Part shown: positions 1 to 64,000 of the stretch, one piece after another | How the letters are laid out: each line of letters begins with the position of its first letter | Position numbering within the stretch: position 1 is the stretch's first letter | Source of the DNA: Anaeromassilibacillus senegalensis | GTDB lineage: Bacteria > Bacillota > Clostridia > Oscillospirales > Acutalibacteraceae | Assembly: GCF_021531715.1 (NCBI RefSeq) | Contig: NZ_JAFBIT010000003.1 | Span: forward strand, 310,001-374,000 | Direction of reading: 5' to 3' | DNA: 64,000 nucleotides | Made by a program: the position numbers and the translations under genes | Notes under the pieces: generated by a model | The model's database searches: none | What the model saw: the letters and a program-made list of their open reading frames with translations, nothing else | What the model was told of the DNA's origin: nothing

Positions 1-906
1 GCTCATCTTGCCGCCGTTCATGAGGAGCCACGGATGACCGAAGACCTGCTTGGGCAGCGGGAGGCCGAGCGCCATCAGGAAGATCGGCCAGTAGATCGTA
101 TGGAAGCGGATGATGTCCTTGCCGATGAGGTGGAGATCGGCGGGCCAGTCGCGCTTGAACTGCTCGGTGTGCTCGCCGTCACAGTCGTAGCCGATGCCGG
201 TGATGTAGTTTGTGAGCGCGTCGAGCCAGACATAGACGACGTGGCGGTCGTCAAAGTCGACCGGGATGCCCCACTTGAAGGACGTTCTCGAAACGCAGAG
301 ATCCTGCAGGCCGGGCAGCAGGAAGTTATTCATCATCTCGTTCTTGCGCTGTACCGGCTGGATGAATTCCGGGTGCGTGTTGATGTGGTCGATCAGGCGG
401 TCGGCGTATTTGCTCATCTTGAAGAAGTACGCCTCTTCCTTCGCGGGCTTGACCTCGCCGCCGCAGTCCGGGCACTTGCCGTCAACAAGCTGGGACTCGG
501 TGAAGAAGGATTCGCACGGCGTGCAGTACATGCCCTCGTAGTGGCCCTTGTAGATGTCGCCCTGCTCATAGAGCTTTTTGAAGATCTTCTGCACCTGCTT
601 CTCGTGGTAGTCGTCCGTGGTGCGGATAAACTTGTCATAGGAGGTGTTCATGACGTCCCAGTTGGACTTGACGATCGCCGCGACGTTGTCGACGTATTCC
701 TTCGGGGAGATGCCGGCGGCCTTCGCCTTTTCTTCGATCTTCTGACCGTGCTCGTCAGTTCCGGTCTGGAAAAAGACGTCGTAGCCCTGCTGGCGCTTGA
801 AGCGCGCGATGCTGTCGGCCAGCACGATCTCGTACGTGTTGCCGATGTGCGGGCGGCTCGAGGTGTAAGCGATCGCCGTCGTGATGTAATACTTGGGTTT
901 ACACAT
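1..906 (-). CDS. metG: Methionyl-tRNA synthetase, N-terminal 302 residues (cut by window edge)
   Basis: Class I aminoacyl-tRNA synthetase that charges tRNA-Met in the cytoplasm. The first 302 codons are present and the rest lies beyond base 1. The HIGH-type signature PHIGN is at about residues 19-23, followed by the TGTDEHGQK segment. A zinc-binding knuckle follows (CTPCES, then CPDCGG), as in MetG of the zinc-containing type. The sequence stops inside the KMSKS loop (GGKMS). The ATG at 906-904 follows a good ribosome site (AAAGGATGG). The 33-residue membrane gene lies 41 bases upstream on the same strand and probably shares its promoter. Identification is secure. Confidence 0.97.
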   Translation of the reverse strand, partial: MCKPKYYITTAIAYTSSRPHIGNTYEIVLADSIARFKRQQGYDVFFQTGTDEHGQKIEEKAKAAGISPKEYVDNVAAIVKSNWDVMNTSYDKFIRTTDDYHEKQVQKIFKKLYEQGDIYKGHYEGMYCTPCESFFTESQLVDGKCPDCGGEVKPAKEEAYFFKMSKYADRLIDHINTHPEFIQPVQRKNEMMNNFLLPGLQDLCVSRTSFKWGIPVDFDDRHVVYVWLDALTNYITGIGYDCDGEHTEQFKRDWPADLHLIGKDIIRFHTIYWPIFLMALGLPLPKQVFGHPWLLMNGGKMS

Positions 907-947
907 GGTTTGATCCATCCTTTTATAGATTTAGTGATCTTGACTTT

Positions 948-1049
948 TCAGGAAAATATAACGCTCAGGAGTACAGATAAGATCATCATCCCCGCAAGAA
1001 GAAGTGCGGTGATGCGGATAAAGAACTTTCGTCGGCTTTCTTTTTGCAT
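948..1049 (-). CDS. 33-residue single-pass membrane protein upstream of metG
   Basis: A short reading frame with a strong ribosome site (GGAGGG, 8 bases before ATG). The product begins MQKESRRKFFIRI and then forms one hydrophobic helix from about residue 13 to 32, ending in FS. A basic N-terminus followed by one helix predicts an inner-membrane microprotein with its N-terminus in the cytoplasm. It resembles in size and layout the Prli42 stressosome-associated miniproteins of Firmicutes, but I cannot show homology by eye. It sits between the minus-strand promoter at 1090-1118 and metG, so the two are probably cotranscribed. No function is assigned. Confidence 0.6.
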   Translation of the reverse strand: MQKESRRKFFIRITALLLAGMMILSVLLSVIFS

Positions 1050-1089
1050 GGAAATATCCCTCCTCTTCCGAATCGTAAAATTACATTAT

Positions 1090-1118
1090 ATTTTACCATT
1101 CTTTTTTGGGTCTGTAAA
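1090..1118 (-). promoter_or_regulatory. Sigma-A-type promoter for the small membrane gene and metG
   Basis: Read on the minus strand: -35 TTTACA (1118-1113), a 17-base spacer, and -10 TAAAAT (1095-1090). It points toward the 33-residue gene and metG and is back to back with the pdxY promoter. Confidence 0.6.
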
Positions 1119-1126
1119 GCCGCAGA

Positions 1127-1155
1127 TTGACTTTATTTCGCCGCGGCGGTACAAT
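1127..1155 (+). promoter_or_regulatory. Sigma-A-type promoter for the pyridoxal kinase gene
   Basis: -35 TTGACT (1127-1132), 17-base spacer, -10 TACAAT (1150-1155). This is a close match to consensus, about 35 bases upstream of the chosen ATG at 1190. It also argues against the longer reading frame that opens at 1127. Confidence 0.75.
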
Positions 1156-1189
1156 TATGGTAGTTTACGCAGAAGGGAGAATCCATATC

Positions 1190-2062
1190 ATGGAACTGGA
1201 GGCCAATAAACGTGTGGCGGCGATCCATGACCTTTCCGGCGCGGGAAAAAGCTCGCTGACGGTGGTGCTGCCGGTGCTCTCCGCGCTCGGCTGTGAGGTT
1301 TCCGTACTGCCGACGGCGGTGCTCTCCACACATACGGGCGGGTTTAAGTCGCCTGTTTACATCGATTTGACCGACGACATGCTGCCCATCGCACAGCACT
1401 GGAAAAGGGAGGGCGCGTGCTTCGACGCGCTGTACTCCGGTTTTCTCGGCAGCGCGGCGCAGATCGGTATCGTGCGGGATATCTTTGAGATGTTCCGCGA
1501 GGGCAACCCGCAGGCAAAAATCCTTGTGGATCCCGTGATGGGAGACAATGGGCGGCTGTACTCGACATACACGAAGGAGATGGCGGACGGCATGGCGCGG
1601 CTGTGCGAAAAGGCGGATATCATCGTGCCGAACATGACGGAGGCGTATTATCTGCTCGGGGAGACGTACCGCGAGGGGCCGTACGACGAAGCGGAGATCC
1701 GTCGGATGCTGCGCGGGCTTTCCGCGCTCGGGGCGGAAACCGTCGTGATGACCGGCGTGTATTTCGATGGGAAGCAGGTCGGCGCGGCGTGCTGGGATCA
1801 CGCGGCGGATACGGTGCGGTTTTGTCTGGAAGATCGTGTGCCCGGCTCGTTTCACGGCACGGGCGACGTGTTCGCTTCGGCGATGCTCGGCGCGTATCTG
1901 TGCGGACTTCCGATAGCCGATGCGTGCGGCTGTGCAGTGCGCTACACGGCGAAATGCATCGAAGAGACGGTTCTGGCGGGAAGGACGGATACGCGCTGGG
2001 GCGTGAAATTCGAGAAATGTCTGCCTTTTTTGATGAAAGACGTCTTTTCTCTTGCAAAATGA
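1190..2062 (+). CDS. pdxY: Pyridoxamine/pyridoxal kinase (ribokinase superfamily)
   Basis: Phosphorylates pyridoxal, pyridoxamine or pyridoxine for B6 salvage; 290 residues, normal for the family. The N-terminal motif HDLSGAGKSSL is typical of the clostridial PdxY/PdxK group. The middle has VDPVMGDNG, the conserved region that lines the ATP site. The C-terminal FHGTGDVFAS carries the GTGD anion hole and the catalytic Asp. The ATG at 1190 is preferred over an in-frame start at 1127 because the promoter's -10 box lies at 1150-1155 and AGAAGGGAG lies just before 1190. The choice between PdxY and PdxK naming is not certain from sequence alone. Confidence 0.88.
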   Translation: MELEANKRVAAIHDLSGAGKSSLTVVLPVLSALGCEVSVLPTAVLSTHTGGFKSPVYIDLTDDMLPIAQHWKREGACFDALYSGFLGSAAQIGIVRDIFEMFREGNPQAKILVDPVMGDNGRLYSTYTKEMADGMARLCEKADIIVPNMTEAYYLLGETYREGPYDEAEIRRMLRGLSALGAETVVMTGVYFDGKQVGAACWDHAADTVRFCLEDRVPGSFHGTGDVFASAMLGAYLCGLPIADACGCAVRYTAKCIEETVLAGRTDTRWGVKFEKCLPFLMKDVFSLAK

Positions 2063-2080
2063 CCAAAAACCCTGTATGAT
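2052..2080 (+). promoter_or_regulatory. Promoter of the paaK-ior operon
   Basis: -35 TTGCAA (2052-2057), 17-base spacer, -10 TATGAT (2075-2080). It overlaps the last codons of the kinase gene. Transcription would start near 2087, giving a leader of about 50 bases before the first paaK. Confidence 0.55.
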
Positions 2081-2136
2081 AAAAGCAAAGATTTCGCGCT
2101 TTCACATGCGAAAGCTACAGGGAGGAAAATAGATCC

Positions 2137-3456
2137 ATGTTTTTTCAAAAAGATATTGAAACCATGAAGCGCGCAGACCTTGAAGCGCTGCAGCTTGAGC
2201 GTCTGCGCCGCATGGTGGATTACTGCTACAATAATGTGCCGTTTTATCATGAGCGTCTCGGCGCGGCGGGCATTACCTCCGGCGACAAAATCAAGACGCT
2301 TTCGGATATCCAGTACATACCGGTGACGACGAAAGACGATATCCGCGACCACTATCCGTTCGGTATGCTGGCGCGCCCGATGAAGGATATCGTGCGCATT
2401 CATGCATCGAGCGGCACGACGGGCAAGCCGACCGTCGGCGTTTACACGCAGAACGATCTGGACAACTGGTCGGACAATGTGGCGCGTCTCTGCGCCGCAG
2501 CGGGCGTGACAAGCGAGGACATCGTGCAGATCTCTTTCGGCTACGGCCTGTTCACCGGCGCGCTCGGCCTGCATTACGGCCTCGAAAAGCTCGGTGCGAC
2601 GGTCATTCCCGCTTCGTCCGGCAACAGCGAAAAGCAGCTCATGATGCTGCGCGATTTCGGCGTGACCGGCCTTGTGGCGACGCCGTCGTATGCAATTTAC
2701 CTGAGCGAGATGGTGCGCGAGGGCGAATACCCGCTCTCCGCTTACAAGCTGCGCCACGGCATCCTCGGCAGCGAGGGCTGCACCGCGGAGATGCGTGAGC
2801 GCATTGAGAAAAATTTCGGCATCAACGTCACCGACAACTACGGCATGACGGAGCTGGGCGGCCCGGGTGTTTCCGGCGAGTGTGAATACCGCTGCGGCCT
2901 GCACTTCGCGGAGGACGCGTTTCTGCCCGAGATCATCGACCCCGATACGCTCGAGCGCAAAGCGCCGGGCGAGGCGGGCGAACTTGTCGTCACAACGCTG
3001 CTGCGCGAGGGCTTCCCGGTGCTGCGTTACCGCACGAAGGACATCACGCGGCTGAACTACGAGCCGTGCCGGTGCGGACGCACACACGTGCGCATGGACA
3101 AGGTCATGGGCCGCACGGACGATATGCTCATCATCAAGGGCGTCAACGTGTTCCCGTCGCAGATCGAGAGCGTGCTCGTCGGCACAAAGGGCATTTCGGA
3201 CAAAATCGGCCCGCACTATCAGCTCATTGTGCGCCGCAAGAATTATATGGATAATCTCGAGGTTAAGGTGGAGCTGATCGACGAATCTCTGCTTGACCGT
3301 TACCGCGAGCTTGAAGCGCTCCAGCGCGCGATCCACGATAAGCTCAAGAGCGTGCTCGGGCTTGAAACGAAGGTCACGCTGGCGGAACCGAAGACGCTGG
3401 AACGATTCCAGGGAAAAGCCAAGAGAGTGCTTGACCTTAGAAATATGGAGGATTAA
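2137..3456 (+). CDS. paaK: Phenylacetate-CoA ligase family protein (first copy)
   Basis: AMP-forming ligase of the PaaK family, 439 residues, which activates aryl acetates (phenylacetate, indoleacetate and similar) to CoA thioesters in the cytoplasm. The adenylate-binding loop reads [11 protein letters not shown] near residue 88. The YGMTELGGPGVS motif (A5-like), YRTKDITRL and the C-terminal hinge [20 protein letters not shown] are all present. The start has a GGGAGG site. It is followed after 3 bases by iorA and shares an operon with a second ligase (5810-7108). IOR/PaaK pairing is known for fermentation of aromatic amino acids, where the ligase can make ATP in reverse. The exact acid is inferred, not shown. 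Confidence 0.9.
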   Translation: MFFQKDIETMKRADLEALQLERLRRMVDYCYNNVPFYHERLGAAGITSGDKIKTLSDIQYIPVTTKDDIRDHYPFGMLARPMKDIVRIHASSGTTGKPTVGVYTQNDLDNWSDNVARLCAAAGVTSEDIVQISFGYGLFTGALGLHYGLEKLGATVIPASSGNSEKQLMMLRDFGVTGLVATPSYAIYLSEMVREGEYPLSAYKLRHGILGSEGCTAEMRERIEKNFGINVTDNYGMTELGGPGVSGECEYRCGLHFAEDAFLPEIIDPDTLERKAPGEAGELVVTTLLREGFPVLRYRTKDITRLNYEPCRCGRTHVRMDKVMGRTDDMLIIKGVNVFPSQIESVLVGTKGISDKIGPHYQLIVRRKNYMDNLEVKVELIDESLLDRYRELEALQRAIHDKLKSVLGLETKVTLAEPKTLERFQGKAKRVLDLRNMED

Positions 3457-3459
3457 ACA

Positions 3460-5214
3460 GTGAAAGAACTTTTACAGGGCAATGAAGCCGTCGCACGGGG
3501 GCTTTATGAGGCGGGCGTCCGCGTCGTTTCAAGCTATCCCGGCACGCCGAGCACCGAAATCACGGAAGCGGCGGCGACGTATGACGAACTTTACTGCGAG
3601 TGGGCGCCGAACGAAAAGGTTGCGGCAGAGGTGGCATCGGGCGCGGCCATCGGCGGCGCGCGCAGCTTCTGCGGCATGAAGCATGTCGGCCTGAACGTTG
3701 CGGCCGATCCCGTCTTTACGATGAGCTATATCGGCGTGAACGCCGGCATGGTCATCGGCGTGGCGGACGACCCGGGTATGCATTCCTCGCAGAACGAGCA
3801 GGATTCGAGAAATTATGCGATCGCGGCAAAGCTTTTGATGCTGGAGCCGTCGGATTCCGCCGAGTGCCGCGATATGACAAAGCTCGCCTACGAGCTTTCG
3901 GAAAAGTTCGATACGCCGGTTATGCTGCGCCTTTCGACGCGCATCGCGCATTCGAGAAGCATCGTGGACACGATGGAGCGCGAAGACGTGCCGCTGCGGG
4001 ACTATGAAAAGAACCCGGCAAAGAACATCATGCTGCCGGCGTTCGCGCGCCCGAAGCATGAAAAGGTGGAGGCGCGCACCGTCGCCGAGCGCGAATGGGC
4101 GGAGACCACACCGCTCAATTTCATCGAGGACAACGGCGCAAAGGTCGGCGTAATCGTCGCCGGATCCGTTTACAAATACGCGAAAGAGGCGCTGGGCGAT
4201 ACGGTCAATTACTTAAAGCTCGGCGTTGTGAACCCGCTGCCGGTGCAGAAGATCCGCGATTTCGCGGCGGGGCTTGAGACGGTCTATGTGATCGAGGAGC
4301 TCGACGACATCATCGAATCGCACTGCAGAAAGATTGGCGTTCCGGTCGTGGGCAAGGAAATTTTCCCGCGCTGCGGTGAATTCTCCCAGAAGCTGATCGC
4401 CGAGAAGCTCGGCGCGCCGCGCGGCGCGTCCGTCTCGCTCGAAGAGAATATCCCGGTGCGCCCGCCGGTCATGTGCTGCGGCTGCCCGCACAGAGGGCTG
4501 TTCTATGCGTTGAAGCGCGAGGGCGTATACGTCAGCGGCGACATCGGCTGCTACACGCTGGGCGCTTCGGCGCCGCTCGGCGCGATGGACACCTGCATCT
4601 GCATGGGTGCGTCTGTTTCTGCGCTGCACGGCTACAACAAGGCGCGCGGGGCTGAGGCTGAGAAGAAGGCCGTCGCGGTTATCGGCGACTCCACGTTTAT
4701 TCATTCCGGCATCACGAGTTTGATTGACATCGCCTACAACCGCTCGAACTCTACGGTCATCATTCTCGACAACTCGATCACCGGCATGACCGGTCACCAG
4801 CAGAACCCGACGACGGGTCTCACGATCAAGGGCGACCCGACGAGCGCGGTCGATCTCACGGCGCTTTGCCATGCGGTCGGTATTTCCGATGTGCAGGTTG
4901 TCGACCCGTACGATCTCAAGGCGACCCGCGCGGCGATCAAGGCGGCGCTCGCAGCCGAGTGCCCGAGCGTCATCATCAGTCGCCGTCCGTGCGCGCTGCT
5001 CAAGACCGTGAAGCACAAGCCCGCACTCGTTATCGATGCGGAGAAGTGCATCGGCTGCAAGGCGTGTATGGGCATCGGCTGTCCCGCCATCAGCATCCGG
5101 GACGGCAAGGCGGTTGTCGACGCCGCCCAGTGCGTCGGCTGCGGCGTGTGTACGGCGCTCTGCGCGAAGCACGCCATCGGAGAAGCGGAGAAAAAGGAGG
5201 GCGCGCAGGAATGA
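3460..5214 (+). CDS. iorA: Indolepyruvate ferredoxin oxidoreductase, alpha subunit
   Basis: Large subunit of the ThDP- and iron-sulfur-dependent enzyme that oxidatively decarboxylates indolepyruvate and other aryl pyruvates to acyl-CoA with ferredoxin as acceptor. 584 residues, normal length. The N-terminal pyruvate:ferredoxin-type domain has SSYPGTPSTEI. The ThDP-binding part has GDIGCYTLG and GDSTFIHSGI, then DNSITGMTGHQQ. The C-terminus carries two 4Fe-4S motifs, CIGCKACMGIGCP and CVGCGVCTALC (about residues 528-570). GTG start at 3460 behind GGAGG. It overlaps iorB by 4 bases (ATGA), so the two subunits are probably translationally coupled. Confidence 0.95.
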   Translation: MKELLQGNEAVARGLYEAGVRVVSSYPGTPSTEITEAAATYDELYCEWAPNEKVAAEVASGAAIGGARSFCGMKHVGLNVAADPVFTMSYIGVNAGMVIGVADDPGMHSSQNEQDSRNYAIAAKLLMLEPSDSAECRDMTKLAYELSEKFDTPVMLRLSTRIAHSRSIVDTMEREDVPLRDYEKNPAKNIMLPAFARPKHEKVEARTVAEREWAETTPLNFIEDNGAKVGVIVAGSVYKYAKEALGDTVNYLKLGVVNPLPVQKIRDFAAGLETVYVIEELDDIIESHCRKIGVPVVGKEIFPRCGEFSQKLIAEKLGAPRGASVSLEENIPVRPPVMCCGCPHRGLFYALKREGVYVSGDIGCYTLGASAPLGAMDTCICMGASVSALHGYNKARGAEAEKKAVAVIGDSTFIHSGITSLIDIAYNRSNSTVIILDNSITGMTGHQQNPTTGLTIKGDPTSAVDLTALCHAVGISDVQVVDPYDLKATRAAIKAALAAECPSVIISRRPCALLKTVKHKPALVIDAEKCIGCKACMGIGCPAISIRDGKAVVDAAQCVGCGVCTALCAKHAIGEAEKKEGAQE

Positions 5215-5777
5215 AAAGCGTTATGATTGTCGGCGTCGGCGGACAGGGCACGCTGCTCGCGTCCCGTGTGCTCGGGCGCGTTATGCTTGACGCGGGCTAT
5301 GACGTCAAGGTCAGTGAGGTACACGGCATGAGCCAGCGCGGCGGCAGTGTTGTCACCTATGTGCGCTGGGGCGAGCGCGTGGAATCGCCCGTGATCAACG
5401 AGGGCGAGGCGGATATTCTGCTCGCCTTTGAGCAGCTCGAGGCGGCGCGCTTCCTGCCGTATCTCAAAGAGGGCGGCATGGTGCTCACAAATACCCAGCA
5501 GATCGACCCGATGCCCGTCATCACGGGCGCGGCGGAATATCCCGCGGGGCTTCTGGACGCGATCCGTGAAAAGGGCGTGCAGCTCACGGCTGTGGATGCG
5601 CTGGCGCTCGCCGGACAGGCCGGTTCGCAGAAGGCGGTGAACGTCGTGCTCATCGGCGCGATGGCGTCGCTGCTCGATATTCCGGAGGCAGATTGGCTCT
5701 CCGCGATCGAGAAAACTGTTCCGCCAAAATTCCTGGAGATGAACCAGCGCGCATTTGCGCTCGGTTATCATGCATAG
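5211..5777 (+). CDS. iorB: Indolepyruvate ferredoxin oxidoreductase, beta subunit
   Basis: Small subunit of IOR, 188 residues, matching the pyruvate:ferredoxin gamma-type fold. It opens with the glycine-rich VGVGGQGTLLASRVLG segment and has SEVHGMSQRGGSV, the hallmark of 2-oxoacid oxidoreductase gamma domains. It begins inside the last codons of iorA with an AAAGGAGG site 11 bases before the ATG. The protein assembles with IorA. Expression is expected to follow the promoter at 2052-2080. Confidence 0.95.
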   Translation: MKSVMIVGVGGQGTLLASRVLGRVMLDAGYDVKVSEVHGMSQRGGSVVTYVRWGERVESPVINEGEADILLAFEQLEAARFLPYLKEGGMVLTNTQQIDPMPVITGAAEYPAGLLDAIREKGVQLTAVDALALAGQAGSQKAVNVVLIGAMASLLDIPEADWLSAIEKTVPPKFLEMNQRAFALGYHA

Positions 5778-5809
5778 ATTAAAATACGCACAAAGAGGAG
5801 CTGTTACCC

Positions 5810-7108
5810 ATGAACTATTACAATCCGGAAATTGAATGTGCGGATCGCGAAACGCTGCGGAAAATCCAGTCGGAGCGTCTCGTGAAGATCGTGCACAGCT
5901 GTTATGAAAATGTTCCGCTCTACAAGAAGCGCTTTGATGAGATGGGTCTCAAGCCCGACGACATCCGCAGCATCGACGATATCACGAAGCTGCCGTTTAC
6001 GAAGAAGACGGATCTGCGCGACACATATCCGTTCGGTCTGTTCGCGGTGCCGCGCGGCGAGCTGGCACGCATCCACGCTTCCTCCGGCACGACGGGCAAG
6101 CAGACGGTCGTCGGCTATACGAAGAACGACATCAAGGTTTGGGCGGTCTGCGCGGCGCGCAGTATCGCGGCCGTCGGCGGCACGAAGGACGACTTTGTAC
6201 ACGTTTCTTACGGTTACGGCCTGTTCACCGGCGGCCTCGGCCTGCACTACGGCGCCGAGGAGCTGGGCGCGACGGCGATTCCGGTTTCCTCCGGCAACAC
6301 GGCTCGTCAGGTGCAGATTCTGCAGGACTACGGCTCGGACATTCTGTGCTGCACGCCGTCGTACGCGATGTACATCGGCGAAACCGTGCGCGAAAAGGGC
6401 ATCGACCCGAAGAGCCTGCGCCTGAGAGCCGGTATCTTCGGCGCGGAGCCGTGGAGCGAGGAGATGCGCCGCGAAATTGAGCGCCTGCTCGACATCAAGG
6501 CGTACGACATTTACGGCCTTTCCGAGATCGCTGGACCGGGTGTTTCCTGCGAATGTGAGGAACAGGCCGGCATGCACATCAATGAGGACTTCTTCTACCC
6601 GGAGGTCATCGACCCTGTAACCGGCGAGCCGCTGCCGGACGGCGAATACGGCGAGCTTGTGTTCACCTGCATCGGCAAGGAGGCGCTGCCGCTGATCCGC
6701 TACCGCACGCGCGACATCTGCGCGCTGAACCACGAGAAGTGCAAGTGCGGCCGCACGCTGGTGCGCATGTGCAAGCCGCGCGGCAGAACGGACGATATGC
6801 TCATCATCCGCGGCATCAACGTGTTCCCGTCGCAGATCGAGAGCGTGCTGCTTGACCTCGGCATGGACCCGAACTATCAGCTCGTCGTCGACCGCCAGAA
6901 CAACCTCGATACGCTCGAAGTGCAGGTGGAGATGAACGAGGCGATGTTCTCCGATACGGTGCGCAACCTCGAGGCGGTCAAGAAGCAGATCGCAAGCGCA
7001 CTGCAGTCCACGCTGAACATCGTGGCGAAGATTCGTCTGCTCGAGCCGAAGTCCATCGAGCGCAGTGAAGGCAAAGCCAAGCGCGTCATTGACAAGCGCA
7101 AGCTGTGA
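5810..7108 (+). CDS. paaK: Phenylacetate-CoA ligase family protein (second copy)
   Basis: Paralogue of the 2137-3456 product, 432 residues. It shares the [11 protein letters not shown] loop, the [12 protein letters not shown] motif, YRTRDICAL and [21 protein letters not shown] good AAAGAGGAG site precedes the ATG. The two copies are clearly related but differ throughout, so this is an old duplication rather than a recent tandem repeat. Two ligases around one IOR suggest different aryl-acid specificities (for example indoleacetate versus phenyl- or hydroxyphenylacetate). That is inference from context. Confidence 0.9.
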
Positions 7109-7132
7109 TACAGAGAAAGAGAGGAGCTTACT

Positions 7133-7564
7133 ATGCAGATTCAGCAGTTATCGGTTTTTATTGAAAATAAGCCCGGCCGACTGGCGGAGATCACCGAGGT
7201 TCTGGCAGAGGCCGAGGTCGATATCCGTGCGATTTCCGTCGCGGATACGAGTGATTTCGGTATCCTGCGCGTGATCGTCGACCGCCCGAAGGAGGCCGTC
7301 ATTGCGCTCAGAGAGCACGGCATGACCGTTTCCCTGACGAATGTGCTCGCCGTCGGCATTTCCGACGAGCGCGGCGCGTTCTCGAAGGTCATCCGCATTC
7401 TGGCGAATTCCGGTATCGACGTCGAGTACATCTATGCATTCGTCAGCCGCGATAAGGGCAAGGCGTACGTGATCATCCGCACGGATAAATCCGCGCGCGC
7501 CGCCGAGGTGCTCACGCAGAACGGCGTGGAGATTCTCACGGCTGAAGCGCTTTACAACATGTGA
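7133..7564 (+). CDS. Double ACT-domain protein
   Basis: 143 residues made of two ACT domains in tandem (about 4-70 and 72-140), each with the beta-alpha-beta pattern: IENKPGRLAEITEVLAEAEVDIRA in the first, DERGAFSKVIRILANSGIDVEYIYAF in the second. ACT domains bind amino acids. Genes of this kind often close IOR/PaaK operons in Clostridia and are thought to sense aromatic or branched amino acids. It is the last gene before the terminator at 7590-7629. A regulatory role is family knowledge; the ligand is unknown. Confidence 0.85.
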   Translation: MQIQQLSVFIENKPGRLAEITEVLAEAEVDIRAISVADTSDFGILRVIVDRPKEAVIALREHGMTVSLTNVLAVGISDERGAFSKVIRILANSGIDVEYIYAFVSRDKGKAYVIIRTDKSARAAEVLTQNGVEILTAEALYNM

Positions 7565-7589
7565 TCCAAAACGGAACACAAAAGCAGGT

Positions 7590-7629
7590 AAAGGCAGGTA
7601 TGAAATAGCAGTATTTCATACCTGCCTTT
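7590..7629 (+). terminator. Stem-loop terminator of the ior operon
   Basis: Perfect 18-bp inverted repeat (arms 7590-7607 and 7612-7629) with a GCAG loop. The 3' arm ends in TTT and no long T-tract follows. The GH127 gene starts 18 bases later. Confidence 0.75.
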
Positions 7630-7647
7630 CAAATGGGGGGGAAAAGT

Positions 7648-9468
7648 ATGGGTGCGTGGAATTTTTACACGGCGAAGGAAATCAAGCCGCGCGGCTGGCT
7701 GAAGCGGCAGCTCGAGATTCAGGCGGCGGGACTGAGCGGCAATCTGGATAAGGTCTGGCGCGACGTGCGGGACAGCGCGTGGATTGGCGGGGACGCCGAG
7801 GGCTGGGAGCGCGTGCCGTACTGGCTGGACGGCTTCATCCCGCTTGCGTATCTGCTCGAAAACGAGGATATGATCGCAAGGGCCAAGCGGTATATCGATG
7901 CGATCCTCGCGGCGCAGAAAAGCGACGGTTGGATCTGCCCCTGTTTCGATGCGGACAGGAAGACGTACGATACGTGGGCGGTGCTGCTCATCGCCAAGGT
8001 GCTGACCGTGTATTACGAGTGCTCGAAGGATGAGCGGATCCCGAAGGCGCTCTATGATACGCTGAAAAACTATTACACGCTCTTGAAAAGCGGGGAGATC
8101 CGGCTGTTTGACTGGGGAAAATTTCGCTGGTATGAGGGCTTTGTGGCCATCCGCTTCCTGTATGAACGGTGTGAGGAGGACTGGCTCATCGAGCTGGCGA
8201 AGATCCTGAACGACCAGGGAACGGACTATCCGGCGCTCATGCCGCTTTGGGAGGAGCCGAAGGACGTCTGGCGCTTTGACACGCATATTGTGAACCTCGC
8301 GATGGCGCTGAAATACGAGGCAGTTTCGTGCGAGCTGCTCGGCGAGCCGTACGGCGATGACGCGGAAAAGCTGTATGCGGCGCTGCGCCGATACAACGGC
8401 ACGCCGGTGGGGCTGTTTACGGGCGACGAGTGCCTTTCGGGGCTGAGCCCCATTCAGGGCACGGAGCTGTGCGCTGTGGTGGAGCAGATGTATTCCTGCG
8501 AGCTGCTGTATGCCCACACGGGGGACAAGAAGTGGGCGGAGCGCCTCGAGGTGCTCGCCTTCAACGCGCTGCCCGCGACAATCAGCGACGATATGTGGGC
8601 GCACCAGTACGTGCAGATGAGCAATCAGATGGCGTGCGTACGGTTTCCGGAGGACGTCAAGCCGATCTTCCGCACAAACGGCCCGGAATCACATCTGTTT
8701 GGTCTGGAGCCGAATTTTGGCTGCTGCACGGCGAATTTCAGCCAGGGTTGGCCGAAGTTTGCGCTATCGACATTTATGCACAGCGGCAGCACGGTTCTGA
8801 GCGCTGTTCCGGTGCCGTCCGTGCTGGAGACGGCGGATTTCCGCATTGAGCTGGAAACCGACTATCCCTTTGAGAACACGTTCCGATATACCATCGCATC
8901 CGGAAAGGACTTCACGTTCCAGATCCGCATTCCCTCCTTCGCCGAAAATGTTTCGGTGGACGGGCAGCCGTTTGCGGGCGGGATGTTCTCGGCGGAGATC
9001 AAGGCGGGGGAGACGCGGGAAATCTGCGTGCGCTTTGAAACGGCCCCGCATTTCGTAAAACGGCCGTATGAGCTGACGGCGGTCCAGTGCGGCTCGCTCG
9101 TCTTTTCCGTGCCCGTGCAGTATGAGAAGAAGATGTACGAATACGAAAAGAACGGCGTGGAGCGGAAATACCCGTACTGCGATTACGAGTATTGGCCCAA
9201 GAGCGACTGGAATTACGCCTATTGCGGCGGCGCGCTGACACTGCACAGACGGGAGACGGACGCGGTTCCGTTTTCCTCCGGGCATCCGCCGGTGACAATC
9301 ACGGCGCGGGCTGTCCAAATCGACTGGGGTATGGAGCCGGGCTATGATGCGCTCTGCGCGAAGACGCCGCGCTCGAGGACACCCTTCGGCGACGCCGAAG
9401 AAATCGAGCTGTACCCCTACGGCTGCGCCAAGCTCCGCATGACAGAGCTTCCGCTGATCGATTCATAA
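7648..9468 (+). CDS. GH127-type beta-L-arabinofuranosidase (DUF1680 family)
   Basis: 606 residues, no signal peptide, so a cytoplasmic glycosidase acting on imported oligosaccharides. The N-terminal (alpha/alpha)6 barrel part has WLKRQLEIQAAGLSG and WERVPYWLDGFIPLAYLL, typical of the family. Cys359 and Cys360 (GCCTAN) match the cysteine pair that binds zinc and provides the nucleophile in characterised GH127 enzymes. Glu279 lies in a conserved E-rich helix. A C-terminal beta-sandwich follows. The ATG at 7648 is chosen over 7633 because GGGGGGAAAA precedes it. With the GH51 gene at 62.4-64 kb it supports arabinan use. Substrate linkage is inferred. Confidence 0.85.
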   Translation: MGAWNFYTAKEIKPRGWLKRQLEIQAAGLSGNLDKVWRDVRDSAWIGGDAEGWERVPYWLDGFIPLAYLLENEDMIARAKRYIDAILAAQKSDGWICPCFDADRKTYDTWAVLLIAKVLTVYYECSKDERIPKALYDTLKNYYTLLKSGEIRLFDWGKFRWYEGFVAIRFLYERCEEDWLIELAKILNDQGTDYPALMPLWEEPKDVWRFDTHIVNLAMALKYEAVSCELLGEPYGDDAEKLYAALRRYNGTPVGLFTGDECLSGLSPIQGTELCAVVEQMYSCELLYAHTGDKKWAERLEVLAFNALPATISDDMWAHQYVQMSNQMACVRFPEDVKPIFRTNGPESHLFGLEPNFGCCTANFSQGWPKFALSTFMHSGSTVLSAVPVPSVLETADFRIELETDYPFENTFRYTIASGKDFTFQIRIPSFAENVSVDGQPFAGGMFSAEIKAGETREICVRFETAPHFVKRPYELTAVQCGSLVFSVPVQYEKKMYEYEKNGVERKYPYCDYEYWPKSDWNYAYCGGALTLHRRETDAVPFSSGHPPVTITARAVQIDWGMEPGYDALCAKTPRSRTPFGDAEEIELYPYGCAKLRMTELPLIDS

Positions 9469-9485
9469 ATGTACTTTACAGAAGC

Positions 9486-9517
9486 ATCCCGCAGGCTGAA
9501 AAGTCTGCGGGATTTTT
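9486..9517 (+). terminator. Rho-independent terminator after the GH127 gene
   Basis: 9-bp stem ATCCCGCAG/CTGCGGGAT (9486-9494 with 9505-9513), followed by a run of T. Confidence 0.85.
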
Positions 9518-9519
9518 CC

Positions 9520-9612
9520 ATGTCCGAAAATGTCCGGAAATGTCTGGAAATGTCTGGAAATGTCATGACATGTCATGACATTTTGGGACATCCAGCGGAC
9601 ATGACCGGACAT
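9520..9612 (+). repeat. 10-bp-phased ATGTC repeat array upstream of the terminase genes
   Basis: Six tandem decamers in exact 10-bp register from 9521 (TGTCCGAAAA, TGTCCGGAAA, TGTCTGGAAA twice, TGTCATGACA twice) are followed by the same core in inverted orientation (GGGACAT, GCGGACAT, CCGGACAT up to 9612). TGTCATGACA is itself a perfect palindrome and occurs twice in a row. A 10-bp period puts all cores on one face of the helix. It lies between the GH127 terminator and the phage cassette, so a role as packaging or regulator binding site is plausible but unproven. Confidence 0.8.
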
Positions 9613-9620
9613 GCTTTAGA

Positions 9621-9650
9621 AAAGTTTCCCTTTTGAGGGAAACTTTTTGC
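9621..9650 (+). terminator. Stem-loop in the leader of the phage cassette
   Basis: Perfect 10-bp stem AAAGTTTCCC/GGGAAACTTT (9621-9630 with 9637-9646), 6-base loop, short T-run after it. It sits directly before the ribosome site of the first cassette gene. It could terminate upstream transcription or attenuate the cassette. I see no convincing promoter between it and the first gene. Confidence 0.6.
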
Positions 9651-9666
9651 GTTTTTGGAGGTATAA

Positions 9667-10023
9667 GTGAAGGGACTTTTTCCTCCCTTCAAAAAATCTT
9701 TCACAGAAAGGGTGTTGGACATGCAGGAAGAAACGGCGCTGGAGGGATTCCGCAGGCTGGCGTTCGGTGACATCCGCGACGCGGTGCGGCTTTTGTTCTG
9801 CGACGAGGTCAACCCGCGGATGCTCCGGAATATGAACCTGTTTGCGGTTTCGGAGATCCGCAGGCCGAAGGGCGGGGGCATGGAGATCCGGTTCTTTGAC
9901 CGCATCGAAGCGCTTCGGCTTCTGAGCGAGCTGGAGAGCGCGGGCGGCGGCGCAAGCGATGTGCTGCGCGCAATTGAGCGCGGCGCGGAGGCGCTCGGCG
10001 GGCGGGACGGGGACGCGCCGTGA
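9667..10023 (+). CDS. Phage terminase small subunit (probable)
   Basis: 118 residues from a GTG start with GGAGG 5 bases upstream; an ATG at 9721 is a weaker alternative. The centre reads NLFAVSEIRRPKGGGMEIRFFDRIEALRLL, typical of small DNA-packaging proteins of Firmicutes prophages that end in a segment contacting the large terminase. It overlaps the terminase large-subunit gene by 4 bases, the usual gene order. It would recognise the packaging site; the phased repeats just upstream are an obvious candidate. Identification rests on position and a short motif, so it is less certain than the large subunit. Confidence 0.7.
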   Translation: MKGLFPPFKKSFTERVLDMQEETALEGFRRLAFGDIRDAVRLLFCDEVNPRMLRNMNLFAVSEIRRPKGGGMEIRFFDRIEALRLLSELESAGGGASDVLRAIERGAEALGGRDGDAP

Positions 10024-11288
10024 GGACGTTTTCCGAAAAGCAGATGCAGGCGCTCTGCTGGTGGGGCGAAAAAAGCCCGTACCGCAACAAGAACGCGATC
10101 ATCTGCGACGGCGCGGTGCGCAGCGGCAAGACGGTGTGCATGGGGCTTTCGTTTTTCCTGTGGGCGATGGCCAGGTTTTCCGGGGTGAGCTTTGCAGTGT
10201 GCGGCAAAACGATCCGTTCGGTGCGGCGAAATGTGATCGCTGAGCTGCTGCCGCAGCTTCGGCACATGGGCTTTTCGGCACAGGTGCGGTATTCCGAGAA
10301 CAAGCTGACTTTGCGGTACAGGGGGATCGAAAACCGCTTTTACCTCTTTGGCGGCAAGGATGAATCGAGTGCGGCGCTGATTCAGGGCATGACGCTCGGC
10401 GGCATCCTGTTCGACGAGGCGGCGCTGATGCCGCGGTCGTTCGTGGAGCAGGGCATCGCGCGCTGCTCGCTGCCGGGCGCAAAGCTGTGGTTCAACTGCA
10501 ACCCCGAGCATCCCCAGCATTGGTTCTACCGCGAGTGGATTCTGAAAGCGGAATCGCGCGGGGCGCTGTATCTGCACTTCACGATGGAGGACAACCCGTC
10601 GCTGAGCGCCGCGGTGCGGGCGCGGTACCGGCGGATGTTCACCGGTGCGTTTTACAGCCGGTTCATCGAGGGCAAGTGGACGGCGGCGACGGGGCTTGTG
10701 TACCCGTTCGCGCAGGAGCTGCTCTGCGACGCGCCGGCCGGGCCGTTCGAGCGGTTCGGCGTGTCGATCGATTACGGCACGGTGAATCCGACCTCGATGG
10801 GGCTTTGGGGCTGTCTCGACGGCGTGTGGTACCGGATCGACGAGTACTACTACGACGCGCGCGCCGAGGGTATACGGCGGACGGACGAGGAGCATTTCCG
10901 CGGCTTTCAGCAGCTTCTGGCCGGCAGAACGCCGGAAACGGTCGTCTGCGACCCGTCGGCGGCAAGCTTCATCGAGCTGCTTCGCAGCCGGGGCTACGCG
11001 GTGACGCCCGCGAAGAACGATGTGCTCAACGGCATCCGCCAGACGGCGACGGCACTGCGCACCGGGCGGATCAAAATTGCCGCCTGCTGTGCCGACACGG
11101 TGCGGGAGTTCTCGCTGTACCGCTGGGCGGACGACGGCGTACGGGACGTGCCGGTCAAGGAAAACGACCATGCCATGGACGACATCCGGTATTTCGTCTC
11201 GACGGTGCTCACGGTGCAGGAAGCGTTTGCCTGCGCTGTGGAGCGCCGTGGGGACGGAGAGAAAGGAGAGAGCATTTGGGACTTTTGA
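10020..11288 (+). CDS. Phage terminase large subunit, PBSX type
   Basis: ATP-driven DNA-packaging motor and nuclease, 422 residues, normal length. Walker A reads DGAVRSGKT (about residues 37-45) and Walker B GGILFDEAAL (about 128-137), followed by the coupling motif WFNCNPEHP. The C-terminal RNase H-like nuclease has its metal ligands in SIDYGTVNP, TVVCDPSAAS and HAMDDIRYF. GTG start overlapping the small-subunit stop. No frameshift or missing catalytic residue is visible, so the motor looks functional. It packages DNA into the capsid built from the downstream genes. Confidence 0.93.
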   Translation: MRTFSEKQMQALCWWGEKSPYRNKNAIICDGAVRSGKTVCMGLSFFLWAMARFSGVSFAVCGKTIRSVRRNVIAELLPQLRHMGFSAQVRYSENKLTLRYRGIENRFYLFGGKDESSAALIQGMTLGGILFDEAALMPRSFVEQGIARCSLPGAKLWFNCNPEHPQHWFYREWILKAESRGALYLHFTMEDNPSLSAAVRARYRRMFTGAFYSRFIEGKWTAATGLVYPFAQELLCDAPAGPFERFGVSIDYGTVNPTSMGLWGCLDGVWYRIDEYYYDARAEGIRRTDEEHFRGFQQLLAGRTPETVVCDPSAASFIELLRSRGYAVTPAKNDVLNGIRQTATALRTGRIKIAACCADTVREFSLYRWADDGVRDVPVKENDHAMDDIRYFVSTVLTVQEAFACAVERRGDGEKGESIWDF

Positions 11289-12421
11289 AAAAGAACAGGC
11301 AGGCGGCCGTGTCTGTGCAGACGCAGGGCGCATACACGCCGGTTCTGCCGCAGGCCGCGGGCGAACGCGGGCTGTATCGCGCGCTGCGCGAGCAGGTGCC
11401 GATCATCGACGCGGCAATCCACAAGCTCGTGCGGCTTGTGGGCGGCTTCACGGTGAGCTGCCCGGAGGCCAAAACAGAGGCGGCGCTCCGTGATTTTCTC
11501 CGTACGGTGCCGGTCAACGGCTGCAACTGCGGAATCGACAGCTTCCTTTCCGTCTATTTTGAGCAGCTTTTGACGTACGGCAACGCGGTGGGGGAGATCG
11601 TTGCGGCAAACGGTGCGGTGCACGCGCTGTACAACGCCTCGCTCGACGACCTCGAGATCCGGCTCGTTTCGCCGCTGGAGGCGGGGGTCTTTGTAATCCG
11701 GCGCAGCGGCGCGCAGCCGTGCCGCTATCCGGAGCTGATCCTCTCCTCGGCGCTGAATCCGGCGCCGGGCAGCGCGCAGGGCACTTCCATTTTGAAGGGC
11801 CTGCCGTTCGTGAGCGAGGTGCTGCTCAAGATTTACCGCACGATCGGGATCAATTGGGAGCGCATGGGCAACGTGCGCTTTGCGGTGACGTGCAAGAACG
11901 AGGGCTACATGAATGCAGGCGACCGCGCCGCGCAGCTTGCGCGCGAATGGAGCCGCGCGATGCACGGCCCGGGCGTGAGCGATTTCGTTGCGGTGGGCGA
12001 TGTGTCGATCCAGGCGATCGGCGCAGACAACCAGCAGATGAACAGCGACGTACCGGTGCGTCAGCTTCTCGAGCAGATCGTGGCAAAGCTCGGCATCCCG
12101 CCGTTTCTGCTCGGGCTTTCGTGGTCCTCGACAGAGCGCATGTCGAGCCAGCAGGCGGACGTGCTGACGAGCGAGCTGATGGCCTACCGGCGCATTTTGG
12201 AGCCGGTCGTGCTGAAAATCTGCCGCACATGGCTGCGCCTCAACGGGCTTTCGGACGAGGTTGCCATCGAGTGGGACGAGATCACGATGCAGGATGAGGT
12301 CGACCACGCGAACGCGGAATACCTTGCGGCGCGCACGGCGGCGCTCAGGGGAGAGGAGAAGAAAGACAATGAACGGGAAAATTCTGAAGGGTGCGCAGAA
12401 AATCGGCGCCGAGGCACTTGA
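11276..12421 (+). CDS. Phage portal protein
   Basis: 381 residues from a TTG start at 11276, chosen because GAAAGGAGAG lies just upstream and the first residues MGLLKKNRQ match HK97-type portals. The gene overlaps the terminase end by 13 bases. Conserved segments include YGNAVGEIV, IYRTIGINWERMGNVRF, LAREWSRAMH and GIPPFLLGLSWSSTERMSSQQADVL. Portals form the dodecameric ring through which DNA enters the head. The next gene begins inside this one. Confidence 0.88.
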   Translation: MGLLKKNRQAAVSVQTQGAYTPVLPQAAGERGLYRALREQVPIIDAAIHKLVRLVGGFTVSCPEAKTEAALRDFLRTVPVNGCNCGIDSFLSVYFEQLLTYGNAVGEIVAANGAVHALYNASLDDLEIRLVSPLEAGVFVIRRSGAQPCRYPELILSSALNPAPGSAQGTSILKGLPFVSEVLLKIYRTIGINWERMGNVRFAVTCKNEGYMNAGDRAAQLAREWSRAMHGPGVSDFVAVGDVSIQAIGADNQQMNSDVPVRQLLEQIVAKLGIPPFLLGLSWSSTERMSSQQADVLTSELMAYRRILEPVVLKICRTWLRLNGLSDEVAIEWDEITMQDEVDHANAEYLAARTAALRGEEKKDNERENSEGCAENRRRGT

Positions 12422-13337
12422 GCGCATCAACGGCTACACGCGCCGCCCGTACAGCGCGGAGGAGGTCTACACGTTTTCAGTCGTGCTCTGCGATAACGAG
12501 GTGGACCGCGATTTCGAGTGCTTCACAAAAAAGGCGCTCGAGCAGCTTGCGGCGCTCTTTGTGGGCAAGACGGGCATTCTCGACCACGTCCATTCGAGCC
12601 GGAACCAGTCGGCGCGCATTTACGCGACGCAGGTGCGGACATTTCCGGAAAAGCGCACGGCGCGCGGAGAGGTTTACGCCCAGCTCGTCGCCGAGGCGTA
12701 CATTCCCCGCGGCGCGGAGACGAACGCGCTGATCGAATCAATCGAAAGCGGCATCCGCAAGGAGGTCAGCGTCGGCTGCGCGGTGGCAAAGCGCACGTGC
12801 TCGATCTGCGGGCAGGAGAGCTGCGGCCATCTGCGCGGCAGGGTGTACGACGGCAAGCGCTGCGTCCGCATTCTGGAGGACGTGACGGATGCGTACGAGT
12901 TTTCGTTCGTGGCGGTGCCCGCGCAGCGCGCGGCGGGCGTCGTGAAGCAATTTTCGCGCGCGGAGAAAGGGGAGATCCAATCGGTGTACGACATTCTGAA
13001 ACGGCTCGAAACCGAGGAGAGCGTGACGGTTTCGGGCGGAGAGCTCGAGCAGCTCCGCGAGGAGCTCAAGGCACTGGAGACACGCGCCGCATGCGGCGAC
13101 CGCTACCGCGCGTCGCTCTGCACGCAGATCGCGAAGTTCAGCGCCGTGGCACAGCCCACGCTGAAGCGTGGTCTTCTGGACGCGATGCTCAAGGGGCTGA
13201 CGATCGGCGAGCTGGAGGAAGCGGCCGGCGCCCTCGGCAAAATGGCGGAGGCGCGCATGCCGGTCATGCCGCAGCTTGCCGGAGACGCGGGAGACACACT
13301 GGAAAAAACCGCGGATGACCGCGCGTTTTGCATTTAA
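12369..13337 (+). CDS. Prohead maturation protease / scaffold-like protein
   Basis: 322 residues; the ATG at 12369 lies inside the portal gene in another frame (53-base overlap). The N-terminal part looks like an S78-type prohead protease: LDHVHSSRN holds a candidate catalytic His and RKEVSVGC a candidate Ser. Just after it is a Cys/His cluster, CSICGQESCGH, that could bind a metal. The C-terminal half is helical, with a stretch like ELEQLREELKALETR, and may act as the scaffolding portion. Gene order (portal, protease, capsid) fits HK97-like head modules. The catalytic assignment is by pattern and position only. Confidence 0.75.
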   Translation: MNGKILKGAQKIGAEALERINGYTRRPYSAEEVYTFSVVLCDNEVDRDFECFTKKALEQLAALFVGKTGILDHVHSSRNQSARIYATQVRTFPEKRTARGEVYAQLVAEAYIPRGAETNALIESIESGIRKEVSVGCAVAKRTCSICGQESCGHLRGRVYDGKRCVRILEDVTDAYEFSFVAVPAQRAAGVVKQFSRAEKGEIQSVYDILKRLETEESVTVSGGELEQLREELKALETRAACGDRYRASLCTQIAKFSAVAQPTLKRGLLDAMLKGLTIGELEEAAGALGKMAEARMPVMPQLAGDAGDTLEKTADDRAFCI

Positions 13338-13366
13338 CATTTTCAAATCTGAAAGGGGAAAACATC

Positions 13367-14368
13367 ATGGCATTTGAAAACATTACACTCGAAAAAGGCA
13401 TGTACGGTGTACCGGGCAAGAGCTTCACACAGGTGCTCGAAGAGCTGGACGGTTCCCAGAATTATACGGGCACGCCGCTCGCGGGCCTCGACGCTTACCA
13501 GCGCCAGCTCAAGCGCTTCGACATTCGCGTGAGCGGCCCGAGCTGCGACACCGTGGAGAAGTTCTTCACCTCCTCGCAGAGCGCGGCGCTTTTCCCGGAA
13601 TACGTCGCCCGCGCAGTGCGTCAGGGCATGGAGATGGCGAACCACCTGCCCGATATGGTGGCAACCGTCACCAAGATCGATACGCTCGATTACCGTACGA
13701 TCAAGGCGGAGACAGATTCGGGAGAGAAAATCGCGGATCCGGTCGCAGAGGGCACGGCGATTCCGCAGACCGTTGTCAAGACAGGCAGCGCACTTGTCAC
13801 GCTCAAGAAGCGCGGCCGCATGGTTGTCAGCTCGTATGAGGCGCTGCGCCATCAGAGATTGGATCTGTTCACGGTCATCCTGCGCCAGATCGGCGTGTAC
13901 ATCGCGCGCAGACAGATGAAGGACGCAGTCGACGTGCTGCTGAACGGCGACGGCTCCAACAGCGGCATCACAGTGACCTCTCTGACCGCCGCGCCGACAT
14001 ACAATGATCTCGTCACGCTCTGGGGCAAGCTCGCGTCCTACAATTTCAATACGATCCTGGCCGGTACCACAGCGCTGCAGGATCTGCTGAAGATCAGCGA
14101 ATTCAAGGACGCGCAGGCAGGTCTCAACATCAACGGCGCAGGCAAGCTGATCACACCGCTCGGTGCGACACTGATCCATGTGCCGTCGATGGATGCGAAG
14201 AAGATCATCGCGCTCGATAAGAACTGTGCGCTCGAAATGGTGCAGGCGGGCGATGTGCTCACGGATTACGACAAGCTGATCGACCGCCAGATGGAGCGCG
14301 CGGCGATCACCTCCATCGCGGGCTTTGCGCAGATCTACGGCGACGCCGCACAGGGTCTGAGCTACTGA
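13367..14368 (+). CDS. Major capsid protein, HK97 fold
   Basis: 333 residues behind a strong AAAGGGGAA site. An N-terminal helical region is followed by TAIPQTVVKTGSALVTLKKRGRMVVSSYEALRHQRLD, the P-domain/E-loop-type region of HK97 capsids, and the C-terminal DYDKLIDRQMERAAITSIAGFAQIYGDA. Length and position after the protease are normal. A strong stem-loop follows the stop codon (14383-14406), suggesting extra message for this protein relative to downstream genes. Confidence 0.85.
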   Translation: MAFENITLEKGMYGVPGKSFTQVLEELDGSQNYTGTPLAGLDAYQRQLKRFDIRVSGPSCDTVEKFFTSSQSAALFPEYVARAVRQGMEMANHLPDMVATVTKIDTLDYRTIKAETDSGEKIADPVAEGTAIPQTVVKTGSALVTLKKRGRMVVSSYEALRHQRLDLFTVILRQIGVYIARRQMKDAVDVLLNGDGSNSGITVTSLTAAPTYNDLVTLWGKLASYNFNTILAGTTALQDLLKISEFKDAQAGLNINGAGKLITPLGATLIHVPSMDAKKIIALDKNCALEMVQAGDVLTDYDKLIDRQMERAAITSIAGFAQIYGDAAQGLSY

Positions 14369-14382
14369 TTTGAATTGCGCGT

Positions 14383-14406
14383 GCCGCCCCGGGTTTCCGG
14401 GGCGGC
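14383..14406 (+). terminator. GC-rich stem-loop after the capsid gene
   Basis: Perfect 10-bp stem GCCGCCCCGG/CCGGGGCGGC with a GTTT loop and no T-tract. Lacking the T-run, it is more likely a partial terminator or an mRNA-stabilising 3' hairpin than a full stop, since the downstream cassette genes have no promoter of their own. Confidence 0.6.
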
Positions 14407-14434
14407 AGAACGCGCGGAAGGGTGCGTGGTAGAC

Positions 14435-14791
14435 ATGAAATTGGAAACGGTGCTGAACCGGCTGCGTCTGTTGACGGAGGACAGCCGCGAGGAGCTGCTT
14501 CTGCTGCTCGCTTCGGACGCGGTGGGCGTGCTTTCGGAACGCGTCGTCGGCACAGCGGAGGAGATTGCGGAAAAAGAGGACGCACTGTGTGCCGCAGCTG
14601 CGGCGTACGCGGCGTATCAGCTCGCACTGCTCGACGAGGCGCAGTCTCCGGACAGCGTGACGGCGGGCGACGTGCGCGCGGAGTATAAAACCGGCAGCAT
14701 AAAGGCGCGCGTATACTACGAACAGTGCCTGCGCGGCCTGTCTGGTATCCTGCGCGACGATACGTTTTACTTTGGGGGTGTGCGCGCATGA
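14435..14791 (+). CDS. Putative head-tail connector protein
   Basis: 118 residues, alpha-helical and acidic, beginning MKLETVLNRLRLLT and continuing with a long helix rich in Ala and Glu. It sits between the capsid gene and two further small connector genes and overlaps the next gene by 4 bases. Phage head-completion (gp6-like) adaptor proteins occupy this position and have this size and helical character. The ATG at 14435 has GGAAGGG 12 bases upstream; a GTG at 14426 is possible. No motif proves the function. Confidence 0.6.
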   Translation: MKLETVLNRLRLLTEDSREELLLLLASDAVGVLSERVVGTAEEIAEKEDALCAAAAAYAAYQLALLDEAQSPDSVTAGDVRAEYKTGSIKARVYYEQCLRGLSGILRDDTFYFGGVRA

Positions 14792-15120
14792 GAAGCCTGA
14801 TTCATACGCTGTTCCGCCGCGCGCAGCCGATTGCGGTGACGGCGGCGGGGAAAACCGTGCATCGCCGCGGTGTGATCCGCGCGCTCGGGCGGAACGCGCA
14901 GGATTTCACGACATTCGATCTGCTGCGCTGCGGAAAGCTCGAGACGCCGCTGTACCTTTATCTCGGCGACGCGGAGGAGCTGCTCGGCGCAGACGACGCG
15001 CAGGTTTTTTGCGGCGGGGAGACGTACACCGTGCTCGAGGCCGCGCCGGTGGACGGCTTTTTCGGGCGCGCGTATGTGCGCGCCGTTCTCGAAAGGAGGC
15101 GTGCGGATGACGGGCAGTGA
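14788..15120 (+). CDS. Small phage connector/neck protein
   Basis: 110 residues, ATG overlapping the previous stop (ATGA). Basic N-terminus (RSLIHTLFRRAQPIAV), then beta-rich sequence ending in FFGRAYVRAVLERRR. Position suggests a head-tail joining or stopper protein. I recognise no specific family. It overlaps the next gene by 14 bases, part of the tight packing of the whole cassette. Confidence 0.55.
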   Translation: MRSLIHTLFRRAQPIAVTAAGKTVHRRGVIRALGRNAQDFTTFDLLRCGKLETPLYLYLGDAEELLGADDAQVFCGGETYTVLEAAPVDGFFGRAYVRAVLERRRADDGQ

Positions 15121-15781
15121 GCTTGCGGCGGCGCTTCTGGAAAAGCTCAGGGCAGCGCTGCCGGAGATCGAAGTTCGCGCGGCTTATTCTGGGCGTGTGA
15201 CGCGAAAGCCCGCAAAGCCGGTGCTCTGCATCGGGCTGCTGCATGAAGAGCGCGCGGACGGCGCGGGTAGCGCGAAGCTCGGCGTATGGCTCTATACGCC
15301 GCCCGAAAACGCACCCGCCGATCTGTTCGCTGCGGTGTGCGCCGCTTTGCAGGCGATTCCCTGCACGGTGCGCAGCGTAACGCGCGGTGAAGCGAAATAC
15401 GACGGTGCGGTTGGCTGCGTCGTGACGCCGTGCACAATTCAGGCCGTGACGACCACTGCGGCGGAGAACCGCACGGCGGTCAAGATCAACGGCATGGAGT
15501 TTGCGGCGGACGGCGTTTCGGTATCGCTCGAGACGCAGACGAAGCGGTACGGCTCTGTGGGCGAGGAGAAGCCGCACACGGTTGTGAATGGCGAAAAGAC
15601 GTACCGCGTCACGCTGACAGGATTTACCGGCGGCACGGAGCTGCTGGGAATTGAGAGCTTTGCGCTGGAGACAGGCGGCGTGCGGTATGCGCCGTGCGCA
15701 TGGCGCAGGATCGAGCCGAACCGTCTGGTGCTGGAGGCGGGCGGTGCGGAGAACATCACGGAAAGCGGGGAGAACGAATAG
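15107..15781 (+). CDS. Phage protein with tail-terminator-like N-terminus and beta-rich C-terminus
   Basis: 224 residues from an ATG behind GGAGGCG. Residues 1-90 look like a tail-terminator/completion protein: a helix (SELAAALLEKLRAALPEIEV), a beta strand pair and a second helix (ADLFAAVCAALQAI). Residues about 120-220 are beta-rich, starting KINGMEFAADGVSVSLE and including EKTYRVTLTGFTGGTELLG. No separate tail-tube gene is seen in the cassette, so the C-terminal half could be a tube-like domain fused to a terminator. That is inference; no homologue is recognised. Confidence 0.5.
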   Translation: MTGSELAAALLEKLRAALPEIEVRAAYSGRVTRKPAKPVLCIGLLHEERADGAGSAKLGVWLYTPPENAPADLFAAVCAALQAIPCTVRSVTRGEAKYDGAVGCVVTPCTIQAVTTTAAENRTAVKINGMEFAADGVSVSLETQTKRYGSVGEEKPHTVVNGEKTYRVTLTGFTGGTELLGIESFALETGGVRYAPCAWRRIEPNRLVLEAGGAENITESGENE

Positions 15782-15782
15782 A

Positions 15783-15872
15783 ATGGAAGATCAATATGAG
15801 ACGATGCGCGCGCTCTCCGATGCGCTGGAGCGCGACGGGCGGCGCTATCCCGGGCCGATCCGCACGGCCTGA
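15783..15872 (+). CDS. 29-residue phage cassette protein
   Basis: A very short frame lying between two clear genes in the same direction: it starts one base after the previous stop codon and ends 20 bases before the next gene. It encodes a small amphipathic peptide with a central DALERDGRRYPGP stretch. The tight fit and good codon use make it likely real, though it has only a weak ribosome site (AGCGGGGAG). No function is known to me. Confidence 0.5.
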   Translation: MEDQYETMRALSDALERDGRRYPGPIRTA

Positions 15873-15892
15873 GCGCGGGGAAGGAGACGGCG

Positions 15893-16405
15893 ATGACCAA
15901 TCTGATGAAGATGCGCTTCGGCGATTTTGAATTCCCGGTCAATCCCGCCGAGCTGCAGGTTGAGCTGGCCGCGCTGCTGCGCGAGAGCGTTTCGGCGCAG
16001 GGCGGGACGCAGGTGCAGCCGGTCGGCGTGCGGAAAAAGCGCGTGCGCGGCAAGGGCTTTTTCACCGGCGAAGAGGCAATGGCCGATTATCTGCGGCTGG
16101 AGGGACAGTTCGGTGAGCCGCACACGCTGTTCCTGCCGGGGCGCAGGCCGTTTGAAGCGGTTCTGAGCGAGCTGACGCTTTCGGGCGTGCAGGAAAAAAA
16201 CGTGGTGGCGTACAGCTTCACGTTTGTGGAGACAGCGGGAAAAGCCGAAGGCGTTTCGGGACGGACATATACCGCAAAGGGCGGCGAAAGCCTGTGGGAT
16301 TATGCGTATTTTTCGGGCGTTTCGATCGACCGTCTGGCGGCGGCGAACCGCCACCTTGCGTGTATCGCGTCGCTTGCGCCGGGGGAGAAGGTGTATATCC
16401 CGTGA
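15893..16405 (+). CDS. LysM-containing tail/baseplate protein (XkdP-like)
   Basis: 170 residues, strong GGGGAAGGAG site. The N-terminal 115 residues resemble the hub-associated XkdP/gp53-like proteins of contractile tails (FGDFEFPVNPAEL, then KGFFTGEEAM). The last 45 residues form one LysM domain (TYTAKGGESLWDYAYF ... LAPGEKVYIP). LysM binds peptidoglycan or helps hold the spike, as in T4 gp53 and PBSX XkdP. The stop overlaps the next start by one base. Confidence 0.75.
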   Translation: MTNLMKMRFGDFEFPVNPAELQVELAALLRESVSAQGGTQVQPVGVRKKRVRGKGFFTGEEAMADYLRLEGQFGEPHTLFLPGRRPFEAVLSELTLSGVQEKNVVAYSFTFVETAGKAEGVSGRTYTAKGGESLWDYAYFSGVSIDRLAAANRHLACIASLAPGEKVYIP

Positions 16406-17307
16406 TGCGGTTTGTTTTTCTGTTTGCGGACGGCACGGAAACGGAGCCGAATACGCAGCCGACGCGTGTCTCTCTGCGGCGCGACGCGGATACGCCGGCG
16501 GACAGTCTGGAGCTGACCTTTACGCCGTCCGGGCCGCTCTTTTCAAAAGAGCCGTGCGGCGTGCGGATGGAGCACGGCGGCACGGTGCTGTTTTCGGGCA
16601 TTCTCGACGAGCACAGTGTGCACACAAAAGCCGGCGTGCGCACGGAGTTTTTCTCTCTGCGCAGCCGGGCGGCGGTATTGCTCGACAATGAGGCGATGCC
16701 GGGGCAGCTCCGGATGCCCTCCCTGCGGCTGATCGAGACGCTGTTCCTGCAGCCGTTCGGCCTGCGGGCCGAGGGTGAGGATTTTTCGCCGAAAGCGGGC
16801 GAACTCGTACTGGAAAAGGGCACGAGCTGCTGGCAGGCGGTGTGCAGCTTTGCGGAAACGTTCCTGCACTGCACGCCGCACTGCACGCGTGCGGGCGCGC
16901 TGCGCTTTGCGGACCGCGAGCCGAAAACGCTGCGCCTTTCCGATGTGCGGGAGACGGAGCTTTCGCACCGCCCGTATGCCCGGCTGAGCCGCGTCGTGGT
17001 GCAAAACACGCGCACCGGCGCGTACAGCACCGTGTATGAGAATCCGGCGGCGGCCGGTGTCAGCCGCGTGCGGTATCTTTCGGCGTACGCCAGAACTGCG
17101 CCCAAAACACTGCTTGCGCAGGGCGAGCGTGCGGTCGTGCGGCTGCGCGTGACATGCGGCGGCTTTGTGGATGCGGATCCGGGCGATGTGTGCGGCTTTC
17201 CGGCGTTCGGCGCACCATGTGAAAGAATGCGGCTGGCTGCCCTGCGTTACCGGTACGCAGACGGCGGGGAGGAAACGGAGCTGACCTTTGAGCCGGACAC
17301 AGTATAA
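16405..17307 (+). CDS. Phage tail hub protein, gpD/XkdQ-like
   Basis: 300 residues starting with the TGATG overlap. The beta-rich N-terminus (SLRRDADTPADSLELTFTPSG) and the later SYRVTV-like repeats fit the late control protein D / gp27-like hub family. The C-terminal RYRYADGGEETELTFEPD is characteristic of XkdQ-type hubs. It would form the trimeric base of the baseplate spike. Order LysM protein, hub, spike, gp25, J follows PBSX. Confidence 0.72.
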   Translation: MRFVFLFADGTETEPNTQPTRVSLRRDADTPADSLELTFTPSGPLFSKEPCGVRMEHGGTVLFSGILDEHSVHTKAGVRTEFFSLRSRAAVLLDNEAMPGQLRMPSLRLIETLFLQPFGLRAEGEDFSPKAGELVLEKGTSCWQAVCSFAETFLHCTPHCTRAGALRFADREPKTLRLSDVRETELSHRPYARLSRVVVQNTRTGAYSTVYENPAAAGVSRVRYLSAYARTAPKTLLAQGERAVVRLRVTCGGFVDADPGDVCGFPAFGAPCERMRLAALRYRYADGGEETELTFEPDTV

Positions 17308-17328
17308 AAAATGAGGAGGAAGGAGAGC

Positions 17329-17664
17329 ATGTGGCTTTCAAAACGAACGGCTGAGACACAGACGGTGCAGACGGCGAAGACCGGCGTCGTCACGACGGGC
17401 GGCGGAGAGATCAGCGTGCGCACCGATATGGAGCGCCGCGCGCCGCTTGTCACGGTGCCGTACGGTATGGCCGTGTGCCTGCCGCAGGGGGAAAAGGTCG
17501 TGATGCTGCCGGAAAGCGGCGTGTGCATCGGCGCAGTCAATCAGACGGAGGGGCTTTCACCCGGCGAGGTGCGGCTGTTTTCCGCAGGCGGCGCGGAAAT
17601 TTTGCTGCGGGCGGACGGCACGGTTGTCATCAACGGACAGGTCTTTCCAAAGGCGGAGGCGTAA
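17329..17664 (+). CDS. Baseplate spike protein, gpV-like
   Basis: 111 residues, GGAGGAAGGAG site. The middle (APLVTVPYGMAVCLPQGEKVVML) resembles an OB-fold, and the C-terminal SPGEVRLFSAGGAEILLRADGTVVING is the typical gpV/gp45-type beta-helix tip of contractile phage spikes. It is short compared with P2 gpV, lacking an extended tip. It sits between hub and gp25-like genes. Confidence 0.75.
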   Translation: MWLSKRTAETQTVQTAKTGVVTTGGGEISVRTDMERRAPLVTVPYGMAVCLPQGEKVVMLPESGVCIGAVNQTEGLSPGEVRLFSAGGAEILLRADGTVVINGQVFPKAEA

Positions 17665-17665
17665 T

Positions 17666-18016
17666 ATGGATGTAAGGCTAGAAAACGGTGTGATCCGCCA
17701 GAACGGGCTCGGCCTGCCGGAAACAGCGGACGGTTTGGACGCGCTTTTGCAGCGCGCGTACATCCGGCTGAACGCGGTGCGCGGCAGCTTTCCGTACGAT
17801 CGCGCGCTCGGCAGCCGTATTCCGCAGATGGCGGTAACCGCCGAGCACGCGGCGGAGCAGGCGCTCGGCTTTGCGCGCGAGGCACTGCTCGGGTGTGCGG
17901 AGATCACGGCGGAGCGCGCGGAAATACACGGGAATACGGTGACGGTGTACCTTGCGACGCCGCTCGGCACAGGCTATGTCACGGTGAAAAAGGAGGAGAC
18001 AGGCGATGGAATTTGA
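17666..18016 (+). CDS. Baseplate protein, gp25/XkdS-like (DUF2634)
   Basis: 116 residues. The pattern ENGVIRQNGLGLPETADGLDALLQRAYIRL, then FPYDRALGSRIPQM, matches the gp25-like wedge proteins that nucleate the sheath in contractile tails. It overlaps the J gene by 11 bases. A gp25-like wedge without any sheath gene in the cassette is notable. Confidence 0.75.
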   Translation: MDVRLENGVIRQNGLGLPETADGLDALLQRAYIRLNAVRGSFPYDRALGSRIPQMAVTAEHAAEQALGFAREALLGCAEITAERAEIHGNTVTVYLATPLGTGYVTVKKEETGDGI

Positions 18017-19064
18017 GGAGCTTTACGCGCGCATGGCGCAGAAATACGAAGCGCTTGCAGGCTTTGCACCGGACGACGCTTCGGATGCGGGCATTCGCCT
18101 GCGCGTGCTTGCGGGGGAGATTTATTCGGCGCTCTGCGCGCTTGAAACGGTGCGCGATGCGTCGTTTCCGCAGACGGCTGTGGGCGAAGCGCTCGACCTG
18201 CACGCCGGGCAGCGCGGCCTTACGCGCAGGCCCGCCGTGCGCGCCAAGGGAACGCTGACCTTTTCCCGCGGCACGGCGCTGAGCTACGACGCGGAGATCC
18301 CGAAGGGGACAGTCTGTGCGTCGTCCGGCGCGGCGGCAGAATTTGAAACGACACAGGCCGTGGTACTCCCGGCAGGTCAGCTTTCCGTGACGGCGGAGGC
18401 GCAGGCGGTTGCGGGCGGCAAAGCGTACAATGCGGCGGTGCATACGGTGGATACGCTCGTCACGCCGCCCGCGGGCATTGAAAGCGTGCTGAACGAGACG
18501 CCGTTTACGGGCGGTCTGGACGCGGAGGGCGACGAAGCGCTGCGGGAGCGTCTGCTGGCGCATTACAGCGTACTGCCGAACGGCGCGAACGGCGAGACAT
18601 ACCGCCGGGCGGCGCTGCAGGTTCCGGGCGTTGGGAGCGTCAACGTCGTACCGCGCGCGAACGGCATCGGTACGGTGGCCGTTTACCTGTACGGCGAGGG
18701 CGAGGCGGCTTCGGCGGAGGTCGTCGCGGCGGTGCAGGCGGCGCTCGACGCGCTGCGTGAGATCAACGTGGATGTGACCGTTGCGGCGGCGGAGCCCGTC
18801 ACAAAGCGCGTCACGATGTATCTCGTGCCGAAGGACGGCTGCGGCTTTGAGGACGCAAAGGCCGTCTGCGAGGAAGCGGTGCGCGCATATTTTGCCTCGC
18901 TGTCTGTCGGCGCGCCGTTTGTGACGGCGGCAATAACGGCAGCGATCATGCAGACCGGCGCGGTGAAAAACTGCACACTGCCCGCGAGCGTCGTCGATTA
19001 CGGCACGGCGGCGAATCAGATCGTCGTGCCGGGCGAGATCACGGCGCTCAAAGCGCAGGCGTAA
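18006..19064 (+). CDS. Baseplate J-like protein (XkdT)
   Basis: 352 residues, normal for gpJ/gp6-like wedge proteins. Typical segments include SFPQTAVGEALDLHAGQRGL, RGTALSYDAEIPKGTVCASS, FTGGLDAEGDEALRERLLAHY and VPGVGSVNVVPRANGIGTVAVYL. It forms the baseplate periphery and carries the fibre. Intact, in the usual order after the gp25-like gene. Confidence 0.9.
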   Translation: MEFEELYARMAQKYEALAGFAPDDASDAGIRLRVLAGEIYSALCALETVRDASFPQTAVGEALDLHAGQRGLTRRPAVRAKGTLTFSRGTALSYDAEIPKGTVCASSGAAAEFETTQAVVLPAGQLSVTAEAQAVAGGKAYNAAVHTVDTLVTPPAGIESVLNETPFTGGLDAEGDEALRERLLAHYSVLPNGANGETYRRAALQVPGVGSVNVVPRANGIGTVAVYLYGEGEAASAEVVAAVQAALDALREINVDVTVAAAEPVTKRVTMYLVPKDGCGFEDAKAVCEEAVRAYFASLSVGAPFVTAAITAAIMQTGAVKNCTLPASVVDYGTAANQIVVPGEITALKAQA

Positions 19065-19076
19065 GGAGGTGCGTAC

Positions 19077-19631
19077 ATGACGGACGCGGAAAAGCGGATG
19101 CGGCGCATTCTGACGCAAACCGGCCTGTACTCGGGCGAGGATAAGATCTTCTCCGCAGAAGTGGCGGCATATGGCGTGGGGTTCGACATTTTTGCTAAAG
19201 AGCTGGAGCGCCTGCGGCGCAATCTCTTCGTGCAGACGGCAGACGCGCAGGGCCTTGCGCGGTTTGAAGGGCTGTTTCGGATCCGGCCGTCCTCGGACAG
19301 TGCGGAGAACCGCCGTGCGATGCTTTTGCGGCGCGGCGGCATAACGCCGGCAGATCACACGAAGGCGGCGCTCGAGGAGCAGTTGCTTGCCGCCGGCATC
19401 CGGGGCGGCATTGTGGAAAATTATGAAGGCGGCCTGCTCGTCAATGTGCAGGAGGTGCTCGGCATTTCGGAGACGACGGCGGAGAGCGAGGCGCGCACGT
19501 TTATGCCCGCGCATCTGCCGTGTGCATTCGATTTCGGCAGCAACACGTGGGACGCGGCCGATGAAGCCGGGCTGACGTTCGACGAAATGGACGCGAAAAA
19601 CTACACATGGGCGCAGATCGACAGCCTGTAA
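19077..19631 (+). CDS. Baseplate/tail protein, XkdU-like (DUF2313)
   Basis: 184 residues behind AAGGAGG. Contains the YmfQ/XkdU-like N-terminus (DAEKRMRRILTQTGLYSGEDKIFSAEVAAYGVGFDIFAKEL) and the C-terminal MPAHLPCAFDFGSNTWDAADEAGLTF pattern. Family members (gpI-like) connect the J wedge to tail fibres. Confidence 0.78.
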   Translation: MTDAEKRMRRILTQTGLYSGEDKIFSAEVAAYGVGFDIFAKELERLRRNLFVQTADAQGLARFEGLFRIRPSSDSAENRRAMLLRRGGITPADHTKAALEEQLLAAGIRGGIVENYEGGLLVNVQEVLGISETTAESEARTFMPAHLPCAFDFGSNTWDAADEAGLTFDEMDAKNYTWAQIDSL

Positions 19632-19649
19632 CGGAAGGGACGATGCAAA

Positions 19650-20117
19650 TTGGCAGCAAGTGAAAAGACAGAGGTGCTCGGGCTTTCGCTCTGGGCAGGG
19701 ACGGACAAGCCGCGCCGCGCGGATTTCGTGGCGGACAACAGCGCGCTCGAAACGCTCGTCGGCGGGCATCTGCAGAACGCAGATCTCCACCTGGATGATG
19801 CGCGCCGCGCGCGGGTGGACACGCCCGTGGAGGTGCGCACATATACGGGAACGGGCGCGGTATCGCGCTCGCTCGTATTCGATTTCAGCCCGTCGGCGGT
19901 GATCGTGTTTGCGATTGGCAAGGGCGCTTCGGAGTATACGGGCGCCTATACGAAGCATTATGCGGGCTTTTCCGCGGGTGGGCAGCACAGCCTCGGCGTT
20001 GCGCTGAGTACCGTGCAGGTGCGCGTGTCGCAGACGCAGACGGAGCCCGAAACGGGCGGCAGCATGGCGGCGCTCAATGAGACCGGCGTGACCTACGCGG
20101 TTCTGGCGTTTCGCTGA
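19650..20117 (+). CDS. Short tail-fibre-like protein, last gene of the cassette
   Basis: 155 residues from a TTG start with GGAAGGGA 9 bases upstream. The beginning (LGLSLWAGTDKPRRADFVADNSALE) is the phage fibre N-terminal pattern often seen after DUF2313 genes. The remainder is a short beta-rich tip with a Gly-rich centre. It is far shorter than usual fibres. Its last 62 coding bases, stop codon and 13 bases beyond are repeated at 38353-38430, marking the island junction. Confidence 0.6.
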   Translation: MAASEKTEVLGLSLWAGTDKPRRADFVADNSALETLVGGHLQNADLHLDDARRARVDTPVEVRTYTGTGAVSRSLVFDFSPSAVIVFAIGKGASEYTGAYTKHYAGFSAGGQHSLGVALSTVQVRVSQTQTEPETGGSMAALNETGVTYAVLAFR

Positions 20118-20130
20118 AGCAGATAAAAAG
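20053..20130 (+). repeat. 78-bp direct repeat, left copy (island boundary)
   Basis: Identical to 38353-38430 except at one base (T at 20111, C at 38411); the spacing is exactly 18300 bp. It comprises the 3' end and stop of the fibre-like gene plus 13 bases. It resembles an attachment-site or homologous-recombination duplication, not a transposon target duplication, which would be far shorter. Confidence 0.9.
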
Positions 20131-20525
20131 TTCGCTTATTCAGCGGACCTTGAACAGCCCCAGCTTGTGCGGACAACAACAAACTGGGGCTGTCTACGAT
20201 GCAATAGCGGGTATCTGGCTTAAAACTGGATATCCGTTATTTGCGTTTGCAGATAAAAGTGAGAACAGAAAAGAGAACAATATCGCGTAAACGTTCAGGG
20301 CATATCCGTGTTAACGGTCGTGATCAGAATGGAACCGCCAGTTTATCACCTTGCGAGGAATCAGTCTTTTGAAAAGATATGTATATGGACAAGCTGTCTA
20401 GCAAGAATTTGTTAGGCATATTTCTCAGACGCTCCGTCGTGTGTAAACATGGTTAGATCCAGTCACCCATGTCTTGCTGTCTTCTTTTGCGTATTACACT
20501 GATAAAATTCTTTAGAGACATTAAC
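20131..20525. other. 395-bp non-coding left edge of the island
   Basis: No convincing gene. An inverted repeat ACAGCCCCAG/CTGGGGCTGT (20154-20163 with 20184-20193) has a 20-base loop and no T-tract. Short open stretches without ribosome sites may be relics of a removed gene; I recognise none. Base composition falls from GC-rich to AT-rich through this stretch. Confidence 0.6.
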
Positions 20526-21635
20526 TTATCTGTTCCTGCTCAATTCCCTTTCAGCGACCTCTAGTGCAGAAGCCAAAACTGTATCCATATCGTAATAACG
20601 GTATTCTCCTAGTCTCCCTCCGAAAATCGTTTTAGTTTCAAGATTTGCAAGCGTTTTATATTTTTCATAAAGAGCCATATTGATTTGATCGTTGACTGGG
20701 TAATAAGGTTCAATACCCGGTTGCCATTCCAAGCTGTATTCACGGGAGATAACAGTTTGACACTGTGTTCCGAACTCAAACCACTTGTGTTCGATAATCC
20801 GTGTATAAGGCGTTTCACAATCCGTGTAGTTGACCACTGCGTTTCCTTGAAAATTAGGCATATTTAGAAGTTCAGTTTCGAATTGTAGAGAGCGATAACT
20901 GAGATATCCATAGCAGAAGTCGAAATAGGCATCAATGGAACCAGTGTAAACAACTTTGTTTGCGATTTTGTTCCAATAATCGCGCTCATTCAAATAATCT
21001 TTGTTTAACTGAACCTCTATGCCACTGAGCATGTTTTCTATCATTTTAGTATAGCCACCAATAGGAATACCTTGAAAGCGTGCATTGAAGTAATTGTTGT
21101 CAAAAGCAAAACGTACCGGCAAACGTTGAATGATGAAAGCCGGTAGTTGGTTGCAGGGGCGGCCCCATTGCTTCTCCGTATATCCCTTAATAAGCTTTTC
21201 GTAAATGTCCGTGCCGACTAGAGAAATTGCTTGTTCCTCCAGGTTTTTTGGATCTGTGATGCCCGCAGCTTTACGTTGTTCTATCACTTTTTGCTCAGCT
21301 TCTTGTGGTGTAATCGTACCCCACATTTGATTGAAGGTGTACATATTGAAGGGTAAAGAATAAATTTTACCGTGATAATTGGCAATGGGTGAATTTGTAT
21401 ATCGGTTAAACTCTGCAAATTGATTTACATAATCCCAAATGAGATGATTATTCGTATGAAAGATATGAGCACCGTATCGATGGACTTGTATACCCGCTAT
21501 TTCTTCTGTGTAGACATTGCCTCCAATGTGGTCTCGTTTATCAATAGCCAGAACTTTTTTTCCTGCTGCTTTTGCCTGTTGTGCGAAGGCAGCACCGAAT
21601 AACCCCGTACCCACTACTAAATAATCGTAACGCAT
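20526..21635 (-). CDS. glf: UDP-galactopyranose mutase
   Basis: Flavoenzyme converting UDP-galactopyranose to UDP-galactofuranose in the cytoplasm; 369 residues, normal length. N-terminal FAD motif VVGTGLFGAAFAQ, then DKRDHIGGNVYTEE, YGAHIFHT and FNMYTFNQMWG are diagnostic. The C-terminal FGGRLGEYRYYDMDTVLASA holds the second conserved arginine region. The ATG at 21635 follows GAAAGGAAAG and the promoter at 21718-21746. It is divergent from the polysaccharide operon and supplies a Galf donor for it. Its codon use is AT-rich like the island. Confidence 0.96.
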   Translation of the reverse strand: MRYDYLVVGTGLFGAAFAQQAKAAGKKVLAIDKRDHIGGNVYTEEIAGIQVHRYGAHIFHTNNHLIWDYVNQFAEFNRYTNSPIANYHGKIYSLPFNMYTFNQMWGTITPQEAEQKVIEQRKAAGITDPKNLEEQAISLVGTDIYEKLIKGYTEKQWGRPCNQLPAFIIQRLPVRFAFDNNYFNARFQGIPIGGYTKMIENMLSGIEVQLNKDYLNERDYWNKIANKVVYTGSIDAYFDFCYGYLSYRSLQFETELLNMPNFQGNAVVNYTDCETPYTRIIEHKWFEFGTQCQTVISREYSLEWQPGIEPYYPVNDQINMALYEKYKTLANLETKTIFGGRLGEYRYYDMDTVLASALEVAERELSRNR

Positions 21636-21717
21636 AATTGCTTTCCTTTCCGATCCGAGTATCGGCGGACCACAATAAATAAATTTGGAAATCTTTTGAA
21701 GTAGTTTTCTTAAACTC

Positions 21718-21746
21718 AGTATACCATATAAGTTCTGCTTTGTCAC
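21718..21746 (-). promoter_or_regulatory. Promoter of glf
   Basis: Minus strand: -35 GTGACA (21746-21741), 17-base spacer, -10 TATACT (21723-21718), about 83 bases before the glf start. Confidence 0.65.
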
Positions 21747-21894
21747 GGAAGTTTGTGTGGTTCGGCAAAATTTACATAAATCGATTAATATACAATAATA
21801 CCAAATATCGGATACATAACAACAGAAAGAACTACAAAGCTATAAGTCTTAAGTAGAAAATTACTGGAAAGAAACGTTTTTATACATGCAAATG

Positions 21895-21923
21895 TTGAAA
21901 AATGTAGGACTTTATGTTATAAT
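21895..21923 (+). promoter_or_regulatory. Main promoter of the polysaccharide operon
   Basis: -35 TTGAAA (21895-21900), 17-base spacer, -10 TATAAT (21918-21923). The leader of about 60 bases runs to the sugar-phosphate transferase gene. From there to 34061 the genes overlap or are closely spaced, so one transcript could cover all eleven. Confidence 0.75.
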
Positions 21924-21989
21924 CACTAAATAAAGTGAGATTGCTATGTTTTTGAATAAGAGGAGTCAGAACGGATAAGGACGAGAGAA

Positions 21990-23393
21990 ATGGAAAAGAG
22001 AGAACAATATAAGCGATTGATTATGGGCTTTTGCTCTGCTGTGATCCTTTTTTTGCTTACAATAATATTTGCTTATGTTTGGTATCATAATTATGCAGGT
22101 AATTCCGCAGTGCTGCTGAAGATTTTTTGGCGCAGAGGTAATTATGTAGTCATTATTCTGTATGCGCTGATGCTTTTTCTGTTTTACAGACTATATGGTG
22201 GCTTTAAGGTTGGCTATCTTCGGGTGTTTGAAGTGCTGTATTCGCAGATTCTTTCGGTGCTTTGTGTCAATGCCGTTACATATTTGCAGCTTTGTTTGAT
22301 TGGCCACTGGCGTTTCCTGTCACATATTGGGCCGATTCTTGCCATGACGGGAGTGGATCTTGCCGTGGTGGTTGTCTGGGTATTTCTTACCCGTTGGGTC
22401 TATCTGAAAATCTATCCACCGCGTAAATTGCTGCTGATTTACGGCAACTATAACCCGGATGAGCTGATCCGCAAAATTGGTACCCGTGAGGATAAATATG
22501 CAATTCAGGAGAAAATCTCCTTTGAAGAGGATATGGATATTTTGAAGGAGAAAATTTTGCAGTATCGCGGTGTCGTTATGACGGATATTCCATCTAGTGT
22601 CCGGAATATGATCCTTAAATTTTGCTTTGATCAAAATATCCGTTGCTATTCTGTGCCCAAAATTTCGGATATTATGATTATGAGTTCGCAAAACATCCAT
22701 TTGTTTAATACATCTCTACTGCTATTCAGAAACAGAGGATTAACGATTGAGCAGCAGATTTTAAAGCGGCTCTTTGATATTGTGGTGTCGCTGATTGCTA
22801 TTGTAATTGCCAGTCCGTTTATGCTAATTATTGCAGCCAGCATCAAGTTGTGCGATCACGGCCCTGTGTTTTTTAAGCAAGATCGTTTGACGCAAGATGG
22901 AAGAGTGTTCAAGGTTATAAAATTCAGAAGTATGCGGGTTGAGACTGAAAAGGCGGAGTATCACTTGACCAGAAAACATGATGAACGGGTTACCCCCGTT
23001 GGCAAAGTGATCCGTAATATTCATTTTGATGAACTGCCGCAGCTTTTCAATATTCTAAAAGGTGACATGTCCCTTGTTGGTCCCCGTCCTGAGTGTCCGA
23101 AGACGGCGGAGGAATATCAAGAGATTATTCCGGAATTCAATTTTCGACTGAAAGTTAAAGCAGGTCTGACTGGTTATGCGCAGGTGTACGGCAAGTACAA
23201 TACCACGCCGTATGATAAATTGAAACTGGATCTTATTTACATCGAAAACTACTCATTCCTTCTGGATATCAAGCTGATCCTGCTGACTTTCAAAATTCTG
23301 TTCCAGAAAGAAAACACCGAGGGGGTTGAATCTTGGCAGACCACAGCGGTGAAAGAAAACAAGATAAAGAAAGACGAAAAAAACAATGGATGA
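21990..23393 (+). CDS. Polyprenyl-phosphate sugar phosphotransferase (initiating transferase)
   Basis: 467 residues. The N-terminal half has several hydrophobic helices (about 12-130), a soluble middle follows, and the C-terminal bacterial sugar transferase domain starts at about residue 255 with KRLFDIVVSLIAIVIASPF. Signature blocks FFKQDRLTQDGRVFKVIKFRSM, DELPQLFNILKGDMSLVGPRPE and GLTGYAQVYGKYNT are intact. It transfers a sugar-1-phosphate to undecaprenyl phosphate at the membrane, starting the repeat unit. WbaP/Cps2E-like; the sugar (Glc, Gal or other) cannot be read from sequence. The stop overlaps the next start by 8 bases. Confidence 0.92.
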   Translation: MEKREQYKRLIMGFCSAVILFLLTIIFAYVWYHNYAGNSAVLLKIFWRRGNYVVIILYALMLFLFYRLYGGFKVGYLRVFEVLYSQILSVLCVNAVTYLQLCLIGHWRFLSHIGPILAMTGVDLAVVVVWVFLTRWVYLKIYPPRKLLLIYGNYNPDELIRKIGTREDKYAIQEKISFEEDMDILKEKILQYRGVVMTDIPSSVRNMILKFCFDQNIRCYSVPKISDIMIMSSQNIHLFNTSLLLFRNRGLTIEQQILKRLFDIVVSLIAIVIASPFMLIIAASIKLCDHGPVFFKQDRLTQDGRVFKVIKFRSMRVETEKAEYHLTRKHDERVTPVGKVIRNIHFDELPQLFNILKGDMSLVGPRPECPKTAEEYQEIIPEFNFRLKVKAGLTGYAQVYGKYNTTPYDKLKLDLIYIENYSFLLDIKLILLTFKILFQKENTEGVESWQTTAVKENKIKKDEKNNG

Positions 23394-24150
23394 TGTTGCA
23401 GCGAAGCCGCTGATATCCGTTATCATACCGGCTTATAACTGTGCGCAATATATTGCGCAGGCTATTGATTCCGCTCTGATGCAGGATGTACCGTTGGAGA
23501 TTCTTGTAATTAACGATCAGTCCCCTGACGAGCTGGATGAGGTTATGCGATCGTATGAAGATGAGCCGTGTGTGCGTTACTTGCGGAACAGGGAAAACCT
23601 TGGAGCGGCAGAAACCAGAAATAAAGGTGTTCTGCTGGCAGAAGGAAAGTATGTAGCTTTTCTTGATGCCGATGATGTGTGGGTACCGGGAAAGCTGAAA
23701 AAGCAGTTGGATTTGATAGAAGAAAATAGAACGGTTTTGTGCTGTACAGCACGTGAGCTTATAACGTCGTATGGAAAAAGCACTGGACGTGTATTTCATG
23801 TGAAGCGTGAGATTTCTTATAGAGAACTCTTGAAGCATAATAGTATCTGCTGCTCATCCGTGCTGATTAGAACCGAAGTTGCCAAGGCGTTTCCTATGCA
23901 CCATGCTGACAGCCACGAAGATTATATTATGTGGCTGGAAATCCTCCAGAAATATGGGAAGGTTAGTGGTATTGATGAGCCGTTGGTGCGTTACCGTTTT
24001 AGTAACACAGGAAAGTCAGGAAATAAGCTTAAATCCGCAAGTATGACTTTTAAAGTGTATCGCTATATGAGATTTGGTATAGTGAAGTCTGTCTGCTGCT
24101 TTATATGCTATGCACTGAACGGTGTATGGAAATATTTCCTGCAAAAGTGA
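23386..24150 (+). CDS. Family 2 glycosyltransferase
   Basis: 254 residues, GT-A fold. PLISVIIPAYNCAQYIAQAIDSAL opens the nucleotide-sugar domain; VINDQSPDEL and the metal-binding FLDADDVW follow. No transmembrane helix apart from a weakly hydrophobic C-terminus. Adds one sugar to the lipid-linked unit at the cytoplasmic face. Donor and linkage unknown. Confidence 0.88.
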   Translation: MDDVAAKPLISVIIPAYNCAQYIAQAIDSALMQDVPLEILVINDQSPDELDEVMRSYEDEPCVRYLRNRENLGAAETRNKGVLLAEGKYVAFLDADDVWVPGKLKKQLDLIEENRTVLCCTARELITSYGKSTGRVFHVKREISYRELLKHNSICCSSVLIRTEVAKAFPMHHADSHEDYIMWLEILQKYGKVSGIDEPLVRYRFSNTGKSGNKLKSASMTFKVYRYMRFGIVKSVCCFICYALNGVWKYFLQK

Positions 24151-24250
24151 AATTAGCTTACTTTTGTGCGATATAAAAGTTTTCGAAGATGTAGAAAAAA
24201 GGTTGATTGAAATGCGAAGACATTATGTCCAGTTATGGATTATTTGAAAT

Positions 24251-25054
24251 ATGAAAGTTGAAATTCTTATTTCTTGCATGCATCAGAAAGATGTATCTTT
24301 AGCGATGAAAAGCAAAATATCCGGAGATGTTTTGATAATCAATCAGACAAATTGGGATGGTTTGACTGAGATTACGGAAGATGGTAGATGTATTCGCATG
24401 ATTAGTACAACGGAGCGAGGACTGTCCCGTAGCCGTAATATGGCAATGCAGAATGCTTTAGGTGACTTTTGCTTGCTAGGTGATGACGATGAGGAATTTG
24501 TAGAAGGGTATGCTGGACTGATTGAAGAGTACTTCTGTTTGCTTCCCGAGGCAGATATCATTGCATTTGATCTTAAGAATAAAGTGACACGCTTAAAACC
24601 ATGCGTATCACGGGTTGGAAGACTGAGTTCTATGCGTCTTTGCTCCTGCCAATTGGCTTTTCGAAAAGAAAGTGTCTTGCGTTCGGGCGTTCGATTTGAT
24701 CCCTACATGGGTTCCGGTAGTGGGAATGGCTGTGGTGAAGAAAATAAGTTTTTGTTGGACTGTTTAAAGGCGGGACTGAAGATTTACTATGTTCCGAAGC
24801 AGATTGCAGCTTTGAAAGTGCAGGAATCTGCGTGGTTTTTTGGCTTTGATGAAAAGTTCTTCTTTCAGAGAGGTTCAGCAACTCGCTATATGCTTGGATT
24901 GTTTCCGGCGATACTTTATGGTTTGTATTATATTCTGACAAAACACAGCATGTATAAAAAGGAAATCTCAATGAAGGCTGCTTTTATTGCCCTTATGAAG
25001 GGGATTAAAGCAAATATAATATTTGAGCAGAAAAATAAGGCGAAAAATGGATAA
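24251..25054 (+). CDS. Glycosyltransferase, family 2-like
   Basis: 267 residues. It lacks the usual SVIIPxYN opening, starting instead KVEILISCMHQKD, but has NQTN, TTERGLSRSRNMAMQNALGDFCLLGDDDEEF, the latter resembling the DxD region of family 2 enzymes. It resembles short GT2-like enzymes found in capsule loci. A 100-base gap with no gene and a poor ribosome site precede it. It overlaps the next gene by 8 bases. Confidence 0.72.
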   Translation: MKVEILISCMHQKDVSLAMKSKISGDVLIINQTNWDGLTEITEDGRCIRMISTTERGLSRSRNMAMQNALGDFCLLGDDDEEFVEGYAGLIEEYFCLLPEADIIAFDLKNKVTRLKPCVSRVGRLSSMRLCSCQLAFRKESVLRSGVRFDPYMGSGSGNGCGEENKFLLDCLKAGLKIYYVPKQIAALKVQESAWFFGFDEKFFFQRGSATRYMLGLFPAILYGLYYILTKHSMYKKEISMKAAFIALMKGIKANIIFEQKNKAKNG

Positions 25055-26090
25055 GATTGTTACATTTATTATTCTAGCATATAATGTGGAGCAGTATCTG
25101 AATAAATGTTTAGATTCTTTTTTATGTCCATCGGTCATGAAGTTGATGGAAGTACTTATAATAGATGATGGGTCTACAGATAAAACCGGAAAAATTGCAG
25201 ACGATTATGCATCTCAATATCCGCAGACGTTTTGTGTTATTCATAAGGAAAATGGTGGACATGGTTCGGGTATCAATATTGGCAGCCACAGGGCCAGAGG
25301 CAAGTATTTCAAAGCAATCGATGCAGACGATTGGGTAATTACGGAAAATTTGCCGGGGTTTATTACCGCACTGTCGAAATGTGAGGCAGATGTGGTTTTG
25401 ACGCCGTTTCATACAGTTGATATGATGACAGGTGAGCGGAAAGCCAAGTATATAGCAAATTGGAAAAGTAACCGTGTAACGGTTAACGATATCCTTTCTC
25501 ACTGGTCAGATTTCGAGGACGTCTGCGTTTTTCATGGCATTACTTATCGGTCGGATTTTTACCGGAACAGTAGAAATATGTTGCCGGAGCATACTTTTTA
25601 CGAAGATCAGGTGTACAATGCAATCCCGTTTTGCAATGCTGAACATATAGCAATTTCTGACATATTTGTTTATCAATATATGATTGGTAATGCGCAGCAG
25701 AGCGTTTCATGTGAAAATCAAGCGAAAAGGATTGATCATGTAGAACGAGTACTATGGAGTCTGATAGCATATTATCAATCAGTTTCTGGTTTGTCAGAAA
25801 CAGCAAAAACTTATTTGTTTGAGAGAATTAAAAGTGTTTGTCTGATTTATCTTGCCACGGCATTTGTTTACGAAAAAGATAAGAAGAAAGGGAGAAAGCT
25901 TGGACGGTGTCTCTGCGGAAAATTAAGAGCAAAATTCCCTGAGGCTTGGAGGGCAATTCGCAATAAATACGGCTTGTATTCTCTTATGAATTATGGATAT
26001 GTTGCTCCGAAAAAGTATCAGGAGTTGGTGCAGTCTGCTAACTACAGAACAATTAAAAATAGAGTTAAGGGCGTGTTGAGCAAAAAATGA
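25047..26090 (+). CDS. Family 2 glycosyltransferase
   Basis: 347 residues; the ATG at 25047 overlaps the previous gene. IVTFIILAYNVEQYLNKCLDSF, IIDDGSTDKTGKIADDY and KAIDADDWV are the GT2 blocks. The C-terminal 100 residues are basic and helical, typical of polysaccharide GT2 enzymes docking on the membrane. Overlaps the next gene by 4 bases. Confidence 0.88.
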   Translation: MDKIVTFIILAYNVEQYLNKCLDSFLCPSVMKLMEVLIIDDGSTDKTGKIADDYASQYPQTFCVIHKENGGHGSGINIGSHRARGKYFKAIDADDWVITENLPGFITALSKCEADVVLTPFHTVDMMTGERKAKYIANWKSNRVTVNDILSHWSDFEDVCVFHGITYRSDFYRNSRNMLPEHTFYEDQVYNAIPFCNAEHIAISDIFVYQYMIGNAQQSVSCENQAKRIDHVERVLWSLIAYYQSVSGLSETAKTYLFERIKSVCLIYLATAFVYEKDKKKGRKLGRCLCGKLRAKFPEAWRAIRNKYGLYSLMNYGYVAPKKYQELVQSANYRTIKNRVKGVLSKK

Positions 26091-27160
26091 CGAAGTTCAA
26101 AGGACCGTTAGTATCTGTTGTTATTCCAGTATATAACGTACAGACCTTTTTGCCGCGATGCTTGGAGAGCCTAATAAATCAAACCTTTGAAGGTTTTGAA
26201 ATCCTTTGTATTGACGATGAATCGTCAGACGGCTCTGCTGATATTGTTCGGAGCTTTGAAAAACATGATTCTCGCATACATTTGTTGATGCAAAATCATC
26301 AAGGGGTGAGTGCAGCAAGAAATTTCGGCATTTCGCAAGCCAAAGGTAAGTATATTATTTTTGTTGATGGAGATGATTGGCTAGAAAAAGAAATGTTGGA
26401 GAGCATGGTGGAGAAGGCAGAACAAACAAATGCAGATATGATTATTTGTTCTGCAAAAGTTCAGTGTGAAAGATTTGCGCTAAAAGAGGTACGGTATCGA
26501 AACTCTTTGCAATCGGCATTGACAGTGGAAGACCAGTTTTTGTCTTCTTTGGACGAGAAAGAAGATATTTGGGCAGTTCTAAAACGTCCGGGGTATTGGC
26601 CGTTTATTTGGAACAAACTGATACGCAGTGATATCCTATTACGGAATAAGATTATATTTCCAGAAAATCTGGTGTTAGGAGAAGATGGTGTTTTCCTGCA
26701 GGTTTTATTCCAATACATACGAAAGATTGCTTTTGTGGATAAGCCCTTGTACAATTATCGTTATCAACGCAAGGATTCAGCGACAGTAAAATACTTTCAA
26801 AACAGTCAGATTCGATTTGAGCAGCATGTCTGTGTAGTTGAAACGCTGTTTCAAGCTCTGTATCAAAAAGAGCTTTTAGAGAGGAACGGTTCCTTTGCTT
26901 TAAAATGGGCTCTGAGATTTCTTTATAGTGATTTTGTACATTTAGCGGCTGGAAGTAGTAAAAGGGATACATCCAAGGTTATTTGCGAAATTTTTGATAA
27001 ATACCGAATGTTTGCTTATGTATCTTCGCTAAATCCTTATGAGAGGCGAAGATTAAACAGTTTGATCGGAACGACAAAAGAATGTTCACAAGCAAAAAGG
27101 TTTTTTGATATTCTGTATCTAAAAGTGGAGAACCGCATTTTAAAGAAAAAAGTTTCGTAA
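26087..27160 (+). CDS. Family 2 glycosyltransferase
   Basis: 357 residues. LVSVVIPVYNVQTFLPRCLESLINQTF, CIDDESSDGS and FVDGDDWLEKEML are the conserved GT2 segments, and GEDGVFLQ later holds the likely catalytic acid. Member of the series of GT2 enzymes that would each add one residue. Confidence 0.9.
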   Translation: MTKFKGPLVSVVIPVYNVQTFLPRCLESLINQTFEGFEILCIDDESSDGSADIVRSFEKHDSRIHLLMQNHQGVSAARNFGISQAKGKYIIFVDGDDWLEKEMLESMVEKAEQTNADMIICSAKVQCERFALKEVRYRNSLQSALTVEDQFLSSLDEKEDIWAVLKRPGYWPFIWNKLIRSDILLRNKIIFPENLVLGEDGVFLQVLFQYIRKIAFVDKPLYNYRYQRKDSATVKYFQNSQIRFEQHVCVVETLFQALYQKELLERNGSFALKWALRFLYSDFVHLAAGSSKRDTSKVICEIFDKYRMFAYVSSLNPYERRRLNSLIGTTKECSQAKRFFDILYLKVENRILKKKVS

Positions 27161-27217
27161 AGAGATTGAATACTGATGAAAGGGTAACTTTTGCTGGGCA
27201 AAAGTGTGGTGTTAATT

Positions 27218-28006
27218 ATGAAGGTTCTTAAGGATCGAGTGAATCGGCTCTGGTGTTACAGGGATCTACTAAAGCACTTGGTTATGAAAGACTTGAAACT
27301 GAAGTATAGACGGAGTGTTTTAGGTTATCTTTGGAGTGTCTTAAACCCGCTCCTGATTATGATTGTTATTTCTATTGTTTTTTCCTCTATGTTTAAGCGC
27401 TCGATTGAAAACTATCCCCTGTATTTGTTTACAGGTCAGATGCTTTTCAATTACATGAATCAGTCAACGCATACAGCGTTAAGTGCAATCAACGCGAATG
27501 GTGCTTTGATAAAAAAGGCATATGTGCCAAAATATATTTTTGTTTTTGCAAAGATTACCAGTGGCATGGTGGATCTGGTCTTTTCGCTGGGAGCTTTGAT
27601 TATTGTCATGGTATTTACCGGTGCTGGTTTCAGCTTTACGAATCTCCTGTTTCCTGTTGTATTGGTACAGTTGTATGTTTTCTGTTTGGGCCTCGGTCTT
27701 TTTCTTGCACAGGCGAATGTGTTCTTTCGGGATGTAACATATATCTATAATGCGGTTACAACGGCGTGGATGTATCTTACTCCGATTTTTTATCCGTTGG
27801 AATCTTTGCCGGATCAGGTCAGATGGTTTATTGAGCATTTAAATCCAATGTATTTTTATGTTGGTCAGTTCCGAGATATTATTTATTATCAGCAGCTTCC
27901 GAGCAGCGGCTTGATTCTGGCTGGATGTATCAGTGCTTTGGTTATGTTGGCGATTGGTATTCACACCTTTGTTAAGCGGCAGCATAGATTCATTCTGTAT
28001 ATATAA
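27218..28006 (+). CDS. Polysaccharide ABC exporter, permease (Wzm/TagG type)
   Basis: 262 residues from ATG 27218; an upstream TTG at 27191 is less likely. ABC-2 permease with about six hydrophobic helices. The N-terminal LVMKDLKLKYRRSVLGYLWSVLNPLL is the classic start of Wzm/TagG permeases. Pairs with the ATPase encoded 17 bases downstream to export a lipid-linked glycan across the membrane. Confidence 0.93.
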   Translation: MKVLKDRVNRLWCYRDLLKHLVMKDLKLKYRRSVLGYLWSVLNPLLIMIVISIVFSSMFKRSIENYPLYLFTGQMLFNYMNQSTHTALSAINANGALIKKAYVPKYIFVFAKITSGMVDLVFSLGALIIVMVFTGAGFSFTNLLFPVVLVQLYVFCLGLGLFLAQANVFFRDVTYIYNAVTTAWMYLTPIFYPLESLPDQVRWFIEHLNPMYFYVGQFRDIIYYQQLPSSGLILAGCISALVMLAIGIHTFVKRQHRFILYI

Positions 28007-28022
28007 TTATGTAGGTGTCATT

Positions 28023-28769
28023 ATGGAAAAAAAAGGTATAATGGTGGATGTGGATCATGTTACGATTCGTTTCAATCTAGCCAATATGAAAGTTGATAAT
28101 TTCAAGGAATATTGTATCCGTTTGCTCAAGAAGGAGCTTATGTTTCAGGAGTTTCTGGCTGTAAAAGATGTAAGTTTTAAAGTTGGAAGAGGAGAGGCCT
28201 GGGGAATTATTGGAAACAATGGTTCTGGTAAATCAACAATTTTAAAAGCAATTAGTGGCATTATTAAACCCTATAGGGGGAAAGTCACAGTGAATGGCAG
28301 TATCGCGCCTCTGATTGAGTTGGGCGCCGGTTTCGACGGTAACTTGACTGCCAGAGAGAATATATTCCTGAATGGCTGCATTCTGGGTCATTCGGAGAAA
28401 TATATGAAAGAACATTTCGATGAAATCGTAGACTTTGCGGAGTTGTGGGACTTTCTGGATTCACCGATTAAGAATTTCTCTTCCGGTATGAAAGCCAGAC
28501 TTGGCTTTTCAGTGGCGACTTCTATTCGTCCGGATCTATTAATTGTGGATGAGATTCTTTCGGTTGGCGATATAAAGTTCAAGAAGAAATGCCAGGATCG
28601 GATTGCCGAGATGCGTGAGAATGGCACGACGCTGCTCTTTGTATCGCACTCTATGGCGGAGGTTCAGAAACTGTGTACCCATGCAGTTTGGTTAGATAAG
28701 GGCGTTATGCGGATGTGCGGTTTGGCGGACGAAGTTTGCGGGGCGTATTTGGAGGAAAATGGAACATGA
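28023..28769 (+). CDS. Polysaccharide ABC exporter, ATPase (Wzt/TagH type, short form)
   Basis: 248 residues. Walker A GNNGSGKST (about residues 64-72), signature SSGMKARL, Walker B LLIVDEIL and the switch His in FVSHSM are intact. It has the polysaccharide-exporter LGAGFDGNLTARENI segment. It ends soon after the nucleotide-binding domain, so it lacks the C-terminal carbohydrate-binding domain of E. coli O8/O9a-type Wzt and the extra domain of TagH. Substrate selection by a modified chain end via that domain is therefore not expected. Confidence 0.93.
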   Translation: MEKKGIMVDVDHVTIRFNLANMKVDNFKEYCIRLLKKELMFQEFLAVKDVSFKVGRGEAWGIIGNNGSGKSTILKAISGIIKPYRGKVTVNGSIAPLIELGAGFDGNLTARENIFLNGCILGHSEKYMKEHFDEIVDFAELWDFLDSPIKNFSSGMKARLGFSVATSIRPDLLIVDEILSVGDIKFKKKCQDRIAEMRENGTTLLFVSHSMAEVQKLCTHAVWLDKGVMRMCGLADEVCGAYLEENGT

Positions 28770-29830
28770 TTGAGGAAATGGTAAGCGTTATTATTCCTGT
28801 GTACAACATTGAAGTTTATCTTCGCGAATGTGTGGAGTCGGTGTTGGCACAAACATACGAAAACTTTGAGTTGATTCTTGTGGATGATGGTTCCAAGGAT
28901 AACAGTCCTGCGATTTGTGATGAATTTGCGCAGCTTGATTCCAGAGTTGTGGTGATTCACAAAGAGAATGAGGGTCCGTCGGCTACGCGAAACAGAGGCA
29001 TTGAAGCGGCTCAGGGTGAATTCATTGTTTTTGTGGATTCTGATGACCGAATCCATCCACAAATGCTGGAGAAGATGACGGCTGCGATGACCCGATATCA
29101 AACAGATCTTTGCATCTGCGGTTTTGAAAGGTTTCGGGATGGTTGGAAGCAGAGAGTTCGAATTAGTCCGTATTCGCTTTTGATTTTTCAGAGTAAACAG
29201 GAACTTGCCAGTGTTTACAAGAAGGCAAACACCAATATGTTTGGTGTATCAATCTGGGCAAAAATGTATCGTGCGCAGATTATAAAGGACAACAATATTC
29301 GATTCAGTGAAGATATTGACTATGAAGAGGATTGCTGCTTTAATATTGACTATTTTCAGTATGTAACGACAACATCTGTTTTGCGCGATTATTTCTATTT
29401 TTACCGGCAGATGGAGCAGTCGTTGTCAAAAGGATATCGCAAAGATACATATAAGTTTCTTGTAAACGGATATCGCCGCCGAAAGGAATTTATGGAGAAT
29501 CTCGGAATGGCAACCGGAGGTGTCGATGCGATCTTTCTTATCGTCATTAAGACGACGCTGATGAAGATTTTCGTTGCCGACTTGTCAAAAGAAGAGAAGT
29601 TCAGAGAGTATAAAGAGGTTATAGATTTCGAAGAGAGTCGGATGGTTAGTGAACAGGCGGTGCGTTCTAAAGTCAGATTGACTCGTATGCTCTCGAAGGC
29701 GATTGTAGCCGAAAGTCCAAAGAGGATTCACAACGTTTTGGAAATTTGGAAGGTTGTACATGGATTTAAGAGCTTTTTGAAAAAGATTAAGAGGAACTGT
29801 AAGAACGTGTTTTGGAGACTGAAAAGATGA
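28766..29830 (+). CDS. Family 2 glycosyltransferase
   Basis: 354 residues, ATGA overlap with the ATPase gene. MVSVIIPVYNIEVYLRECVESVL, LVDDGSKDNSPAICDEF, GPSATRNRGIEAA and FVDSDDRIHPQMLE are GT2 blocks; DYEEDCCFN may hold the catalytic acid. Followed by an ATGA overlap with the pyruvyl transferase gene. Confidence 0.9.
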   Translation: MIEEMVSVIIPVYNIEVYLRECVESVLAQTYENFELILVDDGSKDNSPAICDEFAQLDSRVVVIHKENEGPSATRNRGIEAAQGEFIVFVDSDDRIHPQMLEKMTAAMTRYQTDLCICGFERFRDGWKQRVRISPYSLLIFQSKQELASVYKKANTNMFGVSIWAKMYRAQIIKDNNIRFSEDIDYEEDCCFNIDYFQYVTTTSVLRDYFYFYRQMEQSLSKGYRKDTYKFLVNGYRRRKEFMENLGMATGGVDAIFLIVIKTTLMKIFVADLSKEEKFREYKEVIDFEESRMVSEQAVRSKVRLTRMLSKAIVAESPKRIHNVLEIWKVVHGFKSFLKKIKRNCKNVFWRLKR

Positions 29831-31020
29831 GAGTTGGAATCATTACTTACCATTTTCCTTACAATTGTGGCGCTGCGCTGCAGTGTCTTGCACTTCAGAC
29901 TAAATTGGAAGAATTAGGCCACGAAGTGTGTGTTATCAATTACAGACCATGGTATCATCAGAACCGCTATACCCCGCTAAAGAATCCGATATATTTTGCC
30001 AAAAAGCGATTTCAGGAGCCTGCGGGTGACTTTGCCAGACGTTGTTGTCATGCAGTAGATGGTTTTGGAAGAACGGTTCATTCCTGGAGGAAGTATCCGG
30101 AAGTTTCCTTAAAGGAAAAAAAGTTTCGCCCTTTTGTAAAGCGTTATCTGCATGAAACCAAAGTCTATCGTTCGCTAAAGCAGTTGCAGCGAAATCCGCC
30201 AAAATGTGATATGTATATTTCCGGAAGTGATCAGCTTTGGAACTGTGCGATTACAAATGGGACTTTTGACAGTGCATATTTTCTCAACTTTGGTGATGCC
30301 AAAGTTGGAAAAATGTCGTATTCTGTCGGTGCGGATTTTAGAAATCTGGAAAAACCTGAAGAAGCCCTGCGCGGTTTGATTCAGGATCTGGATGTGATCT
30401 CTCTGCGCGAAGAGAGATGGCTTTCTGTGGTGGAAAAGGCGGCTGCGGGCAAAATTCCCACACACATTGATGTTGATCCAACTCTGTTGCTGGATGAAGG
30501 AAAATATGCGGCATTTATGCCGGATATGCCCAGAGAGAAGGAACCGTACATTTTGACATACACCATGACTGGTGAAACACAGAAACAGATCTATAATGGT
30601 GCAAGATTGCTTTCCGAAAAGTTGGGTATGAAAGTGATTGATGTATCCGGCGATCCGAATAAGATGAATAAAAAAGTCGAAGATAATAGACTGTGCGGTC
30701 CGGACGAATTCTTGTGGTACATAAAGAATGCTGAATATGTAGTTACTAATTCTTTTCATGGTACAGTTTTTTCCGTCATATTCAAGAAAAAATTTGTTAC
30801 AATTCCTCATGCGCAGACCGGGAACCGCGTGACAGAGCTGTTGGATAAGCTTGGTCTTTCGGATCGATACTTTAAAATAACAACGGACGCTGTGGCTGCA
30901 GCTACAAACGATATTGATTATGATGCAGTATCGGAAAACTTGCAGATTCTACGCAAAAACTCGATTGATTTTCTACAGACCAGTGTTCAGAAATATGGTC
31001 GCAACGGAGGTCAAAACTAA
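29827..31020 (+). CDS. Polysaccharide pyruvyl transferase family protein
   Basis: 397 residues. The N-terminal GIITYHFPYNCGAALQCLALQTKLEELG and the mid-region YISGSDQLWN, with the C-terminal VVTNSFHGTVFSVIFKKKFVTI, are typical of the PS_pyruv_trans (CsaB/WcaK-like) family. Such enzymes usually put a ketal pyruvate on a sugar, using PEP. Overlaps the MenD-like gene by one base (TAATG). Coupling with a ThDP enzyme and an SDR suggests a joint modification step. Confidence 0.9.
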   Translation: MRVGIITYHFPYNCGAALQCLALQTKLEELGHEVCVINYRPWYHQNRYTPLKNPIYFAKKRFQEPAGDFARRCCHAVDGFGRTVHSWRKYPEVSLKEKKFRPFVKRYLHETKVYRSLKQLQRNPPKCDMYISGSDQLWNCAITNGTFDSAYFLNFGDAKVGKMSYSVGADFRNLEKPEEALRGLIQDLDVISLREERWLSVVEKAAAGKIPTHIDVDPTLLLDEGKYAAFMPDMPREKEPYILTYTMTGETQKQIYNGARLLSEKLGMKVIDVSGDPNKMNKKVEDNRLCGPDEFLWYIKNAEYVVTNSFHGTVFSVIFKKKFVTIPHAQTGNRVTELLDKLGLSDRYFKITTDAVAAATNDIDYDAVSENLQILRKNSIDFLQTSVQKYGRNGGQN

Positions 31021-32903
31021 TGTATACGAAAATCAAGAATGTTCAGATTTTGGTTTCCTTACTGAAACAGCATAATATTCGTCATCTGGTGTTATCGGCT
31101 GGTACAAGGCATGTCCCTCTGGCACATTCGGTGGAAAATGACGAATTTTTCAAGTGTTATTCTATTGTCGACGAGAGAAGCGCAGGTTATTTTGCACTGG
31201 GGTTGGCAAAAGAATTGGGGGAGCCGGTGGCTATCGCTTGTACATCTTCCACGGCAACCTGTAATTATGTACCGCCCATTGCTGAAGCGTATTATCAGAA
31301 AGTTCCTCTGCTGGTTCTCACTGGTGATCGTGATCCTTATCTGCTCGATCAATTGGAAGATCAGATGATCAATCAAGTTGATATGTATAAGAATTTTTGC
31401 AAAAAATGTGTTTCTCTTCCCATTGTGGAGACAGAGAAAGATATATGGTATTGCCAGCGTTTGATTAACGAGGCCATTCTTGAGTTGGATCATCACGGCA
31501 AAGGTCCCGTTCAGATCAATTTTCCGATTAATCAGTCTATTGAAGATATTGCAGATGCCAGTGTTCCGGAATTGCCGATGTATAACAAAATTGAACGCTG
31601 CGAAGTTGGTAAGGCACAGGAAAAGTGGCTTGAAAAGGCTGCAAAACTCAAAAAAGCCAAACGTATTCTGGTCGTTTGTGGCAGTGCGGTACCAGCATCC
31701 GAATCACTTAAAAACAGTATGGATGCCTTTGCAGAGCGCTACAATTGCGTTATTTCTACGGAATACCTTTCCAATGTTCACTGCAAGAATGAGTTGAATA
31801 CGTATCTGGTCTGTGAGGCAATTACGGCCAATGTTCTCAAGAAGATGGGACCGGACGTCGTTATCTTTTTTGGAGGAAACTTTATTTCGCGCATCAAAGT
31901 TATGCTGCGAGTGATCAAGGACACTTGTGAAAGTTGGGTCATAAATGATGACGGTGCCATTGTGGATCCGTTCCAGAATCTGACCAATGTGTTCGAGTGC
32001 TCACCAGAGTATTTCTTTGATTTCTTTGCTGAGGCAAATCCGAAGGGCAAGAATGACAGAGAACTTCATGATGAATTTGTATGCCTGCGGGACAAGATCA
32101 ACATGCCGGATGTGGATAAGCTGGCGCAACGTGTCAATCAGTTGGCCATTGGCGATGCGAAGTTCAAGAAACTTCCGCCCCCAGAAGGAAAAGATCTTCT
32201 TTCAGAGAATTATCTCTCGGCGTTCCTTGCGATATACAAGCTTTCCAAAGTGATTCCGAACGACAGCCTTCTGCATTTGAGCATTCTGAACAGTACCCGC
32301 ATTATGCAGATGTTTGATCTGGATAACAGCATTGCCGTTTACAGCAACATCGGAACAGACGGCATCGATGGTTCCATGTCCACTTTTCTTGGGCAGTCCA
32401 TTATGCACCCGGACAAGCAGTGCTTCCTGGTGATCGGTGACCTCAGCTTTTTCTACGACATGAACTCGATAGGAATTCGTCATATTGGTTCCAATGTACA
32501 TATCTTGCTTGTGAATAATGGCGGCGGCGCGGAGTTCTATTTTTCCATGGGCCCGGAACGTCTGCCGAATATTGATATGCATATTTCTGCTGCACACCAG
32601 AATTCTGCAAAAAATTGGGTTCTCTCCAATAATTTCCGATATCTTACTGCGGCAAATGCGGATCAATTTGCTGAGGTTTTGCCGAAGTTTATCAGCACAG
32701 ATGAAGATAAGCCGGTTGTTCTGGAAATTTTTACGAACAAGGCAGATGATATTAAAGTTTTGAAAGGTTTTCGCAGGCTAATTCATCAGGAAAATTTGGC
32801 GGATAAGGTCAAGACGAATCCTGTTGTTCAGCAGATTGTTCAGACTGAGGCGGGTCAAAGCGTCAAGAATATCATCAAAAGCGGACTGAAGAAGTTTTTT
32901 TAA
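31020..32903 (+). CDS. MenD-like thiamine diphosphate enzyme in a polysaccharide locus
   Basis: 627 residues, longer than classical MenD (about 550). N-terminal SAGTRHVPLAH matches the MenD SPGSRSTPLA block; DERSAGYFALGLAKELGEP keeps the catalytic Glu that activates ThDP; CTSSTATCNYVPPIAEAYY follows as in MenD. The C-terminal ThDP site is VIGDLSFFYDMNSIG ... NNGGG. The MenD motif NRGASGIDG, whose Arg contacts the substrate acid in E. coli MenD as I recall it, is here SNIGTDGIDG, with Ile in place of Arg. No other menaquinone gene is nearby. It probably makes a C-C bond on a sugar or acid precursor of the glycan, not SEPHCHC. Substrates unknown. Confidence 0.82.
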   Translation: MYTKIKNVQILVSLLKQHNIRHLVLSAGTRHVPLAHSVENDEFFKCYSIVDERSAGYFALGLAKELGEPVAIACTSSTATCNYVPPIAEAYYQKVPLLVLTGDRDPYLLDQLEDQMINQVDMYKNFCKKCVSLPIVETEKDIWYCQRLINEAILELDHHGKGPVQINFPINQSIEDIADASVPELPMYNKIERCEVGKAQEKWLEKAAKLKKAKRILVVCGSAVPASESLKNSMDAFAERYNCVISTEYLSNVHCKNELNTYLVCEAITANVLKKMGPDVVIFFGGNFISRIKVMLRVIKDTCESWVINDDGAIVDPFQNLTNVFECSPEYFFDFFAEANPKGKNDRELHDEFVCLRDKINMPDVDKLAQRVNQLAIGDAKFKKLPPPEGKDLLSENYLSAFLAIYKLSKVIPNDSLLHLSILNSTRIMQMFDLDNSIAVYSNIGTDGIDGSMSTFLGQSIMHPDKQCFLVIGDLSFFYDMNSIGIRHIGSNVHILLVNNGGGAEFYFSMGPERLPNIDMHISAAHQNSAKNWVLSNNFRYLTAANADQFAEVLPKFISTDEDKPVVLEIFTNKADDIKVLKGFRRLIHQENLADKVKTNPVVQQIVQTEAGQSVKNIIKSGLKKFF

Positions 32904-32936
32904 CTCAGCCGGCTGAAATATTAAAGGGTTGATATA

Positions 32937-34061
32937 ATGCAAGAAGAGAAAAAAATCCTGATGTTGGGTGGTACTGGTGCAATGGGTGTGTATCTTGCAC
33001 CCGAGATGATCAAATTGGGATATCATGTGTATCTCACCTCTCGTAAGGAACATAAATCCACAGAGAATATCACCTATATTACTGGTAATGCCAAGGATAA
33101 GTCGTTTTTGGATACTTTGCTGAAGCAGAGATATGATTGTATCGTGGACTTCATGATCTATAAGACTGAAGAATTCCGCGAAAGGTACTTGGATTTACTG
33201 AACAGTACAGCCCATTATGTATTCCTGTCTTCTTACCGCGTGTATGGCGATAACCACGGCGCCCCTATTACAGAAGAGTCCCCTCGCCTATTGGACAGTG
33301 TTCAGGATGAGGAATATCTTGCGACCGATGAATACGGTCTGACCAAGGCGCGTCAGGAAAATATTCTTCGTGCATCCGGCAGAAATAACTGGACGATTAT
33401 CCGTCCTGCAATTACATATTCTAAGGATCGATTCCAGTTGGGTACTATGGAGGCACAGGATTTTGTCAAACGTGCGCTGGAGGGAAAGACAGTTATTATT
33501 CCTGAGCAAATGCTGGAGAAGCAGGCTACCCTGTCCTGGGCCGGTGATGTTGCCAAGATGATGAGCCGGATAATTCTCAATGAAAAAGCCATGGGTGAGG
33601 TTTATACCGTTTCAACCGCCGAGCACCATACTTGGAAGGAAATCATGGAGCTTTATATTGAACTGTTAGGAATGCACGTCAAGATCGTTGATTTATCTGT
33701 TTATCAGAGCGTTTTTGGTGGACCTTATCAGATCAAGTACGACCGTATGCTGGATCGTGTCGTGGACAACAGCAAGGTTTTGGAAGTCACTGGTATGAGT
33801 CAGGAGGAGCTTTTGCCGCTGAAGGATGGGTTGCGAATGGAATTGAATAATTTTGTCAACAACCCCACATATCGGGCTTTTAATGCAGGTCGAGATAAGA
33901 AACTAGATGCACTGGTTGCAGATGACACGAAGGATACCACAAAATCTTTGGTGAAGCCTACGAACGGCCCGTTAGAAACTGAAAAGTCTGCGTATAAATG
34001 TGGTATTATGGCTTTAATAAGAAGAGTAAATGATTTTTTCTGCAAACGTGGATCCAAGTAA
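32937..34061 (+). CDS. NAD-dependent epimerase/dehydratase (extended SDR)
   Basis: 374 residues. The nucleotide-binding loop is LMLGGTGAMGVYLAPEM; the active-site tyrosine and lysine are in YGLTKARQE (YxxxK) and a VFLSSYRVYGD block precedes it. Last gene of the operon, 33 bases after the MenD-like gene, with the terminator at 34254-34292 downstream. Likely modifies a nucleotide sugar or the product of the ThDP enzyme. The C-terminal 60 residues are charged and poorly conserved-looking. Confidence 0.87.
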   Translation: MQEEKKILMLGGTGAMGVYLAPEMIKLGYHVYLTSRKEHKSTENITYITGNAKDKSFLDTLLKQRYDCIVDFMIYKTEEFRERYLDLLNSTAHYVFLSSYRVYGDNHGAPITEESPRLLDSVQDEEYLATDEYGLTKARQENILRASGRNNWTIIRPAITYSKDRFQLGTMEAQDFVKRALEGKTVIIPEQMLEKQATLSWAGDVAKMMSRIILNEKAMGEVYTVSTAEHHTWKEIMELYIELLGMHVKIVDLSVYQSVFGGPYQIKYDRMLDRVVDNSKVLEVTGMSQEELLPLKDGLRMELNNFVNNPTYRAFNAGRDKKLDALVADDTKDTTKSLVKPTNGPLETEKSAYKCGIMALIRRVNDFFCKRGSK

Positions 34062-34253
34062 AACGTTCAATTCGATATTAGTTTGAAGGCTGACTGGATG
34101 TTTGGGACAGCGTTCATTCGTAGAGCAGGAAATACTCAAGAGACTGGAAGATGTGTGTTTTCAAATGCGGTTTAGCTTTTGCTGACGCAAAATTATGAAG
34201 TGATTTGAAAACAATGATCGGTCATTGACTTTATGGGTATCGCAAGGTAAGAG

Positions 34254-34292
34254 GCAACGTGAAAGATTGAAATGCTTTTGCGTTGCTTTTTT
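34254..34292 (+). terminator. Terminator of the polysaccharide operon
   Basis: 12-bp stem with two G-T pairs (34254-34265 with 34275-34286) followed by six T. The 192 bases between the last gene and this stem contain no gene; a short palindrome CAATGA-TCGG-TCATTG lies at 34212-34227. Confidence 0.85.
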
Positions 34293-34308
34293 CTCTCCAA
34301 GTATACCT

Positions 34309-34964
34309 CTAACAGCTCTGGCAGACGATATATCGAACCGACTTCAGCTTCCGACAGGCGGCGTTTCCCAGTGCACAGGCAAGAAATGTCTTTCCGCTGC
34401 CGGAGGCGCCTTTAAAGATAATGTGGTGGTTCTCCTCAATGAATTTGCAGGAGGCAAAACGGAGGATCTGAGCCTTGTCCAGATGCCTATCCTCGTGGTA
34501 TTCAATATCCTCAATCACAGCGCCGGGAGTTGCAAACCGTGCTTCCCGGATGCAGCGGAGCAGCTTGTTATTCTGCCGGCAGTTCCATTTCGCATCTATC
34601 AAAGGGGACAGTCGTTCTTCAAAACCCATCTGGCTGTAGGCGGCAGAATCCTGCATCTGGCGCGGCACTGAGAATAGTACTCCTTCCAGAGCAGACTTAG
34701 GGTAACGCCACTTTTCTGCATCTCCTGATGGATGTACTCGTAGTCCGGCATTTGGTATGCCGAGCTGCAGGGCGCCTTGGGATAGAGTTTTGCGGAGATT
34801 TCCTCCTCGGTCATGTTGCGGGCCTGCGACCAGCTAAGCCCAGCGCTCTGAGCTTGCTGTAGTGTCCTGGTGACCGTGTTACGCCCACATTCGCAGCTTT
34901 GCGCGATCTGGGCATGGGTTAGCCCCAGACTTTTTAGCCTGAGGATCTCTTTGTGGTTTGCCAT
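34309..34964 (-). pseudogene. Decayed IS21-family transposase genes (istA-istB fusion remnant)
   Basis: The minus strand begins with an IstA start (ATG at 34964 behind GGAGGATG). Its HTH reads LRLKSLGLTHAQIAQSCECGRNTVTRTLQQAQ and continues for about 100 residues. It then joins, near 34672 and in another frame, IstB-like sequence starting around RQMQDSAAYSQMGFEERL and running through the ATPase Walker A GASGSGKTF. IstB is broken again near 34327: a one-base deletion separates SVRYI from RLPELLEVY. Most of IstA and the IstB C-terminus are missing. No functional transposase can be made. It confirms past mobile-element activity in the island. Confidence 0.85.
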
Positions 34965-35033
34965 GATGACATCCTCCTGATAATAGATTTGCATTTTTCA
35001 ATGCAGTTCCATTATACAGGAAACCATGTCCCG

Positions 35034-35096
35034 TGCACCATTTGCAGCGGAAACATTGCACCACGGCCAGCGGTCAGCATGCACCATCTGCCGCGG
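35034..35096 (-). repeat. Three 17-bp repeats at 23-bp spacing: IS21-family end
   Basis: TGCACCATTTGCAGCGG (35034), TGCACCACGGCCAGCGG (35057) and TGCACCATCTGCCGCGG (35080). Multiple spaced repeats beyond the istA start are typical transposase-binding sites in IS21-family termini. The opposite end of the element is not visible, so it was lost with istB. Confidence 0.7.
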
Positions 35097-35194
35097 CGTA
35101 TTCAGCAAACTATGTCTCTCTTTTTATTCCTTTTTTAATTTGCGCAACTTATTGTACCTTATCACCTTGATTTATATTAGTCTTTGTATAAAGA

Positions 35195-35232
35195 AGACAG
35201 CGTAAAAAGCATTTCTGCCTTTTACGCTGTCT
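35195..35232 (-). terminator. Bidirectional terminator after the leucine-rich-repeat gene
   Basis: Perfect 13-bp stem AGACAGCGTAAAA/TTTTACGCTGTCT (35195-35207 with 35220-35232). Minus-strand reading ends in a T-rich stretch. It stops the gene at 35316-38123. The bases from 35233 to 35315 hold no gene. Confidence 0.8.
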
Positions 35233-35315
35233 ATCGTTTTTATAGTGCTCAGAGAGTTGAGGTTCAACTTATTGCCACAGGTCACTTTCTTATGCGCATC
35301 TGCACAGAAGAGAGA

Positions 35316-38123
35316 TTACAGAGATACAGTTTTGGCAGTGGACCAAGCAGAATAGAAGCTTCCGACTCCATCAACTTTCTTATAGGTTCGAACCTGAATC
35401 TTATATGTCTTTCCAGGAATCAAGCCGGTAAAGGTTTTCGTGCCGGCATTATAATTGCCGATGGTAACGGTTTTATAAACTGTATCGCCGATCATGAAAC
35501 GTACCTCATAGCCCGTAACGGCGCTGGATGTCGTCCAATTACACTTAATGGAAGTGGAGCTTGCCTTTGTGGCACTGTTCAGAACCTGGCTGCACAGACG
35601 AACCATGGTGCGTCCGGTATTTCGGCAGCCGGAAAGCGTACTGCCGTACAGAGCACGGATGGTATACCGATAAGTCGTTCCGTTATTGTTCTTGACGGAA
35701 GTATCGGTCCAAGAAACAGTGCTGCCGTCTGTAATAGTAGCAACGCGAACCCAGGTATCAGAACCTGCGCCGGAATACGGCTTACGGTAGATCGCGTAAC
35801 CCGTAGCGCCACTGATGCGATTCCAGCCAAGCTGGATACCGGCAGCCTTATTGATGCGGGAAGTAATATCTGGGGTGCCGATATACGTAATACTCTGGTA
35901 TGCAGATTTGGAAGAAGAGGCAGAACTGTTCTTTGCTTCCACTTTATAATAATAGGTGCTGCCGCTTGTAACAGATGTATCGGTCCAGTTGGTAGCGGCA
36001 CAGACGCTCTTAGCCACACTGTAAGTGCCGTTCGGAGAAGTGGAGCGGTAGACGGTGTAGTAAGAAGCGCCGGGCACATAGTTCCAATAAACATGAACAC
36101 CAGAAACCGTGTTGGCAATCTTCTTGTTCGTCGGTGTATCCAAACTGGTAATTGCAACGAATCTATGGTTGTTTTTGTTTGCGTAAGTATTCGCAGTGGA
36201 ATCAGCATAGCCATAGATTGTCAGACTGGAGGAGCCACCGTAGAACACGTTACTGCCGTAAGTGGTGGTTGTGCTATGCGTCGTGAATTTTGTAAGAGCC
36301 GGGCAGTACTCAAATGCATCGTAGGAAATTTTGGTTACATTGCGATCCAGTGTAACGCTGCTCAGGCTGTTGCAATCTCGGAATGCATCGCCGTCGATGT
36401 TGTTCAGAGCTTCAGGGAATACGATGGTAGTCAGAGAGTCACAATTGTAAAAGGCTTGGTAACCAATGGAGTTCAGGTTGGAAGGCCAGTTGATGGACTT
36501 CAGAGAGGTACAATTCTTAAAGGCAGAACTATTGATGGAGTTCACATTATTCCCCAGTGTAACCGTGGTCAGGGAGGTGCAGCCTGAGAATGTACTGCTT
36601 CCGATGCTGGTTACGCCGGTACTGACTGTAGCTGTCTGCAGGGCTATACAGCCGTCAAATGCAGAATAACCTAAAGAGGTAACAGAATTCGGAATTTTAA
36701 TGCTGGTAAGCGCGGTGTTGTTCTGGAATGCGTAGTTGCCAATGGAGGTTAAGCCGGATGTCAGGGTAGCGGTTTTAAGGGCGGTACAGTCCTGAAAAGC
36801 ATAGGTACCGATTGTTTTAACAGAAGCAGGAATACTGACGCTCGTCAGCTTGGAGCAGTTATAGAAAGACTGATAGCCAATACCAGTAACTGTGCCGCCA
36901 ATTGTCGCAGAGGAAAGGGAAGTGCAGTTCTTAAATGCATAATCAGGAATATTGCACGCACTGTAAATCTGAGCGCCTTCCAGTGCGGTACATCCGTTGA
37001 AAGTACCGGAGTCCCAAGACGTGACGGTGCCGGGAATCTTAACTGTACCGGCCAGTTTGGTGCAATTGTTAAAGGCGTAGGATCCGATAGTCTGGAGACC
37101 GTAAGACAAATTCAGCGATACCATGCTGGTGCAATTAGCAAAAGCATCGCGGCCAATCGTACGCACACTTGCAGGAATATCCACTTCGATCAGATTGCTG
37201 CAGTTCTCGAAAGCTTCGTAATCAATTGTAGTCAACTTGGTGCCAAACTCGACGGCTAACAGATTGGTGCAGTCTTGGAAAGCTCGGGAGCCGATGGTAA
37301 CAAGGGAATTGGGAAGCTCAAGTGTTCTCAGGTTTTTACAGTTGTCGAAAGCCTGATACTTAATGTCAGTCAATTTGGAGTTGGATGCAAATTCCAGGGC
37401 GACCAGATTCGTACAATTCGTAAATGCGTTTTCGCCGATGACTGTAACAGCAGCCGGAATGGTAACCGTCGTCAGATTGGAGCAGTTCCTGAAAGCGTAG
37501 TGGCCAATACTGGTTACGCGGCTGCCGATGGTCAGAGAAGTTAAGTTGCCTATGTCTCTGAACGCACCTTCGCCAATAGATGTGACATAATCGCCAATGA
37601 CGAGCTTCGTAATGGAGGAACGATAGCTATGCCACGGATAGTTAGATGCGGAGTAGTAGGATGTCATAGCGCCGCTGCCATTGATGGTCAGTGTTGAGCC
37701 TGAAATGCTCCAATTCAGACTCCCAAGTGTACCGGAAGCAGTGCTAAAAACGGATGCAGAGGATTTAGCGGCGCTAAAAGGCGCTTTTCCTGCGATGGGT
37801 TTGGCGGAAGGCTCTTCCTCAGTTGCTTCTTCAGCGGAGGGTTCCTTCTCAGCTGCTTCTTCAGCGGAGGATTCCTCCTCGGCTGCTTCTTCAGCGGAGG
37901 GTTCCTCCTCGGCTGCTTCTTCAACCGGTGCTTCTTCGGGAATCTTCTCAATAGGAGTTTCCTCTGCATAGGAAGTCTCATCCGCAGTTTCTTCTGCGGT
38001 CTCATCTGCGATTTCTTGTGTGGGCTCAGGTGTGACGGCTTCTTCAGCAAAAACAGGCATTACAGTACTGCAGAGAAGACAAAACGTGAGCAATACGACC
38101 AGAAATCTTTTTGCGGTTTTCAT
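35316..38123 (-). CDS. Secreted BspA-like leucine-rich-repeat protein with Fn3 domains
   Basis: 935 residues; the ATG at 38123 follows AAGGAGG. A Sec signal peptide (KTAKRFLVVLLTFCLLCSTVMPVFA) is followed by a Glu/Ala-rich linker of about 90 residues with 10-residue repeats. About 17 Treponema-type LRR units (NCTNLVALEF, SIGSYAFNNC pattern) cover roughly residues 170-640, then three fibronectin type III-like domains (for example GVHVYWNYVPGASYYTVYRS) reach the C-terminus. I see no LPXTG, SLH or choline-binding anchor. BspA-like proteins mediate adhesion. Lower GC than the chromosome and inside the island, so likely acquired with it. Confidence 0.9.
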   Translation of the reverse strand: MKTAKRFLVVLLTFCLLCSTVMPVFAEEAVTPEPTQEIADETAEETADETSYAEETPIEKIPEEAPVEEAAEEEPSAEEAAEEESSAEEAAEKEPSAEEATEEEPSAKPIAGKAPFSAAKSSASVFSTASGTLGSLNWSISGSTLTINGSGAMTSYYSASNYPWHSYRSSITKLVIGDYVTSIGEGAFRDIGNLTSLTIGSRVTSIGHYAFRNCSNLTTVTIPAAVTVIGENAFTNCTNLVALEFASNSKLTDIKYQAFDNCKNLRTLELPNSLVTIGSRAFQDCTNLLAVEFGTKLTTIDYEAFENCSNLIEVDIPASVRTIGRDAFANCTSMVSLNLSYGLQTIGSYAFNNCTKLAGTVKIPGTVTSWDSGTFNGCTALEGAQIYSACNIPDYAFKNCTSLSSATIGGTVTGIGYQSFYNCSKLTSVSIPASVKTIGTYAFQDCTALKTATLTSGLTSIGNYAFQNNTALTSIKIPNSVTSLGYSAFDGCIALQTATVSTGVTSIGSSTFSGCTSLTTVTLGNNVNSINSSAFKNCTSLKSINWPSNLNSIGYQAFYNCDSLTTIVFPEALNNIDGDAFRDCNSLSSVTLDRNVTKISYDAFEYCPALTKFTTHSTTTTYGSNVFYGGSSSLTIYGYADSTANTYANKNNHRFVAITSLDTPTNKKIANTVSGVHVYWNYVPGASYYTVYRSTSPNGTYSVAKSVCAATNWTDTSVTSGSTYYYKVEAKNSSASSSKSAYQSITYIGTPDITSRINKAAGIQLGWNRISGATGYAIYRKPYSGAGSDTWVRVATITDGSTVSWTDTSVKNNNGTTYRYTIRALYGSTLSGCRNTGRTMVRLCSQVLNSATKASSTSIKCNWTTSSAVTGYEVRFMIGDTVYKTVTIGNYNAGTKTFTGLIPGKTYKIQVRTYKKVDGVGSFYSAWSTAKTVSL
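37801..37925 (-). repeat. In-frame 30-bp repeats coding for a Glu/Ala/Ser linker
   Basis: About four copies of a 30-bp unit centred on GCTTCTTCAGCGGAGG (plus-strand reading), including 37825-37854, 37855-37884 and 37885-37914, with partial copies at the edges. Each encodes about ten residues of the type EEPSAEEAAE. Copy number could vary by slippage, changing linker length. Confidence 0.85.
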
Positions 38124-38221
38124 TACTGTTTTCCTCCTTATAAATCTTGTGGACGCTGGATTCTCTCGAAACGCAGTCAAAAATGCACATAAATTTACTG
38201 TGCATCCATAATTTAAATACC

Positions 38222-38250
38222 ATTATAACATACAAAAATTATAAAGTAAA
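38222..38250 (-). promoter_or_regulatory. Promoter of the leucine-rich-repeat gene
   Basis: Minus strand: -35 TTTACT (38250-38245), 17-base spacer, -10 TATAAT (38227-38222). Leader of about 90 bases. The bases from 38251 to 38352 show no gene. Confidence 0.7.
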
Positions 38251-38352
38251 GGGAAAAGTACCTTCCAAGTTAAATTCGTAAATAGTAACAGGGAGGCATT
38301 CACTTATTGTGTGTTTTCTGCTCATAGACAATTACTCATAAAATATGGTTTG

Positions 38353-38430
38353 CGGGCGGCAGCATGGCGGCGCTCAATGAGACCGGCGTGACCTACGCGG
38401 TTCTGGCGTTCCGCTGAAGCAGATAAAAAG
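38353..38430 (+). repeat. 78-bp direct repeat, right copy (island boundary)
   Basis: Second copy of 20053-20130 with one substitution. Here the repeat is only a gene-end fragment: AT-rich island DNA lies immediately to its left, and the presumed original cassette terminator follows without a gap. Confidence 0.9.
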
Positions 38431-38463
38431 CCCGCCGCAGGTTTTGAACGAAACTGCGGCGGG
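38431..38463 (+). terminator. Original terminator of the phage cassette
   Basis: Perfect 10-bp stem CCCGCCGCAG/CTGCGGCGGG (38431-38440 with 38454-38463), then ATTT. It begins at the first base after the 78-bp repeat, where it would follow the fibre-like gene's stop codon in an island-free chromosome. It also faces the end of the htrA operon. Confidence 0.8.
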
Positions 38464-38482
38464 ATTTCCCTGTTTATTCGGT

Positions 38483-38557
38483 TTAGATGCTGGTGACGGC
38501 CTTTAAGCCTTCGTCCAGATAGAGCATAAGCCGCTCACGGCTGGTCAGTTTCTGCAT
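38483..38557 (-). CDS. Possible 24-residue peptide downstream of htrA
   Basis: Short frame with ATG at 38557 behind GGGGAGA (an upstream ATG at 38575 would add six residues). It encodes a short amphipathic peptide containing LTSRERLMLYLDEGLKAV. It is 31 bases after htrA on the same strand and before the convergent terminator. Could be a real microprotein or just trailing sequence; only the ribosome site and position support it. Confidence 0.35.
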   Translation of the reverse strand: MQKLTSRERLMLYLDEGLKAVTSI

Positions 38558-38588
38558 ACTCGATTTTCTCCCCATTTTTCCTGTGGGC

Positions 38589-40010
38589 TCAACCCTGCGT
38601 TTCACCCTTGTCCTCAAGCAGTGTGACGGTGACCTCGAAGGCCTCGCCGCCCTTGCCGTTCTCGTTCGGGCGGAAGAGCGAGACGCGGACGCTGTCGCCC
38701 GGGCTGTAAGAAAGCAGCGCGTTCGAGAGCGCGTCGAGCGTCGGGGTTTCCACATCGTCGATTGCGGTGATGATATCGTATTCCTGCACGTCCGTGTCCG
38801 TAAAGCTGCTGACCTCGTCGATCTCGCTGATGAGGAAGCCCTGCGGGACGTCGTACATTGCGGACTGCATTTCCGTGACCGCCGTGCCCTTGATGCCGAA
38901 GCGGACGCGGCCCTGTACGTAACCGCCGGAGAGCAGATCGTTGATGATGTGCTGCGCGCCTGTAATCGGGATCGCAAAGCCCATGCCCTCATACTGCTCG
39001 GAGACGATCTTTGCCGAGCTGATGCCGACGACCTGGCCGTAGAGATTGACAAGCGGGCCGCCGGAGTTGCCGGGATTGATTGCCGCGTCGGTCTGGATAT
39101 ACGTCATGCCGTTGGCGCTGTACGAGCCGACGGAACGGTTCAGGCCGGAGATGATGCCGCGCGTCAGCGAGCCGGAGAATTGCTCGCCGCCCGGGTTGCC
39201 GATGGCAAGCACCCACTGGCCCATGTACAGGTCGTTGGAATCGCCGAATTCGGCGGGAGTGTAGCCTGTGCCCTCGATCTTCAGCACCGCGAGGTCGGTG
39301 GTTTTGTCACAGCCTACGACGACCGCGTCATGCAGCGTGCCATCATTCGTCTTGACCTGCACGGAGACCGAGCGGGAATTCAGCACGACATGGCTGTTTG
39401 TGATGATATAACCGTCCTGCGTGGCGATGATGCCGGTTCCGGTGCCGGAAGCGGTGTCGGTCTCCGTGATGACGAGCACGGTGGAGGGGATGACCTTGTC
39501 GTAGACGGCGGAAATCTCCAGCTCCTCGCCGCCCGGAACGCTGTGCAGCACGATGCCCTCGGCGTTCGGGATGATCTCAATATCCGGAAGCTCCGGGAGG
39601 TCATCTTCCGGAACAAAGTCCTCTTCCTCATCCTCCTCGCCGCCGTACGGGAACTCCGGATCGAGAAAATTCGGAATGCCGGGCTTTTGAGACGGCGTGG
39701 AATAGTTGGTCACGGCGGTGTAAGCGCCGTAGACGGCAAAGCCGATCACGGAGCCCGCGAACAGCACGGACATCACGATGATGAGAATCTTCAGCCCAAG
39801 CGGCATTTTGGATTTCTGCGGCGCCGGCCGCGGATAGGTATAATACGGATACGGCGGCTGCGGCGGATAGCCGTAGGGCGGCTGGGGGGAGGTCGGCGCA
39901 GGCTGTGGCGCGTTTTCCGCCGGCTCAGGCTGTGCAGGCTCTGCGGCGGGTGCGGCTTCGGGCTGCGCTTCCTCCGCGGTTTCGTTTTGTTCTCTTTCAA
40001 ATTCGTCCAT
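38589..40010 (-). CDS. htrA: HtrA-like serine protease with PDZ domain
   Basis: 473 residues; ATG at 40010 behind AAAGGGACC. The N-terminus is a long cytoplasmic stretch rich in Glu, Pro and Tyr, then one membrane helix (LGLKILIIVMSVLFAGSVIGF) at about residues 85-115. The trypsin-like domain has the catalytic triad in ITNSHVVLN (His), DLAVLKIEG (Asp) and NPGNSGGPLVN (Ser); a C-terminal PDZ domain follows. It degrades misfolded proteins outside the membrane. It is the third gene of an operon with a sensor kinase and regulator, like CssRS-HtrA in Bacillus. Confidence 0.95.
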   Translation of the reverse strand: MDEFEREQNETAEEAQPEAAPAAEPAQPEPAENAPQPAPTSPQPPYGYPPQPPYPYYTYPRPAPQKSKMPLGLKILIIVMSVLFAGSVIGFAVYGAYTAVTNYSTPSQKPGIPNFLDPEFPYGGEEDEEEDFVPEDDLPELPDIEIIPNAEGIVLHSVPGGEELEISAVYDKVIPSTVLVITETDTASGTGTGIIATQDGYIITNSHVVLNSRSVSVQVKTNDGTLHDAVVVGCDKTTDLAVLKIEGTGYTPAEFGDSNDLYMGQWVLAIGNPGGEQFSGSLTRGIISGLNRSVGSYSANGMTYIQTDAAINPGNSGGPLVNLYGQVVGISSAKIVSEQYEGMGFAIPITGAQHIINDLLSGGYVQGRVRFGIKGTAVTEMQSAMYDVPQGFLISEIDEVSSFTDTDVQEYDIITAIDDVETPTLDALSNALLSYSPGDSVRVSLFRPNENGKGGEAFEVTVTLLEDKGETQG

Positions 40011-40054
40011 TTGAATGGTCCCTTTCCTCTGCGGCATCGTCATGCGCCGCACGC

Positions 40055-41605
40055 TTATTGGTTGCTTGAATCGTCCTTTGTGTGTCCGCGGTGTTCCTTC
40101 TTCGGACGCTCGGTGATGACGGCGTCCTCGACCGGCACGCTGTACGCCGGCTTGAGCTTCGGCGCCTCCTGCGGCTTCGGAATATAGAAGGAAAACTGCG
40201 TGTACTGATCCACGGTGGAGGAAACGGTGATATCGCCGCCGTGCAGCTTGATGATGGTTTTGACAAGGTACAGGCCGAGGCCCATGCCGTTCTTATCCTG
40301 ACTTCTCGATTTATCGGTCTTGTAGAATTTCTCGAAGACCATCGGTAGCTCGTCGGCCTGAATGCCGGAGCCGCTGTTTTCGATGGCGACGGCCACGCGG
40401 TCGATGCTGTCGGAGACGGTAAACGCGATGTAGCCGCCCTTGTTTGTGAACTTAACGGCGTTTTCCACGAGGTTGTAGATGACCTGGTGGAGCAGATCCT
40501 CATCGCCGCGCACCTGCTGGGGCGTGAGCGTATCCAGCCCGCGGATGTCGATGTGCTTTTCCTCGATGCTCTTTTCAAAGGTGAGCACCGTGGAGAGCAC
40601 CGTTTCGGAAATATCAAAATCGGCGGGGCGGAGCTTCAGCTCGCCGTTGTCGATGCGCGAGAGGTTCAGCATGGTCTTGACGAGGCGCGAAAGCCGTTTG
40701 ACCTCGTCGGAGACGATGCGCAGATAATGCGTCTGGCGCTCGGGCGGGATGGTGCCGTCCAGAATGCCGTCGATGAAGCCCGCGATTGTCGTCATCGGCG
40801 TCTTGAGCTCGTGGGAGACATTCGCCACAAAACTGCGGTTCATGCTCTCGCTGTTAGAAAGCGAATCCGCCATATTGTTGAAGGCCAACGCGAGCTGCCC
40901 GATCTCGTCGCTTGAGGTGACCGGCACGCGCATGGAGAAATCGCCGTTGCCGAAGCTCTTGGCGGCGGCGGACATCTGCCGCAGCGGCTTTACGAGCCGG
41001 TAGGAGAAGAGCCCTACAACGCAGAAGGCCAGCACGAACGCGGCGGCCGCCGCGATGAGGAACATCTGAAACGCGGCGAACTGATACTCGGTGAGTGTGG
41101 TGGCGTTTGTCGCGGCGAATACCGCACCCACGGGCGTTTTGTCCCCCGTGGAGGCGTAGAGCGGTACGCCGATCACGTAATACGGATCCTTGTAGATGCC
41201 GTTTTTGCGCCCGGTGCCGGAGAAGGAGCCTGCCGCGGCGCGCGCGACAATATCCGGCGGAACGGATTCAAACGGCGTGAACTGCGTGCCGACGCGGGAG
41301 GTGCTGTTCGCGTATGCGCCGAAAAGCACGGTGCCCTCGAGGTCGGTGACAAAAATGTCGGCGTCGATATTCAGGGAGAACGACTGCACGAACAGCCCGA
41401 GGAGCTGCGGCGTGCCTGCGTTGGTGATATCGACCGCCGAGGTGATCGACGCCATGGAGTTTGCGCTCTGCGTCAGCAGCTTGCGCTTATCGTTTTTGGT
41501 GTACCCGGAGAAAAAAACCATCATGACGCTGCCGAGTACGACGAAGCTTGAGAACACGATGATCATCGTGTTGCGCAGATATTTGCCGAACAGGGATTTC
41601 TGCAA
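40055..41605 (-). CDS. Sensor histidine kinase (HAMP, HisKA, HATPase)
   Basis: 516 residues from a TTG start at 41605 with AAAGGGTGA upstream. First helix near residues 14-33, extracytoplasmic sensor region to about 170, second helix 173-200, HAMP, then HisKA with the phosphoacceptor His in FVANVSHELKTPMTTIAG, N box in NLVENAVKFTN and G box in NGMGLGLYLVK. Starts 14 bases after the response regulator gene and is followed by htrA, so it probably senses envelope protein stress. Confidence 0.93.
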   Translation of the reverse strand: MQKSLFGKYLRNTMIIVFSSFVVLGSVMMVFFSGYTKNDKRKLLTQSANSMASITSAVDITNAGTPQLLGLFVQSFSLNIDADIFVTDLEGTVLFGAYANSTSRVGTQFTPFESVPPDIVARAAAGSFSGTGRKNGIYKDPYYVIGVPLYASTGDKTPVGAVFAATNATTLTEYQFAAFQMFLIAAAAAFVLAFCVVGLFSYRLVKPLRQMSAAAKSFGNGDFSMRVPVTSSDEIGQLALAFNNMADSLSNSESMNRSFVANVSHELKTPMTTIAGFIDGILDGTIPPERQTHYLRIVSDEVKRLSRLVKTMLNLSRIDNGELKLRPADFDISETVLSTVLTFEKSIEEKHIDIRGLDTLTPQQVRGDEDLLHQVIYNLVENAVKFTNKGGYIAFTVSDSIDRVAVAIENSGSGIQADELPMVFEKFYKTDKSRSQDKNGMGLGLYLVKTIIKLHGGDITVSSTVDQYTQFSFYIPKPQEAPKLKPAYSVPVEDAVITERPKKEHRGHTKDDSSNQ

Positions 41606-41619
41606 GGCGAGTCACCCTT

Positions 41620-42309
41620 TCAGTCCTTGACCTCAAATTTGTAGCCGACGCCCCAAACCGTCTTGAGCGCCCATTTGTCGGAGACGCCCTCCAGCTTTTC
41701 GCGCAGACGCTTGACATGCACGTCCACGGTGCGGGAATCGCCGTAGTAGTCAAAGCCCCAGACCTCGTCGAGGAGCTGGTCGCGCGTGAAAACACGGTTC
41801 GGGTTCGAAGCGAGATGATAGATGAGCTCCATCTCCTTGGGCGGCGTGTCAACCGGCACACCCTTGACCTTGAGCTCATAGTTCGTCAGGTTGATCGTGA
41901 GGTTCTCATAGCTGACCTCCTGCACCTGCGCCGTCTCCTTCTTGCCGATGCGGCGGAGTACGGCATTGATGCGCGCGATGACTTCCTTCGTCTCAAAGGG
42001 CTTCACGACGTAATCGTCTGCGCCGAGCTCGAGGCCGAGCACCTTGTCGAACACCTCGCCCTTTGCGGTGAGCATGATGATGGGACACTGCGATTTTTTG
42101 CGGATCTCGCGGCAGACCTGCCAGCCGTCCAGCTCAGGCAGCATGATGTCGAGCAAAATGAGATCGGGGTTTACCGCATCGAACATCTGCAGCGCCGCCT
42201 TGCCGTCGTTCGCGATGGCGGTCTCAAAGCCTTCCTTCTCGATATAAAGCCGCAAAAGTTCGCAGATGTTTCTGTCGTCGTCAACAATCAAAATTTTTCC
42301 GGATGCCAT
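41620..42309 (-). CDS. OmpR-family response regulator
   Basis: 229 residues; ATG at 42309 behind GAAAGAGG. Receiver domain starts GKILIVDDDRNICELLRLYI, phosphoacceptor Asp in PDLILLDIMLPELDG, switch region in TAKGEV, conserved Lys in YVVKPF. The C-terminal winged-helix domain (VFTRDQLLDEVWGFDYYGDSRTVDVHVKRLREKL) is intact. It controls the kinase-htrA operon and probably others. Confidence 0.95.
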   Translation of the reverse strand: MASGKILIVDDDRNICELLRLYIEKEGFETAIANDGKAALQMFDAVNPDLILLDIMLPELDGWQVCREIRKKSQCPIIMLTAKGEVFDKVLGLELGADDYVVKPFETKEVIARINAVLRRIGKKETAQVQEVSYENLTINLTNYELKVKGVPVDTPPKEMELIYHLASNPNRVFTRDQLLDEVWGFDYYGDSRTVDVHVKRLREKLEGVSDKWALKTVWGVGYKFEVKD

Positions 42310-42396
42310 GTTCTGTACCTCTTTCCTTTTTCTTACGTCCTGTTTTGCTTCCGAATGCACTGTATTTTGCGCCGAGCGCAGAATACGCCTAGTCTG

Positions 42397-42424
42397 ATTT
42401 TATTGTAACGGCTTATTGCGTCAA
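42397..42424 (-). promoter_or_regulatory. Promoter of the regulator-kinase-htrA operon
   Basis: Minus strand: -35 TTGACG (42424-42419), 16-base spacer, -10 TAAAAT (42402-42397). About 87 bases before the regulator start. Confidence 0.55.
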
Positions 42425-42473
42425 AAGCAAGAACAAAAGGTGAATATTCTGTGACGACCTTTCCTGCGCGCTA

Positions 42474-42502
42474 TTGCATATATGCATAGGCCATGGTATA
42501 AT
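42474..42502 (+). promoter_or_regulatory. Promoter of the MATE gene with palindromic -35 region
   Basis: -35 TTGCAT (42474-42479), 17-base spacer, -10 TATAAT (42497-42502). The palindrome GCATATATGC (42476-42485) overlaps the -35 box and could be an operator. The leader contains a stem GCTTTGTC/GACAAAGC (42535-42542 with 42553-42560) followed by CTTTT. Confidence 0.7.
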
Positions 42503-42592
42503 GGACGAAACAAGTAAACGCTTTATGAAATGGTGCTTTGTCGGGAGAGCCGGACAAAGCCTTTTGGTATGCAGAAAAGAAAGGATGACCTT

Positions 42593-44011
42593 ATGGAAAC
42601 GAAAGAAAAAAAGATGCAGACACAGCGCGCGGGCGAAAACCGCATGGGCACGGCAAAAATGCTGCCGCTGATTCTCACGATGGCGCTGCCCGCGATGTTC
42701 TCCATGCTGATCCAGGCGCTCTATAACATTGTGGACAGCTACTTTGTCGCGCAGATTGGCCAGAACGCGCTGACTGCCGTTTCACTCGCATTCCCGATCC
42801 AGAACCTGCAGGTTGCGTTCGGCATTGGCACCGGCGTCGGCGTCAGCTCGCTGATTTCCCGCCGCCTCGGCGAAAAAGATCAGCAAGCGGCGGATAATGC
42901 CGCGACACACGGCGTCATTTTGGCCGCGATCACATGGGCGGTGTTCGCTATTGCGGGCGCCGCGACGGCGCGCCCGTTTATCGCGATGTACACAGAGGAC
43001 GCCGAGGTGCTCAGCATGGGCCAGACATATCTGACGATTGTGACGGTCTTTTCCTTCGGTTTCTTCCTTGCAAGCTGCATTGAAAAGATGATTCAGGCCA
43101 CCGGCAATATGATCCTGCCGATGATCATGCAGCTCGTCGGCGCGGTGTCGAACATTATTCTCGACCCGATCATGATTTACGGCCTGCTGGGCTTCCCGGC
43201 TATGGGCGTTGCGGGCGCGGCAATCGCGACGGTCTCGGGCCAGATCATCTCGATGATCGCCTGCGTTCTGATCCTGTTCCTCGGCAAACATGCTGTGTCC
43301 ATCCGCCTGCGGGGCTTCCGGTTCCATTTGAAAACCATCCAGGACATCTATGCAGTGGGTGTGCCGAGCATCGTGATGTCCGCCATCGGCACGGTGATGA
43401 CGATGGCGATGAACGGCATTCTGGCGGCGTTCTCCGCCGTGGCCGTCAACGTGTTCGGCATCTATTTCAAGCTCCAGTCGTTCGTCTTTATGCCGGTGTT
43501 CGGCCTGACGCAGGGCCTGATGCCGATCATGGGCTACAACTATGGCGCGCGCAATAAGCACCGCGTGACAGGTGCGCTGAAAAACGGCGTGATGATCGCG
43601 CTTGTGATCAATATGGTCGGCCTGATCGTTTTTGAGACGTTCCCGGCGCATCTCGTTTCCATTTTCAACCCGACGGATGAGCTGCTGCGCATCGGCGTGC
43701 CGGCGCTCAGAATCATCGCCACACACTTCCCGCTCGCGGCGATTGGTATCACAATGTCCACGTTGTTCCAGGCGACCGGCAAGGGCATTTACAGCCTGAT
43801 CCAGTCTCTTCTGCGCCAGCTTGTTGTGCTCGTTCCGGCGGCGTGGCTGCTCGCGAAGATCGGCCTCGAAGCGGTTTGGTTCGCGTTCCCGATCGCGGAG
43901 GTCGCCTCGCTGCTCGTTACCATCGTGTTCTTCACGCGGCTGTACAACAAAGAGATCTGCCATCTCGGCGAGCCCCATGCGGATGAAGAGCACTCGGAAT
44001 CTGTCCGCTGA
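42593..44011 (+). CDS. MATE-family multidrug efflux transporter
   Basis: 472 residues; ATG at 42593 behind AAAGGATG. About twelve hydrophobic helices in two six-helix halves, each with the MATE start pattern: LILTMALPAMFSMLIQALYNIVDSYFV in the first, and GVPSIVMSAIGTVMTMAMNGIL in the second. Sodium- or proton-driven exporter of cationic drugs or metabolites. Single-gene unit with its own promoter and terminator. Confidence 0.93.
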   Translation: METKEKKMQTQRAGENRMGTAKMLPLILTMALPAMFSMLIQALYNIVDSYFVAQIGQNALTAVSLAFPIQNLQVAFGIGTGVGVSSLISRRLGEKDQQAADNAATHGVILAAITWAVFAIAGAATARPFIAMYTEDAEVLSMGQTYLTIVTVFSFGFFLASCIEKMIQATGNMILPMIMQLVGAVSNIILDPIMIYGLLGFPAMGVAGAAIATVSGQIISMIACVLILFLGKHAVSIRLRGFRFHLKTIQDIYAVGVPSIVMSAIGTVMTMAMNGILAAFSAVAVNVFGIYFKLQSFVFMPVFGLTQGLMPIMGYNYGARNKHRVTGALKNGVMIALVINMVGLIVFETFPAHLVSIFNPTDELLRIGVPALRIIATHFPLAAIGITMSTLFQATGKGIYSLIQSLLRQLVVLVPAAWLLAKIGLEAVWFAFPIAEVASLLVTIVFFTRLYNKEICHLGEPHADEEHSESVR

Positions 44012-44027
44012 AAAAACGCATGAAAGC

Positions 44028-44066
44028 AAAATCGCCGCTCCCGGCTGACGGGAAGCGGCGATTTTT
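44028..44066 (+). terminator. Terminator of the MATE gene
   Basis: Long stem AAATCGCCGCT/AAGCGGCGATTT region with inner CCG/CGG pairing and a loop near 44043-44047, followed by five T. Confidence 0.85.
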
Positions 44067-44120
44067 GTTTGTTGAAAATCGGGAGCATATGCCGTGCGCG
44101 TTGGCTCGGCTTCTTTCTTA

Positions 44121-44170
44121 CTGCGGCGAAACGAGTGTAAACGAGTGATTCCGCGACCTCGCTGCGGCAC
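44121..44170. repeat. Dispersed intergenic repeat, copy 1
   Basis: Gap-free match to 59335-59384: CTGCGGCGAA and CCGCGACCTCGC blocks are identical, while the bases between vary. Both copies lie between convergent genes. The remaining bases to 44208 hold a GC-rich tail and no gene. Confidence 0.75.
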
Positions 44171-44208
44171 GTTCCGCCGTTCCTGGCTGTGGGAGCGGCG
44201 ATTTCCGT

Positions 44209-47200
44209 TCAAATAAAGAACCAGGTCGGGAGCCATTCAAGGGCGTTGGCGTAGCTCTGCGTTGTCGGCGTACCGGTCAGCACCGGGTAAAACGCGACGA
44301 ACAGCACAAGGTGGATCAGCGTGAAAATCAGCAGGCAAAGCTGCGCGGTTGTGGGCGTGACCGTAGCGCCGCGCACATGGCCGGCGAAGATGGGCTTTGC
44401 CATGCGGGGCATTTCAGCCAGACGGCTATACGCGAGGAGGAACGCGACGAGCAGGAACGGCACCGCCGTGAAATAGTGGTAGATGAACGTGCAGCGCGGC
44501 ACAAGCACCCACGGCAGATAGACCGAAAGGAAGCCGACCGCGGCGACAAGCGCGGGGCGCGAGCGCTTCTTCACGGCGCGCACAAACGCGTAGACCATGC
44601 CCGGTACACACGCCCACCAGAACAGCGGGCTGCCGAGCACGGAAATCGTGCGGATCGCGCCGGTTTCGTCGGCGTGGTAATTGCCGTAATACCAGACGTT
44701 GCGCACATCGAACGGCCACTGATACCACGGTGATTCGAATGTATGTGTCGCCTGCAGCGTCGAATGATAGTTATACATATGCACCTGATAGGAGACAAAG
44801 CGCCCGAAAACGTCATAGCGGTTGTGCGCGAGCGTCGTCAGCGGCAGGAAGGCCGCAAAGTAGATCGCAAAAGGAATCAGCAGGAAGAAGAGACAGCACC
44901 ACAAACAGGTGATAAGCGTCCGCTGCCAGAACGCGGCCTGCGCTTCGTCGCGGCGCTTTGCGGGCTGCGCGGACAGCTCCAGCGCGCGGTACGTAAAGAC
45001 GAGCTTGCCGAAGAACAGTACCGCGAGACCGCACGCGCCGTAGGCGACGGTCCATTTCGAGGCGATGCCAAACCCCATGAACAGTCCGCTGAAAAAGAGC
45101 GGGAGCAGGATCTTCCGCCAGCCTGACGTCATCAGGTCGGTTTGGAGGAAAATGAGCATCGCGTCGTACATCAGCAGGATGAAGAACACGGCGTACGTGT
45201 CGATCGTCGCGATGCGCGTCTGCACATAGTGCATGAAGTCAAACGCGAAGAGCGTCGTGCCGATAGCGCAGAGGAATGTGGAGCCGAACAGGCGCTTTAA
45301 GAGGTGGTAGAGCACAGGCAGCATCAACACGCCGAACAGCGTGCCCATGAACCGCCAGCCGAAGGGGTTCATGCCGAACATCCGGATGCCCAGAGAAATG
45401 ATCAGCTTGCCGAGCGGCGGGTGCGTATTCTCATACGGCTCAAGGCCGAGAATGTGCTCGTACGCCGTGCGGGCGTGGTAGATTTCGTCGAAATACGTCG
45501 AATTCATGTAGCTCGGCCAAAGCGGCACGACGTTCTGCTCGTCGGTAAGCTGCCATGCGTCGCCGCGCACGGCGGTCAGCGTCGCAAAGCCCGTGCCGTC
45601 CGCCTTTTTGAGTGCGAATTCATTGATCGCGAGGTCGTCGCATGTCGATGTGATCCGGATGTATTTGCCGGTCGCGAACGCCGTGACGCTCTGCCACGCG
45701 TAGACGCTGCCCTCGGTATTTTCGGCGGCGACGGCCCAGCTTTCGCCGTCGTCAGAGACCTCGATGCGCATCGAGGTGCCGACGCGCTGGCCGATGCCGT
45801 TATCCGCTGCGGCGATGCCGGGCAGATAGTAAATTTCGCCATACGCGTCCGTTGTCGAGAAGATGGCGCTCTCGCCGTTCTGCGGTGTCCATGTGGTATT
45901 CGCGGTCTGGCGGTCGCCGAGGTTCCAAAAGGCCACCAGCCCGTAGGCGAGCGTGACGGCGCAGACAAGGAGCACATCGGTGCGGCTGAGGCGCACGTTT
46001 TGGTTTGTGTCGGTGAGAAGCGGCGCGGCCTGTGCGGATACGCCCTTGTGCGGTGTGCTGCCGCGTGCCGTGTGCTTTTTGGGCTCCCGCTTCGCCAGGG
46101 CGAGGGGCTTTGACGCCCGGTTCGAGAGAAACACGCGCCACGTGATATAGAGCATGTAGCCGTACATCACGACGTGTGCAAACGAGAGCAGAACAATCTG
46201 CGGCGCGGTCGGCTCGACGTAGGCGTTATTCAGGTACAGGACGTAGGCGACGTTCAGAAAATGGAAGAACGATGTGCCCGCAAAGCAGAGCAGGAACCGT
46301 TTTTCGCGCGTGAAAATATAGGTCAGCAGCAAACAGAGCAAGACGGGGAAGAGGTAGCGCTCGTGCATCTTCACACAGAAGATGTAGACCGTGAACATCA
46401 GCACCGTCGGGCAGGCGAAGACCGCCTCGCGGTGGCGGCTTTTCAGCATCAGCCAGCCGGAGAGCAGCACGGCGAGCGGAATGCCGAACTGCAGCCACAG
46501 GCTCTTTTCCGGCAGAGCAGCCCAGTTCAGCCCGAACAGCGCCCAGATGTTGTACGCATTGATCGTATAATACGCGTAATAATCGATCGTGCCGGAATAA
46601 ATATCCACAAGCTTGAGGTAGTCCCAGTTTTTGATGAACGGCGTGGAGAGCAGGAGGATCGCGGCGAGCGCCAGAATCGGCCCCAAAATCAGGTTTTTCC
46701 AGTCGCGGCGGCGAATCACCCAGAAGATCAGCACCGGCGCGAAAATGAGCATCTGGGGCTTCGAGAGAATGCCGACGCCGTAGAGCAGCGCTGCGGCGGG
46801 CGTGTGGTTATACCAGAGCAGAAGCAGCGTCAGAAGGAGCAGCAGCGCGCAGAAGCTGTCCGCCTGCCCCCACACGGCGGAATTCAGGATGACCGCCGGG
46901 CAGAACAGATACGCGGCAGAGACGAACAGGGCCGAGGGCTCGCCGAGCTTTTTGCGTGCGAGCACCCAGAGGATTGCCGCGCAGCCGATATCGGAGAGGA
47001 TCGGCACCATCTTGATCAGCAGCGTCGAGACCTGCGCATACTGTGGGATGAAGAACAGCCGCCGGAAAAACTCCGTCAGATACAGCATGTAGAGGTACCC
47101 GGGCGGATAGTCGATGAAAAAGTCGCTGTAATACATCTCGTTAAAGCCGTATTCGTGCGTGTATGCCGCCCACGCCTTAAAGCAGCTGATGTCCGCGTCG

Positions 47201-47394
47201 AAGCCGTTGATGTTGTAGCCGAGCAGAAGCCGCAGCACAAGCCCCACGGCGAGCACAGCGCAGAATACGGGCACAGGCGCAAGCCCCGAAAGCGCGCGGT
47301 GCGGCCGGGCGTCCGGCTCTGATACCGGCACGCGGAAGGAGAGCCAGAGTACGGCGCAGAGAAATGCCGCCGAGAGCAGAATCTGAAGGGTCAT
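44209..47394 (-). CDS. Two-module membrane glycosyltransferase (GT-C plus PMT/GT39) with central lectin-like domain
   Basis: 1061 residues, about twice the size of a usual GT-C enzyme; AAAGGAACG site. Module 1 (about 1-430) is a multi-helix GT-C protein with an N-terminal DADISCFKAW loop and DYPPGYLYMLY. A charged linker leads to a beta-rich extracytoplasmic domain (about 490-620; TTDAYGEIYYLPGIAAAD ... RITSTCDDLAINEFAL) resembling discoidin-type F5/8 domains. Module 2 (about 640-1061) is PMT-like: FDEIYHARTAYEHI, THPPLGKLIISLGI, RIATIDTYAVFFILLMYD. It probably transfers sugar from a polyprenyl-phosphate donor to protein or glycan. The fusion is the odd point. Confidence 0.82.
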   Translation of the reverse strand: MTLQILLSAAFLCAVLWLSFRVPVSEPDARPHRALSGLAPVPVFCAVLAVGLVLRLLLGYNINGFDADISCFKAWAAYTHEYGFNEMYYSDFFIDYPPGYLYMLYLTEFFRRLFFIPQYAQVSTLLIKMVPILSDIGCAAILWVLARKKLGEPSALFVSAAYLFCPAVILNSAVWGQADSFCALLLLLTLLLLWYNHTPAAALLYGVGILSKPQMLIFAPVLIFWVIRRRDWKNLILGPILALAAILLLSTPFIKNWDYLKLVDIYSGTIDYYAYYTINAYNIWALFGLNWAALPEKSLWLQFGIPLAVLLSGWLMLKSRHREAVFACPTVLMFTVYIFCVKMHERYLFPVLLCLLLTYIFTREKRFLLCFAGTSFFHFLNVAYVLYLNNAYVEPTAPQIVLLSFAHVVMYGYMLYITWRVFLSNRASKPLALAKREPKKHTARGSTPHKGVSAQAAPLLTDTNQNVRLSRTDVLLVCAVTLAYGLVAFWNLGDRQTANTTWTPQNGESAIFSTTDAYGEIYYLPGIAAADNGIGQRVGTSMRIEVSDDGESWAVAAENTEGSVYAWQSVTAFATGKYIRITSTCDDLAINEFALKKADGTGFATLTAVRGDAWQLTDEQNVVPLWPSYMNSTYFDEIYHARTAYEHILGLEPYENTHPPLGKLIISLGIRMFGMNPFGWRFMGTLFGVLMLPVLYHLLKRLFGSTFLCAIGTTLFAFDFMHYVQTRIATIDTYAVFFILLMYDAMLIFLQTDLMTSGWRKILLPLFFSGLFMGFGIASKWTVAYGACGLAVLFFGKLVFTYRALELSAQPAKRRDEAQAAFWQRTLITCLWCCLFFLLIPFAIYFAAFLPLTTLAHNRYDVFGRFVSYQVHMYNYHSTLQATHTFESPWYQWPFDVRNVWYYGNYHADETGAIRTISVLGSPLFWWACVPGMVYAFVRAVKKRSRPALVAAVGFLSVYLPWVLVPRCTFIYHYFTAVPFLLVAFLLAYSRLAEMPRMAKPIFAGHVRGATVTPTTAQLCLLIFTLIHLVLFVAFYPVLTGTPTTQSYANALEWLPTWFFI

Positions 47395-47475
47395 GATAAA
47401 AAACGTTCCTTTCTCAAAAATAATGCGAATTCGGGCTTGACCCGACCGGAAATATCATGTAATCTTGTAGATAAG

Positions 47476-47498
47476 GGTATACTGCTTTTCAGTATACC
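47476..47498. promoter_or_regulatory. Inverted repeat in the divergent GT/GH2 promoter region (candidate operator)
   Basis: Perfect 9-bp inverted repeat GGTATACTG-CTTTT-CAGTATACC (47476-47484 with 47490-47498), about 75 bases before the GH2 start and 80 before the GT39-type gene. No clear -35/-10 pair is readable nearby in either direction. Confidence 0.55.
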
Positions 47499-47524
47499 AT
47501 ACCGGAAAAAGCTGTTCAACTTAA

Positions 47525-50551
<3,027 letters not shown>

Positions 50552-50615
50552 GCGATTGGAATCACGGATCCCGTAAGATTGTTGCATTTCACATCAAAAT
50601 TCAGATAAAATAAGT

Positions 50616-50662
50616 CCGTACAATTTTTTGCAAAACCCTTGCAAAAAGTTGTACGGTTTTTT
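50616..50662 (+). terminator. Terminator of the GH2 gene, overlapping a possible AraR operator
   Basis: 18-bp inverted repeat with one G-T pair (50616-50633 with 50639-50656), 5-base loop, then six T. The outer part CCGTACAA/TTGTACGG resembles the two halves of the AraR operator of Bacillus (consensus ATTTGTnCGTACAAAT). Further related half-sites occur at 50671-50679 and 50683-50691. Confidence 0.75.
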
Positions 50663-50667
50663 ATAAT
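50639..50667 (+). promoter_or_regulatory. Promoter of the araR-like operon
   Basis: -35 TTGCAA (50639-50644), 17-base spacer, -10 TATAAT (50662-50667). The promoter overlaps the 3' arm and T-run of the hairpin, so protein binding at the CCGTACAA/TTGTACGG half-sites would cover it, allowing autoregulation. Confidence 0.7.
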
Positions 50668-50736
50668 AGAGTTGTATCGAAACCTGTATGGTTTTTGGGC
50701 GTACAGGGGGAATCCTTTGAAAGGAATGGGAGCAGT

Positions 50737-51825
50737 ATGGCGGACGCAGAGAGAAAAACGGCGAAGTACCGTTTTTTGGTGGAGACCATCAAGGAGAAAA
50801 TCAAAAGCGGCGCGTACATGGCGGGCGAGCGAATGGAGTCGGAAAACCGGCTATCCGAGCAGTTCGGGTACAGCCGACAGACCGTGCGGCAGGCGCTTTC
50901 CGTGCTCGAGCGCGAGGGGCTCATCGAGCGCCGGCGCGGCAGCGGCACATACATCAGCGCGGAGAGCCGCAGACCCCAGCGCGGCAACAATGTCGCGATT
51001 GTGACGACGTATATTTCGGACTATATCTTTCCCACGATCATCCGCGGCATCGAGGAAACGCTGACGAATGCGGGGTACAGCCTTACGCTCGGCGTGACGA
51101 ACAACCATGTCGAGGACGAGGGCCGCATCCTGCAGTCGCTCATCAGCCGCCGCATCGACGGTGTGATCGTCGAGGGCACAAAGACGGCCTTTCCGAACCC
51201 GAATGTCGAGCTGTACCGAAAGCTCGAAAAGATGGGCGTGCCGGTCGTCTTTTTCAACAGCTATTACCGCGACCTGCCCAATGCGGTCTACATCGTTACG
51301 GATGACCGCAGGGCCGGACGGCAGGCGGTGAACCTGCTGCTCTCAAAGGGCTGCCGCAAGCTCGGCGGCGTCTTTAAATCGGACGACATGCAGGGCCATG
51401 GGCGCTACGCGGGCTTTTCCGAGGGGCTGGTGAAAAACGGCTGCGCCATCGGCGACGACAACGTTGTCTGGTACACGACGGCGGAACGTAGCCGGCTGTT
51501 CCGCCCCGATAACCGGGATTACATGTTCGAGCGGCTGCGCGGCTGCGACGGTATCGTCTGCTACAACGACCAGATCGCTTACGGCGTCATCGATCTGCTG
51601 ACGAGCCGCGGCGTGCGCGTGCCGGAGGAGGTGCTTGTCGTTGGTTTTGACGATTCGAGCGTTTCGGAGTATTCTCCGGTGAAGATCACCTCCTTTGCGC
51701 ATCCGAAGGACGAAATGGGGCGCATCGCGGCAAACAAGCTCATCAACATGCTGCGCAGCGGGGATGCGGAGTATCCGCTCATCCTCGATATGCCGCTACA
51801 TGAAAAGCAATCGACACAGCGATAA
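50737..51825 (+). CDS. araR: AraR-like repressor (GntR HTH plus LacI-type sensor)
   Basis: 362 residues, the size of Bacillus AraR. N-terminal GntR winged helix (KYRFLVETIKEKIKSGAYMAGERMESENRLSEQFGYSRQTVRQAL ... GSGTYI), then a LacI/GalR-type ligand domain (NVAIVTTYISDYIFPTIIRGIEETL ... VLVVGFDDSSVSEY). This two-part architecture is specific to AraR-type regulators that release DNA on L-arabinose. The promoter-embedded half-sites support autoregulation. It starts an operon with the isomerase and kinase genes. Confidence 0.88.
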   Translation: MADAERKTAKYRFLVETIKEKIKSGAYMAGERMESENRLSEQFGYSRQTVRQALSVLEREGLIERRRGSGTYISAESRRPQRGNNVAIVTTYISDYIFPTIIRGIEETLTNAGYSLTLGVTNNHVEDEGRILQSLISRRIDGVIVEGTKTAFPNPNVELYRKLEKMGVPVVFFNSYYRDLPNAVYIVTDDRRAGRQAVNLLLSKGCRKLGGVFKSDDMQGHGRYAGFSEGLVKNGCAIGDDNVVWYTTAERSRLFRPDNRDYMFERLRGCDGIVCYNDQIAYGVIDLLTSRGVRVPEEVLVVGFDDSSVSEYSPVKITSFAHPKDEMGRIAANKLINMLRSGDAEYPLILDMPLHEKQSTQR

Positions 51826-51851
51826 AGTATTTTTGAAAGGAACGAACGGTT

Positions 51852-52811
51852 ATGAAAATCGAAAAACTCACACCGGCATTTAAGGACTATCTCTGGGGCG
51901 GCACGAAGCTGCGCGACGTATACGGCAAAAAGTGCGACTATGAAAAGGTCGCCGAGAGCTGGGAGCTTTCCACGCACCCGGCTGGACAGAGCGTGATCTC
52001 GGGCGGCGAATACGACGGCCTGACTTTCGGCGCATACATTGAAAAGCTCGGCCGCAGCGTGCTCGGCACAAACTGCGCGCGCTTTAAGGAATTCCCAGTG
52101 CTCATCAAGTTTATCGACGCGAAGGATCCGCTCTCCGTGCAGGTGCACCCGAGCGACGAATACGCGCTCCGCGTCGAGGGCGAATACGGCAAGACCGAGA
52201 TGTGGTACGTTGTCGACTGTGATCCCGGCGCGTCGCTGTACTTCGGCGTCAATCAGGCGATCACGAAGGAAGAGTTTAAAAAGCGCATCGAGGAAAACAC
52301 GCTGACCGACGTGCTCTACAAGGCGGACGTCAAGAAGGGCGACGTGTTCTTCATTCAGTCCGGCACAATCCATGCGATTGGCGCGGGCATTCTGATCTGC
52401 GAGATCCAGCAGAACTCGAACACCACGTATCGCGTGTACGATTACGGCCGCCGCGGCGCGGACGGCAAGCTGCGCGAGCTGCACATCGACAAGGCGATCG
52501 ATGTCTCCACGCTCACGCCGAGCGACACGGCGGATAAGCAGAGCGCGCCGGAGGCAATTCCGGGCGGCACGAAGTGCGCGCTCGCGTCCTGCGAATACTT
52601 CACAACCGAAAAATACGAGATCGACGGCACGACGGAGATCACGGTGGATGAAAGCTCGTTTGCGTCGCTCGTCGTCACCGAGGGCGAGGGAACGGTCGCA
52701 GGTGCGGAAAACGAAGTCGCGTTCAAGGCGGCGGACAGCCTGTTTGTCCCGGCGGGCGCTGGAAAGATCACGGTCAGCGGTAAGTGCACGATCGTGAAGA
52801 CGACGGTCTGA
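51852..52811 (+). CDS. manA: Mannose-6-phosphate isomerase, class I
   Basis: 319 residues, the short Firmicutes form. Zinc ligands are in QVHPSDEYA (Gln, His), KTEMWYVVD (Glu) and SGTIHAIGAG (His). The N-terminal KDYLWGGTKLRD is typical. Interconverts fructose-6-phosphate and mannose-6-phosphate. 26 bases after the repressor gene with AAAGGAACG, so in the same operon. Confidence 0.93.
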   Translation: MKIEKLTPAFKDYLWGGTKLRDVYGKKCDYEKVAESWELSTHPAGQSVISGGEYDGLTFGAYIEKLGRSVLGTNCARFKEFPVLIKFIDAKDPLSVQVHPSDEYALRVEGEYGKTEMWYVVDCDPGASLYFGVNQAITKEEFKKRIEENTLTDVLYKADVKKGDVFFIQSGTIHAIGAGILICEIQQNSNTTYRVYDYGRRGADGKLRELHIDKAIDVSTLTPSDTADKQSAPEAIPGGTKCALASCEYFTTEKYEIDGTTEITVDESSFASLVVTEGEGTVAGAENEVAFKAADSLFVPAGAGKITVSGKCTIVKTTV

Positions 52812-52823
52812 GGTGGATGCCCG

Positions 52824-53831
52824 ATGAAAATGGAATTTGTGGATGAAGCGGAACTGAATCCGGAGGAGGAAATGCCCGAGGAGGAGCGCGGCAAGATCGT
52901 GCTCGTCGGCGAGCCGATGGGACTTTTCATCGCGGAGGAAACCGGAGAGCTGGAGGATGTGGAACATTTTTCGGCGGCGGTCGCGGGCGCGGAGTATAAC
53001 GTCGCGGTCGGGCTTTCGCGGCTCGGCCATACGGCGCTGTACTGCACACGCCTCGGCAACGACCCGATGGGCAAGCGTATTTTAAAGAGCATGGCGTCAA
53101 ACGGCGTCTCCGACGATCTCGTCACCGTGACGGACGATGCCGTGACCGGCTTTATGCTCAAGGGCAAAACGGACGTGGGCGACCCGAAAATCGCCTACTT
53201 CCGGCGCGGCAGCGCGGCGTCTCAGCTTTCGACGCACGACATCGACAAGCTCGATTTGTGCGGCTGTGATTTCCTGCATGTGACCGGCATTTTCCCGGCG
53301 GTGTCGAAATCGGCGCTCGAAGCGGTCAAGCGATTGATGGCGCGCGCGAAGGCACTTGATATGTTCGTCTCATTCGACCCGAATCTGCGCCCGCAGCTCT
53401 GGCGCGACGAAAAGGAAATGGTGCGCACACTCAATTCGCTCGCGCAGGATGCTGACCTTGTCCTGCCGGGTCTCGGCGAGGGAAAAATCCTCACAAAGCG
53501 CGATACGGCCGCAGGAATTGCGGAATACTATCATGAGCGCGGCGTCGACAGCGTGATCGTGAAGCTCGGCGCAGACGGCGCGTACTGGTCGACCGGCGGG
53601 GAGCACGGCACGGTGCCGGCGTTCCCGGTGAAGAAAATTGTCGATACGGTCGGTGCGGGTGACGGCTTCGCGGCCGGCGTGATCAGCGCGGTCGCGGAGG
53701 GCCTTTCGCTCAGCGAGGCCGCGGCGCGCGGCACGGTGATCGGCTCGATCCAGATCACGCATCAGGGTGACAACGAGGGTCTGCCGACGAAGGAAGAGCT
53801 TGAAGCGGTGATCCAGGTCGGTATTGTGTAA
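52824..53831 (+). CDS. PfkB-family carbohydrate kinase
   Basis: 335 residues. An acidic extension of about 25 residues (ELNPEEEMPEEE) precedes the kinase fold. It has SRLGHTALYCTRLGNDPMG, YFRRGSAASQLS and the catalytic TVGAGDGFAAGVI (Asp in GAGD). Closest by pattern to 2-keto-3-deoxygluconate/fructokinase-like members. It follows manA by 12 bases. Substrate (fructose or KDG) is not determined. Confidence 0.87.
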   Translation: MKMEFVDEAELNPEEEMPEEERGKIVLVGEPMGLFIAEETGELEDVEHFSAAVAGAEYNVAVGLSRLGHTALYCTRLGNDPMGKRILKSMASNGVSDDLVTVTDDAVTGFMLKGKTDVGDPKIAYFRRGSAASQLSTHDIDKLDLCGCDFLHVTGIFPAVSKSALEAVKRLMARAKALDMFVSFDPNLRPQLWRDEKEMVRTLNSLAQDADLVLPGLGEGKILTKRDTAAGIAEYYHERGVDSVIVKLGADGAYWSTGGEHGTVPAFPVKKIVDTVGAGDGFAAGVISAVAEGLSLSEAAARGTVIGSIQITHQGDNEGLPTKEELEAVIQVGIV

Positions 53832-53848
53832 CGCTGATTTAAAGCTTT

Positions 53849-53873
53849 GGGGAACCTGTGATACGGGTTCCCC
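53849..53873 (+). terminator. Stem-loop between the kinase and deoB genes
   Basis: 8-bp stem GGGGAACC/GGTTCCCC with an intervening 9-base loop and no T-tract. Weak terminator or boundary element; deoB follows 39 bases later. Confidence 0.5.
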
Positions 53874-53912
53874 ATGCTGTGTTTGCAAAACAGGAAGAAA
53901 GGACTTGTCTTT

Positions 53913-55061
53913 ATGCGCGCAAACCGTGTCTTTTTGATCGTACTGGACAGTGTCGGCATCGGCGAACTGCCGGATGCCGCGCGGTTCGGCGACGCAGGCA
54001 GCAACACGCTGAAAAGCTGCTCGAAAAGTGAAAAATTCCATCTGCCGAACCTCGGCGCGCTCGGCCTTTTCAACATCGACGGCGTAACGTGTGGAGAAAA
54101 GACGGACGCACCGCAGGCGGCGTTTGCGCGGCTTTCGGAGAAATCGAACGGTAAGGATACGACTGTCGGTCATTGGGAGATCGCGGGCGTTGTCAGCGAG
54201 CGTCCGCTGCCCACGTTTCCGGAGGGCTTTCCGGCGGATTTCCTCGCGCGCTTTTCCGAGACGGTCGGGCGAGGCGTGCTCTGCAACAAGCCGTATTCCG
54301 GCACCGAGGTCATCGCGGATTATGGTGAGGAACACCTGAAAACAGGCGACCTGATCGTCTATACGTCCGCCGACAGCGTGTTCCAGATCGCGGCGCACGA
54401 GGATGTCGTGCCCGTCGGCGAGCTGTACAAAATTTGTGAGACAGCGCGGGGAATGCTCACGGACGAGCTTGCCGTGGGGCGCGTGATCGCGCGTCCATTT
54501 ACCGGCGTGCCCGGTCATTTTACGCGCACGGCGAACCGCCACGATTTCGCGCTTTCCCCGCCGGGAGAAACAGTGCTCGACCGGCTGAGCGCCGCCGGAA
54601 AGACGGTCTATTCGGTCGGCAAAATTGCGGATATTTTCAACGGGCGCGGCGTGACAAAGGCGGTGCGCACGAAAAACAACGCGGAGGGCGCCGACGCGGC
54701 ACTTCGCGCGATGGCGGAGGATTTCACCGGGCTGTGCTTTGTGAACCTCGTCGATTTCGATATGCTCTACGGGCATCGCAACGACGTGGACGGCTACGCC
54801 GCCGCGCTGACGTATTTTGACAGCCGCCTGCCCGAGCTGCTTGCGGCGCTTCGGGCGGACGACGTGCTGATGCTTACCGCCGACCACGGCTGTGACCCCG
54901 GCACGCCCTCCACCGACCATTCCCGCGAGTACATCCCGTTTCTCGTCGTCGGCGTGGGGATCGCGCCCGGAAATCTCGGTACGCTCCACGGCTTCGACCG
55001 CATCGGCAGAGCGGTCGAAAAGCTGCTTTCGGGGGAAATGGGCGAAGAGTTTGTATTGTAG
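53913..55061 (+). CDS. deoB: Phosphopentomutase
   Basis: 382 residues, normal. Alkaline-phosphatase-like metal sites: FLIVLDSVGIGELPDAARFGD (Asp), GKDTTVGHWE (phosphorylated Thr) and LTADHGCDPGTPSTDHSRE (Asp/His). Interconverts (deoxy)ribose 1- and 5-phosphates. The ATG at 53913 follows GAAAGGAC. First gene of a nucleoside salvage operon. Confidence 0.95.
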   Translation: MRANRVFLIVLDSVGIGELPDAARFGDAGSNTLKSCSKSEKFHLPNLGALGLFNIDGVTCGEKTDAPQAAFARLSEKSNGKDTTVGHWEIAGVVSERPLPTFPEGFPADFLARFSETVGRGVLCNKPYSGTEVIADYGEEHLKTGDLIVYTSADSVFQIAAHEDVVPVGELYKICETARGMLTDELAVGRVIARPFTGVPGHFTRTANRHDFALSPPGETVLDRLSAAGKTVYSVGKIADIFNGRGVTKAVRTKNNAEGADAALRAMAEDFTGLCFVNLVDFDMLYGHRNDVDGYAAALTYFDSRLPELLAALRADDVLMLTADHGCDPGTPSTDHSREYIPFLVVGVGIAPGNLGTLHGFDRIGRAVEKLLSGEMGEEFVL

Positions 55062-55072
55062 GAGGAAATAGA

Positions 55073-55522
55073 ATGGCAAAGGCAGAAAAAGCGATTTTTA
55101 CGAATATGTGCATGGTGTGCGACGGGGCGGGGAACGTCCTCGTGCAGAACCGTAACGACCCCGGCTGGCCCGGCATCGTGTTTCCGGGCGGGCATGTGGA
55201 GCCGGGTGAATCATTCACCGCATCGGTCATCCGCGAGGTGTTCGAGGAGACCGGACTGACGATCGAAAAGCCCGAGCTCTGCGGCGTGAAGCAGTTCCCG
55301 CTCGACGACGGCACGCGGTATGTCGTGCTGTTCTACAAGACAAACCGCTTCTCCGGCGCGCTGCGATCCTCCGAGGAGGGCGCGGTGTTCTGGATTCCCA
55401 GATGCGAGCTGATGAACTGTCAGCTTGTGGATAGCTTCCCGGAGATTCTCAAAGTATACGAGTCCGATGATCTCGGAGAGATGTTCTGGGACGCGAACAA
55501 GGACGGCTGGGTGCTGGTCTGA
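55073..55522 (+). CDS. NUDIX hydrolase
   Basis: 149 residues. The NUDIX box reads GGHVEPGESFTASVIREVFEETGL (GX5EX7REUXEEXGU satisfied) at about residues 41-64, after FPGG. MutT/YtkD-like: likely an oxidised or surplus nucleoside triphosphate hydrolase, which fits the nucleotide salvage context. AGGAGG site, 11 bases after deoB. A fragment resembling its box recurs at 55555-55573. Confidence 0.88.
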   Translation: MAKAEKAIFTNMCMVCDGAGNVLVQNRNDPGWPGIVFPGGHVEPGESFTASVIREVFEETGLTIEKPELCGVKQFPLDDGTRYVVLFYKTNRFSGALRSSEEGAVFWIPRCELMNCQLVDSFPEILKVYESDDLGEMFWDANKDGWVLV

Positions 55523-55629
55523 GGTTGCGTTAGTCAGTCTCGGCACAGTTTTGTATCCGCGAGGTGTTTGAGGTTCATGCAGACAGAATGTTGAGACATA
55601 GAGACGTGTCAAATTAAGGTGGTGATTTG

Positions 55630-56169
55630 ATGGATGCAAAATTTCATAGCATTATGAGAGTCAGTAAAAGAGATTATCGGGAACTCTATATGTGTTGGGG
55701 CAGAAAGAAGCGCTGGATATATACTTTGCTGGTAATAGCACTTAGTATTTTTCTGATACTTTGGTCGTTAGCAATTATGAGTCTTTTTCTGTTGATTTGC
55801 GATATCATTTACGTAATAATTGGTGTTTTGTATTATTGGGTAATCTGGCCGAATTATATAGCATATAAGCGTCAGAAGCAAGATCGCTCTCTTCTCAAAT
55901 CGGATATCTGCAGCGAAGTTTTCTTTTTTGAAAATGCTTGGATGGAAGTGGACAGACGCACAAACTCTACCAGTGAATTAACGTATGATATGATTACAGA
56001 AGTAAGAGAATCCGAAAATCTTTATCTGTTGTTTTGCAGCAATAGCATTTGCTTTGTTTTCGATAAAAGGGAATTTGATGTTGGTAATTCGGATGATTTC
56101 TTGAAATTTATTGAAGTAAAAGCATTTCAAGCCAAAATGTCACTAAGAGTAAGGAGGAACAGCTTATGA
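55630..56169 (+). CDS. AT-rich gene for a two-helix membrane protein (YcxB-like)
   Basis: 179 residues. Two adjacent hydrophobic helices (about 31-50 and 53-72), then a soluble domain with SDICSEVFFFENAWMEVDR and ELTYDMITEVRESENLYLLF, a pattern seen in YcxB-like proteins. Base composition and codon use (AAA, TTA, ATA) contrast sharply with neighbours. It splits the deo operon, and its stop overlaps the deoD start (ATGA), suggesting that translation of deoD may now be coupled to it. No function assigned. Confidence 0.7.
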   Translation: MDAKFHSIMRVSKRDYRELYMCWGRKKRWIYTLLVIALSIFLILWSLAIMSLFLLICDIIYVIIGVLYYWVIWPNYIAYKRQKQDRSLLKSDICSEVFFFENAWMEVDRRTNSTSELTYDMITEVRESENLYLLFCSNSICFVFDKREFDVGNSDDFLKFIEVKAFQAKMSLRVRRNSL

Positions 56170-56864
56170 CACCGCACAATCAGGCGAAAAAGGGCGAGAT
56201 CGCGAAAACCGTTCTGATGCCCGGCGACCCGCTGCGCGCGAAATTCATCGCGGAGACGTACCTAGAGAACCCGAAGTGCTTCAACACCGTGCGCAATATG
56301 CTCGGCTATACCGGCACGTTCGAGGGCAGGGAGATCTCCGTGATGGGCAGCGGCATGGGCATGCCGTCCATCGGCATTTACAGCTACGAGCTGTACCATT
56401 TTTACGATGTCGAGGCGATCATCCGCATAGGCTCGGCGGGCGGCATCGCGGATCATGTGAAGCTGCGCGACGTCGTGATCGGCATGGGCGCGTGCACGGA
56501 TTCGAATTACGCCGCGCAGTACCGCCTGCCCGGCACGTTTGCGCCGACGGCGGATTTCGGTCTGCTCGAGAAAGCGGTTTCTCTCGCGCGGGCGCAGGGT
56601 GTGCCGTTCCACGTGGGCAATCTGATTTCGAGCGATCTGTTTTACGGCGACTACGCAGACAGCCTCACGGACTGGAAAAAGATGGGCGTGCTCGCGGTCG
56701 AAATGGAAGCGGCGGCGCTCTATATGAACGCGGCGCGCTGCGGCAAAAAGGCGCTCGCGATGGCGACGGTCTCCGACCTGCCGCTGACCGGCGAAGCGAC
56801 CACTCCCGAGGAGCGCCAGACCACCTTCACGCAGATGATGGAAATCGCGCTGCGGCTGGCGTAA
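56166..56864 (+). CDS. deoD: Purine-nucleoside phosphorylase, DeoD type
   Basis: 232 residues, hexameric high-molecular-mass type. Segments [20 protein letters not shown] (phosphate site), [24 protein letters not shown] and VEMEAAALY (ribose and base contacts) are intact, with [15 protein letters not shown] near the end. Cleaves purine (deoxy)nucleosides with phosphate; the product feeds DeoB. Confidence 0.95.
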
Positions 56865-56874
56865 GGAGAATACC

Positions 56875-57543
56875 ATGACACAGAAGGAAATTTTGTCCCA
56901 TGTCGACCACACGCTGCTCGGCGTGGCGGCGATGTGGGTGGATATACAGGGAATCATCGACGACGGCATCCGCTTTGAGACCGCGAGCGTTTGCATTCCG
57001 CCGCGCTTTGTCAAGCAGGCGGCGGAGTACGCGGCGGGCAGAGTGAAGATCTGCACCGTCATCGGCTTTCCGAACGGCTACCACACGACGGCGGCGAAGG
57101 TGTTCGAGACGCGCGACGCCGTCGAAAACGGCGCGGACGAGATCGATATGGTGATCCCGGTCGGCGCGGTGAAGAGCGGCGAATATGACCTCGTGGAAAA
57201 CGAGATCCGCGCGGTAAAGGATGCCTGCGCGGGGAAGATTTTGAAGGTCATCATCGAGACGTGCCTGTTGACAGACGACGAAAAACGGCATCTCTGCGGT
57301 GTCGTCGCCGCGGCTGGCGCGGATTATATCAAGACGTCCACCGGCTTTCAGGCGGGCGGCGCGACGTTTGAGGATGTCAAGCTGATGCGCGAAGCGTCGC
57401 CGGAGACGCTCAAAATCAAGGCGGCGGGCGGCATTGTGTCGTTTGAGGACGCGGAGCGGTTTCTCGCGCTCGGCGCGGACCGTCTCGGCACGTCGCGTCT
57501 TGTGAAGATTCTGAAAAGCGAGGCGCACGACCATGGGTATTGA
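56875..57543 (+). CDS. deoC: Deoxyribose-phosphate aldolase
   Basis: 222 residues, TIM-barrel class I aldolase. The Schiff-base lysine is in [10 protein letters not shown], the second lysine in LKIKAAGGI, and DHTLLG opens the fold. Cleaves deoxyribose-5-phosphate into glyceraldehyde-3-phosphate and acetaldehyde. Overlaps cdd by 11 bases; AAGGAG site. Confidence 0.95.
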
Positions 57544-57970
57544 GCTGTGCGACGCCATGGCGCGGCGCCTTGCGGAAGCGGCGCTTCAGGCGCGAGAGAA
57601 CGCTTATTGCCCGTACTCCGGCTTTGCGGTCGGCGCGGCGCTGCTCACGGCGGACGGCAAGCTCTACACGGGCGTGAACGTCGAAAACGCCGCGTTTGGC
57701 CCGACAAACTGCGCGGAGCGCACCGCCTTTTTCACGGCAGTCGCGGCGGGTGAGCGCGATTTTACCGCCATCGCGATTGCGGGCGGCAAAGCGAATGAAG
57801 CGGCGAAGGATTTCTGCGCGCCGTGCGGCGTCTGCCGGCAGGTGATGCGCGAATTCTGCCGTGACGATTTTCAAATCATCCTCGCAAAGCCTGACGCGGT
57901 GCGGGTTTTCGCGCTGAAAGAGCTGCTGCCGGAGAGCTTTTCCCCGGACAATCTGAACGGACAGGAGTGA
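57533..57970 (+). CDS. cdd: Cytidine deaminase
   Basis: 145 residues, tetrameric short form. Zinc-binding and catalytic blocks: [19 protein letters not shown] (Cys-Ala-Glu) and [11 protein letters not shown] (two Cys). [14 protein letters not shown] precedes. Converts cytidine and deoxycytidine to uridines for the next enzyme in the operon. Confidence 0.95.
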
Positions 57971-57975
57971 CGCGT

Positions 57976-59280
57976 ATGCATATGGTGGACATCATCCGCA
58001 AAAAACGCGGCGGCGGAGAGCTGACCGACGCAGAAATCGACGCGGTCGTGCACGGCTGCGTCAGCGGGGAAATTCCCGATTACCAGCTTTCCGCGCTGAT
58101 GATGGCGATCTGCTTTCAGGGTATGACGAAGCGCGAAACAGCGCGCCTGACGCTCGCGATGGCGCACTCCGGCGATATGGTTGACCTCTCGGCCGTTGGC
58201 GGCATCACGGTGGATAAGCACTCCACCGGCGGCGTCGGCGACAAGACGAGCCTTGTCATTGTGCCGATCGCGGCTGCGTACGGTGTGAAAATCGCGAAGA
58301 TGAGCGGGCGCGGGCTCGGGCACACGGGCGGCACGGTCGATAAAATGGAGAGCATCCCCGGTATGCGCACGGCGCTCAGCCGGGAGGAATTTCTCGCGGT
58401 CGTCCGCCGCGTCGGCTGCGCGGTGATCGGGCAGTCGGGCGATCTGTGCCCGGCGGATAAGAAGCTCTATGCGCTGCGCGACGTGACCGCGACGGTTGAG
58501 AGCATCCCTCTGATCGCGTCGAGCATCATGAGCAAAAAGATCGCTGCGGGCAGCGACCGCATTCTGCTCGATGTCAAGGCGGGCAGCGGCGCGTTCATGA
58601 AAACGAAGGACGACGCCGAAGCGCTCGCCCGCGAGATGGTGGAAATCGGCGCGAGCGTCGGAAGAAAGACGGTGGCGCTCATCACAAATATGGATCGTCC
58701 GCTCGGCAGAGCCATCGGCAACGCACTCGAGATCATCGAGGTCTGCGAGACGCTCAAAGGGCGCGGCCCGGCTGACCTCACCGCTGAATGTGTGGAGCTC
58801 GCGGCGAATATGATTTACCTCGGCGAGAGAGCCGAGAATATGAAGACGGCGCGCATGCTTGCGAAAGATGCCATTGAGAGCGGTGCGGCATTCCAGAAGC
58901 TGTGCGAGATGGTCGAAGCGCAGGGCGGCGACGCCGACTATCTGCGCGACACGAGCCGCTTTACGCTCGGACATGTACAGCAAGATGTGCTCTGCCCGGC
59001 AGACGGCTTCATCACGCGTGCGGATGCGGAGCAGATCGGCCGCGCGAGTGTTTTGCTCGGCGCGGGGCGCGAGACGAAGGACAGTGCGATCGATTTCGGC
59101 GCGGGGATTATCCTCCACAAAAACGCCGGGGACGCGGTGAAGCGCGGCGACGTGCTCGCAACACTCTACGCCGACGGGGAAACACGCTGCGAAGAAGCCG
59201 CCCCGAAGCTTTTGCAGGCGTTCAGTTTCGGCGCAGAGCCGCCAAAACCCGAACCGCTCGTTTTGGCAAGAGTGGAATAA
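57976..59280 (+). CDS. pdp: Pyrimidine-nucleoside phosphorylase
   Basis: 434 residues; ATG at 57976 has ACAGGAG 8 bases upstream, better than the GTG at 57967. The phosphate-binding loop is KHSTGGVGDKTSL, and KMSGRGLGHTGGTVDKMESIPG follows, as in DeoA/Pdp. Splits uridine and thymidine. Last gene of the deo operon, with a strong terminator next. Confidence 0.95.
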   Translation: MHMVDIIRKKRGGGELTDAEIDAVVHGCVSGEIPDYQLSALMMAICFQGMTKRETARLTLAMAHSGDMVDLSAVGGITVDKHSTGGVGDKTSLVIVPIAAAYGVKIAKMSGRGLGHTGGTVDKMESIPGMRTALSREEFLAVVRRVGCAVIGQSGDLCPADKKLYALRDVTATVESIPLIASSIMSKKIAAGSDRILLDVKAGSGAFMKTKDDAEALAREMVEIGASVGRKTVALITNMDRPLGRAIGNALEIIEVCETLKGRGPADLTAECVELAANMIYLGERAENMKTARMLAKDAIESGAAFQKLCEMVEAQGGDADYLRDTSRFTLGHVQQDVLCPADGFITRADAEQIGRASVLLGAGRETKDSAIDFGAGIILHKNAGDAVKRGDVLATLYADGETRCEEAAPKLLQAFSFGAEPPKPEPLVLARVE

Positions 59281-59283
59281 AAA

Positions 59284-59319
59284 ACAAACGCGCCGGAAGC
59301 GTGTTCCGTGCGCGTTTGT
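59284..59319 (+). terminator. Terminator of the deo operon
   Basis: Stem ACAAACGCGC/GCGCGTTTGT (59284-59293 with 59310-59319) extended by CGGAA/TTCCG inside. No long T-tract, but the 5' side has an A-run, so it would serve well for the convergent minus-strand gene too. Confidence 0.75.
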
Positions 59320-59334
59320 ACAGTGTATTGATTT

Positions 59335-59384
59335 CTGCGGCGAAGTGCGTGAAAACGCACGATTCCGCGACCTCGCAGCGACGC
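59335..59384. repeat. Dispersed intergenic repeat, copy 2
   Basis: Gap-free match to 44121-44170. This copy contains a hairpin GTGCGT-GAAA-ACGCAC (59345-59360). It ends just before the cyclophilin stop codon, again between convergent genes. Confidence 0.75.
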
Positions 59385-59393
59385 GTCGCCGCC

Positions 59394-59921
59394 TTAGCCG
59401 CGCTCGGGGCCGGTGATGGGTTCGTCGTACTCGACGCCGAAGGTCTCAACCGTGACCTTCTCCATGACCTGATCCTCGCGCGGGCGGTCGGACCAGTCGC
59501 GCGGCGCGGAGACGATCGCCTGTGCGACATCGATGCCCTCCGTCACCTTGCCGAAAGCGGCGTACTGGCCGTCGAGGTGCGGTGCGTCATCGACCATGAT
59601 GAAGAACTGGCTGCCAGCGCTGTTCGGGCGCTGGCTTCTCGCCATCGAGATCACGCCGGTCGTGTGGCGCAGGTTGTTCTGAAAGCCGTTCATCGCGAAC
59701 TCGCCCTTGATGCCGTAGCCCGGGCCGCCCATGCCGGTGCCCTCCGGGTCGCCGCCCTGAATCATAAAGCCGGGGATGACGCGGTGGAAGATTGTGCCGT
59801 CGTAAAAGCCCTTCTTCACGAGGGAAATGAAATTGTTGACCGTGTTCGGCGCGATTTCGGGATAAAGCTCCACCTTGATCGTGCCGCGGTTTGTCTGAAT
59901 GGTAACAACAGGATTCTGCAT
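59394..59921 (-). CDS. Peptidyl-prolyl cis-trans isomerase, cyclophilin type
   Basis: 175 residues, single cyclophilin domain without signal peptide, so cytoplasmic. FHRVIPGFMIQGGDPEGTG, ISMARSQRPNSAGSQFFIM and HLDGQYAAFGKV hold the active-site Arg, Phe/Met and Gln. RBS GAAAGGAGC; a possible -10 TATACT lies about 30 bases further upstream but no good -35. Divergent from exoA. Confidence 0.95.
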   Translation of the reverse strand: MQNPVVTIQTNRGTIKVELYPEIAPNTVNNFISLVKKGFYDGTIFHRVIPGFMIQGGDPEGTGMGGPGYGIKGEFAMNGFQNNLRHTTGVISMARSQRPNSAGSQFFIMVDDAPHLDGQYAAFGKVTEGIDVAQAIVSAPRDWSDRPREDQVMEKVTVETFGVEYDEPITGPERG

Positions 59922-59991
59922 ATTGGTTAGCTCCTTTCATAGCTTAACCTTTAGTATAACACATAAAAAGATAAATGGGAAGTGATTTTGC

Positions 59992-60747
59992 TTGAAACTG
60001 ATTTCATGGAATGTAAACGGCCTGCGCGCCTGTATGACGAAGGGCTTCGCGGACTTCCTAGCATTGGAGGATCCGGACGTCATCTGCCTGCAGGAGACAA
60101 AGATGCAGCGCGAGCAGGCAGATTTTGATTTTCCGGGCTATACGGAATATTGGAATTCCGCCGAGAAAAAGGGCTACTCCGGCACGGCGATTTTCACCAA
60201 GCAGGCGCCTGTGTCCGTTACATACGGCATCGGCGTGGAGGAGGTCGACGCCGAGGGGCGCGTGATCTGCGCGGAGTTTCAGGATTTCTACCTCGTCACC
60301 GTTTATACGCCGAACGCCCAGCGCGAATTGGTGCGCATCGATTTCCGCATGGCGTTCGAGGACGCCTTCCGCGCGTATCTCGCAAAGCTCCACGAGAAAA
60401 AGCCGGTCGTCGTCTGCGGCGATATGAACGTCGCGCACAAGATGATTGACCTCAAAAACGCAAAGGCGAACATCGGCAACGCGGGCTTTTCTTACGAGGA
60501 GCGCGGTAAGTTTTCGGAGCTGCTCGCCTCGGGCTTCAACGATACGTTCCGTATGCTCTACCCGGACCGTGAGGGCGCGTACACGTGGTGGTCGTATATG
60601 GGCAGAGCGCGCGAGAAGAACGTGGGCTGGCGCATCGACTATTTCCTCGTGACCGATGAGCTTCGGGATAAGGTACAGGATCATGTCATCCTGAATGAAG
60701 TGGCCGGCAGCGACCACTGCCCGATCAAGCTGCTTTTGAATGTGTGA
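59992..60747 (+). CDS. exoA: Exodeoxyribonuclease III
   Basis: 251 residues from a TTG start with GGGAAGTG upstream. Catalytic blocks: LISWNVNGLRA (Asn), CLQETKMQ (Glu), GDMNVAHK (Asp/Asn), and GSDHCPI (Asp-His). Repairs abasic sites and 3' blocks. Spaced 10 bases before the next gene. Confidence 0.96.
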   Translation: MKLISWNVNGLRACMTKGFADFLALEDPDVICLQETKMQREQADFDFPGYTEYWNSAEKKGYSGTAIFTKQAPVSVTYGIGVEEVDAEGRVICAEFQDFYLVTVYTPNAQRELVRIDFRMAFEDAFRAYLAKLHEKKPVVVCGDMNVAHKMIDLKNAKANIGNAGFSYEERGKFSELLASGFNDTFRMLYPDREGAYTWWSYMGRAREKNVGWRIDYFLVTDELRDKVQDHVILNEVAGSDHCPIKLLLNV

Positions 60748-60757
60748 GGAACGAAAA

Positions 60758-61405
60758 ATGGATTTTAAAGAAATGAAAACCGTGACGCTGCTGATGCAGC
60801 CGGAGGAAAACGGCTGGCTTGCCGTCCACAAAAAATACAAGCACTATTACGGCCGGATGACCTGCACGGAAGGTGAAAACGGCATCGAGGTGCAGACGGA
60901 TTTCGGCGGGAACGACGCAGAGCGCAGAGAGGCGGCCGACGCCGCCGTGGGCAGCCTTTTTGAGACAAGCGACGCTGAGCAGGTGACTGTGGACGGCGAA
61001 ATAGTCACGCGGGAGAGCTGGCAGGCGGCGCAGGACGCGCTGTATGCGAAGTGCAGCAAAACGCGTGAGGATTACGCCGATGTGCTCGGCGCGCGCGTCC
61101 GCTGCGTGATGGATCGCCCGCTCGGTTCCGCGCATCCGCGCTATCCCGATATGATTTACCCCGTGAACTACGGCTACGTGCCGGGCGTGATGGCGGGCGA
61201 CGGCGCGGAGCAGGACGTGTATGTGATCGGCCCGACTGTGCCGCTCAAGGTGTTTGACGGCGTGGTGGTCGCTGTTGTGCACCGCTTCGATGACTGCGAG
61301 GATAAGTGGGTTGTCGCGGAGCAGACGGGATTGTACAGCGAGGATGAGCTTCGCGCGGCGGTCGCATTCCAGGAAAAGTATTACAAGAGCCAGTGGATTC
61401 TGTGA
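60758..61405 (+). CDS. Inorganic pyrophosphatase-like protein with extra N-terminal domain
   Basis: 215 residues. Residues about 110-215 match short Firmicutes pyrophosphatase-like proteins (RPLGSAHPRYPDMIYPVNYGYVPG, then GDGAEQDVYVIG and HRFDDCEDKWVV). The first 105 residues (KTVTLLMQPEENGWLAVHKKYKHYY ...) form a different, unrecognised domain. Whether the PPase-like part is catalytic is unclear: it keeps the GDGxEQD acid cluster but lacks the full set of class I PPase Asp residues seen in Ppa. Probably cotranscribed with exoA and the AraC gene. Confidence 0.75.
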   Translation: MDFKEMKTVTLLMQPEENGWLAVHKKYKHYYGRMTCTEGENGIEVQTDFGGNDAERREAADAAVGSLFETSDAEQVTVDGEIVTRESWQAAQDALYAKCSKTREDYADVLGARVRCVMDRPLGSAHPRYPDMIYPVNYGYVPGVMAGDGAEQDVYVIGPTVPLKVFDGVVVAVVHRFDDCEDKWVVAEQTGLYSEDELRAAVAFQEKYYKSQWIL

Positions 61406-61415
61406 GGAGCTTTGC

Positions 61416-62378
61416 ATGCATGAGGAACTGATGCGGCGGCTGCGTGCCGTGACGCCCGAGGAGCAGCGCATTCTGGACGGCGGCTCGGTCGACAAAAAAG
61501 CCTATACGGAGCGCGCCGTTTTTACGGTGGACAGCGAAAAGCTGCTCGAGCGCGGGCGGCTGATCTCCGTGCGCGCCCACACGCGTTTTGCGCCGTTTCC
61601 GCGCCACACGCACAGCTATATCGAGATCATGTACATGTGCTCGGGCAAGACCGTGCACCGCATCAACGGCGGCGAACCGGTCACGCTCCACGCGGGCGAG
61701 CTGCTTTTTCTCGGGCGCGGCGCGTCGCACGAGATTGAACGCGCGGACTTCGACGATATCGCCGTGAATTTTATCGTTTTGCCGCAGTTCTTCGACACGG
61801 CGCTTGAGCTGATCGGCGCGGATAACGCACTCGGGCGGTTCATCGCGGACAGCATCAGCCGCGCGGGCGGTTCGGATTGCCTCTTGTTCCGCGTCGCCGA
61901 TGTGCTGCCGGTGCAGAACCTTGTGGAGAACATGATCTGGACGCTTGTGCGCGACACAAAGAACCGGCGGCGCATCATGCAGAACACGATGGCGCTCCTG
62001 TTTCTGGAGCTTCTGAACTGCACGGACCGCCTCGCCGCGTCTGAGGACGAGGGCGAGCACAGCACGCTCGTCATGACGGCGCTGCGGGAAATCGAGGAAA
62101 ACTACCGTACCGCGAGCCTGACGGAACTGGCGGAAAAATGCGGCGTGACCGTTTCCTATCTCAGCGCCGCAGTGCACGCCGCGACCGGCTCCACCTTCAA
62201 ATCGCTGCTCAGGCGTAAACGGATGGAAAAGGCTGCGGGGCTTTTGGGCGGTACGCGCTTGCCTGTCGGCGACATCATCACCGCCGTCGGCTATGAGAAT
62301 ACGAGCTATTTTTACCGCACCTTTTCGGAGATGTACGGCATGACGCCGCGGGAGTACCGGATGCGGCAGAAGGTGTAA
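61416..62378 (+). CDS. AraC-family transcriptional regulator
   Basis: 320 residues; GTGAGGAGC site. N-terminal cupin-like sensor (FPRHTHSYIEIMYMCSGKTVHRI ... LHAGELLFLGRGASHEI) and a C-terminal AraC double HTH (LTELAEKCGVTVSYLSAAVHAATGSTFKSLL, then VGYENTSYFYRTFSEMYGMTPREYR). It is convergent with the GH51 gene and may regulate it. Ligand unknown. Confidence 0.92.
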   Translation: MHEELMRRLRAVTPEEQRILDGGSVDKKAYTERAVFTVDSEKLLERGRLISVRAHTRFAPFPRHTHSYIEIMYMCSGKTVHRINGGEPVTLHAGELLFLGRGASHEIERADFDDIAVNFIVLPQFFDTALELIGADNALGRFIADSISRAGGSDCLLFRVADVLPVQNLVENMIWTLVRDTKNRRRIMQNTMALLFLELLNCTDRLAASEDEGEHSTLVMTALREIEENYRTASLTELAEKCGVTVSYLSAAVHAATGSTFKSLLRRKRMEKAAGLLGGTRLPVGDIITAVGYENTSYFYRTFSEMYGMTPREYRMRQKV

Positions 62379-62397
62379 AGGCAAACTGCGCAATAGA

Positions 62398-62438
62398 AAG
62401 GAGCTGCAGGGGATGAACCTTGCAGCTCCTTGTTTTTT
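62398..62438 (+). terminator. Bidirectional terminator between the AraC and GH51 genes
   Basis: 11-bp stem AAGGAGCTGCA/TGCAGCTCCTT (62398-62408 with 62421-62431), then GTTTTTT. Confidence 0.85.
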
Positions 62439-62443
62439 GGGGG

Positions 62444-64000
<1,557 letters not shown>

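Follow-up and report, generated by a model that had tools for sequence, protein, structure and literature searches.

Does a phage-like cassette that joins a head directly to a contractile-type baseplate encode a particle that its host has kept, or the wreckage of a prophage that lost its tail? The locus that raises this question lies in a 64,000-nucleotide stretch of the Anaeromassilibacillus senegalensis genome (contig NZ_JAFBIT010000003.1, positions 310,001 to 374,000; hereafter the window), where positions 9667-20117 of the + strand hold 15 intact overlapping genes and a 29-residue peptide, running from terminase to short fibre (Table 1). The gene run and coordinates given in a preliminary description of this DNA stand, and PHROGs and Pfam profile matches back its family calls, several of them weakly. 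Among the intact products, the large terminase subunit has GAVRSGKT, LFDEA and three candidate nuclease Asp motifs.

Table 1. Genes of the cluster and the evidence for each call (positions in the window; numbers after family names are E-values)
Feature	Position	Strand	Evidence
terS-like small terminase subunit	9667..10023	+	PF03592 0.013, under cut-off; place before terL kept in relatives
terL, large terminase	10020..11288	+	phrog_2 4.9e-46; PF03237 1.6e-10
Portal protein	11315..12421	+	phrog_30703 6.8e-121
XkdF-like maturation protease / scaffold	12369..13337	+	phrog_16951 3.7e-91 (family without assigned function); PF14550 0.049, weak
Major capsid protein, HK97-type	13367..14368	+	phrog_3922 7.5e-85; PF25209 4.9e-15
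Head-tail adaptor	14432..14791	+	phrog_541 0.0012, weak
Head-completion / stopper-like protein	14782..15120	+	phrog_939 0.0095, weak; position
Tail terminator (residues 1-120) and tail tube (~114-219), predicted fusion	15107..15781	+	AlphaFold2 model, fold matches
29-residue conserved peptide, probable tape-measure remnant	15783..15872	+	reading frame, conservation, profile
LysM tail protein, presumably XkdP-like	15893..16405	+	PF01476 2.8e-05
Baseplate hub	16402..17307	+	phrog_177 3.6e-14
Spike-like protein (presumed spike, from position)	17326..17664	+	phrog_25991 2.6e-13 (family without assigned function)
gp25-like baseplate wedge	17666..18016	+	phrog_975 2.9e-4; PF10934 0.011; weak
Baseplate J	18006..19064	+	PF04865 3.5e-51
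Mu gp48-like baseplate protein	19077..19631	+	phrog_521 3e-16; PF10076 1.8e-5, under cut-off
Short fibre / receptor-binding domain	19650..20117	+	phrog_33092 0.0023; relationship to the C-terminal region of type B terminator-fibre fusions

Between the connectors and the LysM gene there are, as first described, one 224-residue protein, one 29-residue peptide and nothing else; the accompanying claim that sheath, tube and tape measure are all missing fared unevenly. No sheath was found in the cluster or in the whole window genome, either with the PF04984 profile or with the sheath of a sheath-bearing relative (L150) as query. The tube, on the other hand, appears to be there. Structure prediction, which the preliminary description had proposed for the 224-residue protein, gave an AlphaFold2 model (pLDDT 85.7) whose N-terminal domain has a tail-terminator fold (VIA Z 11.6 against both lambda gpU and the Mu terminator; Z 9.9, rmsd 3.4 over 113 aligned residues against chain 6tba_4A of RcGTA) and whose C-terminal domain has a tail-tube fold (Z 8.6 against the phiCD508 tail, 9gb1_S; Z 8.4, rmsd 2.1 against Hcp, 9vne_B). 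The cluster is thus predicted to keep a tube protein, as a domain fused to the terminator; in three related loci (L052, L056, L163) the two are separate genes. A full-length tape measure is indeed absent from the cluster, but the peptide probably is a shrunken one, because its profile matches the C-termini of 163-195-residue, tape-measure-like proteins in the tube-LysM interval of three sheath-bearing loci (L149-L151). A short-motif search of the corresponding stretch found the peptide in 18/18 relatives in which both flanking genes were recognised. What the window cluster lacks is a sheath, together with the small genes that would separate tube from tape measure and that, from their position, are presumably chaperone-like. 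Since homologous loci with both sheath and tube exist, a contractile ancestor is likely. Sheath homologues occur in 20 of 297 genomes sampled across the order, one of them in the window's family and all 20 among the 63 portal-positive ones, a search made with the L150 sheath as its single query, so that divergent sheaths may be missed.

Each portal-positive genome has a single portal match, both in 25 of the 60 relatives and in the 63 order-sample genomes, one of which (G283) contributes a weak match in a different prophage. In family f25, 104 of 247 genomes are positive, 102 of these with one match and the other two with a match split over contigs. The chromosomal neighbourhood of the cluster is common to several genera, and together with the single portal it points to a vertically inherited, non-mobile, single-copy cluster. 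The preliminary description had suggested a search for syntenic relatives under purifying selection, and such relatives were found: pairwise NG86 dN/dS ranges from 0.01 to 0.68 across nine locus pairs and lies below 1 wherever a value was obtained, with many dS near or above 1, two comparisons without usable dS, and L065/L066 and L029/L030 as the less saturated pairs. Terminase and head genes of the window's cluster are intact and under purifying selection. Because the portal is single-copy, the neighbourhood multi-generic and selection purifying, tail reduction seems to have proceeded under selection and not by random decay, in agreement with the original proposal of a domesticated particle, either gene-transfer-agent (GTA)-like or short-tailed with a baseplate. 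Our preferred reading, to which we give about two chances in three, is that the cluster encodes a phage-derived particle of the gene-transfer-agent type that has been domesticated and passed on vertically. It is best read as a GTA-like particle with head and baseplate in one operon and a single-ring tail, for which DNA transfer is hypothetical.

It is also possible, though we consider it unlikely, that what matters is the head and baseplate and not DNA transfer, so that the particle would be DNA-free or a killing device of the tailocin or PBSX sort. Acutalibacter-like genomes lend this idea some weight: in ten covered loci terS and terL are absent at the shared site, the genes from portal onward are kept, and capsid and baseplate show dN/dS of about 0.1-0.6. 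We considered whether the terminase had moved elsewhere in these genomes. Among 12 such whole genomes (completeness not stated), seven have no terL match and five have only matches of 23-42% identity; the best two (L255, L256) sit in what their neighbouring ORFs suggest are ordinary prophages, and the remaining ones (L252-L254) have 23-28% identity. Bacterium D16-76 (L034) has no terL match anywhere in its genome. Because these relatives keep capsid and baseplate under selection without terminase, this cluster family may be maintained for something besides DNA transfer, or even instead of it. For the window itself, however, the DNA-free alternative must contend with the retention of both terS and terL in the window and its own genus (dN/dS 0.11-0.27). 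Tailocins, moreover, as a rule depend on either a contractile sheath or a long tail, and neither is seen in the window cluster.

A decaying prophage that has lost its sheath, chaperones and tape measure by deletion is very improbable. Sheath-bearing homologues, named beforehand as potential counter-evidence, do exist, but simple deletion is not borne out, because terminator and tube have been joined, the peptide has been conserved and selection acts on the remaining genes in many genera. The fused, sheathless plan is shared by 19 loci including the window, all in one clade (support 1.0) of a midpoint-rooted FastTree tree of loci with both portal and capsid matches; within that clade L028, L035 and L043 lack the fusion or do not cover the region. 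Features were scored on 97 loci, and the contig left terL uncovered in 3, the sheath in 20, J in 44 and the fusion in 15. Four relatives do show breakage (L028, in which stopper and fusion are missing, L043, L045 and L244), which speaks for decay, but every window gene is intact and dN/dS is below 1 wherever a value was obtained. Locus L054 ends at the stopper and has no recognised tail gene, and baseplate J has no match in 7 of the 25 portal-positive relatives, some of them incomplete genomes (for example G019, 82%, and G020, 89%). Relocation of J in type B genomes was considered and rejected: the J match in G009 (L167) is not in the cluster but among phage-like tail genes that include a separate sheath (PF04984, 48.2 bits).

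The absence of integrase, repressor, holin and endolysin from the cluster, as first described, was confirmed among its ORFs and their Pfam and PHROGs matches, and no phage replication or lysogeny genes accompany the structural genes. The LysM protein matches PHROGs labelled endolysin, through its LysM part. Elsewhere in the window genome there are three PF05105 holins. Two (L261, L262) lie behind apparent siphovirus tail genes; the third (L263) belongs to an orphan regulator-holin cassette around G000:C2:433741-434205, outside any visible prophage, where it adjoins a protein with sigma-70 region 4 and a lysin that looks truncated, in a neighbourhood kept in G004. This regulator-holin set is a candidate lysis cassette whose tie to the particle is hypothetical. 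IMG/VR holds 350 portal relatives, of which 80 were retrieved and 22 loci longer than 8.8 kb laid out; mobile-element or lysis genes lie near the cluster in three of the 22, unlabelled ORFs being judged by their N-terminal letters only. These are a serine recombinase 1.6 kb upstream in L242, another 6 kb upstream in L249 and, in L240, an endolysin-type amidase 3.7 kb upstream. In L240 and L242 the extra genes fit separate insertions, because a gene shared with L149 intervenes between them and the cluster and the outer neighbours differ. Least probable of all is a satellite or small active phage that relies on a helper for tail, lysis and replication, an idea that the compact head-plus-baseplate cassette without lysogeny genes, the two siphovirus-like tail ends with holins and the recombinases near the cluster in L242 and L249 might suggest, but that sits poorly with a single portal match per genome, a neighbourhood common to several genera and a cluster in which no integrase is seen.

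How might a domesticated, GTA-like particle of this kind work? We speculate that the terminase would fill a small head with host DNA in a small number of cells undergoing lysis, and that portal, adaptor and stopper rings would close it. A hexamer of the terminator-tube fusion would form a single tube ring and so dictate how long the tail is in the absence of a true tape measure. The Mu/PBSX-type baseplate, complete with hub, spike and fibre, would sit straight on that ring, and the exit route for DNA would be a stub tail that has no sheath. Assembly, packaging of host DNA and delivery are all part of this proposal, with lysis presumably supplied from elsewhere in the genome. A broader scenario, which we advance tentatively and at rather less than even odds, is that an ancient contractile gene-transfer particle was inherited across the order and shed its tail stepwise: the sheath would have been lost, the tape measure cut from about 170 to 29 residues, the tube fused to the neck and, in some lineages, the baseplate lost, with at least one clade also giving up terminase, leaving a DNA-free particle still kept by selection.

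Among known systems, the contractile tails of PBSX and Mu type share the baseplate order (LysM, hub, spike, gp25, J, gp48, fibre), which we take to be the XkdP-V order of PBSX; the window cluster differs from them in having no sheath and no chaperones, a probable tape measure cut to 29 residues and a tube apparently fused to the terminator. RcGTA resembles it in the terminator domain and in an inherited structural cluster, but its tail is siphovirus-like and its host an alphaproteobacterium. By gene plan and published description, the closest system appears to be FpGTA of Faecalibacterium, which its report (PMC12946183, Nat Commun 2026) describes as a two-operon, apparently tailless GTA-like particle with heads of ~40 nm, ~9 kb of DNA and no identifiable tail, present in 12/12 Faecalibacterium genomes examined by its authors, who consider it the first GTA-like system to be found in the human gut microbiome, and also the first with a podovirus-like form. 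The hosts are related, the named loci nearest the window being titled Ruminococcaceae or Oscillospiraceae; one relative, Oscillospiraceae bacterium MH27-2 (L027), apparently an isolate, has 82% portal identity. FpGTA too has an operon of ~10 kb that encodes TerS, TerL, portal, scaffold and capsid, and it has no replication genes. Its accessions for capsid (RCH50849.1) and portal (RCH50851.1) leave one number between them, which would correspond to the one gene between portal and capsid here. FpGTA, however, has two operons, one of 10.5 kb for the head and one of 5.5 kb for baseplate and lysis, whereas the window has head and baseplate in one, without lysis genes. No description of a window-type cluster was found in the literature searched, which took in few subscription journals.

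The cluster family spans a natural gradation of particles, contractile at one end, then stub-tailed, then apparently tailless, and the predicted terminator-tube fusion is a concrete protein that would fix tail length at one ring. In PMC12946183 the tail of FpGTA was not resolved. The operons that eluded that study for its events in Oscillospiraceae may be the sheath-bearing homologues, if our guess that family f14 is Oscillospiraceae is right. The terminase-less relatives, finally, make the question of whether selection keeps DNA transfer directly testable.

The window (contig C3:310001-374000) comes from a genome of 2.45 Mb, and its cluster is compact, with all frames intact when every gene is translated (see table for gene order, from scans of each translated gene against Pfam and PHROGs). 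As had been noted, no sheath is recognisable in the cluster; searches of the whole genome with PF04984 and with the sheath of a homologous locus found none either. We recognise no lysis genes in the cluster. An orphan cassette elsewhere in the genome lies outside any recognisable prophage, and its neighbourhood is also kept in G004 (L278).

Features and their positions (window coordinates unless a locus is named)
Feature	Position	Strand	Content
Cluster	9667-20117	+	terS, terL, portal, XkdF-like protease, HK97 capsid, adaptor, stopper-like protein, 224-residue protein, 29-residue peptide, LysM protein, hub, spike-like protein, gp25-like wedge, J, gp48-like protein, short fibre
Upstream genes	3460-7561
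Downstream segment	20526-38180		the two genes below and further, mostly unscanned genes
UDP-galactopyranose mutase	20526-21746
Sugar transferase	21990-23393
Next downstream region	38583-40184
Stopper-tube fusion	L169:10423-11148
Orphan cassette	L263 (G000:C2:427000-440000), ~5689-7749		sigma-70-region-4 protein, PF05105 holin, apparently truncated lysin

The preliminary description saw no recognisable tube, which no longer holds. The 224-residue protein, modelled from an alignment with 18 homologues, has a predicted fold of mean pLDDT 85.7, in which residues 1-120 resemble tail terminators (lambda gpU 3fz2_A, Z 11.6; Mu 9khy_1, Z 11.6; RcGTA 6tba_4A, Z 9.9) and residues ~114-219 resemble the phiCD508 tail chain 9gb1_S (Z 8.6, rmsd 4.0 over 105), Mu 9ki1_4 (Z 8.5, rmsd 4.3 over 99) and Hcp 9vne_B (Z 8.4, rmsd 2.1 over 76). 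Judging by chain length, the phage chains are probably tube subunits. Because a Z near 8 can reflect a common arrangement of the fold, two other observations matter for the tube reading: phrog_27038, the tube family of sheath-bearing relatives, matches this domain weakly (E=0.02), and, where the window has its fusion, L052, L056 and L163 have a terminator gene and a separate tube gene. The locus L169 carries fused stopper and tube domains, independent of the terminator-tube fusion.

No full-length tape measure is recognisable, and the small peptide in the gap may be a minimal one, judging by its position. When this gap was searched with a short motif, a peptide of form ...S...[EQ]R[DE].RRY was found between the fusion and LysM genes in 18 of 18 loci, counting those where both neighbours are recognised. 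Its profile matches the C-termini of proteins encoded just before the LysM gene in sheath-bearing homologous loci, L151 (195 residues, 1.6e-4), L150 (167, 3.9e-4) and L149 (163, 0.016), the next best match in that search set being 1.2; the counterpart ORF in L161, which represents the window's own family among the sheath-bearing loci, has at most 100 residues. The profile found nothing convincing in the sheath-bearing L146, L147, L222, L223, L236, L243 and L248, and gave no candidate row from L148 or L224. Tape measures span about 0.15 nm per residue, at which 29 residues would correspond to about one tube ring.

Portal homologues occur as one match per positive genome in 25 of 60 relatives and in 63 of 297 genomes of the order (G283 being a weak match within a different prophage, L142). 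Family f25 has them in 104 of 247 genomes, two split across contigs and the rest single. Portal identity among the 60 relatives drops with kinship, from 72-83% within the genus to 49-60% within the family. Sheath-bearing homologues, which the preliminary description had set against a domesticated sheathless particle, do exist: a sheath homologue is found in 20 of the 297 genomes, every one portal-positive. By family, sheaths accompany the portal in 15/19 (f14), 3/11 (f25), 1/31 (the window's family, G310), 1/1 (f7) and 0/1 (f15). Four sheath proteins were scanned against Pfam, with L150, L146 and L147 above a sheath cut-off and L148 below (PF17482, E=0.038). In a tree of portal, capsid and protease, the 19 loci with a terminator-tube fusion, the window's among them, all fall within one clade (support 1.0). 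Parsimony with midpoint rooting gives a sheath-bearing root and three changes among covered loci, so that a contractile ancestor would be most parsimonious on these sequences. Sheath-bearing versions of the cluster are also listed in IMG/VR as viral genomes of ~12-14 kb (L222, L223, L224, L234, L236, L243, L248); these entries may be chromosomal clusters rather than viruses.

Further reduction is seen in loci where the terminator is fused to a fibre-like domain (L048-L051, L053, L055, L058-L063, L065-L070, L072, L073, L081, L087, L166), in which we recognise no baseplate gene. The modelled fusion has the terminator fold at residues 1-148 (mean pLDDT 76.4), and such loci could possibly encode a tailless particle bearing its fibre on the neck ring. 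J has no match anywhere in the genome for 7 of the 25 portal-positive relatives.

In the window, L027, L028, L041, L042, L043 and L084, the ~10 kb upstream of the cluster includes a methionyl-tRNA synthetase gene; a TM2-domain gene lies upstream in 16 loci. The window's upstream genes recur ahead of the cluster in L026 and L028 at ~90-95% identity, except one at 49% (L028). Downstream, L026 and L027 carry the homologue of the window's next downstream region directly after the cluster; the intervening segment looks like an insertion in the window's lineage. Pairwise dN/dS, proposed earlier as a check, is 0.01-0.68 in every comparison yielding a value. Breakage also occurs: L028 is without stopper and fusion genes, and L043, L045 and L244 have a truncated or split cluster. 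Of 350 portal relatives in IMG/VR, 80 were retrieved and the gene layout of 22 was mapped; in these 22, a serine recombinase lies upstream in L242 and L249 and an amidase with an SH3 domain in L240. In L240 and L242 a gene shared with L149 separates the amidase or recombinase from the cluster, and further out the two loci differ from each other, as fits separate insertions. Being outside the operon, and with none in the window's cluster, these genes leave the odds of the readings unchanged.

In plan and host group, compared by description, the cluster is like FpGTA of Faecalibacterium, which PMC12946183 describes as a two-operon GTA-like element, termed podovirus-like by its authors, with particles of ~40 nm, ~9 kb of DNA and no identifiable tail. 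The paper reports packaging in Oscillospiraceae too and, of the four MAGs it searched, states an operon for only a Faecalibacterium one. The likeness being one of plan and host group, we call the cluster GTA-like, a seemingly undescribed variant rather than a proven FpGTA member.

The terminase is not kept everywhere. Acutalibacter-like loci (L032, L034-L036, L038-L044, L084; L038 with only about 1.5 kb of upstream sequence) keep the portal onward and show neither terS nor terL at the conserved site. The interval from TM2 gene to portal has no recognisable terS or terL in ten covered loci; L031, L033, L037 and L047 have both there. Whole-genome searches for terL in the 12 terminase-less-locus genomes gave no match in seven and matches at 23-42% identity in five. 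The remaining genes compared in these loci are 37-97% identical, with dN below dS. Because L032 stands apart from the others in the tree, the terminase may have been lost twice. With the terminase missing there, the case for DNA transfer as the selected function in all lineages is weaker.
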